Assembly: GCA_001306305.2 (NCBI GenBank)
Contig: CP155577.1
Coordinates: 1,595,501 to 1,659,500, forward strand
Direction of reading: 5' to 3'
Source: Citromicrobium bathyomarinum
Lineage (GTDB): Bacteria; Pseudomonadota; Alphaproteobacteria; Sphingomonadales; Sphingomonadaceae
Length of the DNA stretch: 64,000 bases
Shown: positions 1 to 64,000 of the stretch, one piece after another
Layout: every line of letters begins with the position of its first letter
Position numbering within the stretch: the stretch's first letter is position 1
Translations under genes and position numbers: made by a program
Notes under the pieces: generated by a model
Told to the model about the DNA's origin: nothing
Seen by the model: only the letters and a program-made list of their open reading frames with translations
Databases searched by the model: none

Positions 1-297
1 GCACGCGCTGCGTAGATCGGAATCGTCGTACAGCACGATCCGCGTCTGCGGGCCGATACCGCGTTCGCCCAGCCAGCGCGCGACCCGTTCACCGTCGGGC
101 ACCTTGCCGGGCAGGGCGGAGGCGGGATCGTGCAGCCCGGCGAGGTCGAGGAAGCGGGCGCCGGGGATATGCGCGGTTTCGAATTCGGCGCGCGCATCGC
201 GCTCGGCCATCGGCAGGTGCAGCGAGGCATCGAGCACCGCGAGGTCGGGCGCGGCCAGCTCTTCGGCCAGCCGCTCGGTCGAAACGAGCATGTCCAT
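1..297 (-). CDS. sseA: 3-mercaptopyruvate sulfurtransferase (rhodanese family), 5' part only
   Basis: The first 99 codons of a sulfurtransferase; the gene runs off the left edge. The protein opens with a rhodanese repeat: STERLAEEL, then LAVLDASLHLP, then the HIPGARFLDL segment that is diagnostic of tandem-rhodanese mercaptopyruvate sulfurtransferases, then RIVLYDDSD. These enzymes move sulfur from 3-mercaptopyruvate or thiosulfate to an acceptor; the catalytic Cys lies in the missing C-terminal repeat. Two Met codons (297 and 291) could start it; neither has a clear ribosome binding site. It follows the 340-1551 gene on the same strand by about 42 bases, so the two may be co-transcribed. Confidence 0.8.
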   Translation of the reverse strand, partial: MDMLVSTERLAEELAAPDLAVLDASLHLPMAERDARAEFETAHIPGARFLDLAGLHDPASALPGKVPDGERVARWLGERGIGPQTRIVLYDDSDLRSAC

Positions 298-339
298 TGC
301 CAGCGCGGATAGCCGGTCGGCCCCCGGCTTGTCGAGCGC

Positions 340-1551
340 TCAGGCGAGTGCGCGGGTGGTCAGCTGCGAATAGGTGCGCGGGCCTTCGTCGAGCCGGAAC
401 GGGGCAGGGCGCGCGGCGGTGCCTGCCGGTTTGGTGCCGATGACGAAGGTATGCGCGGAGGGCTTCTGCTCCGCAATGTGCACGGTCAGCCGCATCAGCG
501 GGACGAACACGGGCACCTGGCCCTGCTGCAGCGCGCGCACCTCGCTCAAGGGAAGCCGCAATTCCCCGCGAATGACCGCCCGCTCGCCCGGATCGAGATG
601 GTCGATCGTGTGCAGTTCGGGGTAGGAGTGGTGGGGATCGGCGACCTGCTGCGAGGTCGGCACGCGCCCGTGGGCGGTGGTCAGATCGCCCGCGACGCGG
701 ACCTGCGAGATCGGCGCGCGCCCGCGATTGACGATCGTCAGGCGGTACGCGACCGTCGCGTTGACCACGCTGCGGCTGAGCGTGGTGGCATGCGCTTCAA
801 TGCCCAGCGAAGCCGCTTCGAGGCGCGGGAGCGCGCTATGCTTGTGGATTTCGCGCAGCGGCGGGCCGGAAAGGTCGGCCGGAGCGGCTTGCACCTCGGC
901 CCGGGCACGCCTGCGCCGACGGGCCGCGAACAGGATGATCGCGCCGAGCAGCAGCGCGAGCCCCGCCATCAGCGCACCCCACAGCCAGCCCGGCGTTCCT
1001 TCGTTGTCGGACGATGCGCCAAACGCGTCGACAGGCTGCGCCGTGTCATCGGGCACGGTCTCGGGCAGAACATTGGCAGGCAGAGCGGCGTCGGGTTCGG
1101 GAGCGGTTTCCTGCGCACCGGTATCGACTACGCCAGTATCGCCCGGCGCAGAGCCGGCCCCGGAATCCTGGCTGTCAGCGCTCGCGCGGGAAGGCGCGCT
1201 GGCTCTCGGCGCGGGTTCGGCCAGAACTTCGCGGGTGGAAACGGGCGCATCGCTGGTCGGCAGGTTCGGGCGGGCCGAACGGGTGGCGCTCGGCTGGGGG
1301 CGCGGAGTCTCGGACGCGCGCGGAGATGCGCTGGGGCGCGGCGTGACGGCTGGCGTCGGCGTGGCCGTCGGCGGCAGGATCACGCGCGGCGCGCTGCGGT
1401 TTTCTCCCTCCAGATCGATCGGCCCCTGCGCCTGCGGGCGCGCGGTGGGCGTCGCGTCGGGATCGGGCGGCAGCTGAAAGTCGCTGGCGGACTGCGCATG
1501 GGCAGCCGTGGCGGCGAAGAACAGCAGGCAGGGGAAAAGGGCGCGTCTCAT
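340..1551 (-). CDS. Exported Pro/Ala-rich single-pass membrane protein, function unknown
   Basis: A 403-aa protein. I chose the Met at 1551 because it is followed at once by a signal peptide (MRRALFPCLLFFAATAAHA) ending in an AHA cleavage site; an upstream in-frame Met would add 13 non-hydrophobic residues. Residues about 20-185 are low complexity and rich in Pro, Ala, Thr and Ser. One transmembrane helix lies at about 189-209, followed by an Arg cluster (stop-transfer). The C-terminal 190 residues look like a beta-sandwich domain (VAYRLTIVNRGRAPISQVRV), as in conserved-repeat proteins that carry extracytoplasmic-type beta domains. I do not recognise a function. Confidence 0.7.
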   Translation of the reverse strand: MRRALFPCLLFFAATAAHAQSASDFQLPPDPDATPTARPQAQGPIDLEGENRSAPRVILPPTATPTPAVTPRPSASPRASETPRPQPSATRSARPNLPTSDAPVSTREVLAEPAPRASAPSRASADSQDSGAGSAPGDTGVVDTGAQETAPEPDAALPANVLPETVPDDTAQPVDAFGASSDNEGTPGWLWGALMAGLALLLGAIILFAARRRRRARAEVQAAPADLSGPPLREIHKHSALPRLEAASLGIEAHATTLSRSVVNATVAYRLTIVNRGRAPISQVRVAGDLTTAHGRVPTSQQVADPHHSYPELHTIDHLDPGERAVIRGELRLPLSEVRALQQGQVPVFVPLMRLTVHIAEQKPSAHTFVIGTKPAGTAARPAPFRLDEGPRTYSQLTTRALA

Positions 1552-1677
1552 CAATTCGGACTTCGGAGCAGGAGAAAGATGCCGGTACACCGGGCAGGGC
1601 GGCGCTGAATAGGCGGTGAATCGCCGCTACGCAAAGGCTTGCTTGTGCCGCGCGCACGATGAAGGCAAGGACGCGGC

Positions 1678-2157
1678 ATGAGCGACACATCCAACGACCC
1701 GCAGACCGGCACCACTCCGCGCTTTCTCGGCCAATCGACCGGCCTGCCTGCAAGCCCCGAAGAAGCCGAGCTGGATTACGTGCCCAATCCGCGCGAGGGT
1801 TCGCTGTACATGGTGCGCTTCTCCGCGCCCGAATTCACCTCGCTATGCCCGGTCACCGGCCAGCCCGACTTTGCGCATCTGGTGATCGACTATGCCCCGC
1901 AGGCGACCATCGTCGAATCCAAGAGCCTCAAGCTGTTCCTCGGTTCTTTCCGCAACCATTGCGGCTTTCACGAGGATGTGACCGTGGGCATCGGCCAGCG
2001 GCTGTTCGACGAGATGGCCCCGCGCTGGCTGCGGATCGGCGGCTACTGGTATCCGCGCGGGGGCATCCCGATCGACGTGTTCTGGCAGAGCGGGCCAGTG
2101 CCCGAAGGCCTGTGGGTGCCCGAACAGGGCGTCCAGAACTATCGCGGTCGCGGCTGA
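1678..2157 (+). CDS. queF: NADPH-dependent 7-cyano-7-deazaguanine reductase (QueF)
   Basis: 159 aa, the length of short, unimodular QueF. It reduces preQ0 to preQ1 in queuosine tRNA-modification synthesis. Visible family features are the catalytic Cys57 in [11 protein letters not shown] with the partner Asp64, the [13 protein letters not shown]-binding motif (residues 80-87), and the substrate-binding His98-Glu99 in GFHED. The start is the ATG after the AAGGACGCGGC stretch. It is divergent from the 340-1551 gene and 144 bases ahead of the TonB receptor gene, with a palindrome in between. Confidence 0.95.
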
Positions 2158-2223
2158 CGGCTCCGGCCCGGCTACGTGACGATTATGACACAGCCGACCG
2201 GCTGGTTCGCGGATTCTCCGAAC

Positions 2224-2239
2224 TGACGCAAATGCGTCA
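2224..2239. promoter_or_regulatory. Perfect 16-bp palindrome upstream of the phytase/TonB-receptor genes
   Basis: TGACGCA-AA-TGCGTCA is a perfect inverted repeat 63 bases before the receptor start. The two genes behind it handle phytate, so phosphate control is plausible, but the site does not match the direct-repeat Pho box. I read it as an operator for an unidentified dimeric regulator. Confidence 0.45.
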
Positions 2240-2301
2240 AGCAGGCGTAAAACTCCCCTCCTAACGGCGCCCCACAGGGATCAAGCCTAGGGGTTTTACT
2301 G

Positions 2302-5184
2302 ATGAAGAAGATGCGTTTCGCCACGCGGGTTGGCATAATTTCGCTCGCCACCGCTCTTGCCGCACCGGCAATCGCGGGTGAGGTCGGCGGCTATGTCGTC
2401 GACGGGAGCGATACGGTCGCACTGCGTTCCGCCCAGGTGCGGATCGTCGAACTCAACCGTTCCGCCACGACCGATCGCGACGGCTCGTTCCTCTTCACCG
2501 ACGTTCCCGAAGGCGAATACACGATCGAGGCGAGCTATGTCGGCGCGCAGACCGTCAGCGAGACGGTCAGCGTGCCCGCGACCGGAGAGATCGACGTCAC
2601 GCTGCAGCTGTCGCCGGTCGATGGCGGCCACGAGATGATCCTGGTGGTCGGGCAGCGCGCCAACCAGGCAAGCGCGCTCAACATGAAGCGCGAGGCCGAC
2701 GGTGTCAGCGACGTGATCACCCGCGATGCGATCGGTCAGTTTCCCGACCAGAACGTGGCCGAATCGCTGCGCCGCGTCCCCGGCGTCAACGTGCTCGACG
2801 ATCAGGGCGAAGGCCGCTTCGTGAGCGTGCGCGGGCTCGACCCCGATCTCGTCTCGACCTCGCTCAATGGCGTGCGCGTGCCGTCGCCCGAAAGCGACGT
2901 GCGCTCGGTCGCGCTCGACGTGATTTCCAGCGACATCATCGAATCGATCGAAGTGAAGAAGTCGCTGACCCCCGACATGGACGGCGACACGATCGGCGCC
3001 TCGGTCGAGATCGAGACGACCAGCGCGTTCGACCGCCGCAAGAGCCTGCTGACAGCCAAGATCGAGGGCAGCTACAACGACTACGCCGACCATATCAGCC
3101 CCAAGGGCAGCGTCGATTTCGCCACCCGGCTGGGCGACAATGTCGGCGTTTCGGGCGGCCTTTCCTATTACAAGCGCAAGTTCGAAACCGACAATATCGA
3201 GGCGGACGACTATTCGGACGCGGGGATGATCTTTCCCACCGAAGTTCAGTATCGCGACTATGACGTGGAGCGCGAGCGGATCAGCGCCTCGCTCAACTTC
3301 GATTTCCGCGCCGGCGACAGCACGAAGCTGTACGTACGCGGCATCTACAGCCAGTTCGACGACCAGGAATATCGCCGCCGCACGACCTTCGATCTCGGCG
3401 ACTTCGAGGATTTCGGTCCCACCACCATCACGGCCAACGGCGCGACCTTCAGCGACGCAACCATCGACGATCCGTCCGAACCGGGCGAGGATCTGCGCCA
3501 GCGGATCGGGGTCGAGCGTGACATCAAGGATCGCCTCGAATCGCAGAAGATCCGCTCGATCGTGGTTGGCGGTGAAAGCGACTGGGGCGACTGGTTCGCG
3601 GAATATTCGGGCAGCTGGGCCAAGTCGTCCGAAACCGAGGAAGGCAACGTCGACCCGGCCGAATTCCGTCAGCGGTTCTCCGACGACGGGCTGACCCTGG
3701 GCTTCGACTATTCGGACCAGCGCCGCCCGATCTATTCGGTCATCGCCGATCCGGGCAGCTTCTACGATCCGTCCGAATATGAGCTCAACGATATCGAGCT
3801 GACCGCGCTGTCCGACGCGCAAGACGAGGAATACGCCGCCAAGTTCGACCTAGGCCGCCGCTTCGCGATGGATCGCGGGGAGTTCACGGTGCAGGCGGGC
3901 TTCAAAGGCCGCTGGCGCGACAAGACCTATAACAAGGAGGTCGAGTTCTACGAATACGACGGCCCGGGCACGTTCTCGCTGGCCGACGTTCTCGGCACCC
4001 AGACCTACCGCATCACCGACATCTCGCCGGTCGCCAGCTACACCGGGGCGAGCGACTATTTCCGCGCCAATTTCGACGATTTCGAGCTCCAGCCGGTTGA
4101 TAGCGATTTCGACAGCGCGGTGGAGGATTATTCGGTCTCCGAAGACATCCTCGCCGGGTATCTGCTCGGCCGATACGACAGTTCCACCCTGCGCGTGATC
4201 GGCGGGGTGCGGTTCGAGAACACGCGCAACTCCATCCTCGGCAACACGGTGACGCTGATCGAGGAAGACGGCACGCTGCCCGGCGGCGGCACGGCGAGCG
4301 AAGACACCGTCATCGTCAGCCCGGTCGCGTTCGAGAAGGACTACGACAGCTGGCTGCCCAGCCTCAACATCCGCTGGGAAGCGCAGCCCAACCTGATCCT
4401 GCGTCTGGCCGGGTACAAGAGCTTGGTCCGCCCCAAGCTCAGCAAGCTCGCCCCGCGCTTCGCGGTCGAGCAGAACGACGATGACGAGCGTGAAGGCGAA
4501 TTCGGGAACCCCGCGCTCGATCCCTATCGTGCGTGGAACTTCGACGCCTCGCTGGAATACTACATGAACAGCAATGGCGCGCTGACGGGTGCGGTATTCT
4601 ACAAGGATATCAAGGACTACATCGTCGACACCGTGCAGCGGGACGGGGTCTTCAACGGCATCGCCTACGACGAGGCGGTGATCCCGATCAACGGCGACGA
4701 AGCCAAGGTCTTCGGGTTCGAAGCCAGCTTCGCCCAGTCGCTCAGCTTCCTGCCGAGCCCGCTGGATGGGCTGCTGGTCCAGGCCAACTACACCTATACC
4801 GATGCGACGGGCACGGTGTTCACCGATGGCGACCAGACCGACCCGCGCGAAATCCCGCTGCCTGCGACCGCGCGCCACACGTTCAACGTGGTGCTCGGCT
4901 ACGACAAGGGGCCGCTCGATATCCGCCTGGCGGGCACCTATCGCGACCGCTATCTCGACGAGATCGCCGACGAGGCCGCGCTCGACCGGTATGTCGACAA
5001 CCGCTTCCAGCTCGATCTGAGCGCGAAGTACAAGCTGACCAAGAACATCAAGCTGTTCTACGAATGGGTCAACATCAACAACGCCAAGTACTACGCCTAC
5101 AACAATTTCGGCGGCCAGCGGAATCCCTACCAGTTCGAGGAATATAGCTGGACGATGAAGGGCGGCGTAAGGGTGACCTTCTGA
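2302..5184 (+). CDS. TonB-dependent outer-membrane receptor, phytase-linked
   Basis: 960 aa. Signal peptide 1-25 (cut after APAIA), then a carboxypeptidase-regulatory-like beta-sandwich (about 26-110; GEVGGYVVDG and TTDRDGSFLFTDVPEGEY). The plug domain follows (about 125-245: QFPDQNVAESLRRVPGV, VSVRGLDPDL, SLNGVRVPSPE, IESIEVKKSLTPDMDGDTIG), then a 22-strand-type barrel ending in a C-terminal Phe (GGVRVTF) for BamA recognition. This is the large receptor type common in sphingomonads and Caulobacter. Its stop overlaps the start of the phytase gene (TGATG), so the two are translationally coupled; the receptor probably imports inositol phosphates or chelates. The Shine-Dalgarno sequence is weak. 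Confidence 0.92.
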   Translation: MKKMRFATRVGIISLATALAAPAIAGEVGGYVVDGSDTVALRSAQVRIVELNRSATTDRDGSFLFTDVPEGEYTIEASYVGAQTVSETVSVPATGEIDVTLQLSPVDGGHEMILVVGQRANQASALNMKREADGVSDVITRDAIGQFPDQNVAESLRRVPGVNVLDDQGEGRFVSVRGLDPDLVSTSLNGVRVPSPESDVRSVALDVISSDIIESIEVKKSLTPDMDGDTIGASVEIETTSAFDRRKSLLTAKIEGSYNDYADHISPKGSVDFATRLGDNVGVSGGLSYYKRKFETDNIEADDYSDAGMIFPTEVQYRDYDVERERISASLNFDFRAGDSTKLYVRGIYSQFDDQEYRRRTTFDLGDFEDFGPTTITANGATFSDATIDDPSEPGEDLRQRIGVERDIKDRLESQKIRSIVVGGESDWGDWFAEYSGSWAKSSETEEGNVDPAEFRQRFSDDGLTLGFDYSDQRRPIYSVIADPGSFYDPSEYELNDIELTALSDAQDEEYAAKFDLGRRFAMDRGEFTVQAGFKGRWRDKTYNKEVEFYEYDGPGTFSLADVLGTQTYRITDISPVASYTGASDYFRANFDDFELQPVDSDFDSAVEDYSVSEDILAGYLLGRYDSSTLRVIGGVRFENTRNSILGNTVTLIEEDGTLPGGGTASEDTVIVSPVAFEKDYDSWLPSLNIRWEAQPNLILRLAGYKSLVRPKLSKLAPRFAVEQNDDDEREGEFGNPALDPYRAWNFDASLEYYMNSNGALTGAVFYKDIKDYIVDTVQRDGVFNGIAYDEAVIPINGDEAKVFGFEASFAQSLSFLPSPLDGLLVQANYTYTDATGTVFTDGDQTDPREIPLPATARHTFNVVLGYDKGPLDIRLAGTYRDRYLDEIADEAALDRYVDNRFQLDLSAKYKLTKNIKLFYEWVNINNAKYYAYNNFGGQRNPYQFEEYSWTMKGGVRVTF

Positions 5185-6236
5185 TGCGGATGCGTTCTAA
5201 ATTTCTCTCCACCGCTGGCCTTGCGCTGGCGGTGGCAGGTTGCGCCACCCTGCCCGTGACGGGCGATCCTGCGGTGTCGGTCTACGCCACGGCGGAGACC
5301 GCGCCGGTGGGCACCGGAAACGAGGATGCGGCGGACGATCCGGCGATCTGGCGCAACCAGGCCGACCCGTCGAAAAGCCTGATTATCGGCACCGACAAGA
5401 AAGCCGGGCTGCACGTCTACAATCTCAAGGGCGAAGACCTGTTCTTCCTCGATGCGGGCCTGCTCAACAATGTCGATCTGGTCACGCTGGCGGACGGCAC
5501 GGTGCTGGTCGCGGCGAGCGACCGCACCGATCCCGACAATTCCGCGATCGCGCTGTTCCGGCTCGACACCCAGAGCGCGCGGCTCGAACCGCTGGGTTCG
5601 GTGGCAAGCGGCGCTGGGGAGGCTTACGGCCTGTGCCTGTGGACCCCGCCATTTACGAGCGCGGGCGACGCCGTGGTCGCCTTTGCCGTGCTGAAGGACG
5701 GGACGATCAATCAGGTCCGGATTCGCGACGACTGGACCGGCAGGATCGAACACACGATGAGCGTGCCCAGTCAGGCCGAAGGCTGCGTGGTCGATGCGCG
5801 TAATTTCGGACTTTATGTGGGCGAAGAAAACGGCGGCATCTGGCGCTTCCGCGTGGGCGGATCCGACCCGGTGGGCGAACTGGTCGCCCCGATCGACAAC
5901 CGAATGCTGGTCGCCGATGTCGAAGGCCTCGCGCTGCTGCCCGAGGGGCACAGAGGCGGATACCTGATCGCATCCTCGCAGGGCGACAATGCTTACGCGG
6001 TGTTCCGCCTGCCCGGAATGGAGCCGGTCGGCCGTTTCCGGATCGCGCAGGGCGCAGTCGGCGCGACCGAGGAGACCGACGGGATCGATCTGCATGCCGG
6101 AAGCTTCGGCCCGGACTATCCAGCAGGCCTGTTCGTGGCGCAGGACGGCATCAATCCGCCGTACGCGCAGAACTTCAAGCTGGTTTCGTGGGCGGCCATT
6201 CTGGAAGCGCTGGAGACGTCGCCGAAGGCCGACTGA
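5184..6236 (+). CDS. Beta-propeller phytase, lipoprotein
   Basis: 350 aa. It hydrolyses phytate (inositol hexakisphosphate) with bound Ca2+. The N-terminus is a lipoprotein signal with lipobox LAVAGC, acylated Cys20. Family motifs run in order: EDAADDPAIW, GTDKKAGLHVYNLKG, LLNNVDL, AASDRTDPDN, EGCVVD, YVGEENGGIWRF, DVEGLALL, SSQGDNAYAVFR and TDGID, the acidic blades that bind calcium and phosphate. The start overlaps the receptor stop codon by one base, making a receptor-phytase operon. It is convergent with tRNA-Thr downstream. Confidence 0.95.
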   Translation: MRMRSKFLSTAGLALAVAGCATLPVTGDPAVSVYATAETAPVGTGNEDAADDPAIWRNQADPSKSLIIGTDKKAGLHVYNLKGEDLFFLDAGLLNNVDLVTLADGTVLVAASDRTDPDNSAIALFRLDTQSARLEPLGSVASGAGEAYGLCLWTPPFTSAGDAVVAFAVLKDGTINQVRIRDDWTGRIEHTMSVPSQAEGCVVDARNFGLYVGEENGGIWRFRVGGSDPVGELVAPIDNRMLVADVEGLALLPEGHRGGYLIASSQGDNAYAVFRLPGMEPVGRFRIAQGAVGATEETDGIDLHAGSFGPDYPAGLFVAQDGINPPYAQNFKLVSWAAILEALETSPKAD

Positions 6237-6318
6237 CCCGGCACCGGGAGTGGGGTAGGGGGAGCTGCCGGCCAGCTTCCCCGGCCATCCGACATCGCGG
6301 CGACAGCCGGGCCTACGG

Positions 6319-6391
6319 TGCCGGTTGCAGGAATCGAACCCGCGACCTTCGGTTTACAAAACCGCTGCTCTACCAGCTGAGCTAAACCGGC
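6319..6391 (-). tRNA. tRNA-Thr (anticodon TGT)
   Basis: The minus strand folds as a full cloverleaf: acceptor GCCGGTT/AACCGGC, D-arm with AGCTCAGCTGGTAGAGC, anticodon loop TTTGTAA (TGT), and T-arm with GGTTCGATTCC. The discriminator base is A. The three bases after it read CCG, so the CCA tail is not encoded. Confidence 0.95.
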
Positions 6392-6559
6392 CCTTGGTGC
6401 CGCAGCGCCTTGGGGCAAAATGCGGCTCTCGTAAAGCCTGTCGATGCCCGTCGATCAGAGCTCGATCTTGGGGCGCCGTTGGGCGAGCGCGACCCGCTTT
6501 GCTTTGGCAAAACTGCCCCGATCTGGTACACAAGGGCAGGTAACGCCAAGGAAACAGAC

Positions 6560-6868
6560 GTGGATCAGAACCTTCGTACGCAACTGCAATACGACGCCCG
6601 GAAGAAGTCCGTCGCGGCGGCCTATATTCTGTGGCTGTTCCTCGGTTCATTCGGCGCGCACAGGTTCTATCTCGGCCGTACGGGCAGCGGAGCTGCGCAG
6701 CTGGCGCTGTTGCTGCTGGGCTGGATTCCGTTTTTCCTTGGCTGGTTCGTGCTGAGCGTGTGGTGGCTGGTCGATGCTTTCCTGATCCCGGGCCAAGCCG
6801 AACAGAGCAACCTGCAGACGCTCGACCGATTGAGCAGCGAAGCATCGCTGCCTGCGATCCCCGCCTGA
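6560..6868 (+). CDS. TM2 domain membrane protein
   Basis: 102 aa. I start it at GTG 6560, 8 bases after an AAGGAA ribosome binding site; an upstream in-frame extension has no domain content. The TM2 signature is clear: two transmembrane helices (about 20-35 and 47-70) joined by GSFGAHRFYLGRTGSG, ending in WWLVDAFLIPG. TM2 proteins are small inner-membrane proteins of unsettled function. It stands alone between tRNA-Thr and the convergent gene that ends at 6872. Confidence 0.85.
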   Translation: MDQNLRTQLQYDARKKSVAAAYILWLFLGSFGAHRFYLGRTGSGAAQLALLLLGWIPFFLGWFVLSVWWLVDAFLIPGQAEQSNLQTLDRLSSEASLPAIPA

Positions 6869-6871
6869 GGG

Positions 6872-7753
6872 TCAGCGCGCGCCGAAGGTCCAGCCTTCGG
6901 TTTGTGCCAGTCGCCTGTCGAGTGCGGGTGGAGCCCATAGCCTCACATCGTCCCCATTCCGGCGTAGCCACGCGGCGGTGAGCAGCGCGTCGGCGCTGTG
7001 ATCGTCGATCGGGCCCGAGCCCGCGACCGGGCCGAAGCCGAGCGCGGCCAGCGCCTCGTTCAACACCGAATGATCTCTCACCTTGCGTCCACGACGCGCG
7101 GGCAGCGCGGCGAGTGAGGCAAGCGCGGTGTAGATCTCCACCAGCACGGAACCTGCCTGCGGCAACGGGTCGACCGGCCACACCGGCAGCGCGCCGTCCA
7201 GCCGGTGGAGCAGCCGCATTCCCGTCAGGCTCGACTTGCCGACCTGCGCCGCGCCGACGAGGTTGAAGTTGGAGACCGGGCGGCATCCCATTGCCCGTTG
7301 CGCCTGCTCCGCGACGCGAAAGCGCCCTTCGCGGCTTGCGGCATCGGGCGCGTGAAAGCGATCGCCTTCGTGTGCGCCGCCATGGCGGAAATAGCGCGCC
7401 AGCTCGCGATGGCTCAACACGCCGCCTGCCTCCAGATGCGGGTCGTCGGCGCACAGATCGTCGATCAGCGCCCACAGCGCCTTGGCGTGCGGCGGAGAAT
7501 GCTCCCAGCCGGGGAAGAACGCGCCGCAATCGGCGAAGGGCAGTGCGATACCCAGATCCATGCCGACCAGCGTATCGGACGGCAGATCGTCGCGCAGCAG
7601 GACGAGTACATCCTCGCGGCTCCACGGCTGGTCACGGCGGAGCAGGCGGGGCGGGCCACCGCCCAGGTCCGCCAAGGCCAGCGCAATGCCCTTGTGCCGT
7701 TCGCCTTTCGCGCCGGACCAGTCGATCGCGAGGAAGTGGGAGAAGCGGTTCAA
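6872..7753 (-). CDS. RNase H-like fold protein (DUF429-type), function unknown
   Basis: 293 aa. Spaced acidic motifs suggest an RNase H-like nuclease or actin-like fold: LAIDWSGAKG at residues 8-17, VGMDLGIALPF near 63, VEIYTALASL near 205, and IDDHSADALLTAAWL near 250. The last motif (DDxxDAxxxA type) is typical of DUF429-related proteins. The start overlaps the rarA stop by 4 bases (ATGA), so it is translated with rarA; that pairing hints at a DNA or RNA maintenance role. Assignment to DUF429 is by motif pattern only. Confidence 0.6.
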   Translation of the reverse strand: MNRFSHFLAIDWSGAKGERHKGIALALADLGGGPPRLLRRDQPWSREDVLVLLRDDLPSDTLVGMDLGIALPFADCGAFFPGWEHSPPHAKALWALIDDLCADDPHLEAGGVLSHRELARYFRHGGAHEGDRFHAPDAASREGRFRVAEQAQRAMGCRPVSNFNLVGAAQVGKSSLTGMRLLHRLDGALPVWPVDPLPQAGSVLVEIYTALASLAALPARRGRKVRDHSVLNEALAALGFGPVAGSGPIDDHSADALLTAAWLRRNGDDVRLWAPPALDRRLAQTEGWTFGAR

Positions 7754-9072
7754 TCGCGCCCCTTGCGCCGCGCCGCCCAGAACTCCATCCGCTCCGCCAC
7801 GCGCTTCTCGAAGCCGCGCCCGGTCGGCTGGTAGAACCCCTGCGGCTCCATCTCGTCGGGCCAGTAATTGTCGCCCGAGAACGCATCCTCAGCCGAATGG
7901 TCGTAGGAATAGCCCTCGCCGTAGCCGATGTTCTTCATCAGCTTGGTCGGCGCGTTGAGGATGTTCTTCGGCGGTGTGAGGCTGCCCGTCTCCTTCGCGC
8001 TGCGCCACGCGGCCTTCTGCGCCATGTAGGCCGCGTTCGATTTGGGCGCGGTGGCGAGGTAGAGGCACGCCTGCACCAGCGCGAGCTCGCCCTCCGGGCT
8101 GCCGAGAAACTCGTAGGCGTCGCGCGCGGCGATGCACTGGGTCAGCGCGGCGGGGTCGGCCATGCCGATATCCTCCACCGCCATGCGCACCAGCCGCCGC
8201 GCGAGATAACGCGGCTCTTCGCCCGCGGTCAGCATCCGCGCGAGGTAATAGAGCGCGGCGTCCGGATCGCTCCCGCGCACCGCCTTATGCAGCGCGGAGA
8301 TGAGGTTGTAGTGCCCGTCGCGATCCTTGTCGTACACCGCCACCCGGCGTTGCAGGAAACTGCCGAGGCCCGCCGGGTCGAGCGGCTTGTCCAGCCCGGC
8401 ATTATACAGCGTCTCCGCCTGGTTGAGCAGGAAGCGGCCATCGCCGTCGGCTGAAGCGATCAGCGCGGCGCGTGCGTCGTCTGTCAGGGGGAGGGGCCGT
8501 TCCAGCTCCTCGGCGCGGGTGAGAAGTTCGCCCAGCGCTTCGTGCCCCAGCCTCTCGAGGATCAGCACCTGCGCGCGGCTGAGCAGCGCGGCGTTGAGGG
8601 CGAAGCTGGGGTTCTCCGTGGTCGCGCCGACCAGCGTGACCGTGCCGCGCTCGACGAAGGGCAGGAAGCCGTCCTGCTGCGCGCGGTTGAAGCGGTGGAT
8701 CTCGTCCACGAACAGCAGCGTCTTCTGCCCGGCCTTGGCCGCAGTCTCCGCCTCGGCAAACGCCTTCTTCAGGTCCGCCACTCCGCTGAACACCGCGCTG
8801 ACCGCGGCGTAGCGCATGCCCACGCTATCGGCGAGCAGGCGCGCGATCGTGGTCTTGCCGGTGCCCGGCGGGCCCCACAGGATCATGCTCGACAGGCGGC
8901 CCGCCGCGACCATGCGCCCGATGCTGCCCTCCGGCCCGGTCAGGTGTTCCTGGCCAACAACCTCGGAGAGGGTGCGCGGGCGCAGCCGGTCGGCCAGCGG
9001 CGCGTCCTCGCGCGGCTCGGCAGGGGCGGTGGGGGAGGGCGCGGGCGCCTCGTTTTCGAACAGATCGGCCAT
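7750..9072 (-). CDS. rarA: Replication-associated recombination protein A (AAA+ ATPase)
   Basis: 440 aa from Met 9072 (MADLFENEAP); a longer in-frame extension would cross the PadR operator. It is a clamp-loader-like AAA+ ATPase acting at stalled forks. Visible: PLADRLRPRTLSEVVGQEH, Walker A GPPGTGKTT, Walker B LLFVDEIHRFN, sensor TTENPSFALN, and the C-terminal MgsA domain with MRMAVEDIGMADP-type and LNAPTKLMKNIGYGEGYSYDH motifs. It forms a two-gene unit with the downstream RNase H-like gene and is divergent from the padR gene. Confidence 0.94.
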   Translation of the reverse strand: MADLFENEAPAPSPTAPAEPREDAPLADRLRPRTLSEVVGQEHLTGPEGSIGRMVAAGRLSSMILWGPPGTGKTTIARLLADSVGMRYAAVSAVFSGVADLKKAFAEAETAAKAGQKTLLFVDEIHRFNRAQQDGFLPFVERGTVTLVGATTENPSFALNAALLSRAQVLILERLGHEALGELLTRAEELERPLPLTDDARAALIASADGDGRFLLNQAETLYNAGLDKPLDPAGLGSFLQRRVAVYDKDRDGHYNLISALHKAVRGSDPDAALYYLARMLTAGEEPRYLARRLVRMAVEDIGMADPAALTQCIAARDAYEFLGSPEGELALVQACLYLATAPKSNAAYMAQKAAWRSAKETGSLTPPKNILNAPTKLMKNIGYGEGYSYDHSAEDAFSGDNYWPDEMEPQGFYQPTGRGFEKRVAERMEFWAARRKGRD

Positions 9073-9123
9073 TGGTCGGCTGACATAGGGGTTCGGTCGG
9101 AAAAATGCAGCGGCTACTTGTAG

Positions 9124-9155
9124 CGATATATCCAAGATATATCTTAGCTATATCG
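9124..9155. promoter_or_regulatory. Nested 32-bp palindromic operator between rarA and the PadR gene
   Basis: A perfect 12-bp palindrome AAGATATATCTT (9134-9145) sits at the exact centre of a wider inverted repeat, CGATATA (9124-9130) and TATATCG (9149-9155). Both share the dyad axis at 9139.5. It lies 20-50 bases ahead of the PadR start, the usual place for PadR autorepression, and about 50-80 bases ahead of rarA, so it could affect both genes. Confidence 0.7.
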
Positions 9156-9174
9156 TACACACAGGAGAATGCAG

Positions 9175-10005
9175 ATGTCCGATGACCACAAGCGCGAGGA
9201 TGACGAGCCGATCGGAGGCCGCATTCCCGATCACCACCAAGATGGAGATTTCGACGACGGGTTCGAGGGTGGCCCCGACGAGCGCGATACGCGCGGCGGC
9301 AAACGGCGCGGCGATGGCTTTTCCGCCGATGCCCTGTTCGGCAGCGACGGCGTGTTCGGGCCCGGCGGCCCCTTCGGTCGCAATGGCCCGTTCGGCCCGC
9401 GCGGTCCCTTCGGCGACTCAGGCCCATTCGGCGCTGGCTGGGGCGGCGGCTGGGGTAGCGGTGCTGGCGGCGGACCGCGTGGCAACCGTGCGCGCTGGAA
9501 GATGGCGGGCGGCCATGACGCGGGCCATCGCGGCCAACATCGGCGCAAGCGGATGTTCGGCCCCGGCGAACTGCGGCTCGTCCTGCTCGCACTGATCGCG
9601 GGCGAGCGTAAGCACGGCTACGAGCTGATCAAGGAGATCGAGGATTTGACCGGCGGCGAATACGCGCCCAGTCCTGGCGTGATCTACCCTACGCTCTCTT
9701 TGCTCGAAGACGAAGGGCTGATCGCCCCGGTCGAGGCCGAGGATACCCGCAAGGCCTTCCGCGTCACCGACGCCGGGATGGCGGAACTGGAAGAGCGCAG
9801 CGATGAAGTCGCGCGGCTGATGCAGCGGCTTGGCAAGCAGGGAGAGAAGGCCAAGCCCAGCGGCTCGCCCGATCTGCTCCGCGCGCTGGGCAATCTCGCC
9901 ACGGTCATCACCAACCGCGCCGCCAACGGCCAGTTCAGCGGCGCGAACAAGGACAAGGTCGTCGACCTGATCGACGAACTGGCGCGCAAGATCGAACGTC
10001 TCTGA
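9175..10005 (+). CDS. PadR-family transcriptional regulator with Gly/Pro/Phe-rich N-terminal region
   Basis: 276 aa. Start chosen at ATG 9175 because AGGAG (9163-9167) is 7 bases upstream; ATG 9169 would leave only one base. Residues about 1-45 are acidic and His/Asp-rich. About 50-100 hold repeated PFG units (GPGGPFG, RNGPFG, PRGPFG, DSGPFG) and a Gly/Trp-rich run, followed by a basic patch. The PadR winged helix follows (about 125-205): LRLVLLALIAGERKHGYELIKEIEDLTGGEYAPSPGVIYPTL, LLEDEGLI. A helical C-terminus probably dimerises. The palindrome at 9124-9155 is its likely operator. Confidence 0.9.
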   Translation: MSDDHKREDDEPIGGRIPDHHQDGDFDDGFEGGPDERDTRGGKRRGDGFSADALFGSDGVFGPGGPFGRNGPFGPRGPFGDSGPFGAGWGGGWGSGAGGGPRGNRARWKMAGGHDAGHRGQHRRKRMFGPGELRLVLLALIAGERKHGYELIKEIEDLTGGEYAPSPGVIYPTLSLLEDEGLIAPVEAEDTRKAFRVTDAGMAELEERSDEVARLMQRLGKQGEKAKPSGSPDLLRALGNLATVITNRAANGQFSGANKDKVVDLIDELARKIERL

Positions 10006-10083
10006 ATACTCGCACACTTGTCGCCCGGGCGCGGGGGTGTATCCTCCGTGTCCGGGTCGCACCTCCACGGGGGGAGAGGCGAA

Positions 10084-10542
10084 ATGGACAAGCATCTGAA
10101 GGCGCGTACGCCGTGGCACCTGTGGGTGGTCGGCATCGTGTCGCTCGCATGGAATGCGTTCGGCGCGAATGATTACCTGCAAACGCAGCTGGGCAATCTC
10201 GCCTATTTCGAAAGCATGATGGACGGGATCGAGGCGACGCCGCAGCAGGCGCTCGCCTATTTCCAGAGCTATCCGGCGTGGGTTCACGGGGCCTGGGCGG
10301 TGGGCGTATGGGGTGCAGTGCTCGGTTCGCTGCTGCTGTTGCTGCGCACCCGCTTCGCGGTGCATGCCTTTGCGCTGTCGCTGCTGGGATTGGCGACCAC
10401 CACCGTCTACCAGATGGTGGTCGGGCAGCCCGACTGGGTGCAGAACACCACCACCACGATCATTACCATCGTGATCTGGTCGATCGCGACCTTCCTGCTG
10501 ATCTACGCCGCCAGCATGCGCTCGAAAGGCGTGCTACGTTGA
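10084..10542 (+). CDS. Small integral membrane protein, unknown function
   Basis: 152 aa with four predicted membrane segments (about 13-30, 62-84, 90-110, 122-142). The start ATG follows GGGGGGAGAGG. The sequence WHLWVVGIVSLAWNAFGANDY recurs, from memory, in sphingomonad hypothetical membrane proteins; I cannot assign a function. It lies 78 bases behind padR in the same direction and may share its transcript. It overlaps the convergent glycosyltransferase gene by 9 bases at the 3' ends. Confidence 0.7.
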   Translation: MDKHLKARTPWHLWVVGIVSLAWNAFGANDYLQTQLGNLAYFESMMDGIEATPQQALAYFQSYPAWVHGAWAVGVWGAVLGSLLLLLRTRFAVHAFALSLLGLATTTVYQMVVGQPDWVQNTTTTIITIVIWSIATFLLIYAASMRSKGVLR

Positions 10543-11697
10543 ACCGTCGCAGGGCGGCTTGGCTTCGACCAGTCGCAGATAGGTATCGACCATCGAGGCG
10601 TTGATCGCCTCCCACGTATAGGGTCGGCTGCGTTCGAGCCCTGCGGCGCCATGGCGCGCGCGCAGATCGGCGTCGAGGCAATAGGGGGCGAGGGCGAGGG
10701 CAAAGCCCTTCACATCGCCCGGCTCCACCAGCAGCCCCGTTTCGCCATCGGCGACCAGGCCCGAACTGCCGGTTGCATCGGCCGCCACCACCGGCAGCCC
10801 GCAGGCCATCGATTCGAGCGTGACGTTGCCGAAGGTCTCGGTGATCGAGGGGTTGAAGAAGATATCGCCGCTGGCGACCGCGCGGCCCAGGCACTTGCCG
10901 CCCTGATGGCCCACGAAGATCCCGCCGGGCAGCGCCTTTTCGAACCACCCGCGCGCCGGCCCGTCGCCGATCACCATCACCTTGTGCGGGATCTGCTTCT
11001 TGCGCAGCTCGATGATCGTGTCGACGAACACGTCGAGCCCTTTTTCCATCACCAGCCTGCCGAGGAAGGTGATCACCACCTCGTCATCGGCAATGCCCAT
11101 CTCGCGCCGCCATTCCATGTCGCGCGCGCCGGGGTGGAACACCTCGCGGTCGATCCCGCGGGTCCAGATTCCGATATCCCGGTTCATCCGCTGACTGCAC
11201 AGCACGTCGACCATCCCCGGCGACGGCGCGACCAGCGCATCGCACTTGCGATAGAACCGTCGCAGCAACGATTCGATCACCGGTTCGAGGAAGCCCATCT
11301 TGTAGTAACGCGGATAGGTTTCGAACCGGGTGTGGACCGATGCCAGCACCGGCACGTCGTGCTCGCGCGCCCACTCGACCGCCTGCTGGCAGGTGCGATC
11401 CGGGCTGGCGACATGCACGATGTTGGGGCGAAATTCCTCGAATGCGCGCCGGGTGTCCCCCTTCAGCCCGAAGGTGAAGTGGTATTCCGGACGGAACGGG
11501 ATAGGCAGGGAGGGGACCGATACCAGGTCGCCAACCGCCTCTACCTGCGGGTTTTCGACCGTCGGCGCAAAGATTCGCACCGCACCGCCCTGGTCGAGCA
11601 AATGGCGGACCAGGCGGTTGAGCGCCTGCGTCGGCCCGTCGCGGACCATGTTGTAATTGCCGCTGACCAAGGCAACGCGAAGATCGGTAACGTCCAT
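10534..11697 (-). CDS. Glycosyltransferase family 4 (GT-B fold)
   Basis: 387 aa from Met 11697. It has the two Rossmann-like halves of GT-B enzymes. The N-terminal half has LRVALVSGNYNMVRDGPTQALNRL, HVASPDRTCQQAVEWA and ASVHTRFETYPRYY. The C-terminal half has ITFLGRLVMEKGLDVFVD, VMVIGDGPAR and the E-x7-E nucleotide-sugar motif in SITETFGNVTLESMACGLPVVA. The N-terminal pattern resembles the GT4 enzymes that build glycolipids such as SqdX or MgtA, transferring a sugar to a lipid acceptor. The substrate cannot be told from sequence. Confidence 0.85.
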   Translation of the reverse strand: MDVTDLRVALVSGNYNMVRDGPTQALNRLVRHLLDQGGAVRIFAPTVENPQVEAVGDLVSVPSLPIPFRPEYHFTFGLKGDTRRAFEEFRPNIVHVASPDRTCQQAVEWAREHDVPVLASVHTRFETYPRYYKMGFLEPVIESLLRRFYRKCDALVAPSPGMVDVLCSQRMNRDIGIWTRGIDREVFHPGARDMEWRREMGIADDEVVITFLGRLVMEKGLDVFVDTIIELRKKQIPHKVMVIGDGPARGWFEKALPGGIFVGHQGGKCLGRAVASGDIFFNPSITETFGNVTLESMACGLPVVAADATGSSGLVADGETGLLVEPGDVKGFALALAPYCLDADLRARHGAAGLERSRPYTWEAINASMVDTYLRLVEAKPPCDGST

Positions 11698-11860
11698 CGC
11701 TGCCCGCCTTAAGGCTCGCGATTGCACTTGGCGAGGGGGTGGAGGCACTGTCTCGCCATCTTCGGACCAAGCTGCCTTCGTGATGCGAATGCGATCATAC
11801 CCGGCGACAGTTTTTCAGTTTCACGTTGACTTGTTGCTGCGCAACTTTATTGCCGCCGAC

Positions 11861-11909
11861 GGGCCACGCGGTCCCAACGCCGCGCGAGCTCTCTGCAAGG
11901 AGAGAATAC
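11861..11909 (+). promoter_or_regulatory. Structured serC leader, possible serC RNA motif
   Basis: Two hairpins precede serC. The first (11861-11875) pairs GGGCC with GGTCCC, leaving one bulged base. The second (11889-11904) is CTCTCT-GCAA-GGAGAG with a GNRA-type tetraloop, and its 3' arm is the Shine-Dalgarno sequence itself. A serC cis-regulatory RNA motif is known from alphaproteobacteria; match to that model is inference. Confidence 0.5.
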
Positions 11910-13064
11910 ATGACTGCTACCAAGCCGACGCTCCGTCCGGAGCGTCCTTTCTTTTCGTCCGGTCCGACCGCCAAGTTTCCTGGCTGGTCGCTCGACAAAC
12001 TCAAAACCGAATCGCTGGGCCGCTCGCACCGTTCTTCGGTCGGCAAAGCGCGCCTGAAATACGCGATCGACCTCAGCCGCGAGCTGCTGGGCGTGCCCGA
12101 CGACTATCTCGTCGGCATCATGCCCGGTTCGGATACCGGCGCGCTCGAATGCGCGATGTGGACGATGCTGGGCGCAGGCCCCGCGACGGTCGCTGCTTGG
12201 GAGAGCTTCGGCAATGTCTGGATTCAGGACGCGGTCAAGCAGCTCAAGCTGCCCGACCTGCAGGTGCTCGACGCGCCCTACGGCGAAATCCCCGACCTGA
12301 ATTCGATCCCGCAGGACAACGACGTCGTGTTTACCTGGAACGGGACCACGTCCGGCGCGCGCATTCCGAACACTGACTGGCTCGCAGCCGATCGCAAGGG
12401 CATCACGATCAACGATGCGACCAGCGCCGTCTTCGCGCAGGAGATGGACTGGGCCAAGCTCGATGCCACCACCTACAGCTGGCAGAAGGTGATGGGCTCC
12501 GAAGCGCAGCACGGGATGCTGATCCTCAGCCCCAAGGCGGTCGAGCGGATCGAAAGCTACGATCCCGACTGGCCGCTGCCCAAGCTGTTCCGCCTGAAGA
12601 AGGGCGGCAAGCTGAACACCGCGATCTTCGAAGGCGCGACGATCAACACGCCCTCGATGCTGGCGACCGAAGATTACATCGCCGCGCTCGAATGGGCGAA
12701 GTCGATCGGCGGGCTGCCCGCGATGATCGAACGCGCCAACGCCAACGCCAAGGTGCTGACCGACTGGATCGAGGCGACGCCCTACGTGCGCAACATGGTC
12801 GACGATCCGGCCAAGCGCACCAATACCGGCGTATGTTTCGTCTTCCAGGGCGAATGGTTCGACAGTCTCTCGGAAGACGCGCAGGCCGCGGTGCCCGACA
12901 AGATCTACAAGATGCTGGAGGCCGAAGGCGTCGGCTACGACTTCAACGGCTATCGCGACGCTCCGCCGTCCCTGCGCATCTGGTGCGGCGGCACGGTCGA
13001 GAGCGAAGACATCGCGCGCCTGATCCCGTGGATCGAGTGGGCCTTCGCCGAGCTCCAGAAGTAG
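11910..13064 (+). CDS. serC: Phosphoserine aminotransferase
   Basis: 384 aa. A PLP enzyme that makes 3-phosphoserine from 3-phosphohydroxypyruvate, step two of serine synthesis. The start ATG lies 5 bases after AAGGAGAG. The sequence matches the alphaproteobacterial SerC type: RPFFSSGPTAKFPGW, IMPGSDTGALECAMWTMLG, FTWNGTTSGARIP, DATSAVFAQEMDW and SWQKVMGSEAQHGMLILS with the PLP lysine in SWQKVMG. It is followed by serA 133 bases on, with a REP doublet between them. Confidence 0.95.
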   Translation: MTATKPTLRPERPFFSSGPTAKFPGWSLDKLKTESLGRSHRSSVGKARLKYAIDLSRELLGVPDDYLVGIMPGSDTGALECAMWTMLGAGPATVAAWESFGNVWIQDAVKQLKLPDLQVLDAPYGEIPDLNSIPQDNDVVFTWNGTTSGARIPNTDWLAADRKGITINDATSAVFAQEMDWAKLDATTYSWQKVMGSEAQHGMLILSPKAVERIESYDPDWPLPKLFRLKKGGKLNTAIFEGATINTPSMLATEDYIAALEWAKSIGGLPAMIERANANAKVLTDWIEATPYVRNMVDDPAKRTNTGVCFVFQGEWFDSLSEDAQAAVPDKIYKMLEAEGVGYDFNGYRDAPPSLRIWCGGTVESEDIARLIPWIEWAFAELQK

Positions 13065-13088
13065 CTCCGCGCCACCCCCTGGCTATCC

Positions 13089-13181
13089 CGTCACCCTGAA
13101 CTCGGTTCAGGGTCCAGTTCTCCATCATCGAGCCTTCGTTCGAGAAGGCTCGGTGGATGCTGAAACAAGTTCAGCATGACG
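13089..13181. repeat. REP doublet (REPIN-like) between serC and serA
   Basis: Two palindromes face each other across a spacer: CCCTGAACTCGGTTCAGGG near the left end and ATGCTGAAACAAGTTCAGCAT near the right, bounded by CGTCA and TGACG. The architecture matches the other doublets at 47809-47888 and 48643-48728. Confidence 0.75.
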
Positions 13182-13197
13182 ATTTGAGGGAAATGAA

Positions 13198-14784
13198 ATG
13201 TCCCAGAAACCCAAAGTCCTGATTTCCGACAAGATGAGCCCCGATGCCGCCAAGATTTTTGCGGAGCGCGGGTGCGAAGTGCACGAGAAGACCGGCCTGT
13301 CGCCCGATGAGCTGAAGGCGATCATCGGCGAATATGAAGGCCTGGCGATCCGTTCCTCGACCAAAGTCACGCCCGAGATTCTGGAGGCGGCGACCAACCT
13401 GAAGGTTATCGGCCGCGCCGGGATCGGGGTCGACAATGTCGATATCCCGGCGGCGTCCGAGCGCGGCGTGGTGGTGATGAACACGCCCTTTGGCAACTCG
13501 ATCACCACCGCCGAACACGCCATCGCCATGCTGCTCGCGCTGGCGCGGCAAATCCCGCAGGCCAATGCACGCACACAGGCGGGCGAGTGGCCCAAGAGCG
13601 ATTTCATGGGTATCGAGCTGACCGGCAAGACGCTCGGCCTGATCGGCGCGGGCAATATCGGCAGCATCGTCGCATCGCGCGCGCAGGGCCTGCGGATGAA
13701 GGTAATCGCCTATGATCCCTTCCTGACCGAAGAGCGCGCGGTCGACATCGGCGTCGAGAAGGTCGAATTGGACGACCTGCTGCGCCGCGCCGACTGCATC
13801 ACGCTGCATACGCCGCTGACCGACGAGACGCGCAACATCCTCTCGGGCGAAAACCTCGCCAAGACGAAGAAGGGCGTGCGGATCGTCAACTGCGCGCGCG
13901 GCGGGCTGATCGACGAGGCGGCGCTGGCGGAGGCGCTCGACAGCGGCCATGTCGCGGGCGCGGCGCTCGACGTGTTCCAGACCGAACCGGCGAAGGAGAG
14001 CCCGCTGTTCGGCAAGCCCGGCTTCATCTGCACGCCCCATCTGGGCGCTTCGACGCGCGAGGCGCAGGAAAATGTCGCGCTTCAGGTGGCCGAGCAGCTG
14101 AGCGATTTCCTGCTGACCGGCGCGGTCACCAACGCGCTCAACATGCCGAGCCTCAGTGCGGAGGAAGCGCCGCGGCTGAAGCCCTACATGCAGCTGGCCG
14201 AAAGCCTCGGCTCGCTGGTCGGGCAGCTGGCCCATGGCAGCCTGCCGAAGATCGCGATCGAGCTGGAAGGCGATGCGGCGGAGCTCAACCCCAAGCCGAT
14301 CACCGCTGCGGTGCTGGCGGGCCTGATGCGCCGCTTCTCGCAGAGCGTGAACATGGTCAACGCGCCGTTCCTCGCCAAGGATCGCGGGATCGAGGTGCGC
14401 GAAATCCGCTCCACCCGCGAAGGCACGTACCAGACGCTGATTCGGGTGACGGTGGAAACCGACGCGGGCAAGCGATCGGTCGCGGGGACTTTGTTCGGCC
14501 GCGAGGCGCCGCGTCTGGTCGAGATCTTCGGGATCGGGATCGAGGCGGAGCTGGATGGCCACATGATCTACGTGGTCAACGACGATGCGCCCGGCTTCAT
14601 CGGGCGGATCGGCTCGCTGCTGGGCAATCGCGGGATCAACATCGGCACCTTCAACCTCGGCCGCAAGCAGGCCGGGGGCGAGGCGGTGCTGCTGCTGAGC
14701 CTCGACCAGCCGGTCGACGACGCGCTCATCGCCGAGGCCGAGGCGCTGGAAGGCGTGCGTACGGTCACCGCGCTGAGTTTCTAG
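13198..14784 (+). CDS. serA: D-3-phosphoglycerate dehydrogenase
   Basis: 528 aa, the long (type I) SerA. It catalyses the first step of serine synthesis. Domains: substrate/NAD-binding core (about 1-315) with IGRAGIGVDNVDI, Rossmann GAGNIGSIVA, VNCARGGLIDEAALAEAL (catalytic Arg) and the catalytic His in CTPHLGAST; an allosteric substrate-binding domain (about 325-450); and a C-terminal ACT domain (about 455-528: MIYVVNDDAPGFIGRIGSLLG) that usually gives serine feedback control. It lies in a serC-serA-hisZ direction run. Confidence 0.96.
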   Translation: MSQKPKVLISDKMSPDAAKIFAERGCEVHEKTGLSPDELKAIIGEYEGLAIRSSTKVTPEILEAATNLKVIGRAGIGVDNVDIPAASERGVVVMNTPFGNSITTAEHAIAMLLALARQIPQANARTQAGEWPKSDFMGIELTGKTLGLIGAGNIGSIVASRAQGLRMKVIAYDPFLTEERAVDIGVEKVELDDLLRRADCITLHTPLTDETRNILSGENLAKTKKGVRIVNCARGGLIDEAALAEALDSGHVAGAALDVFQTEPAKESPLFGKPGFICTPHLGASTREAQENVALQVAEQLSDFLLTGAVTNALNMPSLSAEEAPRLKPYMQLAESLGSLVGQLAHGSLPKIAIELEGDAAELNPKPITAAVLAGLMRRFSQSVNMVNAPFLAKDRGIEVREIRSTREGTYQTLIRVTVETDAGKRSVAGTLFGREAPRLVEIFGIGIEAELDGHMIYVVNDDAPGFIGRIGSLLGNRGINIGTFNLGRKQAGGEAVLLLSLDQPVDDALIAEAEALEGVRTVTALSF

Positions 14785-14794
14785 AACCGCTTTT

Positions 14795-14822
14795 CGTCAT
14801 CCCAGCTTCCGCTGGGATGACG
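14795..14822. repeat. 28-bp perfect palindrome, single REP element
   Basis: Arms CGTCATCCCAGC and GCTGGGATGACG pair perfectly around TTCC. It lies between serA and hisZ, where it could form a transcript hairpin. There is no T-run, so I do not call it a terminator. Confidence 0.75.
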
Positions 14823-14842
14823 AGGGCGTTAGGGGCAGGCGC

Positions 14843-15949
14843 ATGACCACGACCGACGACCTGCTGCCCGAAGGGCTGGCCGACAACCTGCCCGCCGATT
14901 CCGCCATGCTCGGCCGCGCGATGCGCGCCGCGCTCGATGCGATGGACGCGCATGGATATGACCGGGTCAGCCCGCCGCTGGTCGAGTTCGAGAAGTCGCT
15001 CGGCCACCGGATGGATGGGTTGCAGACGCGCGCGATGTTCCGCTTTGTCGATCCAGCGAGCCTGCGCACGCTCGCGCTGCGGAGCGACATCACCCCGCAG
15101 ATTGGGCGCATCGCGGCGACCGCGCTGAGCGCGCGCGCACGGCCCCTGCGGCTGTGTTACGCGGGCGAGGTCACGCGGATCGCGGCGGACCAGCTCGATC
15201 CGGTGCGCCAGCGCCTGCAGGTCGGCGCGGAGCTGATCGGATCGGACAGCGTCGCCGCCGCGAGCGAGGTGGTGCTGACCGCGCTTGCCGCGCTGGAGGC
15301 GGTCGGCGTCGAAAACCTGTCGGTCGATTTCACGCTGCCCGACCTCGTCACCACGCTGGCCGCAGGGCCGTTCCCGCTGGACGAGGAACAGGCCGATGCC
15401 GTCAGGCGCGAACTCGATGCCAAGGATGCGGGCGGGCTGAAGGCGGTCGGCGGCGATGCCTACCTGCCGCTGATCCACGCCGCAGGGCCTTTCCCCGATG
15501 CGCTCGACAGGCTGCGCGCGATCGACGCGGGCGGCGCGCTGGAAAGCCGTATCGCCGGGCTGGAGCAGATCGCCGCAGCAGTGGGCGACCGCGCGCGGAT
15601 CACGCTCGACCCGACCGAGCGGCACGGGTTCGAATATCAGAGCTGGTTCGGCTTCACGCTGTACGCAGGCGATGCGCGCGGCGCGCTGGGCCGGGGCGGC
15701 ACCTACCTGATCCGCGGGACGGACGAGCCCGCGACCGGCTTCTCGATCTATCTCGGCCAGGCGCTCCCGCTGCTGTCCGCAGCCGAGCCGCGCGCGATGC
15801 TCTACCTGCCGCTGGGCCACGACGGCGAGGCGGCGGCGCGTCTGCGCAGCGAAGGCTGGCGCACGCTCGCCGCGCTGTCCGATGATGAAGACCCGCGCGC
15901 GCTCGGCTGCACGCACCGGCTGGAGAGCGGCGAGGCGATCCTGCTCTAG
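14843..15949 (+). CDS. hisZ: ATP phosphoribosyltransferase regulatory subunit (HisZ)
   Basis: 368 aa. HisZ is a catalytically dead histidyl-tRNA synthetase homologue that activates short-form HisG. The class II synthetase fold is seen in SPPLVEFEKSLG, FRFVDPASLRTLALRSDITPQIGRIAAT, RLCYAGEVTRIAADQLDPVRQRLQVGAELIG and FEYQSWFGFTLYA. The anticodon-binding domain of true HisRS is absent. It overlaps the tail-to-tail neighbour by 4 bases. The hisZ-near-purA arrangement is known in alphaproteobacteria. Confidence 0.93.
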   Translation: MTTTDDLLPEGLADNLPADSAMLGRAMRAALDAMDAHGYDRVSPPLVEFEKSLGHRMDGLQTRAMFRFVDPASLRTLALRSDITPQIGRIAATALSARARPLRLCYAGEVTRIAADQLDPVRQRLQVGAELIGSDSVAAASEVVLTALAALEAVGVENLSVDFTLPDLVTTLAAGPFPLDEEQADAVRRELDAKDAGGLKAVGGDAYLPLIHAAGPFPDALDRLRAIDAGGALESRIAGLEQIAAAVGDRARITLDPTERHGFEYQSWFGFTLYAGDARGALGRGGTYLIRGTDEPATGFSIYLGQALPLLSAAEPRAMLYLPLGHDGEAAARLRSEGWRTLAALSDDEDPRALGCTHRLESGEAILL

Positions 15950-17001
15950 TCGCCTCCGAGCACCGCCTGCGTATCGGCCAGCTCGAGATTGCTCATCATG
16001 CCCAGATAGCGGTCGTAATAGGGCTTGTGCGACACGCCCACGATGGCGAGCGTTCGGGTGTCCGTGCCGATCACCTGGCGGATATTGGCGACCATCCGCA
16101 GGTTGCGCGTCTCCCAATAGGCGAGATAGGTCTGGCCCGCATCGCTCGGGGTCCGTGCCCCTGCCGCCGCACCGAAATCGCCCTCCATCGCCAGCGCAAG
16201 TGAGGCAGGTGCATTGTACCGCCGATACCATTCAAGGATCGGCATGGAGCCATCCTGCATCGCCGTGTCCCATTCCTCGTATTCCGCGATGCGCTTCTTG
16301 GTCGGTGCATTGTCCCAGATCGCGCTGATTTCCGGACCATAAGCTTCTGCGTCCTTGGGATCGCTGCCGCTCATCTGGTCGTCCACCCGGTCGACCCTGT
16401 CGAGGCCGAGGCGTACCGCCAGCCGGGCGGCGATGACGACGTTCTCGTTGTGCCGGGTGTCGAACTTCTCGAGATAAGCGACCAGTTCGGCGGGTAGATC
16501 GTCGCCCGCCGCACGCTCGGCTTCGGGCAGGCGGAGCCATTGGACCAGCGCCGATTCCGGCTCCCCGATGGCGAGGAACAGGCCGACCAGTCGCCGGCGT
16601 TCGGCAATGGTCCGCTGGTCCCCAGGCTTGGCGAGCAGTTCCATCACCCCGAATTGCGCATCGCGCGCGTTCACGCCCAGTGCGGCGCGCGCCGGGCCGG
16701 GATCGGGGCAATAGGTATCCGCATTGCCGGGGTCGAATAGCCGCAGATTGTCGCACTGAACCCCATCGATCCCCTCGACCGCGATCGCTTCGGGCGCCCA
16801 TTCCTCCAGCTCGTCGAGCAGCGGATCGAACCGCTCCAGCGGGAAATTCTTGGGCAGGGACGACAGGTGAGATGTGCCCAGCACCAGCACCGGGGTGAGA
16901 TCGCCGCGTTCCTGCGCCGCCTCATCGACAATATCGACCAGATCCGCCGGAAGCGGTGCTGCTGCCTGTGCGAGGAACGATACGGCGAACAGAAACGACA
17001 T
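15946..17001 (-). CDS. Exported DUF5694-type protein
   Basis: 351 aa with a short signal peptide (MSFLFAVSFLAQAAA). The body opens with TPVLVLGTSHLSSLPKNF and later has PEAIAVEGI, TRHNENVVIAARL and TLAIVGVSHKPYYDRYL. This TraB/Tiki-like pattern of GTSH, central Glu and VGxxH motifs is what I recall for DUF5694. A metal-dependent peptidase-like activity is possible but unproven. Its stop overlaps that of hisZ. Confidence 0.6.
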   Translation of the reverse strand: MSFLFAVSFLAQAAAPLPADLVDIVDEAAQERGDLTPVLVLGTSHLSSLPKNFPLERFDPLLDELEEWAPEAIAVEGIDGVQCDNLRLFDPGNADTYCPDPGPARAALGVNARDAQFGVMELLAKPGDQRTIAERRRLVGLFLAIGEPESALVQWLRLPEAERAAGDDLPAELVAYLEKFDTRHNENVVIAARLAVRLGLDRVDRVDDQMSGSDPKDAEAYGPEISAIWDNAPTKKRIAEYEEWDTAMQDGSMPILEWYRRYNAPASLALAMEGDFGAAAGARTPSDAGQTYLAYWETRNLRMVANIRQVIGTDTRTLAIVGVSHKPYYDRYLGMMSNLELADTQAVLGGD

Positions 17002-17060
17002 GGGCGACCTCCGGTGCGAAGATCGCCCATGTGCTATAGGGTGTTAATACGGTCAAGCGC

Positions 17061-17882
17061 TCAGTCGTTGAACTTGCCCGGTTCGGGGCCCATCCGGCCG
17101 TCCTCGCTGTCCAGCGCATCGATCTTCGCCATCTGGCCTTCGCTCAGTTCGAACGACAGCGCGCTGTAATTGTCGCGGATGTGATCGGGATTGGTCGAAC
17201 GCGGCAGCACGGAAAAGCCATGCTGGATGTGCCAGCGGATGATCACGGCACTGGCGGACTTGCCAGTCTCGTCCGCGATCGCCTTGATCGTGTCGTTGTC
17301 CATCCCGTTGCCCTGGCCGAGCGGCGACCAGCTCTGCGTGACGATGCCCATATCCTGGTGCACCTTGCGCATTTCGCGCTGCTGGAAGCTGGGGTGCAGC
17401 TCGATCTGGTTGAGCGCGGGCACCACGCCGGTTTCGTCGACGATCCGCTTCAGGTCTTCCTCGCGGAAGTTGGATACGCCGATGGACTTGGCCTTGCCCT
17501 GGTCGCGCAGTTCGATGAATGCCTTCCAGGTCTCCACGAACAGGCCCTTGTCGGGGCAGGGCCAGTGGATCAGCAGCATGTCGACATGATCGCGGCCCAG
17601 CCGTTCCAGACATTTGTCCGCGGCTTTCAGCGTGCGGTCGTAACCCTGGCTCTCATTCCAGATCTTGGTCTGGAGGAAGATGTCTGCCCAGTCGCCGATG
17701 CCTTCGCCGACGCCCTTTTCATTCTTGTAGATCGCGGCGGTGTCGATCAGCCAGTAACCGGTATCGAGCGCGGTAGAGACCGCATCCGCCGCCTTGTCTT
17801 CCTCGATCTGCCAGGTGCCGAAGCCCAGCTGGGGAATCTGGCGATCATCGTTAAGGGTGAGGGTGGGGTAGTCTTTGCTCAT
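17061..17882 (-). CDS. Aldo/keto reductase
   Basis: 273 aa from ATG 17882, preceded by an AAGGAG ribosome binding site. NAD(P)H-dependent carbonyl reductase with the AKR (alpha/beta)8 fold. The catalytic tetrad is visible: Asp and Tyr in LIDTAAIYKNE, Lys in LQTKIWN, and His in LLIHWPCP. KSIGVSNF and ALNQIELHP are family signatures, and LPRSTNPDHIRDN is the phosphate-binding end. It resembles 2,5-diketo-gluconate reductase-like AKR5 enzymes. It is divergent from purA across 229 bases. Confidence 0.92.
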   Translation of the reverse strand: MSKDYPTLTLNDDRQIPQLGFGTWQIEEDKAADAVSTALDTGYWLIDTAAIYKNEKGVGEGIGDWADIFLQTKIWNESQGYDRTLKAADKCLERLGRDHVDMLLIHWPCPDKGLFVETWKAFIELRDQGKAKSIGVSNFREEDLKRIVDETGVVPALNQIELHPSFQQREMRKVHQDMGIVTQSWSPLGQGNGMDNDTIKAIADETGKSASAVIIRWHIQHGFSVLPRSTNPDHIRDNYSALSFELSEGQMAKIDALDSEDGRMGPEPGKFND

Positions 17883-18111
17883 GAAATCTCCTTTTGCCTG
17901 TCCAACACACGCGCCCGCCGAAATGTCCCGATCAATTCCGATAAGGCGTTTCCTACCCGCATCGCCCATGCCATAGGCGCGCGGCTGTGCGCGGCGCTTT
18001 TCCCGGCCGGGGCGTTTTGGTCCCCTGGACAGTGTGTCAGGTGTGTCAGGCAAAGCCGCCGCACGCCGGGCCGATGTCGGCAGGCGCAATGAGTTTTGAA
18101 GGAGTGCAGGT

Positions 18112-19401
18112 GTGGCCAACGTAACCGTGATCGGGGCCCAGTGGGGTGACGAGGGCAAGGGCAAGATCGTCGACTGGCTGGCGAGCCGCGCCGATGCCGT
18201 CGTCCGCTTCCAGGGTGGCCACAATGCCGGCCATACGCTGGTGGTCGACGGCACGACCTACAAGATCAGTCTGGTGCCCTCTGGCATCGTGACCGGCACG
18301 CTCTCGCTGATCGGCAATGGCGTGGTGCTCGACCCGTGGGCATTGAAGTCGGAGATCGAGAAGCTCGAAGGGCAGGGGGTGAAGATCACCGCCGACAACT
18401 TCGCCGTCGCCGACAACTGCCCGCTGATCCTGCCGCTCCATCGCGACCTCGACGGCCTGCGCGAAACCGCAGCGGGGCAGGGCAAGATCGGTACCACCGG
18501 GCGCGGCATCGGCCCGGCTTACGAAGACAAGGTCGGCCGCCGCGCGATCCGCGTGTGCGACCTCGCGCATCTCGACGAGATCGAGCCGCAGCTCGACCGT
18601 CTCTGCGCGCACCATGACGCGCTGCGCGCGGGCTTCGACGAGCCGCCGATCGACCGCGAACAACTGATTTCAGAGCTGCGCGAGATTGCACCCTTCGTGC
18701 TGCAATTCGCGCAGCCGGTGTGGAAGCGGCTGAAGAAGGTCCGCAAAGCGGGCGCGCGGATCCTGTTCGAAGGCGCGCAGGGCGTGCTGCTCGATGTCGA
18801 TCACGGTACCTATCCCTTCGTTACCAGCTCCAACACGGTCAGCGGGACGGCGGCGAGCGGTTCGGGCCTCGGCCCCAATGCGACCGGTTTCGTCCTCGGG
18901 ATCACCAAGGCCTACACCACCCGCGTGGGCAGCGGGCCTTTCCCGACCGAGCTGGAAGACGAGATCGGCCAGGGGCTGGGCGAGCGCGGGCACGAGTTCG
19001 GCGTGGTCACGGGGCGCAAGCGGCGCGTCGGCTGGTTCGACGCGGTGCTGGTGCGCCAGACCTGCGCGATCAGCGGGGTGACGGGCATCGCGCTGACCAA
19101 GATCGACGTGCTCGACGGGATGGACAAGGTGAAGATCTGCACCGGCTATCGTATCGACGGCAAGATCTACGACTACCTGCCGAGCCACGCGGCGAGCCAG
19201 GCGCGGTGCGAGCCGATCTACGAAGAGATGGAAGGCTGGCAGGAAAGCACCGCCGGGGCGCGTAGCTGGGCCGATTTGCCCGCCAACGCGATCAAGTATA
19301 TCAGCCGCATCCAGGAACTGATCGAGTGCCCCGTGGCGCTGGTTTCGACCAGCCCGGAGCGTGAGGACACGATCTTGGTCCGCGATCCGTTCGAAGACTA
19401 G
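18112..19401 (+). CDS. purA: Adenylosuccinate synthetase
   Basis: 429 aa, starting at GTG 18112, 7 bases after GAAGGAG. It joins IMP and aspartate with GTP in AMP synthesis. Signatures: [18 protein letters not shown] (GTP-binding and catalytic Asp), [58 protein letters not shown] and the [14 protein letters not shown] / TKIDVLD region. The length is normal for the family. Confidence 0.97.
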
Positions 19402-19453
19402 GCGCGATGCCGGGTGGGGCGGGCAACCCGCTCCACTATGGATGCGATTGACT

Positions 19454-19500
19454 TATTCCCCCTTTGTTCTCATGAATGCATGTGGAACAAAGAGGGAATA
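19454..19500. promoter_or_regulatory. 47-bp inverted repeat just before a winged-helix regulator gene
   Basis: Arms of 16 bases, TATTCCC-c-CTTTGTTC (19454-19469) and GAACAAAG-a-GGGAATA (19485-19500), pair at 15 of 16 positions around a 15-base spacer. The right arm contains the GAGGGA that would serve as the ribosome binding site for ATG 19504. It could be an operator for the encoded regulator or an RNA hairpin that masks translation start. Confidence 0.65.
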
Positions 19501-19503
19501 GTG

Positions 19504-20559
19504 ATGCTCCACACCGAGTCGCGCGCCGCCGGAAGCAATACCGATCTCAGCTACGCGCTGGCGGGCGATGCGCCCGCGGACGGGCCTGCGTACGCGCCAA
19601 GGGATGGTGGCGGACTCCCGGTCGCGATCTCGCTGTTCGCCGACCGGCCGCATGTGCGCGAGGCGATGCGCGCCGATGCGCAGCTTGCCGGATTCCGCGT
19701 GGCGCAGGCCGAAGGGCTGATCGCGCTGGATGATGAAAAGACGCGCGCGCTGGGCGATTTGGTCGCGGTCGATGCCTCCGGCGCGGATGCGGCGACGCTC
19801 GCCATGCTTGCGCGCCTGGATGCGCGGATTGCGCGCTCGGGCGGGCAGCTGATCGTCGCCACCACGATCGGCGCGCTCGAACCGGTGATGGTGGCGATGG
19901 GCGAAAGCGATCCGGTGCTGCTGGTCGAGCCGGGGCGGGGGGAGCGGCTGGTCGCCTTCGGCGAGGCGCTGGTGCGGTTGGCCGGGGCGCGGGTGCGCGA
20001 CCTTTCTGCCGAAGACCGGGTGGCGGTGATGCGGCTGGTCGAGCGGGTGAGCCTGCTGGCGGAGAAGCTCGACGGGCTGATGGCAAGCGACGACGTACCG
20101 CGCGACGGCAGCGCCGCCTTCGCCTTCGGCACGGGGCAGGAGGCAACCGGGAACCTGCGCGAGCATCGCCAGCGCGGGCGGGAGGCCGATGCGCTCTCGC
20201 CGGTGCCCGGCCTGCCCGATCCGCGCCGAATCCGCGCACTGATCCGCAAGCGGCAGGCGCGCACGCGGTTCTTCGAGGCGGAGCTGTTCGCGGACCCGGC
20301 GTGGGACATCCTGCTCGATCTGACGGCCGCACGGGCGGAGGGGCGGCGCGTCTCGGTCACCTCGCTGTGCATCGCCAGCGGTGTTCCGCCGACCACCGCG
20401 CTGCGCTGGATCGCCCAGATGACGCGCCAGGGCCTGCTTCGCCGCGAGGAAGATCTGGTCGACCGGCGGCGCGCGTTCATCGCGCTCAGCGACAGCGCGG
20501 TGGAGGCGATGGCCCGCTATTTCGACGCCACCGGTGCGTGCGACTGCGCCGGAATCTAG
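19504..20559 (+). CDS. MarR-like winged-helix protein with N-terminal receiver-like region
   Basis: 351 aa from ATG 19504. The C-terminal 95 residues form a winged helix: RVSVTSLCIASGVPPTTALRWIAQMTRQGLL, then REEDLVDRRRAFIALSDSA as the wing, as in MarR-like regulators. Residues about 35-175 contain short strand/helix alternation (ALGDLVAVDASG, GGQLIVATTIGALEPVMVAM) like a degenerate receiver or Rossmann domain. A central linker is Arg-rich. The strong inverted repeat directly upstream suggests autoregulation. The 3' end overlaps the neighbour by 4 bases. Confidence 0.7.
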   Translation: MLHTESRAAGSNTDLSYALAGDAPADGPAYAPRDGGGLPVAISLFADRPHVREAMRADAQLAGFRVAQAEGLIALDDEKTRALGDLVAVDASGADAATLAMLARLDARIARSGGQLIVATTIGALEPVMVAMGESDPVLLVEPGRGERLVAFGEALVRLAGARVRDLSAEDRVAVMRLVERVSLLAEKLDGLMASDDVPRDGSAAFAFGTGQEATGNLREHRQRGREADALSPVPGLPDPRRIRALIRKRQARTRFFEAELFADPAWDILLDLTAARAEGRRVSVTSLCIASGVPPTTALRWIAQMTRQGLLRREEDLVDRRRAFIALSDSAVEAMARYFDATGACDCAGI

Positions 20560-21341
20560 TCTCGGGTGAGAATCACCGCAAAGCCCTCCACAGGACTATC
20601 GGGGGCGGTATCCAGCGGATGGCGCGCGGCGTCGGCGCGGGCGCGGGCGAGGATCGCGGGCGGCACATCCGCGTCGTGGTAGATCGCATCCGCCTCGCCC
20701 AGCCAGCGCGCCTGCCGCAGGGTGAGGTCTTCGGGATCATCGCTGGCAAGCGCGATCCTCTCCAACCGCGCAGGCGCATCGGCGGCGGGATCGGCCAGCC
20801 AGTGTCCGACCCTGTCGGCAGACCCTTCGTCCAGCGGGTCGAGCGTGCCACCGGGGCGCAGAGCTGCATCCACCGCGCGGCGGCGCGCGTCGCCATCGGG
20901 CAGCTTCGCGCGCAGAGTATCGCGCCCGCTTGCCAGCGCCCGCGCGAGTTCGCCAAGCCGCTGTGGCAGGATCGCTTCGAGCCGCAGGCGGATATGCTTG
21001 GCGAGACCGGCGGAGGCCCCGCCCGTGCCGATCGCGATCAGCAGCGGATCGCGGTCGAGAATGCTCGGGGTGGTGAAATCGCACAGGTCCGGCTTGTCCG
21101 CGACATTGACCAGCAGGCCCTTCGCCTTGAGCCGCTGGCGCACCGCTGCAGCCTCTCCCGCATCCTCCAGCGCGACGAACGCCAGCGAGGCATGATGCGC
21201 CTCCGCCTCGCCCACGGCGACCGCGCCCGCGCGTTCGACCAGTCGGCGCTTCGCCTCGGCCATCGGTCCGCTGCCGACCACCACGATGCGGCTGCCCGCA
21301 ACCTGGTGGAACAGCGGCAGCGAAGCGATCAGTCCAGCCAT
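20556..21341 (-). CDS. Precorrin-2 dehydrogenase/sirohydrochlorin ferrochelatase-like protein (CysG N-terminal type)
   Basis: 261 aa from ATG 21341, overlapping the lysA 3' end by 13 bases. The N-terminal Rossmann domain reads SRIVVVGSGPMAEAKRRLVERAGAVAV, followed by GLLVNVADKPDLCDFTTPSILDRDPLLIAIGTGGASAGLAKHIRLRLEAILP, the siroheme synthase dehydrogenase pattern. The uroporphyrinogen methyltransferase half of CysG is missing, and the C-terminal about 90 residues are divergent. It may supply siroheme for assimilatory sulfite or nitrite reduction. Confidence 0.8.
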   Translation of the reverse strand: MAGLIASLPLFHQVAGSRIVVVGSGPMAEAKRRLVERAGAVAVGEAEAHHASLAFVALEDAGEAAAVRQRLKAKGLLVNVADKPDLCDFTTPSILDRDPLLIAIGTGGASAGLAKHIRLRLEAILPQRLGELARALASGRDTLRAKLPDGDARRRAVDAALRPGGTLDPLDEGSADRVGHWLADPAADAPARLERIALASDDPEDLTLRQARWLGEADAIYHDADVPPAILARARADAARHPLDTAPDSPVEGFAVILTRD

Positions 21342-22588
21342 TCCGGCACGCGCTCCGCATCCATGATCGCGCCCGCGTCGATCCGGTCGGCGACCACCGC
21401 ATAGTCGCTGCCGCTGACCAGCACTTCGGGCACGAAGCCGCGCGAGTTGTAGGACGATGCCATGGTCGCGCCATAGGCCCCGGCGGTGCGGAACACCGCC
21501 AGATCGCCGGCGACCAGCGCGGGGCAGTCGCGGTTGGTGGCGAAGGTGTCGCCGGTCTCGCAGATCGGGCCGACGATGTTGGCGGTCATCCGCTCCTCGG
21601 TCTGGGCGACCGGCTCGAAATCGTGCCACGCGCCATATAGCGCAGGGCGCGCAAGATCGTTCATCGCCGCATCGACGATCACGAAGGGATTGTTGAGCCC
21701 GCGCTTCACCCGCACCACGCGGGTCAGCAGCACGCCGGCATTGCCCGCGATCACGCGCCCCGGCTCGAACACCAGCTGCACGCCCCAGTCGCGGGTCACG
21801 CGCGCGACCATTGCGCCGTAATCGGCAGGGCTGGGGAAGCTCTCGCCCGTGCGGTAGGGCACGCCCAGTCCGCCGCCCAGATCGACCCGGGTGATCGTGT
21901 GGCCCGCCTCGCGCAGCTGGCCGAGCAGCGTGCCGATCTTCCCGAAGGCGGTTTCCAGCGGCGCGAGATCGGCCAGCTGGCTGCCGATATGAATCGCCAG
22001 ACCTTCCAGCGCGAGGCCGGGCAGCGCGCCCAGCTCGGCAAAGGCCTCGGCCGCATGATGCAGCGGTACGCCGAACTTGTTGTCCGCCTTGCCGGTGCTG
22101 ATCTTCTCGTGCGTGCCCGCGTCGACATCGGGGTTGATCCGCAGCGCGCAGCGCGCCTTCTCGCCCCGCGCGGCGGCCAGCTCGGCCAGCTCGCGGCCTT
22201 CCTCGCGCGATTCAATGTTGAACTGCGCGATACCGGTGTCGAGGCCAAGCTCCAGCTCGGCGCGGGTCTTGCCGACGCCCGAAAACACGATCTTGTCCGG
22301 CGTCATCCCGGCGGCGAGCGCGCGGCGCAGTTCGCCGCCCGAAACCACGTCCGCGCCGAAGCCTTCACGCTGCAACACGCGCAGCACCGCAAGGTTGGGG
22401 TTGGCTTTGACCGCGAACAGGATCAGCGGGTTGTCGAGTTCGCCCAACCCTTCGCGAAACACGCGCGCATGGCGTTCCAGCGTGGCGCGCGAATAGACGT
22501 AGACGGGGGTCCCAACCTCCTGCGCGATCGTGGGCAGGGGCACATCCTCGGCGTGGAGGATGCCGTCGGTCAGCTTGAAATGGTCCAT
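21329..22588 (-). CDS. lysA: Diaminopimelate decarboxylase
   Basis: 419 aa. PLP enzyme making L-lysine from meso-diaminopimelate. The PLP lysine is in ILFAVKANPNLAVL (residues about 57-70). Other signatures: GADVVSGGELRRAL, INPDVDAGTHEKISTGKADNKFG, IHIGSQL, VDLGGGLGVPY, EPGRVIAGNAGVL and the active-site Cys in GPICETGDTFA. It follows the lipoprotein gene lptM on the same strand. Confidence 0.96.
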   Translation of the reverse strand: MDHFKLTDGILHAEDVPLPTIAQEVGTPVYVYSRATLERHARVFREGLGELDNPLILFAVKANPNLAVLRVLQREGFGADVVSGGELRRALAAGMTPDKIVFSGVGKTRAELELGLDTGIAQFNIESREEGRELAELAAARGEKARCALRINPDVDAGTHEKISTGKADNKFGVPLHHAAEAFAELGALPGLALEGLAIHIGSQLADLAPLETAFGKIGTLLGQLREAGHTITRVDLGGGLGVPYRTGESFPSPADYGAMVARVTRDWGVQLVFEPGRVIAGNAGVLLTRVVRVKRGLNNPFVIVDAAMNDLARPALYGAWHDFEPVAQTEERMTANIVGPICETGDTFATNRDCPALVAGDLAVFRTAGAYGATMASSYNSRGFVPEVLVSGSDYAVVADRIDAGAIMDAERVPEWLD

Positions 22589-22619
22589 CGTACTTGGTTC
22601 GGCCTAACTCGGGTTCGCA

Positions 22620-22868
22620 CTATTCGGGGGGCAGGTCGAAAGGATCGTCCTCGCGCTCTTCGGAGCGGGTGCGCAGCTCGGTATCGCGGATCGGCTGCGC
22701 GATCACATCGGGTTCGAGCAGCTCTTCCGCAGTCAGTCGCTGGTCGCTGCCATAGGGCGCAGGCGGCAGGGTTTCGCCCGGCGGCGGCTGCAAGGCGGCC
22801 CGCTGGCCGCAGGCGGACAGCGCGAGCGGGAGAACGGCGGTGAGCACGAGGGCGAGGCGGATGCGCAT
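22620..22868 (-). CDS. lptM: Small lipoprotein, LptM-like
   Basis: 82 aa from ATG 22868; an in-frame TTG at 22883 is less likely. The signal MRIRLALVLTAVLPLALSAC has a lipobox with Cys20, and the mature start CGQRAALQPPPGE matches the C-G-x-x-x-x-L-x-x-P pattern of LptM/YifL, which helps LptD mature. The gene sits between argH and lysA, its common place in proteobacteria. The rest is acidic and disordered. Confidence 0.75.
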   Translation of the reverse strand: MRIRLALVLTAVLPLALSACGQRAALQPPPGETLPPAPYGSDQRLTAEELLEPDVIAQPIRDTELRTRSEEREDDPFDLPPE

Positions 22869-22879
22869 GGTGGTTCGCT

Positions 22880-24304
22880 TCAACTGTCGAGGCCGAGCGC
22901 GCGGCGCGCCTCGGTCACCTGCTGGCGTACCCGATCGGGCGCGGTTCCGCCATAGCTGCGGCGCGAGGCGACCGATCCTTCGAGCGTGAGGTTGGCGAGC
23001 GCTTCCGGCGTCACCCGCGGATCGATCACGGCAAGATCGTCCTGCGTCAGCTGGCCCAGCGCGCAGCCCTTTGCATCGGCCCGCGCCACCGCAGCGCCGG
23101 TGATGTGGTGCGCCTCGCGGAAGGGGACGCCCGCCTCGCGCACCAGCCAGTCGGCCAGGTCGGTCGCGGTCGCATGGCCGCTGCCTGCCAGCGCGAGCAT
23201 CCGCTCGGTGTTGAACTCAGCACCCGCGATCATCCCTTCCATGCTCGCCAGTGAGAGCACCAGCAGGCCGTGCGTCTCGAACACCGGCGGCTTGTCGTCC
23301 TGCATGTCCTTCGCATAGGCCAGCGGCAAGCCCTTCATCGTGATCGAAAGCGCGGTCGCCGCGCCGATGATCCGGCCTGCGTGCCCGCGCACCAGTTCGG
23401 CAGCGTCGGGGTTCTTCTTCTGCGGCATGATCGAGCTGCCGGTCGAGAGCGAATCGGGCAGGCGGATGAAGCCGAAGGGCTGGCTCGCCCAGATGATGAT
23501 CTCTTCGGCGAGCCGTGACAGGTGAATGCTGGCGATGCTGGCCGCGTGCAGATAGTCCATCGCGAAATCGCGGTCGGACACGGTGTCGAGGCTGTTGGCG
23601 GTTGGCCGCGCGAAGCCCAGAGCCTTCGCCGTCGCCTCGCGGTCGAGATCGAACCCGGTGCCCGCCAGCGCGGCGGCACCCAGCGGACATTCGTCGAGCC
23701 GTTCCTTCGCGGCCGCAAAGCGCATCCGGTCGCGCCGGAGCATCTCGTAATAGGCCATCAGGTGGTGGCCGAGCGTGACCGGTTGTGCGGCCTGCAGATG
23801 GGTGAAGCCGGGCATGATGTCGGCTGCGTGCTGCTCCGCGCGCATGACCAGCGCGGCCTGCACCGCGGCAAGCCCGGCGTCGGTCTCCTCGATCGCCTCG
23901 CGGGTCCACAGCTTGAAATCGGTCGCGACCTGATCGTTGCGGCTGCGCGCGGTGTGCAGGCGGCCCGCGACTGGGCCGACCAGTTCGGTAAGTCGCGATT
24001 CCACGGTCATGTGGATGTCTTCCAGGTCCCAGTTCTCGGGCACGCCCTCCCGCTCGTACTCGGCGGCGATGGTCTGGAGGCCGTTGTCGATGGTGGTCGC
24101 ATCTTCCTGCGACAGGATGCCCTGCGCGGCCAGCATGCTCACATGCGCGCGGCTGCCCGCGATATCCTGCCGCCAGAGCGCCTTGTCGAAGGGAATCGAG
24201 GCATTGATTTCGCGCATGATGGCACTAGGCCCGTCGGCGAAGCGGCCGCCCCACATCGCGTTGCCGCGCCCTGCGCTGGAGGTATCCGTGTCCCGTTCTG
24301 CCAT
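22880..24304 (-). CDS. argH: Argininosuccinate lyase
   Basis: 474 aa from ATG 24304. It splits argininosuccinate to arginine and fumarate. Fumarase/aspartase superfamily signatures: [52 protein letters not shown] (catalytic His), and [19 protein letters not shown], the mobile serine loop. With this start the 5' end overlaps the divergent TlpA gene by 17 bases; a later Met (24256, MWGGRF) would remove the overlap. Confidence 0.95.
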
Positions 24305-24863
24305 TTTGCCTGCGCTCGCCATCGTCCTGATCCTGAGCGGGTGCGATAGGGAGGCCGACCCGGCCCCGCAAGAGAGTGCGGCGCAGACCGAGGCTGGCAA
24401 AGAGGCGAAGCCCGGCGAGATCGACCGGAGCCATGCGGGCGACCTGATGCCCGCCGCCAACATGGTCGACCCCGAAGGCGCGGTGCTCAATCTGGGCGCG
24501 CTGCAGGGGCACCCGGTGCTGATGAACCTGTGGGCCACCTGGTGCGCGCCGTGCGTCAAGGAAATGCCGATGCTCGACCAGCTGGCGGCGGATTACGAGG
24601 ACGAGCTCAACGTGGTCACGATCAGCCAGGACATGGGCGATCCGGCGAAGATCACCGAATTCTTCGAGAAAAACGACATCGACAGCCTGCCGCCGTGGAT
24701 CGACCCGCAGCTCGCGCTGGGCGAGGCGATCGGTGCGGCGACGCTGCCGACCACCGTAATGTACGATCGCACCGGGCAGGAGGTGTGGCGGGTGACGGGC
24801 GAGCTCGACTGGTCGAGCGAGGCGGCGCGCATGGCGGTCCAGGAGGTGGTCGACGCGCTTTAG
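24288..24863 (+). CDS. TlpA-like thioredoxin-fold lipoprotein
   Basis: 191 aa from GTG 24288, 5 bases after GGAGG. The N-terminus is a lipoprotein signal ([14 protein letters not shown]). A thioredoxin fold follows with the redox motif [13 protein letters not shown] and the cis-Pro in [10 protein letters not shown]. TlpA/ResA-like proteins reduce periplasmic disulfides, for example for cytochrome c or Cu(A) assembly. The gene is divergent from argH with overlapping 5' ends and abuts the convergent oxidoreductase. Confidence 0.9.
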
Positions 24864-26087
24864 CTAGCGTGCGATCGCTTCGTAATCGGGCGCGGAAAGG
24901 CCCAGCGGGGCGAGTGGATTGCCGACCAGTCCCGCGACCAGCCGTGCCTGAATTCGCGGCCCCGGCGGCACGCGGCCCAACGGGGTGAGTAGAAAGTCGC
25001 GCAACAGCGCGTGCCACGCCTTGTCCGACTGGTAGAGCGGCGTCGCCGCCCAGGTGAGCGCCTGATAGAGCTTCACATGCCGGCTGCGCAGCTGCGCTGC
25101 ATGGGCAAGGCGTTCCTGCAGATCGCCGTGCGAGGCAATGCCCCGGGCGAGCGCAAAGGCGTCGAGCAGCGCCATGTTCGCACCTTGCCCCAGCTGCGGG
25201 CTGGCCGAGTGCCAGGCATCGCCAATGTGGATCAGCCGCTCGCCGACAGGTTCGGGCACGCGGCGATGGGCGTAGCGGGCGAAGGTCAGCTGTTCGGGCT
25301 CGGTAATGTGTGCCAGCAGCCCCTCGCAATCCGGCCACAGCGTGCAGACCTGCGCCTTCCACGCATCGAGCCCGGCCTCGCACCATGCTTCGTATGCGCT
25401 CGCCTTGAGCGACCAGAAGAAGGAGAGTTCGCGCCGCTCGCCCTCCACCCGCACGCCGGTGGGCAGCACGCCCGCCATTTGCTGCGCGTGGGTGTATCGC
25501 TGTTCGAGCAGGCCTGCGTCGAACGGAGCATCTGCGGGCCAGTCCAGCGTGGTCCACAGCGCCCCGAAGGCGAGCCATTCGCCGCACGGCGGGGCGAGGG
25601 GGGAGGAGGTGCCCAGCGCATCGACCACCAGATCGAACGCGCGGGTGGTGCGCCCGTCGTCGCAGGTCAGCGTCCGGCCGCCTGCCTCGATTCGAGTGGT
25701 GGCAACGGGGAAGCCGGTCTCGATGGCGATCCCCTCGGCCTGCGCGGCGCGAAAGAGCAGGGCGAACAGGCTGCCCCGGTGGATCCCGATCCCGCACGCT
25801 CCCGCCACGCCGAGATCGGCATAGCGCGCATCCAGCGCGACATCTCCCTGATGGTTGAGCCCGTGGAGCGCGCGGATCGGCGCGCCGTGGGCGAGGATGT
25901 CGGGCGCGAGGCCCAGCGCATCCAGCACCGCCAGCCCGCTCGGCTGGATCATCAGGCCCGATCCGATCGGACGCGGCTGATCGAAACGCTCGAACAGCGT
26001 CACCCGGTGCCCCTGCCGATGCAGCAGCAGCGCGGCGGCGAGGCCCGCCGGTCCGCACCCGGCAATCGCGATGTCGAAATGGCTCAT
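24864..26087 (-). CDS. FAD-dependent monooxygenase (UbiH/PHBH family)
   Basis: 407 aa from ATG 26087. Class A flavoprotein monooxygenase fold: FAD-binding GxGxxG in IAIAGCGPAGLAAALLLHRQGHRVTLFERFDQ, the middle DG-type motif LVVDALGTSSPL, and the C-terminal GD motif LIHIGDAWHSASPQLGQGANMALLDA. Such enzymes hydroxylate aromatic substrates; the substrate here is unknown. Its 3' end abuts the convergent TlpA gene. Confidence 0.88.
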   Translation of the reverse strand: MSHFDIAIAGCGPAGLAAALLLHRQGHRVTLFERFDQPRPIGSGLMIQPSGLAVLDALGLAPDILAHGAPIRALHGLNHQGDVALDARYADLGVAGACGIGIHRGSLFALLFRAAQAEGIAIETGFPVATTRIEAGGRTLTCDDGRTTRAFDLVVDALGTSSPLAPPCGEWLAFGALWTTLDWPADAPFDAGLLEQRYTHAQQMAGVLPTGVRVEGERRELSFFWSLKASAYEAWCEAGLDAWKAQVCTLWPDCEGLLAHITEPEQLTFARYAHRRVPEPVGERLIHIGDAWHSASPQLGQGANMALLDAFALARGIASHGDLQERLAHAAQLRSRHVKLYQALTWAATPLYQSDKAWHALLRDFLLTPLGRVPPGPRIQARLVAGLVGNPLAPLGLSAPDYEAIAR

Positions 26088-26142
26088 CGCCGCCCGATTG
26101 CCGCGTCGGCGCGGTATGGGCAAGGGATGGCCGGAAAAGGAA

Positions 26143-26218
<76 letters not shown>

Positions 26219-26232
26219 GATCACATTCGGGA

Positions 26233-26252
26233 GGGCCGCTATCTAGCGGCCC
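26233..26252. repeat. Perfect GC palindrome upstream of tRNA-Val
   Basis: GGGCCGCTA and TAGCGGCCC pair perfectly around two bases, 15 bases ahead of the tRNA-Val 5' end. There is no T-run on either side. It could shape the tRNA precursor leader or bind a regulator. Confidence 0.5.
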
Positions 26253-26317
26253 AAACTTGAAAATCAATTGCCAGAAATTCGATTGAAAGCATGTGCAGGC
26301 AGGTTAGGGCGGCGTCC

Positions 26318-27295
26318 ATGACGCTTCCCCGCATCCTCGTCCTCGCCACAGGTGGCACCATCGCAGGCCAGGCAGGCGACGCCATGCGCGCCGATTATCG
26401 CCCGGGCCAGATCGGGATCGAGGACTATCTGAAACAGGCCAGCGGCCTGGGTGTCGCGGCCGATTTCACCGGGCGGCAGATCGCCAATATCGGATCGGAA
26501 GACATCGACGCATCGATCTGGTCGCGCCTCCATGCGGAGATCGATCTGGCGATGCGCGACGACGGCGTCGACGGGATCATCGTAACTCACGGGACCGATA
26601 CGGCAGAGGAAACCGCCTTCCTGCTCGACCTGACACTGCCCAGCACCAAGCCGGTCGTGCTGGTCGGCGCGATGCGGCCCGCCGATGCGGTTGGATATGA
26701 CGGGATGCGCAATTTCGCCAATGCGGTGCGGGTTGCGGGCGATCCGGATGCGGCCGGGCGCGGCGTGCTGGTGGTGATGGGCGACCGGGTCCACTCCGCG
26801 CGCGACGTGCGCAAGGCGCAGACCCGCGCGACCGAGGCGTTTCGCGGCTTCCCGCGCGAATCGGTCGCGATCGTTACGCCTTCGCGGCTCGACTGGTTCG
26901 GGGCGCCGTGGCGAGTGGGGGATAGCGCCTCGCTGCGCTTCCTGTCGCTGCCCGACGTGCCGATCCTGGCGGTCTATGCGGGGATGACCGCAACCGCCGC
27001 CGCGCGCCAGCTGTCGGACGATCCGCCGGGAATCGTCGTGTCCGGGCTGGGCGAGGGTAACATGCCCGATCCCGTGCGGCAGATTCTGGTGGAGCATTCC
27101 CGGCGCGGATGCCTGGTCGTGCGCGCGAGCCGGACCGACGAAGGGCTGGTCGATCGCGAGCCGCAGGACGATGCCAACGGCTTCGTCGCCTCGCGCGCGC
27201 TCGCCCCGCCCAAGGCGCGGCTGCTGACCGCGCTGCTGATCGCCAACGGGATTACCAACCGACAGGAAGCGCAACGGCACTTCGACGGGCGCTAG
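26318..27295 (+). CDS. Asparaginase
   Basis: 325 aa from ATG 26318. Hydrolyses L-asparagine. It has both threonine signatures: VLATGGTIAGQAGDA (nucleophile Thr) and GIIVTHGTDTAEETAFLLDL (second catalytic Thr-Asp). Later LVGAMRPADAVGYDGMRNF and VYAGMTATAA are family positions. There is no obvious signal peptide at this start, so it is probably cytoplasmic (type I-like) unless an upstream start is used. Confidence 0.92.
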   Translation: MTLPRILVLATGGTIAGQAGDAMRADYRPGQIGIEDYLKQASGLGVAADFTGRQIANIGSEDIDASIWSRLHAEIDLAMRDDGVDGIIVTHGTDTAEETAFLLDLTLPSTKPVVLVGAMRPADAVGYDGMRNFANAVRVAGDPDAAGRGVLVVMGDRVHSARDVRKAQTRATEAFRGFPRESVAIVTPSRLDWFGAPWRVGDSASLRFLSLPDVPILAVYAGMTATAAARQLSDDPPGIVVSGLGEGNMPDPVRQILVEHSRRGCLVVRASRTDEGLVDREPQDDANGFVASRALAPPKARLLTALLIANGITNRQEAQRHFDGR

Positions 27296-27379
27296 GCTCA
27301 GTTCCCTCCCTTGGGGGAGGGGATTGGGGGTGGGGGACTGCACCATCGGCGTGGCACACCCCCACCCAGCAGTTGCGGA

Positions 27380-28492
27380 TTACCCGTGCGGGGTAACGAG
27401 ATACTTCTCGCCGGTGCGCATCTGGCGGTATTGCAGCACGGCGTCCTTCTCCAGCATGCCTTCAAGCGTCACTTCCTTCGTGTACTCGCTCTTGAAGGTG
27501 GTGGTCAGGTTGTCGAGCACGCGCTTGCGCATGCGGGCGACGGTTTCCTTGCCTGCGCCCTGCATGAATGGGAACAGCAGCCAGCCCGACAGCGTCCAGC
27601 CGAAGCCGTAGGACGGGGTCAGCACGGTCGGGCTGAGGTCGAGCCGGCCGTAGATGTACATCTTCTTCTGCTGGTTCGACCCGTAGCGGCTGTATTCGGT
27701 CATCTTGCCGACTGCGACCTGCTCCATCGCCTTGAAGGCATTGTCGACCGCCTTGCCCCCGCCGATCGGATCGAAGCCGATGAAGGCGTCGGTCTCGTCG
27801 ATCGCATTGCGCAGCTGTTTCATGAAATCGTCGTCGGACGAATTGACGATATGCTTGGCACCCAGGCCCTTCAGCACATCGACCTGTTCCTGCCGGCGCA
27901 CGATGTTCACCAGCTCCATTTCGTCTTCCTGGCAGATGCGCACGAGCATCTGGCCCAGGTTGGACGCGGCGGCGGTGTGCACGATCGCCTTGAAGCCTTC
28001 CATCTTGGCGGTCTCGACGAAGCCGAGCGCGGTCATCGGGTTGACGAAGGCGGAGGCGCCATCCTTCGACGAAATGTCGCCCAGCGGCAGGCACATATTG
28101 GCATCGGCGATGGCGTATTCGGCGTAGGCGGTACCGGGCACGCAGGAAACGCGCTTGCCCATCAGGGCCTTTGCCGCATCGGAGTCGCCGGTTGCGATCA
28201 CTTCGCCCGCGCCTTCATTGCCGACCGGCATGCGCTGGCCGTGGCGGCCCTTGGAGCCCGAGTTGAACGGTTCGGGCATCTTGGCGACGATCTTGCCCTC
28301 GGAATAATCCGCATTCTCGAGGTCTGCCTGGCCAACCAGCAGGGCAAGATCGCTCGGGTTGATGGGCGCGGCTTCCATTTTCACCAGCACCTGATTGCCC
28401 TTGGGCTCGGGGAATTCGCTGGTCGCGACTTCGACGGTCAGCGTGCCGTCGCTTTCCAGCGTGGTGAAGATCTGTTTGCCGGTGGTGGTCAT
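27380..28492 (-). CDS. Zinc-type alcohol dehydrogenase/quinone oxidoreductase-like protein (MDR family)
   Basis: 370 aa. GroES-like N-terminus (NQVLVKMEAAPINPSDLALLVGQ, PVGNEGAGEVIATG) and a Rossmann half (IVHTAAASNLGQMLVRICQ, LGAKHIVNSSDDDFMKQL). The catalytic zinc Cys/His ligands of classical alcohol dehydrogenase are not evident, which favours a zinc-free NADPH:quinone oxidoreductase-like enzyme. It ends about 80 bases from the convergent asparaginase gene; that gap contains a GC-rich inverted repeat (CCCTCCC/GGGAGGG). Confidence 0.85.
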   Translation of the reverse strand: MTTTGKQIFTTLESDGTLTVEVATSEFPEPKGNQVLVKMEAAPINPSDLALLVGQADLENADYSEGKIVAKMPEPFNSGSKGRHGQRMPVGNEGAGEVIATGDSDAAKALMGKRVSCVPGTAYAEYAIADANMCLPLGDISSKDGASAFVNPMTALGFVETAKMEGFKAIVHTAAASNLGQMLVRICQEDEMELVNIVRRQEQVDVLKGLGAKHIVNSSDDDFMKQLRNAIDETDAFIGFDPIGGGKAVDNAFKAMEQVAVGKMTEYSRYGSNQQKKMYIYGRLDLSPTVLTPSYGFGWTLSGWLLFPFMQGAGKETVARMRKRVLDNLTTTFKSEYTKEVTLEGMLEKDAVLQYRQMRTGEKYLVTPHG

Positions 28493-28555
28493 GGGATCGC
28501 TCTCCTTGTGCGTGTTCTTCGCCGCCGACCTAGCACTGAAGTTGCAGTGTGCAAC

Positions 28556-29332
28556 CTAATCGCTGTGTTCGTCGGCAGCACGTTCGTCTGGATAGACGGC
28601 TTCGACGAAATAGAGCCCGTGCGATGGCGCGTTGAGGCCCAGTTCCTGCCGGTCCTTCGCTTCCAGAACCTGCGCGATGCGGCCTTCGTTCCAGCGCCCC
28701 ATGCCGACCAGCGCGAGGCAGCCGACCATCGAGCGGACCTGATGATGGAGGAAGCTGCGCGCGGCGACGTGGACGCGGATCTCGTCGCCCGCACGTTCCA
28801 CATCCAGCCGGTCGAGCGTCTTGACCGGGCTCGCCGCCTGGCAATGGACCGAGCGGAAGGTGGTGAAGTCGTGATGACCGACAAGGCTCTGCGCCGCGCG
28901 GTGCATCGCCTCCGCGTCGCACTCGGGCGAGACCAGCCACGCGCGGTTCTTCTCCAGCGTCAGCGGGGCGCGGCGGTTGATGATGCGATAGAGGTAGCGG
29001 CGACCGATGCAGCTGAAGCGTGCGTGCCAGTCTTCCGGCACCGCCTCGCAATGCGTCACGGCAATCGGGGCAGGGCGCAGATGCGCGTTGATCGCCTCGC
29101 CCATGCGGAACGGCGTCAGCTTGCTCTCGACATCGAAGTGGCTGCGCATGGCGATGGCGTGGACGCCGGTATCGGTGCGCCCTGCGCTGTGCAGAGTGAC
29201 CTGCTGCCCGGTGACCGCCTGCGCGGCCTCCTCCACCGCCTGCTGCACGCTGGGCCCGTCCTTCTGGCGCTGGAGGCCGAAGAAGGGCGTGCCGTCGAAT
29301 TCGAGAGTCAGGGCATAGCGGGTCGGGGCCAT
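28556..29332 (-). CDS. truA: tRNA pseudouridine synthase A
   Basis: 258 aa. Makes pseudouridine at positions 38-40 of the tRNA anticodon arm. The catalytic Asp54 lies in [12 protein letters not shown]. Other TruA marks: [33 protein letters not shown] and [13 protein letters not shown]. It follows an exported-lipoprotein gene and fmt on the same strand. Confidence 0.95.
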
Positions 29333-29371
29333 GGCGCCCCTGCTAGGGACAGATCGCCGCGAGGCAACCCG

Positions 29372-29869
29372 TCACATAACCTGAAGACCCTCGGGCAGCG
29401 GTTCACGCACGCATTTCGCGCCTTCCCGAAAGGCGACCGCGCGCTCCGCCTCGCCGGCCTTCGTGGTGTAGGCGGCAATGTCGAGCGTGCCCAGATCGAC
29501 GTCATAGCGTGACCGCGTGCCGTTCGCGCTGGTCCAGTCCATCCGGATAACGCCGTTCTCGATTTTGAGCGCGCAATTATCCTGCCCCGCCTGGCAAAGA
29601 TCGAAGGCCTGGTTGTTGAAATCGGAATAGCGCTTCGGCTGGCCGTCGATCAGGATGAAGCGCTCTGTCACGGTCAAGCCGGTCTTGCCGTCGAAATCGG
29701 GCATGGCGCAGGTGATCAGCCCGTCGGAAAGATCGGCAGGGGCTGCTGAGGAGACGCTTGGCAAGCTGTCGCCGGCCGCCTCGCCGGGCTCTGCCGCGCC
29801 GCACGCCGCCAGCGCCGTGCCCGCTGCGATCATCCCCGCACCGATCGTGATTGCCAGCGACCGTCTCAT
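29372..29869 (-). CDS. Lipoprotein of unknown function
   Basis: 165 aa with signal MRRSLAITIGAGMIAAGTALAAC (lipobox LAAC). The mature part has two Cys pairs (ITCAMPDF, FDLCQAGQDNC, AKCVREP) and alternates short strands, as in small beta-rich periplasmic proteins. Not recognised. It lies between fmt and truA on the same strand. Confidence 0.65.
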   Translation of the reverse strand: MRRSLAITIGAGMIAAGTALAACGAAEPGEAAGDSLPSVSSAAPADLSDGLITCAMPDFDGKTGLTVTERFILIDGQPKRYSDFNNQAFDLCQAGQDNCALKIENGVIRMDWTSANGTRSRYDVDLGTLDIAAYTTKAGEAERAVAFREGAKCVREPLPEGLQVM

Positions 29870-29953
29870 ATCCGTCTCCCCAGTGAATGGTGGGGCGACG
29901 TTTCCCGATCGCGGGGCGAAGTCAATCGCGCGCCAAGGGCCTAACGTGCATTG

Positions 29954-30874
29954 TCATGAACCCAGCTTCGCGCCTTTGCCGATCGCGCGCCCGCGCTGGA
30001 AATCCGCCGTATCCATCGCCGGCTTGCCCGCCCGCTGGACGCGGGTGAGCCGCAATGCGCCACTGCCGCAAGCCACGGTCAGCGCGTCGTCCAGCACGGT
30101 GCCCGGCGCGCCCGAACCCTCCGCGATCTCTGCCGCGAGAGTCTTCACGCGTTCCATCCCCTCGGCGCCTTCATATTCGAAGAACGCCCCCGGCCATGGG
30201 GCGAAGGCGCGCACCTGCCGCTCGACCTGAACCGCGTCCTGCGTCCAGTCGAGCCGCGCCTCGGCCTTGTCGATCTTGGGCGCGTGAGTGGCCTCGGCGT
30301 CGTCCTGCATGACTGGGATATGCTTGGATAGTTCGCGCAGGGTCCCGATCATCAGCTGCGCGCCCTTCTCGGCCAGTTCGTCGGTCAGGTCGCCTGCGGT
30401 CTTGCGGTCGATCGGGGTGCGGATGGTCGCCAGCATCGGCCCGGTGTCGAGCCCGGCCTCCATCTGCATGATCGTGACCCCGGTGCCGGTGTCGCCCGCC
30501 AGAATCGCGCGCTGGATCGGTGCGGCACCGCGCCAGCGGGGAAGGATGCTGGCGTGGACATTGAGGCAGCCGTGCGTCGGCGCATCGAGCACCGCCTGCG
30601 GCAGGATCAGGCCATAGGCCGCGACCACTCCGACATCGGCATCCAGCGCGGCGAAGGCGTCCTTCTCCTCCTGCGATTTGAGCGAGGCAGGATGGCGCAC
30701 CTCGATCCCGAGGCGCTCGGCCGCCTGATGCACGGGCGTCGGCTGGAGCTTCTTGCCGCGTCCCGCCTTGCGCGGTGGCTGGGTGTAGACGCACACCACC
30801 TCGTGCGCGGCGTGCACCAGCGCTTCCAGCGTCGGCACCGCGAAATCGGGCGTTCCCATGAAGACGATGCGCAT
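29954..30874 (-). CDS. fmt: Methionyl-tRNA formyltransferase
   Basis: 306 aa. Formylates initiator Met-tRNA with 10-formyl-THF. Signatures: [28 protein letters not shown], and the catalytic [22 protein letters not shown] (Asn-His-Asp site with LNVHASILP). The C-terminal OB-like domain starts near residue 205. It is divergent from recR with only about 50 bases between, and def lies just beyond recR, so formylation and deformylation genes are neighbours. Confidence 0.96.
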
Positions 30875-30927
30875 AAGCTGTGCGGCGACCTTTGCTGTGG
30901 AGGGATGCTCGCCCTATCTGTCACCCC

Positions 30928-31521
30928 ATGGCATCGCAAGAGATCGAGACACTGGCATCCGCGCTCGCCCGGCTCCCCGGGCTGGGCCCGCGCTCGGCGC
31001 GGCGTGCGGTGCTACATCTGGTCAAGAAGCGCGAAACCGCGCTGCCCGCGCTGCTCGATGCGCTGCTCAGCGTTCAGGACACGCTGGAGGAATGTCGCAT
31101 CTGCGGCAATGTCGACACACAAGACCCCTGCGGCATCTGCTCCGATCCGCGGCGCGATGCGAAGTCGATCTGCGTGGTCGAGGATGTGGCCGACCTGTGG
31201 GCGCTCGACCGGGCCAAGCTGTTCTCGGGCACCTTCCACGTGCTCGGCGGGCGGCTCTCCGCGCTCGACGGCGTGCGGCCCGAAGATCTCGCGATCCCCG
31301 GCCTGCTCGCGCGGGTCGAAGCGGGGGTGGACGAGGTCGTGCTGGCGATGAACGCTACGCTCGAAGGGCAGACCACCGCCCATTACCTCGCCGAGCGGCT
31401 GGAGGATTTTCCCGTGCGCATCACGCAACTCGCGCACGGCCTGCCGGTGGGCGGAGAGCTGGACTATCTGGACGAGGGAACGTTGGCGCAGGCGCTCAGA
31501 GCGCGCAGGCCGCTCGGCTAA
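30928..31521 (+). CDS. recR: Recombination protein RecR
   Basis: 197 aa from ATG 30928. Acts with RecF and RecO in gap repair. It has an N-terminal helix-hairpin-helix ([23 protein letters not shown]), a four-Cys zinc finger ([16 protein letters not shown]), and a Toprim domain ([15 protein letters not shown]). The short intergenic region to fmt leaves little room for two promoters. Confidence 0.95.
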
Positions 31522-31560
31522 CCGCTTGATAGCGGGGCGAAGCGCGCTTATCTGGCCCTC

Positions 31561-32133
31561 ATGGCTATCCGCGAAATCCTTGAAGTGCCGGACCCCCGGC
31601 TGAAAACCGTCTCCCAGCCCGTTGAAGCGGGCGAGTTCGACGACGATCTGCGCACCCTCGTCGACGACATGTTCGAGACGATGTACGCCGCCAACGGCAT
31701 CGGCCTTGCTGCGATCCAAGTCGGCGTGCCCAAGCGCATCCTCGTGATCGACCTGCAGCCCGAAGACCCGGACGCAGAGCCGATCGAGTGCGACCATGAC
31801 GGGCACAAGCACACGCATCCGGCGACCAAGAAAGAGCCGCGGGTGTTCATCAACCCGGAAATCCTCGACCCGAACGAGGAACTGGCCACCTATCAGGAAG
31901 GCTGCCTCTCGGTCCCCGACATCTACGCCGACGTCGATCGCCCCGCGACCTGCACGGTCCGGTGGAAGGATCTCGACGGCAAGGAACATACCGAGGCGAT
32001 GGAGGGGCTGCTCGCCACCTGCATCCAGCACGAGATGGACCACCTCGAAGGCATCCTGTTCATCGACCACCTCAGCCGCCTCAAGCGCCAGATGGCGCTC
32101 AAGAAGCTGAAAAAGCTGCGGGTCGCGGCTTAA
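31561..32133 (+). CDS. def: Peptide deformylase with a His/Asp-rich insertion
   Basis: 190 aa. Removes the formyl group from nascent proteins. All three motifs are intact: GIGLAA (46-51), EGCLSVP (113-119, metal Cys115) and QHEMDHLEG (metal His157/His161, catalytic Glu158). Between strands, at about residues 67-91, is an extra loop, PEDPDAEPIECDHDGHKHTH, which E. coli-type deformylases lack and which looks able to bind metal. It lies 39 bases behind recR. Confidence 0.95.
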   Translation: MAIREILEVPDPRLKTVSQPVEAGEFDDDLRTLVDDMFETMYAANGIGLAAIQVGVPKRILVIDLQPEDPDAEPIECDHDGHKHTHPATKKEPRVFINPEILDPNEELATYQEGCLSVPDIYADVDRPATCTVRWKDLDGKEHTEAMEGLLATCIQHEMDHLEGILFIDHLSRLKRQMALKKLKKLRVAA

Positions 32134-32146
32134 CCAGCGAGATATT

Positions 32147-32225
32147 CGTCATTGCGAGCCGCCGAAGGCGGCGCGGCAATCCATGGTGCCGGTCCATGGA
32201 TTGCTTCGCTACGCTCGCAATGACG
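32147..32225. repeat. Imperfect palindromic intergenic repeat
   Basis: Ends CGTCATTGCGAGC and GCTCGCAATGACG are inverted copies; inside are further inverted segments (GCGGCAATCCATGG / CCATGGATTGCTTCGC). This is the widespread 'GTCATTGCGAGC' intergenic repeat type of alphaproteobacteria. It fills the gap between def and the convergent Cys-rich gene. Confidence 0.75.
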
Positions 32226-32241
32226 AGTCTTTGGTTTCGAA

Positions 32242-32640
32242 TTACGCCGCTTCGACCATACCCTGCAGCGCCTTGACGCAGTCTTCCATGCACTCGCGGC
32301 ACATCTTCTCGCACCGCTTGCAGTGCGGATTGTCGTGCTTCGCGCATTCCTCGGCGCAGACCTTGCAGGCGAGGATGCATGCTTCGAGCAGCGACTTGAT
32401 CACCGCCGTGTTGCCGTGCGTGCGCCGCGCCGCGACCGTGCTGACCGCCTGACAGATATCCGAACAGTCCGAGCATTTGCGGATGCATTCGGACATGTCG
32501 CCTTCTTCCGCGTTGCACGCATCGACGCACGAGTTGCAGATCGCCGCGCAATACATCGCGTGCTTCACGGCCTCGGCCAGCTGTTCGTTGTAATCGGCCC
32601 CGACGGACGGGTGCTCGCTGATCATTTCCTTGATCGACAT
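32242..32640 (-). CDS. Four-helix-bundle Cys-rich copper-storage-like protein (DUF326/Csp type)
   Basis: 132 aa with 17 cysteines placed on predicted helices with i/i+4 and CxxC spacing (YCAAICNSCVDAC, ECIRKCSDCSDIC, ACILACKVCAEEC, HCKRCEKMCRECMEDC). In Csp proteins such Cys line the core of a four-helix bundle and bind many Cu(I) ions. There is no signal peptide, so this is a cytosolic Csp3-like form. The start ATG follows GAGAAGGAGAA. Confidence 0.85.
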   Translation of the reverse strand: MSIKEMISEHPSVGADYNEQLAEAVKHAMYCAAICNSCVDACNAEEGDMSECIRKCSDCSDICQAVSTVAARRTHGNTAVIKSLLEACILACKVCAEECAKHDNPHCKRCEKMCRECMEDCVKALQGMVEAA

Positions 32641-32735
32641 CGGTTTTTCTCCTTCTCATGAGAGGTAGCGGAACGGGCGGGGGATAGTTCCCGCGGCGGC
32701 TTGGCGCGCGGCGTCGTTCCAGCTATGTTCCGGCC

Positions 32736-34202
32736 ATGGAATATGCGATTCTGGGTGTCGTGGCGCTGCTCATCGGGCTAGGCGTCGGGTGGTATCTCGG
32801 TGGCCGGCCGGCAGCCGAGCTGAAGACGCGGCTGGCCGAGAGCGAGCGGGAGGCGAAGGAGACCGACGCCAAATACCTGCGCGCCTATGCCGAGCTTGAG
32901 GCGGCGCGCGAAAAGGGCGCGCGCGTCGATGCGCTGGAGGCCGAGCTGAAGGAAACCCGCGCGCGGCACGAAACCGTGCTGGAAGAGGCGCGGCGCGCCA
33001 ATGGGGCGCTGTCCTCCGAACTGGCGACCCTGAAAGAGAAGACTGCCAATTTCGACGAGCAGAAACGCCTGCTGGTGGAAGCACGCGAGGAACTGCTCAA
33101 GGAATTCCAGAACACCGGTTCGGCTGTGCTGAGCAAGGCGCAGGAAGCCTTTCTTGAGCGTGCGAGCGAGCGGTTCGGCCACTCCGAGAAATCCTCCGAG
33201 GAAAAGATCCGCGCGCTGCTCGCGCCCGTGGGCGACCGCCTCAAGAAGTACGAGGATCAGGTCGCCGCGCTGGAGGAAAAGCGCACCAACGCCTTCTCCT
33301 CGCTCGCCGCGCAGATCGAGCAGATGCGGCTGGGCCAGGAAGAGGTGCGGCGCGAGGCGCAGCGGTTGGGCAATTCGCTCACCAACGCGCCCAAGGCACG
33401 CGGTCGTTGGGGTGAGCGGGCGTTGCAGAACGTGCTCGAGCAGTGCGGGCTGTCCGAACATACCGACTTCAATCTCGAACAGTCGCTGGAGACGGCCGAG
33501 GGCCGGTTGCGGCCCGATGCCATCGTCAACGTGCCCGGCTCGAAGAAGCTGGTGATCGACGCCAAGGTCTCGCTCAACGCCTACCAGGCCGCGTTCGAGG
33601 CGGAGGACGAGGGGGAGCGCAAGCGGCATCTCGACCTGCACGCCAAGTCAATGCGCGGCCATGTCCAGACGCTCGGATCGAAAAGCTACCAGAGCCAGTT
33701 CGACGACGCGCCCGACTATGTCGTGATGTTCGTGCCGGGCGAGCATTTCGTCGCCGCTGCGCTCGATGCCGATCCCGAATTGTGGGATTTTGCCTTCCGA
33801 AACAAGGTCTTGCTGGCCACTCCTACCAATCTGGTGGCGATTGCGCGGACCGTGGCGCAGGTCTGGCGGCAGGACACCATAGCCAAGGAAGCGATGGAGA
33901 TCGGCAAGGCGGGCGGCGAACTCTACGACCGTCTCGCCATCGCGGCCGAGCATATGAAGCGCGTCGGCGGCGGGCTCGAAAGCGCGGTCAAGAACTACAA
34001 CAAGTTCGTCGGTTCGTTCGAACGCAACGTGCTCTCCGCAGGTCGCCGCCTGTCCGAAAAGGGCATCGAGATCGGCAAGCGCGAGATCGAGGAAATCCCG
34101 CAGATCGCTGAAACACCGACCTATACGTCGGAAGATGTCGCCGCGCTGGAGGATGAAGGCGAGGGCAAGCAACTGGAAGATGCGCGCGACGCGGCGGAAT
34201 AG
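32736..34202 (+). CDS. rmuC: DNA recombination protein RmuC
   Basis: 488 aa. An N-terminal membrane helix (YAILGVVALLIGLGVGWYLG) leads into a long coiled coil (about 30-200), then the RmuC nuclease-like domain with KARGRWGERALQNVLEQCGL, LVIDAKVSLNAYQAA, PDYVVMFVPGEHFVAAAL, NKVLLATPTNLVAIARTVAQVW. It ends at 34202, just 17 bases before the REP palindrome that holds the casposon left junction. Confidence 0.92.
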   Translation: MEYAILGVVALLIGLGVGWYLGGRPAAELKTRLAESEREAKETDAKYLRAYAELEAAREKGARVDALEAELKETRARHETVLEEARRANGALSSELATLKEKTANFDEQKRLLVEAREELLKEFQNTGSAVLSKAQEAFLERASERFGHSEKSSEEKIRALLAPVGDRLKKYEDQVAALEEKRTNAFSSLAAQIEQMRLGQEEVRREAQRLGNSLTNAPKARGRWGERALQNVLEQCGLSEHTDFNLEQSLETAEGRLRPDAIVNVPGSKKLVIDAKVSLNAYQAAFEAEDEGERKRHLDLHAKSMRGHVQTLGSKSYQSQFDDAPDYVVMFVPGEHFVAAALDADPELWDFAFRNKVLLATPTNLVAIARTVAQVWRQDTIAKEAMEIGKAGGELYDRLAIAAEHMKRVGGGLESAVKNYNKFVGSFERNVLSAGRRLSEKGIEIGKREIEEIPQIAETPTYTSEDVAALEDEGEGKQLEDARDAAE

Positions 34203-34218
34203 GCTCGGCATGCCACCC

Positions 34219-34242
34219 CGTCACCCCGGACTTGATCCGGGG
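34219..34242. repeat. REP half-element and left target-site duplication of the casposon
   Basis: CGTCA followed by the 19-bp palindromic sequence CCCCGGACTTGATCCGGGG (34224-34242). The same 19 bp recurs directly at 47809-47827 on the other side of the element. Removing everything between the two copies restores a normal REP doublet ending at 47888. Confidence 0.85.
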
Positions 34243-34282
34243 GGTATAGTGATAGCTCCAGATTGGCCAACATTTGACCACA
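34239..34282 (+). repeat. Casposon terminal inverted repeat, left
   Basis: GGGGGGTATAGTGATAG (34239-34255), 17 variable bases, then TTTGACCACA (34273-34282). The right end has the same two blocks, inverted, with identical 17-base spacing. Confidence 0.9.
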
Positions 34283-34350
34283 CTTTGCTTCGTCCGTCGG
34301 TAGAGTTAGCATCCCGGCGCGACACGCCACTCTGTAGATGGATAGATCAG

Positions 34351-34584
34351 ATGAGTTTCGATTATCATCGCGCGATGACCGATGCTGTAGTTGAAGCGCC
34401 GAAAGTGCCTCATGAACATCTCGTTTGGATCATGACCCCTGACCATCGCGCCAGATATCGACAGTTTCTCGAATTTGAGATGGGTGTCGAGCCTGACGAT
34501 GGTGAGTCATTCGGTATTCCGATTATGGATGGCGAACCTAGGGACGGTCAGCCATTCGAACTGGTCATCAGATCGCCGGATTAA
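34351..34584 (+). CDS. Small hypothetical protein at the casposon left end
   Basis: 77 aa from ATG 34351, acidic, no membrane segment (MSFDYHRAMTDAVVEA, then EHLVWIMTPDHRARYRQFLEFEMG). The reading frame is open further upstream into the TIR, but no Shine-Dalgarno-supported start lies there. I do not recognise it. It may be a real cargo gene or a remnant. Confidence 0.4.
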   Translation: MSFDYHRAMTDAVVEAPKVPHEHLVWIMTPDHRARYRQFLEFEMGVEPDDGESFGIPIMDGEPRDGQPFELVIRSPD

Positions 34585-34610
34585 TCGAACGTCGGCGTCC
34601 CTACCTATCC

Positions 34611-35033
34611 TCAAAATTGCTGTTGAGGGAAACCCGAAAACTTATGACGCTCACATTGACCAAACGCCTGCGGTTCTTTGCCGTAGCCTCGTCGAACGAT
34701 CCAGAACTGTGAGGTATATCGATCAATCGATATCGACCAGCGATCTGAGTCATCCCTTGTGCGAAGCGAAAGCTTGATCTCTGCGTCAGTCTGCTCGTCG
34801 ATTGTCCACGCAGCGGCGCAGTCTTCAAGGCACCACTTCGATTGGCTGAGATCAAATCGGAAGCGGATCGTCTCTTCCGCTTGAGAGGTACAGACCAGAT
34901 CAAACGCTGTTTGAGGCTGAAGGGAAATATCGTCGGCACCGCACCCCATCAATAATCCAGCCAAAAGTAGCACTCTGCATCCCTTGAGAGGTGATTGTTC
35001 TGGAAGCTGGTCGGGCTCGTGATTGGCAGACAT
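34611..35033 (-). CDS. Putative lipoprotein of unknown function, casposon cargo
   Basis: 140 aa. From Met 35033 there is an unusually long polar stretch (about 17 residues) before the hydrophobic CRVLLLAGLLMGC segment, which has a lipobox. The mature part has TAFDLVCTSQAEETIRFRFDLSQSKWCLEDC and later ISIDRYTSQFWIVR, a pattern I associate with small sphingomonad hypothetical proteins. It is convergent with the 77-aa gene and divergent from the XRE gene. The start is uncertain. Confidence 0.5.
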   Translation of the reverse strand: MSANHEPDQLPEQSPLKGCRVLLLAGLLMGCGADDISLQPQTAFDLVCTSQAEETIRFRFDLSQSKWCLEDCAAAWTIDEQTDAEIKLSLRTRDDSDRWSISIDRYTSQFWIVRRGYGKEPQAFGQCERHKFSGFPQQQF

Positions 35034-35143
35034 GATATCTCGGCTCTCGCAATTTACCTGAGGAAGCCATGCTCTCATGCAAGCGTTAATATGATGGATA
35101 TATCCAGTGGTTTTAATGCAGGGATTTCCCGCTTTAAGCCGCT

Positions 35144-35404
35144 ATGCGAGGCCGCGAACTTGTGGGGAAAAACATCAAACGTCTTCGGGTGGCGCAAGGC
35201 ATTTCGCAGGAGCAACTGGCGTTCGATGCATCGATAGATCGGTCTTTCCTCGGCGGCATCGAGCGCTGCGACGAGAACCCGAGTGTGGATACGCTAGACA
35301 AGATCGCATCCGTCCTATCGGTCAATATCGCTGAGCTTTTTGTACCGACCGCTGTGCACGAGAATATCTCGGGCTTGCGTCCCGGCAGGAAAAAGCAGTC
35401 CTAA
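35144..35404 (+). CDS. XRE-family helix-turn-helix regulator
   Basis: 86 aa. A complete HTH_3 domain: VGKNIKRLRVAQGISQEQLAFDASIDRSFLGGIERCDENPSVDTLDKIASVLSV (about residues 7-62), similar in size to phage repressors and restriction-modification control proteins. Its TAA stop is also the 3-bp target duplication of the adjacent IS copy. In the ancestral arrangement this gene was convergent with cas1, their stop codons overlapping, so it is a natural full-length gene and not one truncated by the IS. Confidence 0.85.
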   Translation: MRGRELVGKNIKRLRVAQGISQEQLAFDASIDRSFLGGIERCDENPSVDTLDKIASVLSVNIAELFVPTAVHENISGLRPGRKKQS

Positions 35405-36359
35405 GAGCCTGACTCAGAAGTTTATGCGATCTGGCAGTGGCTTGCGATGAGGCGGGTGAGGCGGCGGATGTGGGCGATGGTAGTCCATGCGGTGGAACTT
35501 TCGATAGTTCTTTCCCAGTCCTTTGCGAGCCGTCGACATCTGCCGAGCCAGGCGAAGGTGCGCTCGACCACCCAGCGGCGCGGGAGCAGAACAAAGCCCC
35601 TGGCGGTGTCGCAGCGGCGCACGATCTCGAGCGTCCATTGCCCATGCCCTTGAAGCGCGCCGATGAGCTTGTCGCCTGCGTAGCCCCCATCGGCGAAGAG
35701 GTGGCGCAGCCACGGGAAGCGGTAGCGGATTGCCTTGATGAGATCGACCGCCCCGTCGCGATCCTGAATGCTGGCAGCGTGGATGGTGACGAACAACATC
35801 AGTCCGAGCGTATCGGTGATGATGTGACGCTTGCGTCCCATGATCTTCTTGCCCGCATCGTAGCCCCGTGGGCCGCCACTCTCGGTGGTCTTGACGCTCT
35901 GGCTATCGATCACCCCGGCGCTGGGGCTGGCCTCGCGCCCTTCGATCTGGCGCGCAGCCATCACCAGCAGGTGATTGATCGTCTGCCATAGGCCGCTGTC
36001 GCGCCAGGCATAGAAATAGCGTTGAACCGTCGAGAGCGGAGGGAAATCCTTGGGCAGCATCCGCCATTGGCAACCGCTTGTTGCCAGATAGAGGATCGCG
36101 TTCATCACCTCGCGCAGGTCGGCGCAGCGCGGCCTGCCGCCAGGTTTCGCGGGCGGCAACAGAGGCTCGATCAAGGCCCACTCGGCATCGCGCAAATCGC
36201 TTGGATAACGTAGACCCGGGCGGCTATGCTGCTGCCGGGAGGTATCGGTCCACATCGCTTATTCCTCGGTCGTTTCTGGCGAAACCCCGGAATCAGCGAT
36301 GCACCAGCGCGTCAAGCGCAACCAGCTGATATCTCCCAACTACTTTTGAAGACAGGCTC
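35405..36359 (-). mobile_element. IS5-family insertion sequence, copy 1
   Basis: 955 bp bounded by imperfect inverted ends: GAGCCTGTCTTCAAAAGT at the transposase 5' side and GAGCCTGACTCAGAAGT at the 3' side. Flanking triplets are TAA (35402-35404) on the left and TTA (36360-36362) on the right, which do not match as a duplication. Copy 2 shows the reciprocal mismatch, the trace of an inversion between them. Confidence 0.92.
35422..36255 (-). CDS. IS5-family DDE transposase (copy 1)
   Basis: 277 aa, complete. N-terminal DUF4096-like region (LRDAEWALIEPLLPPAKPGGRPRC) and a DDE nuclease: Asp117 in GVIDSQSVKTTE, Asp189 in LFADGGYAGDK, Glu231 in VVERTFAWLGRCRRLAKD, with the Y-x2-R-x3-E-x6-K pattern that marks IS4/IS5-type enzymes. 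The protein is identical in all four copies in this window, which indicates recent spread and a probably active source. Confidence 0.95.
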   Translation of the reverse strand: MWTDTSRQQHSRPGLRYPSDLRDAEWALIEPLLPPAKPGGRPRCADLREVMNAILYLATSGCQWRMLPKDFPPLSTVQRYFYAWRDSGLWQTINHLLVMAARQIEGREASPSAGVIDSQSVKTTESGGPRGYDAGKKIMGRKRHIITDTLGLMLFVTIHAASIQDRDGAVDLIKAIRYRFPWLRHLFADGGYAGDKLIGALQGHGQWTLEIVRRCDTARGFVLLPRRWVVERTFAWLGRCRRLAKDWERTIESSTAWTTIAHIRRLTRLIASHCQIA

Positions 36360-37358
36360 TTAAAGAGTGCTACATCTCTTGAAGATCTTAAGGATGGCAG
36401 CTATGAAAATACATGCTATAGGGCGTCAGATTTAAAGAGAGGTGATCTTGTAGAATTTAAGGTGCAGTTGTCTGCTTCTTGGATATTTCAAATAAGCACC
36501 ATGGTAGCAGAATTCTCTGAGATGTTCGACCAGAGTCCGACCATGTTTATGGAGTCCGTGAATTTTCTTGACCTTTATCAGGCAAAAAATGCGAACAAGA
36601 TCATTAGCAAGCTACTCGCAGGCCTTATTCCGGTTGATGGTGTTGTATCAGATTATGTTGTCATAGCTGACGGGGAGCAAAATTTAATTGTCCACCGCAA
36701 TGCTATATCCGGATTCCCAATAGAATGCAGCGAGCTTCGAATTGTCGGTGTAACCGAGCATCTAGCTTATTGGAAGGATATCCGAAGAGTTCTTTTTGCG
36801 GATAACGAGTTTACAATGCTTTGTAGGCTTTCGAAGTCGGGCATTCAAAACGATTGGAATCCTATTAAGGTAGCCGATATATTTCGTGACTTCGCGCCTG
36901 ATCTTGCGAGACAAATAGAGACATCAAGTAGGGCCGCAATGACGCAATCTGCGTCTAGTAAACGTGCAGACATGGTTGAACCAATAGCTGCCCAGCTCGC
37001 CCTTGCGCTCGCACGATATAAGGACCGTCTGCTTTCAGAAATCGCGCATGACGTGTCGGAAGAAGAGCTTGTTGCACTGGATCGGTCGATAGCAGCACTC
37101 TTACTCGAAAATACGTCCGCTGAAGGTCAGAGAGCCGCATTCGCAAAGGTGAAAGCCCTGATTGAAGTGTCGACTCGGCAGGAGATTGATCCTTCTGTCG
37201 ATTTCGATGCGCGGGAAGCTGTCCGGAAGAGTCTCGACTTACCGCTTTTTCCTCGGAGCCAGAACTTTGCCAATGAACCAAAAATTAATGAAAGTTCTGC
37301 ATTTGATGAAGAGCCTAAGAATCTTCTCGATGTAGAGGTAATTGCAATCTACTGGTAG
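36360..37358 (+). pseudogene. C-terminal fragment of the casposon AAA+ ATPase, displaced by inversion
   Basis: An open frame of 332 codons plus stop with no start of its own: it is open straight from the IS edge (codon TTA 36360-36362, then KSATSLEDLKDGSYENT). It continues exactly, in frame, the ATPase that is cut at 44466 on the other strand, once the 36361-43511 inversion is undone. The region is helical (QLALALARYKDRLLSEIAHDVSEEEL) with no domain I recognise, and AT-rich next to its neighbours. The stop overlaps the 3' end of the convergent polB by 44 bases. Confidence 0.8.
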
Positions 37359-40300
37359 CAGGGTTATCAGCCTTGGTTATGCAAGAGCGACGCTTCAGAA
37401 TATTGCGGCGAAGGTTCGACGGATCAACGCATAATTTTCTGGCTGCTTTCCGTAAGCCGGAATCCGCGATAAGCTTTTCGAGCTTTTCGAGCTGTTCACA
37501 TTCTCGTCGTTCCTTTCGGCGAAAATAGCGCGTTATTTTTTCCAGCTCCGATGCTTCGTGCCTCGCCTGCTGACTGGTGCAATCGGCATTCAGAAAATCT
37601 GAGAGTTTCTTAGCTGTGATCCCGGCATAAGTGGAAATTTGGTATGTGCTGAACACTTCGCACAGGCGCTTCAGTTCGCCTTGCAATTCGGCTGTCTGGT
37701 CGGGGTGCAACCCATAAAGAGGTTGCGCCGATGGATCGAAGCCAATGCTTGCCTGTCGCTCCAAATCGTTGGCTTCTTTCCCAATATGGACGGCACTGAC
37801 TGCACAAATGTGCCTTCTTTCAGTCTCGCCACTATCGCGAAAATTCCCGTTCAGAAACTTGTTTTCTGGCTGCAAATGATATTGCGCCATTGCTTGCGCG
37901 AAGGTTTTGAGCTTCTCAATAGGGACGAAATCGCCAGTTTCCCGGTCAAAGGCCTGATTAGCTGCTTTGGCGGGATCGGTTTCAAAGGGCGAAATGGGAG
38001 CGCAAGAAACCTTTTTCGCTTTCCGCTTTTGGCCCTCGATTCCCGATGTCGCTCCTACTTCAATCGAAGTTGCAAACAGCGCAGTCAGAAATCCAAATGG
38101 CTTCACCTGATCGCTGTAGTTTTTATCCTCATTAAAATGGTTGAACCACCGCAGCACGGTAGGAGAGGTCGCCGCGTATCTGCTGATTGCTGGCAATTGC
38201 AATGAAGGGTGAAAACCAAAATCGACTAATTCTGGCCGCTCGCTTCTAATCGCCCCGATAATGTTGAACCAAAGATCGTGCTGCCACAGCGAAATGCCCA
38301 TCTCGGCAAATTTCGCCTTCGGTTTGGGTATCGAACGCGACGGATTTCGCTCGTCATAGGGCGCGCGCAAATGTCCCAAGCCATGCGCGGAGGCTTTGCG
38401 AATGATCGGCATTTCATCATCGCCGCGATTGTAGAGAGCATATCGCTTCGCGGAGATCGCTAGGCAGTATAGCTGCTCGTGTCTGCCGCTACTATCCGTA
38501 GCAAAATTGACGCCTTCGCTCTTCAGGATCGACCCTTCAAAATCGTACGGATTGAGTGCGCCAAACCAATCGATGATTTCTTGCACCGCGCTTTGAAATC
38601 GCTCTTCGCCCATGCGCCTAGGCTTTGCCAAAGCCATGCTGTCGGTATCGCAAAACGCCCATTCCAATCCACGCTCGATTGCTAGCTTCTCTGTGATCGC
38701 AAGCATTAGCCGCGCAGCTCCGGTGATGAGTGTCGCTAGGAGCGGGTGGAAGAAGGTGCCAGGTTCCTCGATCTTGGAAGGGAAGCTGGCGAAAGCATGC
38801 TCATCCCCGGCAAACACATCGACCCTTTCGTCGGCCTTTGCATTCTCGACATTCATCTCAACGAAAATGCCGTAGCTAGTGGCATTCGCCATGATTTTGA
38901 GAGCGTGCTGCCGGATGCCGAGCATCGCTCTTTCATCGGGCTTGGCTTGTTCAAGCTTCGCCTTTGTATCCTGTCTAAGCTCAATCAGGCGTTTGTAGAA
39001 ATCGTCTCGCTTGGGGTGGATCGAGTAAGCCGCATTGCCACCGACGTCGAAGCCACTGAGCTTTGCTTGCGTGCCGGATTGCCTGAATTCGATTGCCTCA
39101 ATGACGTTGGGAGGTTTGCCAGAAAGCAAGGTGGAGGCAAGACAGTCGGCAAGCGTGAACCACTGACCGCGCTCATTGGTTAAATAGTTTAGGCCGATGG
39201 TGGCCTGCTGCGCATCGGCATACTTCGCTCTGACAGGGAAGATATCGCCTACCGGAATGACCCGGACGAGGATCGTAAGTCCTCTCCAAAACTGCGTGCA
39301 CCGAAGCTCGCTGAGAATGTCCCCCAACAAGATCGCTTTAGCTTTCTCTGTCGCGTCATGAACTTCGACTCCCTCCGAAGTTACGAACGACCAAAGACCC
39401 ATGAGGGTGCAAACAGTCGGATACATCGATAGGAAATCGCAGAGCATCACTTGGCGCTCTTCGCGTCTAATGTGCACTTCCGAGCGTCCGCCATAATAGG
39501 CTGACATGACTTTGCCGATGATCGCCGGATCAAAATCAGGCTGGCATTCGCGCCAAGGTTTCACGCCCATCGCTTTCAAGCAAGCCTTTCCCAGACTCGC
39601 TTCGCTGTAGATTTTCTCTGGCGATGTGCCCGCTAATGCAAGCTGATCGAAACGCTCAATCAGCTCGCAATAGCACTCCCAAGTCGCTTGAACGTCGCGC
39701 AAAGCGTAGCCGATAAAATCATCCGATATCGGCGCTTCGAAATCGGAATATTCGATTTTGCTGTTCTCGACGCCCAACGCCTCACAAAGCGAGGCGAGCG
39801 AAAATGATCTAGCGAGCAAGGCATTCGCCAGTGTTTTGCAATCGATGAAATGACCTCGCTGGATTGGCTCCCTCTTACCAAGCTTGACCCTGCTCCGATT
39901 GGTTCGGCTCTTCATTGGGGCCGCAAACTGGATGAAGGCAGCCTTGGCGGAAATGTGTTTGACCTGAAGATTGGGGCGGCGCTTATCCTCGCTTAGCGTG
40001 AAAGAGAATCCGCCCTTCATCTTGCCGCGAGCTGAGCTGGATTTGATCGCTATTCGCGAGATATCGAAAGGCAAATTGAAGCCGACAATCGTACCGCGAT
40101 AATCGTATCCAATCGTAAAAAGGATGGCTTCGACAAATTCGGTCTGCGTTAGGCATTCGAGATGATTCTCGTCGGCGTAACTTCTGATTTGCGCAAGCTC
40201 GGCTCGTGTCACATTCTCCGGCGCATAAAACAGCCCTTGTTCCATCAGCGCACCCGATTGTCTGATCTGGTATGCGCCAAAGCGAAGAGATTGCGCCGGA

Positions 40301-40452
40301 TCGACCCGCGTTTCGCAATCGAAGATCAGATGCCATTCCGAGGCCTCGATTTCTGATCTCTTGTGGCTTCGCGATGGCCCGCTCCGATTGTCGGCTCGCA
40401 CGGCATAAGCGCGGAGAGAGATAGGCAGCTCATCGGTGACTGGGATCGTCAT
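37315..40452 (-). CDS. polB: Casposon family B DNA polymerase
   Basis: 1045 aa. The 3'-5' exonuclease motifs are intact: ExoI FDCET (Asp45, Glu47), ExoII GFNLPFD (Asn126, Asp130), ExoIII YALRD (Tyr249, Asp253). Then the YYGGR linker motif (319-323) and polymerase motifs A (DFLSMYP 339-345), B (KIMANATSYG 519-528) and C (CDTDS 601-605, Cys where Tyr-Gly is usual). The C-terminal part after about residue 900 is extra and ends in an HTH-like segment, GLRKAARKLCVDPSNLRRNI. The start overlaps the HNH stop by 4 bases. The likely role is copying the excised element. Confidence 0.93.
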   Translation of the reverse strand: MTIPVTDELPISLRAYAVRADNRSGPSRSHKRSEIEASEWHLIFDCETRVDPAQSLRFGAYQIRQSGALMEQGLFYAPENVTRAELAQIRSYADENHLECLTQTEFVEAILFTIGYDYRGTIVGFNLPFDISRIAIKSSSARGKMKGGFSFTLSEDKRRPNLQVKHISAKAAFIQFAAPMKSRTNRSRVKLGKREPIQRGHFIDCKTLANALLARSFSLASLCEALGVENSKIEYSDFEAPISDDFIGYALRDVQATWECYCELIERFDQLALAGTSPEKIYSEASLGKACLKAMGVKPWRECQPDFDPAIIGKVMSAYYGGRSEVHIRREERQVMLCDFLSMYPTVCTLMGLWSFVTSEGVEVHDATEKAKAILLGDILSELRCTQFWRGLTILVRVIPVGDIFPVRAKYADAQQATIGLNYLTNERGQWFTLADCLASTLLSGKPPNVIEAIEFRQSGTQAKLSGFDVGGNAAYSIHPKRDDFYKRLIELRQDTKAKLEQAKPDERAMLGIRQHALKIMANATSYGIFVEMNVENAKADERVDVFAGDEHAFASFPSKIEEPGTFFHPLLATLITGAARLMLAITEKLAIERGLEWAFCDTDSMALAKPRRMGEERFQSAVQEIIDWFGALNPYDFEGSILKSEGVNFATDSSGRHEQLYCLAISAKRYALYNRGDDEMPIIRKASAHGLGHLRAPYDERNPSRSIPKPKAKFAEMGISLWQHDLWFNIIGAIRSERPELVDFGFHPSLQLPAISRYAATSPTVLRWFNHFNEDKNYSDQVKPFGFLTALFATSIEVGATSGIEGQKRKAKKVSCAPISPFETDPAKAANQAFDRETGDFVPIEKLKTFAQAMAQYHLQPENKFLNGNFRDSGETERRHICAVSAVHIGKEANDLERQASIGFDPSAQPLYGLHPDQTAELQGELKRLCEVFSTYQISTYAGITAKKLSDFLNADCTSQQARHEASELEKITRYFRRKERRECEQLEKLEKLIADSGLRKAARKLCVDPSNLRRNILKRRSCITKADNPATSRLQLPLHREDS

Positions 40453-40829
40453 TTCCCGCGCCTCCGACCGGCATCCTGTTCGGCGAGGCCGATAAGGACG
40501 TGCGCAAACTCCTTGAGTTTCTCGACAATGATTTCGAGCAAGTCAGCAAGACCGAGGAGGAAGTGCCCGATACGGTCTAGATCGGGATCGGAACTCGCAT
40601 CGTAACTGGGATGGTCCTTTTGCGCATCGCTCAGCTTCCTGTGGCAATTGGCGCAAACGATAACCGTGGCTTCATCGCGCCCAAAATCCGCGACGTGATG
40701 GGCCTCCAAACATTGCCAAGCGTTTTCGCCGCAAGCGCCGCAAATCGGGTTATTGCTTCCAAGCTTTTTCAGCCGCTGTTGCTTGCGCCGCTCTCGATCA
40801 TGTCGCGTCATATTCGGACCTCGCTTCAA
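40449..40829 (-). CDS. HNH endonuclease, casposon
   Basis: 126 aa. HNH core with zinc knuckle: CGACGENAWQCLEAHHVADFGRDEATVIVCANCHRKL (two CxxC pairs, His-His pair, final CxxCH). The N-terminus is basic (TRHDRERRKQQRLKKL). The start overlaps the upstream HTH gene stop, and its own stop overlaps the polB start, each by 4 bases (ATGA), so HTH, HNH and PolB are translationally coupled. HNH genes are frequent casposon companions. Confidence 0.88.
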   Translation of the reverse strand: MKRGPNMTRHDRERRKQQRLKKLGSNNPICGACGENAWQCLEAHHVADFGRDEATVIVCANCHRKLSDAQKDHPSYDASSDPDLDRIGHFLLGLADLLEIIVEKLKEFAHVLIGLAEQDAGRRRGK

Positions 40830-41401
40830 TCGGTGACAAGACGATAGATGTCTTCGAAGATCTCGCTGCCCGAAGCAGCAAGGTGATAAAGGGTGTTTGG
40901 GTCGGTCTCTAAGGGGTGCTCATGGCCCGCCGTGTCGCGCACTGATTTGCCGACGAATCCGGATAAAAGATCGGCATCATTGGAATTGATGAAGGCTTTG
41001 ACGGCAGCGAGATACCTGCCGTTGAGAGAGGCTTGCTCCAATCCCGCAAGCTTTCTGGTTCGTGCCTCGCCGCTCGATATCACAAGCATCTGGCGTGTGG
41101 CTGGGTCAGAGATGATCCAAGTCTTACCCTTTCGGGTCGCGAGCTTATTTTCTCGAAGGAAGCGCCTGAAGCGCTCGACCGAAACCCCAGCCTCTTTTGC
41201 GGCGGCAACCTGTGTCCCGGTTCGTCTCAGAGCTTTGAGCGCGGCTTCGAGGGAGGCTTCACCTCGCTCTAACTTCGATCCTCGGATCGGGCGCTCGCCA
41301 GCACGGGCATGACCTCGCGCCTGAGCGCGGCTCAGGCCTCGCTTCTTCGCGTTCGCTATGCGTCGTGCGTATTCCGCCTTGTAATCGCGTTTGCGTACCA
41401 A
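40826..41401 (-). CDS. HTH protein, first gene of the casposon polB operon
   Basis: 191 aa, probably starting at TTG 41401 with GGGAA upstream; no ATG fits better. Basic N-terminus (KRDYKAEYARRIANAKKRGLSRAQARGHARAGE), then an HTH (LRRTGTQVAAAKEAGVSVERFRRFLRENKL) and a C-terminal domain (SLNGRYLAAVKAFINSNDADLL). It is divergent from the MerR-like gene, and a perfect inverted repeat lies between them. Confidence 0.75.
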   Translation of the reverse strand: MVRKRDYKAEYARRIANAKKRGLSRAQARGHARAGERPIRGSKLERGEASLEAALKALRRTGTQVAAAKEAGVSVERFRRFLRENKLATRKGKTWIISDPATRQMLVISSGEARTRKLAGLEQASLNGRYLAAVKAFINSNDADLLSGFVGKSVRDTAGHEHPLETDPNTLYHLAASGSEIFEDIYRLVTD

Positions 41402-41407
41402 TTGAGT

Positions 41408-41430
41408 GTTCCCGGATTAGTGCCGGGAAC
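41408..41430. promoter_or_regulatory. Operator-like inverted repeat between divergent casposon regulator genes
   Basis: GTTCCCGG-7-CCGGGAAC, perfect 8-bp arms (41408-41415, 41423-41430). It lies 7 bases from the start of the polB operon and 68 bases from the MerR-like/cas1 operon, so one regulator could switch both. A second inverted pair, TCTCGCA (41458-41464) and TGCGAGA (41481-41487), lies in the leader of the rightward operon and touches its ribosome binding site. Confidence 0.6.
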
Positions 41431-41497
41431 TCTATTGGAATCAGTTTCCGAGTCCGTTCTCGCAAAAAGAGACGCATCTGTGCGAGAGGAGCAGGTG

Positions 41498-42388
41498 ATG
41501 CAGATCACGAACACAGAGCTGGCCGACCTACTCAACAGTGAATTCGGGTTCGTTGGTCGAAATGCCATTACTGCGAATGTGGTGCGGCAGTGGGTAGATT
41601 GGGACGTTCTACCGCGTGCTCAGGCCCAAGGACAGAGAGTTGGTAACGCACCGAGTTGGGCACGATCAGACTCTGACGTGCGGAAGGCGAGGCGTTTGGC
41701 AGAGCTGAGGCGAATGGGCCTCAAGCGAGAAAATGCATTGGTAGTTCAGACCTATATCGAATGGGGTCATCAAGACTTTGATCGAGTGCGCGTCGCTTTT
41801 GCGGCAGAGTGGAGAAAAGCTAGTTCTCAACTGGCCCGCCGTCAGTCCACGTTCCTGAATGACAGGACATTCACGGAAGTGAGTGCAGCAAGCAAGAAGG
41901 CAATCGCAAATCAGCTTGGCCCGCTAGATCATCGCCTACAGGGAACGCGGTTCGAGCAGTCTCAAGAATTCTATGCGGTTATGGCAGAGATTGGGCGAAG
42001 CGGCGCTAACTCAAAGCTACCCTCGGATGAGCTGATCGCCAAAGCGCTCGATCATATGGCCCCAAGGGTGTCGCCATTATTGAACCCACTTTGGATCGAG
42101 GCGATTGGCAAGGTGCTGAGTGGTATAGCTGGATTGCCCGATGAGATCGAAAATTCGGGCATTGAGGCAATCCAAAATGCGAATAAGCGAGATTTCAGAG
42201 TTGCCCGATATCATGTGAGGCTATTTCGAAAAGCGGTCAAAGGGCAACTGCCAAATCGAGATATTCAAAGCGCGCTTGAAAGCGAGCCTACGTTTCAAAA
42301 GCTCCGTGAGCTTGGCCCTCAGATATTGAACGTTCCGTGGGTCATTTTGCCATTCATTCAGGCATTAAAATACGAAATCCCAAACTAG
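41498..42388 (+). CDS. MerR-like HTH protein upstream of cas1
   Basis: 296 aa from ATG 41498, 6 bases after AGGAG. The N-terminal about 90 residues look like a winged helix of the MerR type: TNTELADLLNSEFGF, ITANVVRQWVDWDVLPRA, then SDSDVRKARRLAELRRMGLKRENALVV. The remaining 200 residues are helical with no recognised domain. It ends 20 bases before the open cas1 frame and so forms an operon with it; a regulator or DNA-end-binding partner of the casposase are both possible. Confidence 0.65.
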   Translation: MQITNTELADLLNSEFGFVGRNAITANVVRQWVDWDVLPRAQAQGQRVGNAPSWARSDSDVRKARRLAELRRMGLKRENALVVQTYIEWGHQDFDRVRVAFAAEWRKASSQLARRQSTFLNDRTFTEVSAASKKAIANQLGPLDHRLQGTRFEQSQEFYAVMAEIGRSGANSKLPSDELIAKALDHMAPRVSPLLNPLWIEAIGKVLSGIAGLPDEIENSGIEAIQNANKRDFRVARYHVRLFRKAVKGQLPNRDIQSALESEPTFQKLRELGPQILNVPWVILPFIQALKYEIPN

Positions 42389-42408
42389 GTCAGTAGGCTG
42401 AAAAATAG

Positions 42409-43511
42409 CGCATAATTCGGGAATTTTGCTATATCGAATTTATCGATTTAGAGCCTGAAATTTATCTCGATGCGAACACCGAAAATTGGGCAAATCGCTC
42501 GGAATTCTGGTTTTCCGAGGCGGCCAAATCCGCGCCAAACCGAAAATTACGAGAGCGAAATCCCGCACCGCTAGTTTTAAATGGACATGGCGTCTCATTG
42601 CGAATTGCGCATGGGGCACTGGTCATCCGCGATGGCTTTACCCATTATCCGCAAAAGCGAGCCGAGTATCGCTTTTTCCCTCGCGACCTCGATTTGCCAT
42701 CACGCATCTTATTGCTTGATGGCAGCGGAACTCTCTCGTTCCAGGTTCTGACTTGGCTAGCGGAGCAAAGCGTTGCGCTTGCTCGCGTCAATGCGAGTGG
42801 AGAGATTGCGACGTTGCTAGCGGAAGAGGATATGCCGCTGATCGGGAAAAGGTCGATTGGCAATTGGCCATGCGCGCTGACTTATCGAAGCGATCGGCAT
42901 TCGCGGCTGATCTCATTCGCCGGAAAATCATTTCGAGCATCCCTACGCTTGAGGTTCACATCCCGCCTTCAAAATCGCGCGATATGGCGTTGGCAAAAGC
43001 AAATGCTGCTATTGATCGGTTGGAAAGCGAGAGCTTCGAAGATTTGAACGCCATATTCGCTATCGAGGGCGAATGCGCGTCAGCCTATTTTCGGGCTTGG
43101 CAGGGTTTGCCTGTGAATTGGAGAGGGATCGTGCGTCGTCCTGTTCCCCAAGAATGGCACGCTTACAATTGGCGAAGTTCTCGTGCCACTGGCAAGAAGG
43201 CCGAAAACCGAAACGCCTCACATCCTGTCAATGCCATGTTGAATTATGCCTATGCGGTGAAGCTAGCAAAGCTACAGCTTGAAGCCATCGCAGATGGGTA
43301 TGATCCGACCATTGGCATTATGCACAATAGTAAGCGCGGAAGCCCTGCTTGGGCGCTCGATATGATTGAGCTTGAACGCGCCTCTGTCGATGCACGGATT
43401 TTGGAGTTTGTGGCGGATCAGAGGTTCGCGGCGGCAGACTTCATTCTGAAGAAGAATGGCGGTTGCAGGCTATCGCCTCAACTTGCGCGGATGGTTGCCT
43501 CGCTTGCTTAG
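42409..43511 (+). pseudogene. cas1: Cas1-type integrase (casposase) gene, split by a frameshift
   Basis: Frame A, open from 42409, holds the N-terminal half: EPEIYLDANTENWANRSEFW, LVLNGHGVSLRIAHGALVIR, FTHYPQKRAEYRFF, LPSRILLLDGSGTLSFQVL. Frame B, one base back, holds the rest to 43511: GYAADREKVDWQLAMRAD, the catalytic Glu in FAIEGECASAYFRAWQG, NRNASHPVNAMLNYAYAV, and the catalytic His and Asp in IGIMHNSKRGSPAWALDMIE. The break lies between 42805 and 42828 and equals a 1-base loss. No ATG, GTG or TTG precedes the conserved N-terminus in frame A. Either a recent pseudogene, a sequencing error or recoding; no slippery heptamer is evident. The stop is natural in the ancestral order. Confidence 0.85.
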
Positions 43512-44465
43512 AGCCTGTCTTCAAAAGTAGTTGGGAGATATCAGCTGGTTGCGCTTGACGCGCTGGTGCATCGCTGATTCCGGGGTTTCGCCAGAAACGA
43601 CCGAGGAATAAGCGATGTGGACCGATACCTCCCGGCAGCAGCATAGCCGCCCGGGTCTACGTTATCCAAGCGATTTGCGCGATGCCGAGTGGGCCTTGAT
43701 CGAGCCTCTGTTGCCGCCCGCGAAACCTGGCGGCAGGCCGCGCTGCGCCGACCTGCGCGAGGTGATGAACGCGATCCTCTATCTGGCAACAAGCGGTTGC
43801 CAATGGCGGATGCTGCCCAAGGATTTCCCTCCGCTCTCGACGGTTCAACGCTATTTCTATGCCTGGCGCGACAGCGGCCTATGGCAGACGATCAATCACC
43901 TGCTGGTGATGGCTGCGCGCCAGATCGAAGGGCGCGAGGCCAGCCCCAGCGCCGGGGTGATCGATAGCCAGAGCGTCAAGACCACCGAGAGTGGCGGCCC
44001 ACGGGGCTACGATGCGGGCAAGAAGATCATGGGACGCAAGCGTCACATCATCACCGATACGCTCGGACTGATGTTGTTCGTCACCATCCACGCTGCCAGC
44101 ATTCAGGATCGCGACGGGGCGGTCGATCTCATCAAGGCAATCCGCTACCGCTTCCCGTGGCTGCGCCACCTCTTCGCCGATGGGGGCTACGCAGGCGACA
44201 AGCTCATCGGCGCGCTTCAAGGGCATGGGCAATGGACGCTCGAGATCGTGCGCCGCTGCGACACCGCCAGGGGCTTTGTTCTGCTCCCGCGCCGCTGGGT
44301 GGTCGAGCGCACCTTCGCCTGGCTCGGCAGATGTCGACGGCTCGCAAAGGACTGGGAAAGAACTATCGAAAGTTCCACCGCATGGACTACCATCGCCCAC
44401 ATCCGCCGCCTCACCCGCCTCATCGCAAGCCACTGCCAGATCGCATAAACTTCTGAGTCAGGCTC
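43511..44465 (+). mobile_element. IS5-family insertion sequence, copy 2 (opposite orientation)
   Basis: 955 bp, same ends as copy 1. Flanks are TTA (43508-43510) and TAA (44466-44468), the mirror image of copy 1. It originally inserted in the AAA+ ATPase gene. Confidence 0.92.
43615..44448 (+). CDS. IS5-family DDE transposase (copy 2)
   Basis: 277 aa, identical to copy 1, with Asp117, Asp189 and Glu231 intact. Confidence 0.95.
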   Translation: MWTDTSRQQHSRPGLRYPSDLRDAEWALIEPLLPPAKPGGRPRCADLREVMNAILYLATSGCQWRMLPKDFPPLSTVQRYFYAWRDSGLWQTINHLLVMAARQIEGREASPSAGVIDSQSVKTTESGGPRGYDAGKKIMGRKRHIITDTLGLMLFVTIHAASIQDRDGAVDLIKAIRYRFPWLRHLFADGGYAGDKLIGALQGHGQWTLEIVRRCDTARGFVLLPRRWVVERTFAWLGRCRRLAKDWERTIESSTAWTTIAHIRRLTRLIASHCQIA

Positions 44466-45459
44466 TAAGAGTGGCAGTCCATCGGAACACCGTATCGTTC
44501 GAGTTCCAATTTTTAAGATTTCATACCGATCCATGAGGTCCGGCAATCCGAATTCAATTTCCCAATCGAAGCGTCCGGGACGGGTCAAAGCCGGGTCCAG
44601 CGCGTCCGCTCGGTTTGTCGCGGCGATTACCACCGTTGCATTCTTACTCGTATCGAAGCCATCCATAAGCGTCAGGAATTGGGCTACCAGACGACGAGAA
44701 GATTCCTGCGAATCTCCGCTTCGATTTTCTGCGATGCTATCAATCTCATCGAAGAAGATTATGGCTTTCCCACTATCGGCGCTCTTGGCATGCTCAAAGA
44801 TTTTGCGGAGTAATTCCTCGGTATCACCGAGCCATTTGCTCACGATGGCGGGGCCACTAATGTCGTAGAAGCTTGCGCCAGCTTGATTGGCGATAATGCG
44901 AGCGAGGTGTGTCTTACCTGTGCCGGGCGGACCGGTGAATAGGATTCCCTTCACTGGTCGCGCGCCGATTTTTTCGAGTTCATCACGCCGTTCGAGCTGT
45001 GTTTCAATTAGTTCCTTTGCCCGCGCGACTACGCCTTTGTAACCTCCGAAATCGTCAAACGTTAGGCCGCCCTCTCTTGGCTCTACCATGAACGAGGAAG
45101 GCGAAAGAACGTCGTCCGCGGGGTGCAGACGAGCCCTTATCGGCTCTTTCGCGATCACCCGGACAATCGCTGAAGTTGTGTTGTCTACCTCGACGGTGAA
45201 ATCGGCTTCCAAATCCAGTTCGCCCGGATTACGCAAGACGACCAGTGCGCCACCAGACTCACCAAGAATTGTGCCATCATCGAGAATCGATCTTATGATG
45301 CAAGTTGCAAATGTGTCGGGCCAAACTTCGTGCGGGACTTTCGTCCACTTGCCATCATAGGACAAGATGACATCATTCTTTTTGAAGGTGTGCAGCTCAT
45401 CTACCCGGACACGACCTGTCTTCCCGTTCGGATATCTGAAGAAGATGAAATCTGTTTCA
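44466..45459 (-). pseudogene. Central fragment of the casposon AAA+ ATPase
   Basis: This piece carries the ATPase core: FDDFGGYKGVVARAKELIETQL, Walker A GPPGTGKTHLARIIANQAG, SKWLGDTEELLRKIFEHAK, Walker B AIIFFDEIDS, and sensor/Arg-finger VVIAATNRADALDPALTRPGRFD, as in the classic AAA clade (Cdc48/proteasome-ATPase-like). It is cut on both sides by IS copies 2 and 3, and currently reads into IS copy 2 at its 3' end. Joined to 46415-46479 and 36363-37358, counting each target duplication once, it gives 2052 bases = 683 aa plus stop without a frame break. Confidence 0.85.
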
Positions 45460-46414
45460 GAGCCTGACTCAGAAGTTTATGCGATCTGGCAGTGGCTTGC
45501 GATGAGGCGGGTGAGGCGGCGGATGTGGGCGATGGTAGTCCATGCGGTGGAACTTTCGATAGTTCTTTCCCAGTCCTTTGCGAGCCGTCGACATCTGCCG
45601 AGCCAGGCGAAGGTGCGCTCGACCACCCAGCGGCGCGGGAGCAGAACAAAGCCCCTGGCGGTGTCGCAGCGGCGCACGATCTCGAGCGTCCATTGCCCAT
45701 GCCCTTGAAGCGCGCCGATGAGCTTGTCGCCTGCGTAGCCCCCATCGGCGAAGAGGTGGCGCAGCCACGGGAAGCGGTAGCGGATTGCCTTGATGAGATC
45801 GACCGCCCCGTCGCGATCCTGAATGCTGGCAGCGTGGATGGTGACGAACAACATCAGTCCGAGCGTATCGGTGATGATGTGACGCTTGCGTCCCATGATC
45901 TTCTTGCCCGCATCGTAGCCCCGTGGGCCGCCACTCTCGGTGGTCTTGACGCTCTGGCTATCGATCACCCCGGCGCTGGGGCTGGCCTCGCGCCCTTCGA
46001 TCTGGCGCGCAGCCATCACCAGCAGGTGATTGATCGTCTGCCATAGGCCGCTGTCGCGCCAGGCATAGAAATAGCGTTGAACCGTCGAGAGCGGAGGGAA
46101 ATCCTTGGGCAGCATCCGCCATTGGCAACCGCTTGTTGCCAGATAGAGGATCGCGTTCATCACCTCGCGCAGGTCGGCGCAGCGCGGCCTGCCGCCAGGT
46201 TTCGCGGGCGGCAACAGAGGCTCGATCAAGGCCCACTCGGCATCGCGCAAATCGCTTGGATAACGTAGACCCGGGCGGCTATGCTGCTGCCGGGAGGTAT
46301 CGGTCCACATCGCTTATTCCTCGGTCGTTTCTGGCGAAACCCCGGAATCAGCGATGCACCAGCGCGTCAAGCGCAACCAGCTGATATCTCCCAACTACTT
46401 TTGAAGACAGGCTC
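45460..46414 (-). mobile_element. IS5-family insertion sequence, copy 3
   Basis: 955 bp with a perfect 3-bp target duplication TCA (45457-45459 and 46415-46417). It lies in the 5' part of the AAA+ ATPase gene, after about 22 codons. Confidence 0.95.
45477..46310 (-). CDS. IS5-family DDE transposase (copy 3)
   Basis: 277 aa, identical to copy 1. Confidence 0.95.
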   Translation of the reverse strand: MWTDTSRQQHSRPGLRYPSDLRDAEWALIEPLLPPAKPGGRPRCADLREVMNAILYLATSGCQWRMLPKDFPPLSTVQRYFYAWRDSGLWQTINHLLVMAARQIEGREASPSAGVIDSQSVKTTESGGPRGYDAGKKIMGRKRHIITDTLGLMLFVTIHAASIQDRDGAVDLIKAIRYRFPWLRHLFADGGYAGDKLIGALQGHGQWTLEIVRRCDTARGFVLLPRRWVVERTFAWLGRCRRLAKDWERTIESSTAWTTIAHIRRLTRLIASHCQIA

Positions 46415-46479
46415 TCAGGCTCAATATGAACGATCTTTAGAAGATCACCGAGTGTTTCGTCGTCGGCATACTGGCTCAT
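46415..46479 (-). pseudogene. N-terminal fragment of the casposon AAA+ ATPase
   Basis: ATG 46479 opens MSQYADDETLGDLLKIVHIEP and reaches the IS copy 3 duplication. Past the IS the frame resumes as ETDFIFFRYPNGKTGRVRVD and runs into the AAA core, so this is the true start of the ATPase. The start has no strong ribosome binding site. Confidence 0.75.
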
Positions 46480-46654
46480 TCGGGAAGGTTACAGGCAACT
46501 CAGCAGAGGCAGAAGGCCTTGCGGCAGAATAAGAGTGGAGAATGGGTATCGAGTTTGCCGACCAAGGAGAACCTGACCAGAGCGTAAGACCTGCGTACAA
46601 GTGCGTCTAGCGACGGACCTATGACTGGCAATCTCGAAAGGCTATGATTCGCGC
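46480..46654. other. Divergent promoter region between AAA+ ATPase and 346-aa cargo gene
   Basis: 175 bases that must hold both promoters. I see only a 22-codon ATG frame (46542-46610) with no family likeness, and no clear repeat. Confidence 0.35.
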
Positions 46655-47695
46655 ATGACCTCTGACGCGAAATCTATTGGAAAGGCAGCGATTGGCCGGA
46701 TGCGGAATGCCGCAGGCAGTGCGACCATACCCCCAGAATGCGGAAGCATCGTCGCGATAAAGATCATCGACGACCGCATGTTTATGCTTTCGCAGCGGTG
46801 TCTAACCTCCGGTGTATTCGCCGACCACATTGATCCAGATCGGACAAATCCAAATCTACCACAGATTATTCAACAGAAAGAATTAGAGTTCGGGGCCGAC
46901 CATCATTTTGTTCGCAAGACTGCGGGCGCGGCATTCGAACTTGCTGATGCCACGTATCTACCTGAGACTGTGCCTCCCGACGCATTGCTCCGTATGTCGC
47001 TAGAGGTATCGAGTTCAATGGCGTCAGTCGTTGAGGTGGCAAACGACCTGAGCAGTCATCAGGATCAGATGAGAGAGGCCAGCAAAGCTCAAAAGCTCTC
47101 GGCTGCATACGTACCTCGCACACCGAACCTCAAGGGCAAGGTACGCCAGAGCCTCGCGGCGCTGCGTGATGTTGAGATCGCAATTAAAGGATTGACCACG
47201 CTATTTTTCCCCAAGGGCTCGAACAATGAACCTTGGGATGCGAAATTCTTGCAAGCAATGACGGAAAAGCACGGCGAGAATGCGGAACTTGATGCTTGGA
47301 AAAATGCAGCTTGGGAGGTCTTGGCGGGCGTCGCAAATCATCGACACGCGATGATCCATCCAAACGAAAATAAGTGTGTGATAATACGCGATTATGAGCT
47401 TCAGGCTGACGGTTCACTCCTAGCTCCCACTATCGAAATCACTCATGAGGCAAGCGCGGTGACAAGGCGTGATGTGGTTCAGTTCCTCGAGACCCAAGTC
47501 GGGGACCTCGCAGAGGTGTTTGAAGCCATACTCGGCTATGTATGCGATCTAAAAGTGCGCACCGTTATTCCGCAATTCGAATCCCATGTCGTAGCGCTTC
47601 CGAACGGCGAAACGCAGCGCGGCTCTCACATGGTCTGGAGGACAATCGCGAAGGAAGGGGCGCCTTTCGGAGGTCCGAAGGCGAACGCCGATTGA
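46655..47695 (+). CDS. 346-aa cargo protein of unknown function, casposon right end
   Basis: Soluble, mixed alpha/beta sequence without signal peptide or membrane helix. Notable parts: ECGSIVAIKIIDDRMFMLSQRC, a helical middle (SSSMASVVEVANDLSSHQDQMREASKAQKLS), and VLAGVANHRHAMIHPNENKCVIIRDYEL. The last resembles a short His-Asn cluster but I cannot place it in a family. It is divergent from the AAA+ ATPase; accessory ATPase-plus-unknown pairs are often anti-phage, which is inference only. Codon use is less GC-biased than the chromosome. It ends 73 bases before the right TIR. Confidence 0.65.
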   Translation: MTSDAKSIGKAAIGRMRNAAGSATIPPECGSIVAIKIIDDRMFMLSQRCLTSGVFADHIDPDRTNPNLPQIIQQKELEFGADHHFVRKTAGAAFELADATYLPETVPPDALLRMSLEVSSSMASVVEVANDLSSHQDQMREASKAQKLSAAYVPRTPNLKGKVRQSLAALRDVEIAIKGLTTLFFPKGSNNEPWDAKFLQAMTEKHGENAELDAWKNAAWEVLAGVANHRHAMIHPNENKCVIIRDYELQADGSLLAPTIEITHEASAVTRRDVVQFLETQVGDLAEVFEAILGYVCDLKVRTVIPQFESHVVALPNGETQRGSHMVWRTIAKEGAPFGGPKANAD

Positions 47696-47768
47696 GTCTC
47701 TGAGATTGTCAGAACTGGATGTTAGGACGATTGGGAAGCTTCTGTGGATTGCGAACTTCACTTCATTC

Positions 47769-47812
47769 TGTGGTCAAAACTTCCCTGTTTCAACACTATC
47801 ACTATACCCCCC
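47769..47812 (-). repeat. Casposon terminal inverted repeat, right
   Basis: Read on the minus strand: GGGGGGTATAGTGATAG (47812 to 47796), 17 variable bases, TTTGACCACA (47778 to 47769). Blocks and spacing equal those of the left end. Confidence 0.9.
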
Positions 47813-47888
47813 GGACTTGATCCGGGGTGGTGCTGCTTTTAGCGCGGCACCGAAGAAGCCCGATCCCGGATCAAAGCCCGGGATGACG
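47809..47888. repeat. REP doublet, including the right target-site duplication
   Basis: Starts with CCCCGGACTTGATCCGGGG (47809-47827, the duplicated 19 bp), then a spacer, then GATCCCGGATCAAAGCCCGGG and ATGACG. Its partner CGTCA end is on the far side of the casposon at 34219, so the element split this repeat. Confidence 0.85.
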
Positions 47889-47912
47889 TGGGCGTTTGAG
47901 TGGGGAGGTTGT

Positions 47913-48620
47913 ATGCGGGCATTGGCGATGAGTATCCTGACCGGGCTGCTTGCTGTGGGCCTCGTGGCAGCACCTGCGATCGCGCAGACTGCGACGGCAG
48001 AGGAAGGCCCCGGCCCGCTCGCGCCGCGTGACGAATGCACCGGACTGCCGGGGTATGCCGAGTTCCACCAGCGGCTGGAGCGCGCGATCACCTTGCGCGA
48101 TGCCGATGCGCTGATCGCTCTGACCGATCCGGACGTGACGCTCGATTTCGGGGGCGGCTCGGGCGTGGATGAGCTGCGCAAGCGGCTCGATGCCGGGGCC
48201 TATAACAGCTGGCGCGACCTTGCCGATGCGGTGCAGCTGGGCTGCGGTATCGGCGAGGATGCCGCGCAGGACACGGATTACATCGCCTTCCCATGGTATT
48301 TCACCAAGACCTTCGGTGGGGAGGTGTTCGAAACCGTGATCGTCACCGGGGTCGACGTGCCGCTGCGCTTCGCCCCTGCCGACGACGCGCGCGTGATCGA
48401 GCGGATCAGCTGGGACTGGGCGCTGGTTCGGTATGACGACCAGTATGTCGACGGGCCCGAGGAGACAGACCAGCAGACCGGCTATCAGGCCGTGATCACG
48501 CAGGATGGTGCCGCGGGCTATATTGCCGACCATGCGCTGCGCAGCATCGTCGACTACCGGATCGCGGTGAACCGGATCGACGGGAAGTGGACGATCACCG
48601 CCTTCGTTGCGGGCGACTGA
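47913..48620 (+). CDS. Exported protein with SH3-like domain
   Basis: 235 aa from ATG 47913, 4 bases after GGGGAGG. Signal peptide about 1-29 (MSILTGLLAVGLVAAPAIAQ). A helical region with GYAEFHQRLERAITLRDADALIALTDPDVTLDFGG looks like a small NTF2/nuclear-transport-like segment. The C-terminal half, VIVTGVDVPLRFAPADDARVIERISWDWALV and GYIADHALRSIVDYRIAV, fits a bacterial SH3 domain that binds cell wall or peptides. It is the first chromosomal gene right of the casposon, and its upstream region is the split REP doublet. Confidence 0.75.
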   Translation: MRALAMSILTGLLAVGLVAAPAIAQTATAEEGPGPLAPRDECTGLPGYAEFHQRLERAITLRDADALIALTDPDVTLDFGGGSGVDELRKRLDAGAYNSWRDLADAVQLGCGIGEDAAQDTDYIAFPWYFTKTFGGEVFETVIVTGVDVPLRFAPADDARVIERISWDWALVRYDDQYVDGPEETDQQTGYQAVITQDGAAGYIADHALRSIVDYRIAVNRIDGKWTITAFVAGD

Positions 48621-48642
48621 TCGGGCGCGGATCAGCCTCCAG

Positions 48643-48728
48643 CGTCGCCCCGGGCTCCGACCCGGGTTGGTGCTTCTCCAAACGCTGCCGGGGTAGAAGC
48701 GGGATCCCGGGTCGAGCCCGGGATGACG
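48643..48728. repeat. REP doublet (REPIN-like)
   Basis: CGTCG-CCCCGGGCTCCGACCCGGG, spacer with the GCTTCT/AGAAGC inverted pair, then CCCGGGTCGAGCCCGGG and ATGACG. It has the same plan as the doublet at 47809-47888 and shows what the casposon target looked like intact. Confidence 0.8.
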
Positions 48729-48822
48729 AGGGTGGCGGGGGGCTGCGCGGATTTCCTACATCTCACGCATCGGCTACACCGCAATCGCTCTTTGCAATCA
48801 TTGGCTTCCCCGGCGTGCCTAA

Positions 48823-49777
48823 GAGCCTGACTCAGAAGTTTATGCGATCTGGCAGTGGCTTGCGATGAGGCGGGTGAGGCGGCGGATGTGGGCGATGGTA
48901 GTCCATGCGGTGGAACTTTCGATAGTTCTTTCCCAGTCCTTTGCGAGCCGTCGACATCTGCCGAGCCAGGCGAAGGTGCGCTCGACCACCCAGCGGCGCG
49001 GGAGCAGAACAAAGCCCCTGGCGGTGTCGCAGCGGCGCACGATCTCGAGCGTCCATTGCCCATGCCCTTGAAGCGCGCCGATGAGCTTGTCGCCTGCGTA
49101 GCCCCCATCGGCGAAGAGGTGGCGCAGCCACGGGAAGCGGTAGCGGATTGCCTTGATGAGATCGACCGCCCCGTCGCGATCCTGAATGCTGGCAGCGTGG
49201 ATGGTGACGAACAACATCAGTCCGAGCGTATCGGTGATGATGTGACGCTTGCGTCCCATGATCTTCTTGCCCGCATCGTAGCCCCGTGGGCCGCCACTCT
49301 CGGTGGTCTTGACGCTCTGGCTATCGATCACCCCGGCGCTGGGGCTGGCCTCGCGCCCTTCGATCTGGCGCGCAGCCATCACCAGCAGGTGATTGATCGT
49401 CTGCCATAGGCCGCTGTCGCGCCAGGCATAGAAATAGCGTTGAACCGTCGAGAGCGGAGGGAAATCCTTGGGCAGCATCCGCCATTGGCAACCGCTTGTT
49501 GCCAGATAGAGGATCGCGTTCATCACCTCGCGCAGGTCGGCGCAGCGCGGCCTGCCGCCAGGTTTCGCGGGCGGCAACAGAGGCTCGATCAAGGCCCACT
49601 CGGCATCGCGCAAATCGCTTGGATAACGTAGACCCGGGCGGCTATGCTGCTGCCGGGAGGTATCGGTCCACATCGCTTATTCCTCGGTCGTTTCTGGCGA
49701 AACCCCGGAATCAGCGATGCACCAGCGCGTCAAGCGCAACCAGCTGATATCTCCCAACTACTTTTGAAGACAGGCTC
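48823..49777 (-). mobile_element. IS5-family insertion sequence, copy 4
   Basis: 955 bp with a perfect 3-bp duplication TAA (48820-48822, 49778-49780). It is outside the casposon and fixes the IS ends and the TNA target rule for the other copies. Confidence 0.95.
48840..49673 (-). CDS. IS5-family DDE transposase (copy 4)
   Basis: 277 aa, identical to copy 1. Confidence 0.95.
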   Translation of the reverse strand: MWTDTSRQQHSRPGLRYPSDLRDAEWALIEPLLPPAKPGGRPRCADLREVMNAILYLATSGCQWRMLPKDFPPLSTVQRYFYAWRDSGLWQTINHLLVMAARQIEGREASPSAGVIDSQSVKTTESGGPRGYDAGKKIMGRKRHIITDTLGLMLFVTIHAASIQDRDGAVDLIKAIRYRFPWLRHLFADGGYAGDKLIGALQGHGQWTLEIVRRCDTARGFVLLPRRWVVERTFAWLGRCRRLAKDWERTIESSTAWTTIAHIRRLTRLIASHCQIA

Positions 49778-49855
49778 TAAGACGCGCATCTGTCACCCTG
49801 TCGCAATTCGCGCGCCGCAGGGCATTGTTTCTCTTGGAGAACGTCGCCGCCCCTG

Positions 49856-49897
49856 CCGGGTGACACCCGGGTGACACCCGGGTGACACGTGTCACCC
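49856..49897. repeat. Three tandem 11-bp units plus inverted half-unit
   Basis: CCGGGTGACAC is repeated three times without gaps (49856-49888) and followed by GTGTCACCC (49889-49897), which can pair with any unit. It ends next to the stop codon of the methyltransferase gene and could form alternative hairpins at its 3' end. Confidence 0.8.
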
Positions 49898-49899
49898 TG

Positions 49900-50703
49900 T
49901 CATCCTTCGAGGCTGGCGAGCACCTCGTAGGCCAGCACCGCTGCGGCCACCGCCGCGTTGAGGCTGTCGGCCCGGCCGCGCATCGGCATGGTCACGCGCA
50001 GGTCGCACGCCGTCTCGTAGGCTTCGGGCAGGCCCTGCGATTCGTTGCCGACCATCACGAAGCATGGGCTCGCGTAGGGCGCGCCGCGATAGGGTACCGC
50101 CTCGCGAAGGCTTGCCGCGACCAGCTGGCCCGGTCCTTGACGCAGCCATGGCAGGAATTCCTCCCACCGCGCGCGCGCCAGATTTTGCGTGAAGATCGCG
50201 CCCATGCTGGCGCGCACGGCCTCCACGCCGAAGGGATCGGCGCAATCGTCGATCAGGATCAGCCCGCCTGCGCCCACTGCATCGGCGGTACGCAGCATGG
50301 TGCCCAGGTTGCCGGGATCGCGCAGCGCCTGCGCGACCAGCCAGATCGGCGCGGCATTTCGGTCGATCCGGTCGAGCGAGGTATCCCACTCGGCAAACGC
50401 GCCCGCGACGGCCTGCGGATTGTCCTTGCCGGTGATCTTGGAAAGAATGTCGGGCGTGGTCTCGATCACGTCGCCGCCCGCCGCCTCCACCGCGTGTTCC
50501 AACGCGTCGATCAGCGGATGGGGATCGCGCTTGCTGGCCATCACCAGCACTTCCGGCACACGGCCCGATTCGCGCGCATCGGTCAGCAGGCGCAGCCCTT
50601 CGGCGAGGAAGCGCCGCTCGCGCTGGCGGTGCTTCTTCTCCCGCAGCGAACGCAGCGCCTTGATCGTGGGGTTGGAATAGCTGGTGATCTCGCGACGGGG
50701 CAT
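49900..50703 (-). CDS. TrmH/SpoU-family RNA 2'-O-methyltransferase
   Basis: 267 aa from ATG 50703. The N-terminal substrate-binding domain (KHRQRERRFLAEGLRLLTDA) is followed by the SPOUT knot with motif 1 LRDPGNLGTMLRTADAVGAGGLILID, motif 2 CFVMVGNESQGLP, and motif 3 VTMPMRGRADSLNAAVAAAVLAYEVL. It methylates ribose in rRNA or tRNA; the exact target (RlmB-like or TrmH-like) is not clear. It lies downstream of ptsH on the same strand. Confidence 0.9.
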   Translation of the reverse strand: MPRREITSYSNPTIKALRSLREKKHRQRERRFLAEGLRLLTDARESGRVPEVLVMASKRDPHPLIDALEHAVEAAGGDVIETTPDILSKITGKDNPQAVAGAFAEWDTSLDRIDRNAAPIWLVAQALRDPGNLGTMLRTADAVGAGGLILIDDCADPFGVEAVRASMGAIFTQNLARARWEEFLPWLRQGPGQLVAASLREAVPYRGAPYASPCFVMVGNESQGLPEAYETACDLRVTMPMRGRADSLNAAVAAAVLAYEVLASLEG

Positions 50704-50734
50704 GACGGATGTGGGGGAGGGGAGGCGCGCGCGC

Positions 50735-51013
50735 CTACTCTTCGCCGAAACCGGTTTCGACCAGCTGGGCGATCTCGGCCATCGCCGCCTCGGCATCCTC
50801 GCCCGCGACGATCAGCTCGATCTCATCCCCGCGCGCCGCGCCCAGCATCATCAGGTCGAGAATCGAACGCCCGTCGACCGCGCGCCCGTCCTTGGCGACC
50901 TGGATCTCCGTCGCCTCGGGCCAGCGGGTGGTCACCTCGACCAGCTTGGCGCTGGCCCGCGCGTGCAGGCCGCGCTGGTTGACGATGGTGATGGTCTTGC
51001 GCAGCTCGCTCAT
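50735..51013 (-). CDS. ptsH: Phosphocarrier protein HPr (nitrogen-type PTS)
   Basis: 92 aa. Accepts phosphate from enzyme I on His17 (NQRGLHARASAK) and passes it to EIIA. The regulatory serine is kept at Ser50 (DGRSILDLMMLGAA), although no HPr kinase gene lies nearby. The start overlaps the EIIA stop by 4 bases. Confidence 0.95.
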   Translation of the reverse strand: MSELRKTITIVNQRGLHARASAKLVEVTTRWPEATEIQVAKDGRAVDGRSILDLMMLGAARGDEIELIVAGEDAEAAMAEIAQLVETGFGEE

Positions 51014-51438
51014 TTGCCCGCCGCCTTGATCTCGTCGCTCGGCCGGGCGAGGAATTCCGAAGCGATGGTGATGTAGTTGCGGCCCGCATCGCGTGCCGCG
51101 CGCACCGCCTCTGCCACCGGCATCGCCTCGCGTGCTCGCGCCAGCCGGATCAGCATCGGCAGGTTGATCCCGGCGATCACCTCGACCCGCCCTTCCTCGA
51201 GCAGCGAGATCGCGAGGTTGGACGGTGTGCCGCCGAACAGGTCGGTCAGGATGATCACGCCTTCACCGCGATCGACCTCGCCGATCTGGTCGCGAATCTG
51301 GGCGCGGCATTCCTCGGCATCGTCCTGTGGACCGATGCAGACCGAGGAGATCGCGTCCTGCGGGCCGACGACATGCTCCATCGCTGCCACGAATTCGCGC
51401 GCGAGCTGTCCATGCGTCACCAGGATAAGGCCAATCAT
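51010..51438 (-). CDS. PTS EIIA component, mannose family
   Basis: 142 aa from ATG 51438. EIIA-Man fold with phospho-His9 in MIGLILVTHGQLAREF and the conserved IILTDLFGGTPSNLA and INLPMLIRLARAR. No sugar permease is nearby, so it is the regulatory PTS type typical of alphaproteobacteria, signalling through HPr and perhaps to ChvG/ChvI. Confidence 0.92.
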   Translation of the reverse strand: MIGLILVTHGQLAREFVAAMEHVVGPQDAISSVCIGPQDDAEECRAQIRDQIGEVDRGEGVIILTDLFGGTPSNLAISLLEEGRVEVIAGINLPMLIRLARAREAMPVAEAVRAARDAGRNYITIASEFLARPSDEIKAAGK

Positions 51439-51499
51439 GGTGCCCGTGTCTATAAGCACACACGCCCAAGGCAAGGCCCAACGAGAACGCCGGGGTGCC

Positions 51500-52399
51500 T
51501 CATGCGGTCTGCATTTCCACAGTATCGATCGCCCGGCTCGCCAGATTGCGGTGGCTGATCGTGGGCGAATAGCCCGCATCGCGCAGCGCAGCGGCCATCC
51601 GCTCCGCCGTGTAGACCGACCGGTGACGCCCCCCGGTGCAGCCGAATGCGATGTGGACATAGCTTTTGCCCTGCGCGCCGTATCGGGGCAGCAGGTCCAT
51701 CAGCAGCTCTCGGATGCGGGTGAAGTTGTCCTCGAATCCGTCGGTCTGGTGGAGGAAGTTGGCGACATCCTCGTCCAGCCCGGTCTGCTCGCGCAGATCC
51801 TCGACCCAGTGCGGATTGTCGAGGAAGCGCATGTCGAACACCAGATCGGCCAGCGGCGGCATCCCCCGGGCGAAGCCGAAGCTGGACACGGTCACCGCGA
51901 TTTGCGGTGCGCCATCGGTGCCGAAGTTCTGGCGGACGAACTGTTGCAGCTCGTTGGTCGCCAGCTGGCTGGTGTCGATCAACATGTCGGCCCAGCGGCG
52001 TAGGGGTTCGAGCAGATCGCGCTCGGCGAGAATGCCATCGAGCGCGGTGCGGCCATGGGCCAGCGGATGGCGGCGGCGCGTCTCGTTGTAACGGCGCTCA
52101 AGCTCGGAGCTGCGGCAATCGATGAACAGGGTCGAGAGGGCCAGATCCTCGCGTTCCTGCAGGCTCTTGACGATTGAGATGACGGTTTGCGGCTCGAACC
52201 CGCGGGTGCGCGTGTCGAACCCGATCGCCAGCGGCACGCGGTCTTCCCCGGCGAGCACTTCGCGCACCAGCGGGCGCAGCAGGCGGACGGGGAAGTTGTC
52301 GACCGCCTCCCAGCCGAGATCCTCCAGCACGCGCAGGGTCGTCGTCTTGCCCGCGCCGGACATTCCGGTGACCAGCATCAGTTTCTGCGGTTCGCTCAT
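51500..52399 (-). CDS. rapZ: RNase adapter / nucleotide-binding protein RapZ
   Basis: 299 aa. P-loop GMSGAGKTT (12-20), VDNFPVRLLRPLV, IGFDTRTRGF, FIDCRSSELERRYNETRRRHPL and the C-terminal HIAFGCTGGRHRSVYTAERMA. In E. coli RapZ guides RNase E to small RNAs; in alphaproteobacteria its role is less known. It sits between chvG and the PTS genes. Confidence 0.93.
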   Translation of the reverse strand: MSEPQKLMLVTGMSGAGKTTTLRVLEDLGWEAVDNFPVRLLRPLVREVLAGEDRVPLAIGFDTRTRGFEPQTVISIVKSLQEREDLALSTLFIDCRSSELERRYNETRRRHPLAHGRTALDGILAERDLLEPLRRWADMLIDTSQLATNELQQFVRQNFGTDGAPQIAVTVSSFGFARGMPPLADLVFDMRFLDNPHWVEDLREQTGLDEDVANFLHQTDGFEDNFTRIRELLMDLLPRYGAQGKSYVHIAFGCTGGRHRSVYTAERMAAALRDAGYSPTISHRNLASRAIDTVEMQTA

Positions 52400-52490
52400 G
52401 CGCGCTACTGTGTCCGTTGCGGGGCGCCACCTGGCGCGGGCCTATCGCCTAACGCGTATTATAGCGCGGGATAAGGCCTAATGCGCGCGC

Positions 52491-54080
52491 CTAGCCAGTC
52501 GGCGAGTCATCCTCCGGCGCGAGGGGGAGCGTCAGGACCAGACAGGCGCCGGGTTCACCATCGGGCCGATCGGCTGCGCGCATCGTCCCTTCGTGCGCTT
52601 CGGCGATGGTCCGCGCGATGGCGAGGCCCAAGCCGCTGTGATGGCCGAAATCTTCTTTTTCGGGCCGGTCGGAATGGAATCGCTCGAAGATCTTGTCACG
52701 GGCTTCGGGTGGGATCCCGGGACCCGAATCCATCACCATCAGCGACAGCGTGTCGTCCTGCCGCGCGATAACGATCCGGATCGTGCCGCCTGCGGGCGAG
52801 AAGGAGACCGCATTGTCGACCAGATTGTCGACCACCCGTTCCAGCCGTTCGGGTACGCCGACCACGCGGGCGCTGCCGCGAGGATGTTCGAAAGCGATGT
52901 CGCACCCCTGGTCGAGCCCGCGATTGCGCCGCCGCTCGATGATATTGCCGACCAGCACGGTCAGATCGACCATGGAGAAGGTCGCGCGCGACATTTCGGC
53001 ATCGATCCGGCTGGCGTCGGAAATCTCGGTCACCAGCCGGTCGATCCGGCGGACATCGTGGATCGCGATGTCGAGTAGCTGGGCGCGTAGGGCAGGGTCT
53101 TCCACCGTGCCGAGCGACTCGGTCGCGCTACGCAAGCTAGCGAGCGGGTTCTTGATCTCATGCGCCACGTCGGCCGCGAAATGCTCGACCGCGTCGATCC
53201 GGTGGCGCAGCGCGTCGGTCATGTCTGCCACCGCGCGGGCGAGCATTCCGATCTCGTCGCGCCGGTCGGGCAGGCGCGGCACCTGCACCTCGCGCTCGCG
53301 CCCCAGCCGGACGCGCTGGGCCGCCTTGGAGAGGGTTTGCAGTGGCGTCACGATCGTCCGCGCGAGGAACAGGGAGAGCAAAATCGATGCCGCCAGCGTC
53401 ACGAACACGCCCGTGCCCAGGGTGGAGCGTGCCCGGCGGACCGATTCGGTAATGTCGACCGCGTTGCGGGTGGTCAGCAGCGTGGTGCCCTGCAATCCCA
53501 CCGGAGCGGCTGCGGTGATGACGGGCGTGCGGTCCGCAGCCTGACGCAGCTCGATCTGCGAGATGCCGAGTTCGCGGGCGCGCTGCAGTTCGGGCCAGGA
53601 ATCGGCATTGTTCGATTCGGGTTCGTTATAGCGGGGCACCGGCTGCGCGCTGACAACCGTGTCCACGATTTGGTCGAGGAAACGGGCGAAGCGCAGCTCG
53701 AACGGGTCGTCGGTTGGATCGTCGAGGGTGAAGGTCGGCTCGCCCAGTTCGAAACTGTCGGCGATCAGTTTGCCCTCGGGATCGAACAGGCGCAGCCGCA
53801 TGTCCTGTTCCTTGCCGATTTGGAGCAGCAGCGCGTCCTGCCGCGCGCGGGTCGCCCCGGCCAGCGCCTCGGCAGTGATCTGCGCCTCGATCCGGGCGAG
53901 CTTGTAGCGTTCGTCCAGCAGCTGGGCGCGGTAGGAATCGAGGTAGACGATCCCGCCGCCCAGCAGCAGCAGCGGGAGGATGTTGACCGCGAGGATGCGC
54001 GCGGTGAGCGACAGGCGCGAGAACACGCCGCCGCCTTCCAGCGGGCGCGGGATGCGGCGCACGCGGACGCGGTCAGCCAT
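52491..54080 (-). CDS. chvG: Sensor histidine kinase ChvG (ExoS)
   Basis: 529 aa. Membrane helix about 25-45 (ILAVNILPLLLLGGGIVYLD), periplasmic sensor about 48-240, second helix about 242-262, HAMP (TIVTPLQTLSKAAQRVRLGRERE), phospho-acceptor His in HFAADVAHEIKNPLASLRSATESLG, N-box VDNLVDNAVSFSP, G-boxes DSGPGIPPEARDKIFERF and GLGLAIARTIAEAH. It is followed by 91 bases with no gene before rapZ. It phosphorylates ChvI in response to envelope or acid stress. Confidence 0.93.
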   Translation of the reverse strand: MADRVRVRRIPRPLEGGGVFSRLSLTARILAVNILPLLLLGGGIVYLDSYRAQLLDERYKLARIEAQITAEALAGATRARQDALLLQIGKEQDMRLRLFDPEGKLIADSFELGEPTFTLDDPTDDPFELRFARFLDQIVDTVVSAQPVPRYNEPESNNADSWPELQRARELGISQIELRQAADRTPVITAAAPVGLQGTTLLTTRNAVDITESVRRARSTLGTGVFVTLAASILLSLFLARTIVTPLQTLSKAAQRVRLGREREVQVPRLPDRRDEIGMLARAVADMTDALRHRIDAVEHFAADVAHEIKNPLASLRSATESLGTVEDPALRAQLLDIAIHDVRRIDRLVTEISDASRIDAEMSRATFSMVDLTVLVGNIIERRRNRGLDQGCDIAFEHPRGSARVVGVPERLERVVDNLVDNAVSFSPAGGTIRIVIARQDDTLSLMVMDSGPGIPPEARDKIFERFHSDRPEKEDFGHHSGLGLAIARTIAEAHEGTMRAADRPDGEPGACLVLTLPLAPEDDSPTG

Positions 54081-54100
54081 GGGCGCCAGTTTTGGGCAAA

Positions 54101-54886
54101 TCAGCCATCGCTGAAGCTATAGCCGGCCCCGTACAGCGTCTCGATCGCGCCGAAGCTCGAATCGACTTGGCGGAATTTCCTGCGCATGCGCTTGATATGG
54201 CTGTCCACCGTCCGGTCGTCGACGAAGACGTCGTCCGGATAGGCGGCATCCATCAGCTGGTTGCGGCTCTTGATGACACCGGGACGGTGGGCGAGCGCTT
54301 CGAGCAGCAGGAACTCGGTCACGGTCAGCGAGACCGGCTTGCCGTCCCACGTCACCTGATGGCGGGCCGGGTCCATCGTCAGTCGCCCGCGGGTGAAGCT
54401 GGCGCGCGCCTCGCTCAGCCGGCTGTCGGCGCTGCCCTCCGGCGCGGCGTCTTCCAGCCCGCTGCGACGCAGGATCGCGCGGATGCGGGCGACCAGCAGG
54501 CGCAGCGAGAACGGTTTGGAGATGTAATCGTCCGCGCCCATTTGGAAGCCGGCTTCCTCGTCCCGCTCGTCATCCTTGCTGGTCAGGAAGATGACCGGGA
54601 GGGCGGATCGTTCGCGCAGCTTGGCGAGCAGTTCCATCCCGTCCATGCGCGGCATCTTGATGTCGAACACGGCAAGGTCGGGGGGATTGTCGGTCAGCGC
54701 GCGCAGCGCAGTCTCGCCATCGGAATAGACGCGCGTTTCGAACCCTTCGGCCTGCAACGCGATCGAGACCGTGGTCAGGATATTGCGATCATCGTCGACC
54801 AGCGCGACGACCCGGCGCCCTCCGGCCGCGGTGGCGGGGGCGGATGCGCCGCTGTGCGTTTCGCTGGGATGTGTCTGCGGGTCCAT
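54101..54886 (-). CDS. chvI: Response regulator ChvI (OmpR family)
   Basis: 261 aa from ATG 54886; an upstream in-frame extension into the divergent promoter region is not needed. Receiver domain ([14 protein letters not shown], phospho-Asp in [19 protein letters not shown], Lys in [13 protein letters not shown]) and a winged-helix DNA-binding domain ([44 protein letters not shown]). It lies 20 bases ahead of chvG and is divergent from pckA. Confidence 0.94.
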
Positions 54887-55141
54887 GCCGGGCACCAGTT
54901 TCCTCTTCTTGCGCCGGAAATAGCGTGTGTGTGCTCTATCCACAACGCACCGGCAGGCGATGGTGCACCGATTGATGATGCGCGGACGCCCGGTTTGACG
55001 AGTCGGGCAGGCGGGATTATGCGCATTCTCGTCCAGACCCTGCATTCGTATGCATCGACTGCAGTCGTCCGGTTTGACGGCCCGGTTTGACGGCGATCCG
55101 CCAGCCGCGCGATCATTGTATCATTCAGGAGAACGGCCGCC
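54887..55141. promoter_or_regulatory. Divergent promoter region of chvI and pckA
   Basis: 255 bases without a gene. A GGCCCGGTTTGACGG-like segment occurs twice in tandem near 55070-55090 (CGGTTTGACGG CCCGGTTTGACGG), and a third GTTTGACG lies at about 54993. Such repeats could bind ChvI, but this is inference. Confidence 0.45.
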
Positions 55142-56758
55142 GTGCCCGCAGCTTTGTCCCACACCCTTGCCGACCAGGGTATCACGACCAGTGCCACCAT
55201 CCACGCCAACCTCGATTCCGCGCAGCTGACCGAGCATGCGCTGACCAATGGCGAGGGACGCAAGGCCAAGCACGGGCCGCTGGTGGTCGAGACCGGCAAG
55301 CACACCGGACGCAGCGCGAAGGACAAGTTCATCGTCCGCGACGGTGAGACCGAGAGTACCGTGTGGTGGGACAACAACGCGTCGATGACGCCCGATCACT
55401 TCGCCGCGCTGAAGGAAGATTTCTTCGCCGCGCTGGGCGACAAGGACGCGCTGTATGTCGCTGACCTGTTCGGCGGTTCGCAGCCCGAGTATCGGGTGAA
55501 CGTGCGCGTGATCAACGAACTCGCCTGGCACAACCAGTTCATCCGCACCCTGCTGGTCCGCCCGACCGCCGAGGAACTGGCCGGCTTCGTTCCCGAATAC
55601 ACGATCATCGACCTGCCCAGCTTCAAGGCTGATCCCGAACGCCACGGCTGCCGCAGCGAAACCGTGATCGCGGTCAATCTTTCGGAAAAGCTGATCCTGA
55701 TTGGCGGCACCAAATATGCGGGCGAGATGAAGAAGAGCGTGTTCGGCGTGCTCAACTACCTGCTCCCGCCCAAGGGCGTGATGCCGATGCACTGTTCGGC
55801 CAATATCGGCCCCGACGGCAAGACCGCGGTCTTCTTCGGCCTGTCGGGCACCGGCAAGACCACGCTGTCCGCCGATGCCAGCCGCACGCTGATCGGCGAT
55901 GACGAGCATGGCTGGTCGGACGATGCGGTCTTCAACTTCGAAGGCGGCTGCTACGCCAAGATGATCCGCCTCAACCCCGAAGCGGAGCCCGAGATTTTCG
56001 CCACCACGCAGATGGAGGGCACCGTCCTCGAAAACGTGGTGATGGACGAGAACGGCGAGATCGACCTCGACGACAACTCGCTCGCCGAGAACACGCGCGG
56101 CGCTTATCCGCTCAGCTCGATCCCCAATACCAGCGAGAAGAACCTCGGCCCGGTGCCGAGCAACGTGATCATGCTGACCGCCGATGCCTTCGGCGTGCTG
56201 CCTCCGATCGCGCGGCTGACGCCCGATCAGGCGATGTACCACTTCCTGTCGGGCTACACCGCCAAGGTAGCGGGCACAGAAATCGGCGTCACCGAGCCTG
56301 AAGCGACCTTCTCCACCTGCTTCGGCGCGCCCTTCATGCCGCGCCACCCGAGCGTGTACGGCAACCTGCTCAAGGAACGGATCGCCAAGGGCGAGGTCCA
56401 GTGCTGGCTGCTCAACACCGGCTGGACCGGCGGCAAGTACGGCGTCGGTTCGCGGATGCCGATCAAGGCGACCCGCGCGCTGCTCAATGCCGCGCTCGAG
56501 GGCAAGCTCGACAATGTCGAATATCGCAAGGATGCCAATTTCGGCTTCGACGTGCCGGTGAGCGTGCCTGCGCTGGCCGAAAACGGCATCGACCAGACGA
56601 TCCTCGACCCGCGTTCCACCTGGGCCGACAAAGACGAATACGACGCGACCGCAGAAAAGCTGGTCCAGCTGTTCGTCAACAATTTTCAGCCCTTCGCCGC
56701 GCATGTGGACCAGGGTGTGCGCGACGCTGCGCCGCAGCCCACCCGCCAGGTCGCCTGA
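55142..56758 (+). CDS. pckA: Phosphoenolpyruvate carboxykinase (ATP)
   Basis: 538 aa, GTG start 55142. Converts oxaloacetate to PEP for gluconeogenesis. ATP-type signatures: [51 protein letters not shown] (kinase-1a loop), [24 protein letters not shown] (metal Asp), and [26 protein letters not shown]. Divergent placement from chvI is conserved in rhizobia, where ChvI affects pckA. A strong terminator follows. Confidence 0.97.
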
Positions 56759-56792
56759 TCGCAGGCACACGACTTTCCCGGTTGGAGAGGAG

Positions 56793-56834
56793 GGGCCCCG
56801 CACGGTGAAAGCCGGAGCGGGGCCCTGATTTTTT
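56793..56834 (+). terminator. Rho-independent terminator of pckA
   Basis: GGGCCCCGC and GCGGGGCCC form a perfect 9-bp stem around a 15-base loop, followed by TGATTTTTT. It lies 35 bases after the pckA stop. Confidence 0.92.
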
Positions 56835-56967
56835 CAGCTGGATCGGCGTGAAAACCGATGAAATTACTGGAAGTTAGTTTGGGTTCTTCAAGCCGCCGGT
56901 CAGCGTAGTCCGTTACATCTCCCACGCAGATCGCGAGACCGAAGATGTGGCGAAAGGCCTGCGCACA

Positions 56968-57192
56968 ATGACCCGTTATCGCCTCCGCTTTGCTGCGGAT
57001 GATACTCACGCGGAGGAAACCCGCGAGTACGAGAAGGGCGACGGGGCATTCGTGTTCTGGCTCGCGGAAACGATCGACGGGCGCGAGATCGACATCTCCG
57101 CCGATGCCGAGCCGCTTTGCCGAGTAAAGCGATCGCGCGCCGACAAGGGGCTCTGGATAATCAGCAGGCCGTCGCACGCCTCGCGGCCCTAA
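56968..57192 (+). CDS. Small hypothetical protein
   Basis: 74 aa from ATG 56968. TRYRLRFAADDTHAEETREYEKGDGAFVFWLAETIDGREIDI suggests a compact beta-rich domain; DGREIDISADAEPLCRVKRS looks like a conserved tail. No clear ribosome binding site. Not recognised; possibly a sphingomonad-specific gene. Confidence 0.5.
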   Translation: MTRYRLRFAADDTHAEETREYEKGDGAFVFWLAETIDGREIDISADAEPLCRVKRSRADKGLWIISRPSHASRP

Positions 57193-57249
57193 ATTCGACA
57201 TCTAACCGCGCTAGCACACGGTTCGCATTGCTGAACGAAGGAGCCGTTG

Positions 57250-57612
57250 ATGAGCCTGTTCGATTCGATTCTCAAAAGCACCGGCGGCGCGCCGGACGAT
57301 GTGGTGAACCTGGCCGACAAGCTGGGCATCGATCCGGTGATGGCGGAAAAGGCGATCGCGGCGCTCAGCCAGGCGCATACCAAGCCCGGCGACACGGTCG
57401 ATCTGGCAGCCGCCAAGACCGGAATGGACACCGGCATCCTCAGCCAGATCGTCCAGCAAATCGGCGGTGAAGGCTCGCTTGGCGAATATGCCCGCCAGTT
57501 GCAGGAGCATCCGCAGGCGGCGAGCATTCTCAAGATGCTGGACATGGACGGCGATGGCGACGTGATCGACGACATCACCGGGATGGCAGGCAAGTTCTTC
57601 GGCAAAAGGTGA
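57250..57612 (+). CDS. Small protein with a calcium-loop-like C-terminus
   Basis: 120 aa, ATG 57250 after GAAGGAG. Helical throughout (VVNLADKLGIDPVMAEKAIAALSQ), with a C-terminal DMDGDGDVIDDITGMAG that has the D-x-D-x-D-G spacing of a calcium-binding loop. DUF937/YidB-like proteins have this plan. Function unknown. Confidence 0.6.
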   Translation: MSLFDSILKSTGGAPDDVVNLADKLGIDPVMAEKAIAALSQAHTKPGDTVDLAAAKTGMDTGILSQIVQQIGGEGSLGEYARQLQEHPQAASILKMLDMDGDGDVIDDITGMAGKFFGKR

Positions 57613-57679
57613 CCGGCACGGCGCAAAGGCCTGCATGCTTCAGCCGCGGGTCAGGTTTGCTGGCGCCATTTCCGGCGCG

Positions 57680-58540
57680 ATGATGAAACGCATTTCCGCT
57701 CTCGTGCTTCCGCTGGCGGCGGCCTTCCTCGCGCCGCTGCCCGTGCATGCACGGCAGGCGGGGGAGGCCCAGGCCGAACCCGCGCCTGCACCCTCTGCAA
57801 CGATCTACGATGCTCAGATCGTCGCGCGCTATCCGCACGATCCGGCCGCCTTTACCCAGGGCCTGCTGTGGCACGACGGGCAGCTTTACGAGAGCACCGG
57901 GCTGGAAGGACAATCACAGATCCGCAGGGTGGATCTGGCGACGGGCGAGGTGCTCGCCGCGCAGGCGATCCCGGCGGATCAGTTCGGTGAGGGCATGGCT
58001 CTCTGGGGTGACGAGCTGGTCAGCCTCACCTGGATGGACCGGGTGATCCACCGCTGGTCGCTCGACACGCTGGAGCCGGTGCGCAGTGACCCGTTCCCGT
58101 TCGAAGGCTGGGGCCTGACGGCGATGGACGGCATGCTGGTCGCATCCGACGGCAGCGCAACGCTGCGCTTTCTCGACCCCGAAACCTACGCGGTCGAGCG
58201 TGAGGTGGAGGTCACGCTGGATGGCAGGCCGATCGCCCGCTTGAACGAGCTTGAGGCGGCCGACGGGCTGATCTGGGCCAACCAGTGGTACAGCCAGGTG
58301 ATCGTCGGGATCGACCCGGCGGATGGCACGATCCGCCGGATCGTCGACCTGAGCCCGCTGGTGGCCGAGATCGATGCCGCGCAGAACGGCGCGGTCCGGA
58401 ACGGCGCGGTGCTCAACGGGATTGCGCATGATCCGGCCAGCGATCGCTGGTTCGTCACCGGCAAGCTGTGGCCGACCATGTTCGAGGTGCGGCTGGTCCC
58501 GCGCGAGGCGGAGCCGGACGCCAGCGCCACGGGCGGCTAG
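57680..58540 (+). CDS. Glutaminyl-peptide cyclotransferase, exported
   Basis: 286 aa from ATG 57680. Signal peptide about 1-24 (LVLPLAAAFLAPLPVHA). The five-bladed propeller of plant/bacterial-type glutaminyl cyclase is seen in VARYPHDPAAFTQGLLWHDGQLYESTGLEGQS, EGMALWGDELVSLTW, EGWGLTAMDGMLVASDGSATL, LNELEAADGLIWANQWYS and LNGIAHDPASDRWFVTGKLWP. It makes N-terminal pyroglutamate on exported proteins. The stop overlaps the convergent gene by 4 bases. Confidence 0.88.
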   Translation: MMKRISALVLPLAAAFLAPLPVHARQAGEAQAEPAPAPSATIYDAQIVARYPHDPAAFTQGLLWHDGQLYESTGLEGQSQIRRVDLATGEVLAAQAIPADQFGEGMALWGDELVSLTWMDRVIHRWSLDTLEPVRSDPFPFEGWGLTAMDGMLVASDGSATLRFLDPETYAVEREVEVTLDGRPIARLNELEAADGLIWANQWYSQVIVGIDPADGTIRRIVDLSPLVAEIDAAQNGAVRNGAVLNGIAHDPASDRWFVTGKLWPTMFEVRLVPREAEPDASATGG

Positions 58541-60177
58541 GCCGCCGCGCCGATCGCCTCCGCACGGCGCAGCTGGTCGACGTGGGACCAGATGCGGCTG
58601 ACCACGACCGACCCTTCACCGACTCCGCTGGCCACGCGCTTTACCGATCCCGCGCGGACATCGCCGACCGCGAAGATGCCCGGCTTGGAGGTTTCGTAAG
58701 GGGAGTCGCGGCCGACCTTCTCCCCCGTCAGCACGAAGCCCCGCTCGTCCAGATCGATATGCTCCGCCAGCCATTCGGTGTTGGGAGCTGCGCCGATCAT
58801 GATGAACAGCGCGCGGGATTCGATCCGTCGCTGCCCATCGGGGGTGTCGAGCGTGATGGCATCGAGGTGATCCTCCCCGTGCAGCTGCGAAACCGTGGTC
58901 TCGTAATGCAGCTGCACCCGGGGATCGGCCTCCAGCCTGCGCGAGAGGTAGTCCGACATCGAGGCGGCGAGCGAGGTGCCGCGCACCACGACGTGAACGC
59001 ACTTGGCTGTGCGCGAGAGGTACATGGCAGCCTGCCCGGCGGAATTGCCTCCGCCGACGACCACGACTTCGGTATTGCGGCAGAAGCGCGCTTCCATCTC
59101 GGTCGCGGCGTAGAACACGCCAGCGCCTTCCAGCTCTTCCAGTCGCTCAATGGGGAGGCGGCGATATTGCACGCCGGTCGCGACCAGCACCGTGCGGGCG
59201 CAGAGCCGCTCGCCATGGTCGAGCGTGGCGCAGAAGGTGCCGTCGGGCATCTCCTCCAGCGCCTCGACCCGGCGCGGCATGGCGAAGCGGGTGCCGAATT
59301 TCAGCGCCTGAATCTGCCCGCGATAGATAAGGTCTGATCCGCTGATCCCGGTGGGGAAGCCCATGTAATTCTCGATCCGGCTGCTGGTCCCGGCCTGCCC
59401 GCCGATGGCGGTATCCTCCACCACCAGCGCGCTCATCCCCTCCGCGCCGGCATAGACTGCTGCCGCTACGCCGGACGGGCCAGCGCCCACGATCAGCAGG
59501 TCAACCGTTTCATCCTCTCCAATCGCCAGATCGAGGTTGAGCGCCTGCGCTAGGGCGCGCGGGCTCGGGTCGTCGAGCGGGCGATCCTTGCCCAGGATCA
59601 CTGCCGGCTCGTGATCGACGAGGCTGCACAACCGGCTGGCTTCGGCGTCACTGCTGTCGAGGTCGTAGCTTTGGAAGGGGATGCGGTTGCGGCTGAGGAA
59701 GCGTTCGCATTGCTGGATGCGCGGATCGCGGTCCGCGCCGATCAACTTGATCCCGCTGTTGCTCTGCTCGAATTGCCGTCTCCTGCGGGCGGAGAACACG
59801 GTGATGATATGGTCGGAGAGTTCGGGCACCCGCGCCATCAGCTCCAGCATGGCATCGCGCGGAGCCTCGATCGTGCGCGTCGGCTTCGCGGCGCGCATCC
59901 CCAGCATGTTGGTGCCGCCGTTGAGGAAGGCGATCTCGCCCATGAACTGCGTCGGGCCGAGCGTGGAGGGCACCATGCGTTCGCCGCTGAACGGATCGAC
60001 GACTTCGATCTCGCCCTCGATCACATAGACGAAGCGGTCCATCGGCGAGCCAAGCTCGGCCACCATTTCGCCCGCCGCATAGCTGCATTCGCGCCCGATC
60101 TCGCAGATCGCCGCGACATGCTCATCCGCCAGCGGAACCCGGCGCATGGTTTCGAGATCGTCTCCGAAAGTTTCCAT
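58537..60177 (-). CDS. Cyclic-nucleotide-binding domain fused to thioredoxin-reductase-like FAD oxidoreductase
   Basis: 546 aa. Residues about 15-135 form a Crp-like cNMP-binding domain (AAGEMVAELGSPMDRFVYVIEGEIEVV, GPTQFMGEIAFLNGG). Residues about 140-215 are a thioredoxin-like linker domain. From about 228 comes a thioredoxin-reductase fold: LLIVGAGPSGVAAAVYAGAEGMSALVVE, GGQAGTSSRIENYMGFPTGI, and NADPH site VVVVGGGNSAGQAAMYLS. The CxxC redox pair of true thioredoxin reductase is absent, so the electron acceptor is unknown. The FAD GD motif FAVGDVRAGSVKRVASGVGEGS is present. Confidence 0.88.
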   Translation of the reverse strand: METFGDDLETMRRVPLADEHVAAICEIGRECSYAAGEMVAELGSPMDRFVYVIEGEIEVVDPFSGERMVPSTLGPTQFMGEIAFLNGGTNMLGMRAAKPTRTIEAPRDAMLELMARVPELSDHIITVFSARRRRQFEQSNSGIKLIGADRDPRIQQCERFLSRNRIPFQSYDLDSSDAEASRLCSLVDHEPAVILGKDRPLDDPSPRALAQALNLDLAIGEDETVDLLIVGAGPSGVAAAVYAGAEGMSALVVEDTAIGGQAGTSSRIENYMGFPTGISGSDLIYRGQIQALKFGTRFAMPRRVEALEEMPDGTFCATLDHGERLCARTVLVATGVQYRRLPIERLEELEGAGVFYAATEMEARFCRNTEVVVVGGGNSAGQAAMYLSRTAKCVHVVVRGTSLAASMSDYLSRRLEADPRVQLHYETTVSQLHGEDHLDAITLDTPDGQRRIESRALFIMIGAAPNTEWLAEHIDLDERGFVLTGEKVGRDSPYETSKPGIFAVGDVRAGSVKRVASGVGEGSVVVSRIWSHVDQLRRAEAIGAAA

Positions 60178-60202
60178 CGCGCCCGGTTCCTGTCATGCGC
60201 CG

Positions 60203-62032
60203 CTACCCGGCGCTGGATATATAGCGTGTGACGGTCTTTTCCACGACGTCGAGCGGGGAATTGCCGCCGAGGATTACCGCCGTGTTGAAGCCTTTGAAAT
60301 CATAGGCGTCGCCCATTTCGCGCTTGGCCCGCTCGCGCTGGCGGACGATCTGCGAATGGCCGATCTTGTAGCCGCAAGCCTGGCCCGGCCAGCTGCAATA
60401 GCGATCGACCTCGCTCGCCACTTCCTCCGCCTTGCTGCCGTTGCGCTCGACGAAGAACTGGCGGCCCTGTTCGCGGGTCCAGCGCTTGTGGTGCAGCCCG
60501 GTGTCGACCACCAGGCGGCAGGCGCGGAAGGCGAGGCTTTGCAGGTAGCCGAGGCGGCCGACCTGGAAGTCGTCGTAGGCGCCCAGCTCGTCGGCCAGTT
60601 GTTCGGCATACAGCGCCCAGCCTTCGGAGAAGGCGTTGAACGCCAAGATGGAGCGGATCAGTGGCAGGCGGTTGGAGAAGGTGCCTTCCCACGCGTGGCC
60701 GGGGATACTCTCGTGATAGGTAAGGTCGGCGAGGTCGTATTTGCGGTGCAGGTCGGTGGTGCGCAGGTTGATCCACATGCGCGCGGGGATCGACCCGTCC
60801 TTGCTGCCCGCGCCGCCATAGGCACCCGGTGCGCCGGGTTCTTCGGCGAGCGGCAGGCGACGCACCTCTACATTGGGCTCGACCAACTCGTTGAAGGCGC
60901 GCGGCATCTGCGCGGTGATCCAGTCGATCCGGTCATGGATGAAGTCCATGATCTGCTTGCGGCCCGGATCGCCCTCGGCAAATTTGTAGCGCGGATCAGT
61001 GGAGAGCTTCTGCATCCGCTCGCCCACAGTACCGCTGTCATAGCCGATGTCGCGCAGGATCGGGTCCATCCGCGCGTGCAGCGCTTCGAGTTCCTGCAGC
61101 CCCTGTTCGTGAATTTCGTCGGGCGAGAGCGTGGTCGTGGTGCTGGCCTTGAGCGCCCAGGCGTACCATTCCGGCCCGCCGGGCTGCGCCCACATGCCCG
61201 CGTTGGACTTCGCCCGCGCGCGCTCGGCCTTTAGCTCGGCGAGCTGGCGCTGGAGCGCGGGGACGATTGACTGCTCCGTAATCCGCCTGGCGGACTTCAT
61301 CGCGGCGGCGCGGATCTCCTCGGGCGCCTTTTCCAGCGGATTGACGTAATCGTACGGCGCCGACTCGATGCTCGCTTCCATCGCGGCAATCGCCTTGTCG
61401 AGCAGGAAGTCGGGCGGAATCACGCCGAGACTGCGCGCCTTTTCCAGCCGCTCCAACTCACCGTCCAGCGCGTCGTCCACATATGCCAGCCGCAACACAT
61501 AAGCCGCTGCGTCCGTCTCTTCCGCGAGCGGCTGTGTGGAATCGAAGAAGCGCGGCATGTCGAGATAGGTCCCGACATTCTGGATCACGACATATGGCGC
61601 GTTGCGCCAGCTGCCGACCGCGACATCGCCGTAGGGCAGGTCGAAGCCTTCGGCGGCGGTCGAAAAGGCGCTGCGCACGACTTCGAAACTGGTCTGCTGG
61701 TCGGGGGTGAGGCCGCTCTCGTCGAGCCCCTCCATCTGGCCGACGACCCAGCGCAGATAGGCGCCGTATTCGCGCTGACCCGAAATCGACTGGTCTTCCA
61801 GCATCGTGCGCCACGCGGAACGATTGCCGGTATCTACGCCGAGACTGGTCGCCCGCTCAGGCTCGTATCGCAGCATCCCGTAGGCGACTTCGTCGAGCCA
61901 TTCGTCGGGCGCGAGGGTCATGGATCGCAGCGAAGGGCCGGTGCGGCTGGCGGCGCAGCCACCCAGCGTCAGGGCGGTTGTGGCGGTGAGCCCGGCAAGG
62001 GTCTGGCGACGGGTGAGGGAGAATGTGCTCAT
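60203..62032 (-). CDS. DUF885 family metallopeptidase-like protein, Tat-exported lipoprotein
   Basis: 609 aa from ATG 62032. The signal SLTRRQTLAGLTATTALTLGGC combines a twin-Arg motif with a lipobox, implying Tat export and lipid anchoring. The body is the DUF885 helical fold with the metal motif YHESIPGHAWEG (HExxxGH) near residue 440 and a conserved GWALYAEQLADELGAY. The long helical N-terminal part (EWLDEVAYGMLRYEPERATSLGV) is typical. The likely role is a periplasmic peptidase; the substrate is unknown. Confidence 0.88.
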   Translation of the reverse strand: MSTFSLTRRQTLAGLTATTALTLGGCAASRTGPSLRSMTLAPDEWLDEVAYGMLRYEPERATSLGVDTGNRSAWRTMLEDQSISGQREYGAYLRWVVGQMEGLDESGLTPDQQTSFEVVRSAFSTAAEGFDLPYGDVAVGSWRNAPYVVIQNVGTYLDMPRFFDSTQPLAEETDAAAYVLRLAYVDDALDGELERLEKARSLGVIPPDFLLDKAIAAMEASIESAPYDYVNPLEKAPEEIRAAAMKSARRITEQSIVPALQRQLAELKAERARAKSNAGMWAQPGGPEWYAWALKASTTTTLSPDEIHEQGLQELEALHARMDPILRDIGYDSGTVGERMQKLSTDPRYKFAEGDPGRKQIMDFIHDRIDWITAQMPRAFNELVEPNVEVRRLPLAEEPGAPGAYGGAGSKDGSIPARMWINLRTTDLHRKYDLADLTYHESIPGHAWEGTFSNRLPLIRSILAFNAFSEGWALYAEQLADELGAYDDFQVGRLGYLQSLAFRACRLVVDTGLHHKRWTREQGRQFFVERNGSKAEEVASEVDRYCSWPGQACGYKIGHSQIVRQRERAKREMGDAYDFKGFNTAVILGGNSPLDVVEKTVTRYISSAG

Positions 62033-62086
62033 GCAAACGGGTGTGACGCCCCGCGCCACACCCGTCAAATCTTTGCTTCGCGTGTG

Positions 62087-62479
62087 CTACTTGAGCAGTT
62101 CGGGAGGCACATTGCCGCCGTGGTCTGCGATTTCCTGCATCACCCGCTTGTGCAGCCAGATATTGTCTTCGGCGGTGCCTTCGTAGTCGCTACGGCCCAG
62201 TTCGCCAGCCAGCTGCTTGCGGTTCTCGTAGCTCGGATCGATGCTGAGCAATTTGAGGAGATCGACGATCGAGGTCCGCCAGTTCAGCTTGTCGGAGCCT
62301 TCGATCTTGTCCAGTCGCTCTGCCACGTCGACTGTGCTGGTCGGCTCGAATTCTACGCCCGAATTGTTGAACGTGTCTGTTGCCGGCGTGGTCGCCGGGG
62401 CGGTGGAGGTTGCCGGTGGCTGCTTTTCGGTCTTGTCGTTGCCGAAGATCGCATCCTTGATCGAACCGAAAATACCCAT
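62087..62479 (-). CDS. DUF3597 protein
   Basis: 130 aa. N-terminal GIFGSIKDAIFG, an Ala/Thr/Pro linker, and the C-terminal domain VDVAERLDKIEGSDKLNWRTSIVDLLKLLSIDPSYENRKQLAGELG, which is the DUF3597 core I recognise. Structure resembles a small helical, LysM-adjacent domain; function unknown. Confidence 0.75.
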   Translation of the reverse strand: MGIFGSIKDAIFGNDKTEKQPPATSTAPATTPATDTFNNSGVEFEPTSTVDVAERLDKIEGSDKLNWRTSIVDLLKLLSIDPSYENRKQLAGELGRSDYEGTAEDNIWLHKRVMQEIADHGGNVPPELLK

Positions 62480-62582
62480 GACCAGCTCCTGTGGCTACTC
62501 GCGGCAGGTGTGCCGCACTCTGACAGAAAGCTTCGCGCACACAGCCGTTCCGCATGGGCACAATCCGGTGTAGGCGAAACGC

Positions 62583-62795
62583 ATGCTCAACCTCGTCCTC
62601 TCGCTGCTCGTCCTCGCCGCATTTGCCCTTATCGGCGGTGCAGTCATTCTTTTCCGCCGCGGCTTTCGCAAGCAGGCGGGGCTGATGGTGGTTGCGGCGC
62701 TGGTCGCGCTGCTCAACGTGGCGATCTGGACCATCCCCGATTCCCAGGGCCGCGCGCCGGTGAACACCGCGACGACCGAGGGAATCGGAGAGTAG
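62583..62795 (+). CDS. Small two-helix membrane protein
   Basis: 70 aa. Two hydrophobic helices (LVLSLLVLAAFALIGGAVILF and GLMVVAALVALLNVAIWTI) around a basic RRGFRKQ loop. Not recognised, but length, codon bias and topology support a real gene. Confidence 0.6.
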   Translation: MLNLVLSLLVLAAFALIGGAVILFRRGFRKQAGLMVVAALVALLNVAIWTIPDSQGRAPVNTATTEGIGE

Positions 62796-62807
62796 GCGAA
62801 GCGGTTA

Positions 62808-63494
62808 TCAGTCGGGCAGCTGCCAGCGCACCGCGCCGTTATAGCTGCCCGCGACCGCGCGGCCCTCGCCGTTCTTGGCCGGATCGAACCGCGCGCGCCG
62901 GGTGACCAGCTGGCAGGTCGCCTCGTCCAGCGCGGCGACGCCGGAGGACTTCGTGACCGAGCAGCCTTCCACGCGGCCACTCGCTCCGACATTCAGCCTG
63001 AAGCCGACCGTGCCCGCGTAATCGCGCGCGATCCAGCTGCTGCGATAGTCGCTCTGCGTCACCCAGGCGCGCGCATTGTTCGCGGGGCGGGCGGACACCG
63101 GATCGAAGCTGGGCGTAGGCTTGGGCGGCGGAGGCGGCGCGAGCGTCGGGGCGATGCTGGGCAGCGGCAAAGGCTGCGGCGGCGCAGGCGGCAGGATGAT
63201 GCCGCTGGAGTCGACGCGCGGCGGATTGGTCGAGACATCCAGCGGCGGCTTGGGGGCGACCACATCGCGTGCCGAGGGCGGGGTTTCGACCTGCGGCTGA
63301 TCGACCGGCTTGGGCGGCGGCGGGGGTGGCGGCAGCTCGATCTGGCCACCTTCGAGTGGCGGCTGGACGATCTTCTCGAACTCGCCCGTCGCGAGGCCGT
63401 AGATCAGCAGCGCGCCGATACCGGCATGCACTCCGGCCACACCCAGAATGGCGGGGAGCCGGTTCTGCGTCTGGTTGGCATAGGTGTAAGCCAT
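62808..63494 (-). CDS. tonB: TonB family energy transducer
   Basis: 228 aa. Start ATG 63494 has AGGAG 8 bases upstream; ATG 63500 would leave 2. A single N-terminal helix (ILGVAGVHAGIGALLIYGLA) anchors it in the inner membrane. A periplasmic Pro-rich span (IELPPPPPPPKPVDQPQ ... LAPPPPPKP) leads to the C-terminal TonB domain (AGTVGFRLNVGASGRVEGCSVTKSSGVAALDEATCQLVTRRARFDPA). It could drive receptors such as the phytate receptor at 2302. No exbB/exbD is in the window. Confidence 0.9.
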   Translation of the reverse strand: MAYTYANQTQNRLPAILGVAGVHAGIGALLIYGLATGEFEKIVQPPLEGGQIELPPPPPPPKPVDQPQVETPPSARDVVAPKPPLDVSTNPPRVDSSGIILPPAPPQPLPLPSIAPTLAPPPPPKPTPSFDPVSARPANNARAWVTQSDYRSSWIARDYAGTVGFRLNVGASGRVEGCSVTKSSGVAALDEATCQLVTRRARFDPAKNGEGRAVAGSYNGAVRWQLPD

Positions 63495-63613
63495 GGACAT
63501 CTCTCCTGTTTTTTCCGGGCAGCTTGGGACTGCCTCCGAGGAGATGATACACTATGACTATTAACAGGCGCTAGATGGTATAACGTTTCAAATCAGGATC
63601 GAATTGCGACACG

Positions 63614-63652
63614 GCCTGTCGCCCCGCGCGGGCCGCGCGCAGGGGGACAGGC
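63614..63652 (-). terminator. GC-rich hairpin behind the hydrolase gene
   Basis: GCCTGTC-CCCC and GGGG-GACAGGC arms with one extra base on one side, around a GC-rich loop, 39 bases past the hydrolase stop. There is no T-run, so termination is only possible. Confidence 0.35.
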
Positions 63653-63690
63653 GATTGGCGGTGTCGGGCGGGGCCCTCAGCCCTGCGCGA

Positions 63691-64000
63691 TCAGCGGATC
63701 GGGCAGGACGGATCGAGCCGGAAATCGAGGTAGTTGTTCACCGCACCCATCATCTCGTCGTGCTCCTTCTCGAAGAAGTGGTTCGCACGCGGGATTTCCT
63801 CGTGGTGGATGGTGATGTGCTTCTGCGTCCGCAGCTTCTCGACCAGCTTGGTGACCGCGGGCGGGGGCACCACCGTGTCGGCCGCGCCGTGGACGAAGAT
63901 GCCGCTGGCGGGGCAGGGCGCGAGGAAGCTGAAGTCGTACATGCTCGCCGGGGCGCCGACCGAGATGAAGCCGCGGATTTCGGGGCGGCGCATCAGCAAC
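63691..64000 (-). CDS. Alpha/beta hydrolase, C-terminal part
   Basis: About 103 residues of a gene that continues past the right edge. Strand-helix order and GFISVGAPASMYDFSFL, SGIFVHGAADTVVPPPAVTKLVEKL (acid residue loop) and the catalytic His in IPRANHFFEKEHDEM fit the COG2945-like alpha/beta hydrolases. The nucleophile Ser is in the missing part. Confidence 0.85.
   Translation of the reverse strand, partial: LLMRRPEIRGFISVGAPASMYDFSFLAPCPASGIFVHGAADTVVPPPAVTKLVEKLRTQKHITIHHEEIPRANHFFEKEHDEMMGAVNNYLDFRLDPSCPIR

Follow-up and report, generated by a model that had tools for sequence, protein, structure and literature searches.

A decaying family 3-type casposon in Citromicrobium bathyomarinum and the hairpin palindromes at the insertion sites of its relatives

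Casposons, mobile elements that move by means of a Cas1 enzyme, have been proposed as the origin of CRISPR adaptation. A stretch of 64,000 nucleotides from Citromicrobium bathyomarinum (the window) carries an island with a Cas1-type gene and a family B DNA polymerase gene, which raises the question of whether this island is a casposon and what its integrase takes as a target. The obtained results supported the casposon assignment made in the original prediction: Cas1 and the polymerase (PolB) lie between terminal inverted repeats (TIRs), a target-site duplication (TSD) flanks them, the site is empty in relatives and the Cas1 profile is casposase-like. The new part is the target, as most relatives with readable ends span a hairpin palindrome, which they duplicated.

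Boundaries and genes of the island

The casposon body occupies window positions 34243-47808, a length of 13.6 kb with three IS5 insertions counted in. Its limits were set by the TIRs and the TSD, together with the empty site in relatives. The features, with window coordinates and strand, are as follows.

34224..34242, +, left TSD copy, REP-like hairpin palindrome CCCCGGACTTGATCCGGGG, exact direct repeat
34243..34255, +, left TIR GGTATAGTGATAG, 13 bp, exact
34243..47808, no strand, casposon body (TIR, TSD, empty site)
35144..35404, +, XRE-type HTH protein (PF01381, 6e-12)
35405..36359, -, IS5-family copy 1, passenger, flanks TAA/TTA (transposase NF033580, 1e-79)
36462..37358, +, DUF6414 protein (PF19952, 3e-24, profile positions 118-283 only)
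37315..40452, -, family B DNA polymerase, 1045 aa (PF00136, 8e-6)
40449..40829, -, HNH-type nuclease, 126 aa (PHROG HNH (phage) families, weak, 1e-4)
40826..41401, -, conserved HTH protein, 191 aa (weak HTH_17 match)
41495..42388, +, family-less protein, earlier "MerR-like" (homologues in L045 and L064)
42450..43511, +, cas1 (casposase), frameshifted; N-terminal limit approximate, by eye
43511..44465, +, IS5-family copy 2, passenger, flanks TTA/TAA
44469..45365, -, AAA+ ATPase, CDC48-like (PF00004, 2e-43; CDC48, 8e-63), abuts IS copy 2
45460..46414, -, IS5-family copy 3, passenger, flanks TCA/TCA
46655..47695, +, cargo protein, 346 aa, no significant family match
47796..47808, -, right TIR, CTATCACTATACC on the + strand, complement of GGTATAGTGATAG
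47809..47827, +, right TSD copy, same REP-like hairpin CCCCGGACTTGATCCGGGG, exact repeat

Both predicted repeat pairs were recovered: the exact 13 bp inverted repeats begin at 34243 and end at 47808, and the 19 bp direct repeat lies at 34224-34242 and 47809-47827. The repeat CCCCGGACTTGATCCGGGG is predicted to fold as a hairpin, with nine centred pairs in the window TSD, and has 13 exact copies genome-wide, both flanks counted. The end motif GGTATAGTGATAG had no further genome match at fewer than two mismatches. Among eight same-genus genomes, the alignment spans the empty junction in two (G005 and G008), and a third (G001) gives two aligned blocks either side of the junction with a single palindrome between them; the remaining five match the left flank or parts only and are uninformative on this point. 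With the TSD and the empty site both found, the island is a discrete insertion.

Most of the predicted gene content held. The PolB match was joined by 47% identity, over residues 10-899 of 1045, to the PolB of another casposon (G045), and the AAA+ and XRE assignments stood, as did the HNH nuclease, though its match to phage HNH families is weak; the second HTH regulator, at 40826..41401, gave weak HTH matches. Across 38 elements with both ends resolved, the window counted, homologues of PolB were present in 37, of the conserved HTH protein in 35 and of the HNH protein in 34. The "MerR-like" label was dropped, as searches of Pfam, NCBIfam and PHROGs matched the product of 41495..42388 to no MerR family, and profile searches with the cargo protein at 46655..47695 gave no significant family. 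The DUF6414 protein, near IS copy 1, is without its N-terminal part.

The original prediction had also stated that the island holds no other recombinase, which the three IS5-family copies contradict. These copies are identical to each other and are regarded as passengers because none occurs in the other 37 resolved elements; no recombinase was detected among the other island products scanned by profile. Two of the three copies have probably inverted the core of the island, and the gene order, earlier called distinctive, is best read as the secondary product of this IS5-mediated inversion and was rejected as an original trait. In five relatives (G081, L041, L048, L076 and L054), the 3' end of the XRE gene meets the 3' end of cas1. 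Given the frameshifted cas1, the inserted IS5 copies and the inverted core, the window copy has probably lost its mobility.

The casposase and its known relatives

The predicted Cas1-type integrase gene was confirmed, in frameshifted form. The piece at 42753-43508 matches Pfam Cas_Cas1 (1e-25), while the N-terminal part is in another frame, with one frameshift near 42.81-42.82 kb; in four relatives the open frame measures 364-382 aa. The columns E221, H307, D319 and E322, which we take to be the catalytic residues, are invariant across 25 sequences. In the profile search of PDB, the best match was the M. mazei casposase 6OPM (3e-26), ahead of the best CRISPR Cas1 (7e-17). A tree built by a quick method placed the window Cas1 apart from seven same-order CRISPR Cas1 sequences (SH-aLRT 97), which were labelled by eye and include one on a very long branch. 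In this tree of bacterial sequences, Cas1 from four loci of Henriciella other than H. marina (L068, L072, L075 and L078) shares the window's large Cas1 clade. Both checks, by profile and by phylogeny, thus came out on the side of a casposase.

By host and gene content, the window island is a family 3-type bacterial casposon and a fresh member of that known group. An alphaproteobacterial casposon is not new in itself, as Henriciella marina was listed in 2014, in a family 3 that, in the passages of that paper on this family, also included Nitrosomonas sp. AL212, Streptomyces albulus and Ca. Acetothermum (PMC4046053). As described in these sources, family 3 resembles the window element in being bacterial, in holding Cas1, PolB, HNH and HTH genes within TIRs and a TSD, and in having no conserved transposase of its own. 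The HNH and conserved HTH proteins are common to families 2 and 3, and the window element has putative counterparts of both. Unlike the described family 3 casposons, the window copy is degraded, and its 13 bp TIRs are shorter than the 25-602 nt given for casposons in the published passages. The passages on targets give family 3 sites as intergenic regions only (PMC6614799), whereas most resolved members here lie in a hairpin palindrome and one sub-clade in the recA promoter. The family 2 casposases of A. boonei and M. mazei share the Cas1-type integrase and the TSD (PMC6614799, PMC6977970). According to the same descriptions, family 2 targets tRNA 3' ends with TSDs of 14-15 bp, compared with mostly palindromic TSDs of 14-24 bp here, and the CC of the A. 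boonei target is shared with the CC edges of our targets (PMC6614799).

Host palindromes at the insertion sites

The original prediction considered the REP target distinctive, and this claim was borne out beyond the window. Both ends were resolved in the window element, one further genome and 36 of 80 fetched loci (a set that leaves aside 54 further relatives), by an end search that did not require palindromes; of the other 44 loci, 39 have flanking sequence shorter than 9 kb on one side or the other, and five do not. The target duplicated by 31 of the 38 elements forms a GC-rich hairpin palindrome of REP-like or terminator-like type, with 29 distinct sequences among the 31. In 23 of the 38, a palindrome of at least eight pairs (one mismatch allowed) was centred on the TSD; windows taken from these loci outside a crude ORF call, and so roughly intergenic, would yield 0.21 (Fisher 2.7e-24). 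Perfect stems of at least five pairs within the TSD ±4 occurred in 24 of 33 elements (expected 3.2-3.3), and a TSD stem statistic set against GC-matched flank windows gave a Fisher value of 8e-26 with all 33 kept. Pairs 5-8, inside the edges, were paired at a rate of 0.590 versus 0.322 after permutation in all 38, and 0.615 versus 0.342 in the CC..GG class (n=32); none of 5000 permutations reached the observed value in either set. The motif TATAG was present at both ends in 27 of the 31 hairpin-class elements. One Marinicauda genome carries two copies (L070 and L071) in two different hairpins. At the G081 site, the flanks aligned across the junction in four of nine fetched relatives, at 71-75%.

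The strict measure of at least eight pairs was missed by 8 of the 31. L041 and G081 have seven centred pairs, and six others (L043, L044, L060, L063, L068 and L071) have 2-5 because runs of C or G blur the junction; L063 is also weak by the looser stem measure (p 0.09). Seven of the 38 are without a centred hairpin. Three of these, all Hyphomicrobiales (L056, L059 and L082), are inserted before recA, in its promoter, and one (L118) in the end of a tRNA-Ser gene; the hairpin at L051 overlaps its TSD without being centred on it, and L111 and L119 have no centred hairpin at the target.

A hairpin-requiring motif scan of 49 loci then without resolved ends listed 16. Ten matches were taken as ends (L040, L046, L049, L050, L061, L065, L066, L067, L076 and L088), with the other end later confirmed in L061, L066 and L076, and six were judged to be chance (L056, L074, L096, L106, L113 and L117). 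As the scan listed only hairpin-adjacent ends, these one-ended junctions provide no independent support. Among seven loci viewed without a hairpin filter, one clear end lacks a centred hairpin (L047). A possible orientation bias of the terminators was inspected by eye and not retained.

Reading of the target and its rivals

The best explanation, to which we give a probability of roughly 0.85 from sequence comparison, is that of a decaying family 3-type casposon whose casposase would join the element ends to both feet of a host palindrome. It is supported by the TIRs, the TSD, the single-palindrome empty site, the conserved catalytic-type columns and 30 further junctions of the same kind. In the proposed sequence of events, GG(TATAG) ends would be joined by the casposase to the two feet of a REP or intrinsic terminator that forms a short GC-rich palindrome, and after gap repair the insert would be flanked on either side by a complete hairpin. 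We infer that the casposase, alone or together with the HTH or HNH proteins, may recognise the dyad or hairpin itself and not a fixed sequence, that the cut edges carry CC/GG, and that PolB probably copies the element. The wider claim, that a clade of bacterial casposases reads hairpin shape almost regardless of sequence and integrates at both feet, so that the hairpin is duplicated, with a sub-clade switched to the recA promoter, stands at about even odds.

The target does hold a real sequence component, given that, on the TSDs as called, CC opens 28 and GG closes 27 of 32 targets. These edges speak for a casposase that reads a linear dyad-symmetric duplex, with CC-N-GG half-sites bound by a dimer and a hairpin that is never extruded, and the A. 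boonei casposase is described as needing a CC dinucleotide in its target (PMC6614799). Pairing, however, extends inside the CC/GG edges, though a dyad reader could want that too, and TSDs vary from 14 to 24 bp, as called, with the dyad mostly centred, a spread not predicted for a rigid duplex ruler. Duplex reading is possible at somewhat under even chances. Because the palindrome mostly remains centred while the TSD length varies, recognition of an extruded or single-stranded hairpin appears somewhat more likely than that of a linear duplex dyad.

It is improbable that insertion was near-random and that only the copies in harmless intergenic hairpins, such as terminators and REPs, remain. Such survivor bias would fit the intergenic position of 25 of the 38 targets by the crude ORF call (the other 13 lie under possibly spurious ORFs) and the intergenic sites described for family 3 (PMC6614799), yet the excess of centred palindromes holds even against non-ORF windows, and the dyads have their centre on the TSD instead of lying merely close to it.

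Still less probable is that the hairpins are the element's own ends, as in IS200/IS605. All hairpin-class elements do have a palindrome next to each TIR, but the element-free G001 has one palindrome at the same place, and this empty site contradicts the idea. At the Sphingopyxis site of L048, two genomes (G455 and G445) likewise have the left flank and one palindrome, not the right flank. The window hairpin is a multicopy host repeat, and closely related elements are flanked by different hairpins.

A remnant of a CRISPR-Cas adaptation locus is hardly tenable and was rejected: the Cas1 domain narrowly passes the threshold of the general CRISPR Cas1 model TIGR00287 (75.3 versus 71.7 bits), but it scores far under that of the subtype-specific models, no second Cas1 was found in the genome, a TIR, TSD and PolB are present, and the Cas1 tree and PDB profile side with casposases.

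Returning to casposase insertion at the feet of a host palindrome, the geometry has a parallel in CRISPR Cas1-Cas2, which is described as also inserting DNA at the two borders of a palindromic repeat, the whole of which is duplicated (PMC4940900), and the S. islandicus Cas1 is reported to prefer stem-loop DNA (PMC9456107). Unlike in CRISPR integration, the window island shows no Cas2 match among the larger products scanned and no array among the repeats listed in the window; the inserted DNA is an element of 6-15 kb, and what is duplicated is a hairpin of the host, with a sequence that varies. A precedent for such palindromes as mobile-element targets is described for REP-targeting insertion sequences (PMC1525189), but these are not Cas1 elements, and here Cas1 is associated with terminator-like as well as REP-like hairpins. 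Our literature search for casposons with repetitive extragenic palindromes or Rho-independent terminators returned no paper under these wordings.

Some thirty natural Cas1-driven insertions thus duplicate a whole palindrome, by a Cas1 integrase whose target may be set by structure. The origin of palindromy in CRISPR repeats, and of their duplication by Cas1, can therefore be tested with one purified enzyme and defined hairpins, and a rule follows for predicting bacterial casposon sites (REPs, terminators and the recA promoter). If shape recognition is true, these enzymes would present the geometry of CRISPR repeat duplication without Cas2 or a dedicated array, and would be living models of how a Cas1 transposase could have founded short palindromic repeat arrays.

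Searches of other collections extended the distribution little. Casposon-repeat-casposon junctions with the exact end motifs were found in 0 of 396 genomes of the order, and a class-wide search matched 3 of 385 genomes with nothing new (G729 is L086 and, by position, G959 is L074). Neither plasmids nor phages gave a match to PolB; Cas1 matched 23 plasmid records, namely an unannotated Bradyrhizobium remnant and 22 with an annotation as CRISPR Cas1 or Cas4/Cas1. Among viral contigs, no relative came from the PolB scan or from a first scan with Cas1, and a second Cas1 scan gave one contig (L191). This contig, from another collection, was scanned for ends without a hairpin filter, and its single readable end adjoins a hairpin.

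The casposon island and its casposase

The island was confirmed, with closely defined edges. As the original prediction held, inverted ends, a direct repeat, Cas1, PolB, an HNH-type protein and an HTH protein were all found in the window, with the following boundaries:

34224-34242, left copy of the flanking direct repeat CCCCGGACTTGATCCGGGG
34243, start of the 13-bp inverted repeat GGTATAGTGATAG
47808, finish of its complement
47809-47827, right copy of the direct repeat

The end motif had no match with fewer than two mismatches elsewhere in the complete 3.30-Mb chromosome. Cas1 was identified by a Pfam match (1e-25); XRE, an AAA+ protein and a truncated DUF6414 are also encoded. The window cas1 is broken by one frameshift, relatives have intact copies, and a search across the genome found no second Cas1.

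A four-sequence Cas1 profile matched the M. mazei casposase structure 6OPM, a casposase-DNA complex (PMC6977970), at 3e-26, the next structure match being a CRISPR Cas1 at 7e-17. In a Cas1 tree of 74 rows (quick method, SH-aLRT only), the window nested among sphingomonad casposases, apart from seven Cas1 of the order labelled CRISPR by eye, two of them via a following Cas2-like frame and one with a very long branch. Henriciella elements fell in the same large clade, and Henriciella marina was assigned to family 3 by Krupovic et al. 2014 (PMC4046053); by this kinship, in a tree without archaeal families, the window element would belong to family 3. At E <1e-50, casposases of this type were found in 5 genomes out of 396 from the order and in 3 out of 385 from the class, the window's own included in each.

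Three identical IS5-family copies lie within the island, and none was found in the other 37 elements resolved at both ends. Copies 1 and 2 are mutually inverted and flanked by TAA/TTA and TTA/TAA, respectively; by eye, reverting the inversion between them yields TAA/TAA at both, and copy 3 is flanked by TCA/TCA. Since such targets vary little, these triplets are modest evidence of inversion. Eight other resolved elements had an XRE match, whose 3' end meets that of cas1 in four (L041, L048, L076 and G081, the last from one further genome) and lies elsewhere in four; the two ends also meet at locus L054, not resolved at both ends, and AAA+, DUF6414 and PolB adjoin each other in L043. In the window, both the XRE/cas1 pair and the AAA+/DUF6414-PolB grouping are split at IS copies. 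An apparent inversion of the casposon core (35405-44465) by copies 1 and 2 fits the flank triplets and the gene order of some relatives. Because neighbour pairs of relatives are split at IS copies, the gene order once thought distinctive is most likely secondary. A fourth IS5-family transposase ORF with identical translation lies just outside the element (48840-49673).

Empty sites and the duplicated host repeat

The gene called rmuC was present in all eight same-genus genomes, and the anticipated element-free junction was seen in three of them. The joined flanks aligned across the junction in G005 (91% over 1040 bp), at 78% in G008, as far as base 403 in a query of 1016 bases, and as two blocks of 92-93% in G001. 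The matches in the remaining five comprised the left flank alone or parts of either flank and are uninformative on the junction. The empty site of G001 holds a single copy of the same 19-bp palindrome, and in G005 the palindrome has diverged and its loop holds an insert. The host genome contains the window palindrome as a multicopy repeat, 13 times in exact form including the two island flanks. Given one palindrome at the empty site and a multicopy repeat, the window element entered a REP-like repeat and left it in two copies.

For L048, in Sphingopyxis, genomes G455 and G445 share the left flank, which continues through one palindrome without a casposon end behind it, and the right flank differs in both. 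For G081 the comparison covered the flanks, and these align through the insertion point in 4 of the 9 relatives.

Targets of related elements

A genome scan with the Cas1 alignment yielded 134 relatives; loci were fetched for 80 of them. Ends were sought, with no palindrome asked, as an inverted repeat (8 bp or longer) enclosed by a direct repeat (12 bp or longer), or alternatively as TATA-anchored ends; extra flank was fetched for six loci, five of which were resolved with limits lowered to 7 and 11 bp. Both ends were resolved in 38 elements. Besides those of the window and G081, they comprise 36 from the 80 loci, among them the elements of the three genomes G370, G314 and G045. Of the other 44 loci, 39 have <9 kb of flank on one side. 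Between the ends we found Cas1 in 38/38, PolB in 37/38, HTH in 35/38 and HNH in 34/38, with cas1 and PolB in opposite orientation in 35/37 (exceptions L084 and L085). The 6.3-kb element L090:9221-15484 has TIRs, a hairpin TSD and cas1 without PolB, HNH or HTH matches; by eye, its other ORFs include an isochorismatase-type and a glycosyltransferase-type protein. In L087 and L107 the Cas1 match is embedded in a very long open frame (968 and 725 aa, respectively), perhaps a fusion.

The duplicated target was a GC-rich palindrome in 31 of the 38 elements, representing 29 distinct sequences, and TATAG stood at both ends in 27 of these 31. Adding L051, whose strong hairpin is off centre by eye, gives a CC..GG class of 32 members and 30 sequences; L047, a relative of L051, has a near-identical site in reverse orientation, also by eye. 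Seven targets look like REPs (window, L042, L048, G081, L041, L075, L076); copy number was counted for the window palindrome only, and the L048 and G081 genomes gave repeated matches around the palindrome. Nine resemble terminators with flanking A/T runs (L053, L055, L058, L064, L069, L078, L084, L085, L090).

Stems exceeded those of same-loci windows (Fisher p 5e-32) and GC-matched windows (8e-26; 33 elements, all kept), perfect stems of at least 5 being observed in 24/33 against 3.2-3.3 expected. At least 8 pairs centred on the repeat, one mismatch allowed, occurred in 23/38 against 0.21 expected from windows outside ORFs, under a crude ORF call that placed 13/38 targets under an ORF. Positions 5-8 inside the CC/GG edges were paired in 61.5% in the 32 elements, against 34.2% once right halves were swapped among them, and in 59.0% against 32.2% in all 38 (reached in 0/5000 permutations each); palindromy therefore exceeds the edge motif. 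As single-stranded DNA, each of four targets tested forms a hairpin (-8.2 to -9.2 kcal/mol), whereas the non-hairpin targets L059 and L119 reach only -0.8 and -2.7 kcal/mol. One Marinicauda salina genome carries two casposons (L070, L071) at two different hairpins, suggesting recent mobility.

Weaker and contrary targets were also seen. L041 and G081 have 7 centred pairs. In L043, L044, L060, L063, L068 and L071 the junction is blurred by C/G runs, so that just 2-5 centred pairs are counted; these six show perfect stems of 5-9 within +/-4 bases, L063 weakly. The targets of L111 and L119 contain no palindrome. The TSD of an Eremiobacterota casposon (L118:15593-15606) overlaps the 3' end of a tRNA-Ser gene, like the target reported for archaeal family 2 casposons. 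Three Hyphomicrobiales elements (L056, L059, L082) lie directly upstream of recA (NCBIfam TIGR02012) on their right side. Their Cas1 form one clade with that of L073. L059 and L082 lie inside a GAAC-A7-GAAC stretch, which resembles the alphaproteobacterial LexA box (SOS box), and L056 at A7-GAAC. On the Cas1 tree, 36 rows were scored as hairpin targets, five of these from a single end; their distribution takes 2 changes, where shuffles take 9.3, and a single change accounts for the recA rows. This is consistent with a switch to recA within a mostly hairpin-targeting clade.

Target recognition and further junctions

The duplications made by published casposases at the ends of tRNA genes measure 14-15 bp (PMC6977970), whereas duplications here, as called, range from 14 to 24 bp with the dyad centred in most. 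These targets lead us to infer that the casposase probably integrates at the feet of a host hairpin: it would join the element's GG ends to both feet, and repair would then duplicate the hairpin. Alternatively, the casposase may read the dyad in duplex form. A rigid duplex ruler would set one fixed length; an extruded hairpin would bring its feet side by side at any stem length. A like argument was made for the CRISPR repeat by Dyda and Hickman (PMC4940900), and stem-loops are described as preferred by an S. islandicus Cas1 (PMC9456107). Beguin et al. (PMC6614799) describe family 3 casposons as intergenic. In the main texts searched, no paper joined casposons with REPs or with Rho-independent terminators under those names, and IS elements targeting REPs are already known (PMC1525189); hence the element kind is known, and its target rule looks new.

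A scan in which a hairpin was a required criterion listed one-ended junctions in ten loci not yet resolved at both ends. The other end was later confirmed by exact repeat in three (L061, L066, L076); the remaining seven (L040, L046, L049, L050, L065, L067, L088) are only suggestive. At L049:10904-10928, a right casposon end, one hairpin and a left casposon end lie within 25 bases, which would fit either two copies in tandem or a circularised element; a search of the contig for a second occurrence of its tail found none. Without the hairpin filter, a contig from a different collection (IMG/VR, classed viral) showed its one casposon end, a left end, beside a short-stem hairpin (L191:6632). An unannotated casposase-like remnant lies on the Bradyrhizobium plasmid pBsp2S1b (L192:14001-14352), which is typed conjugative.
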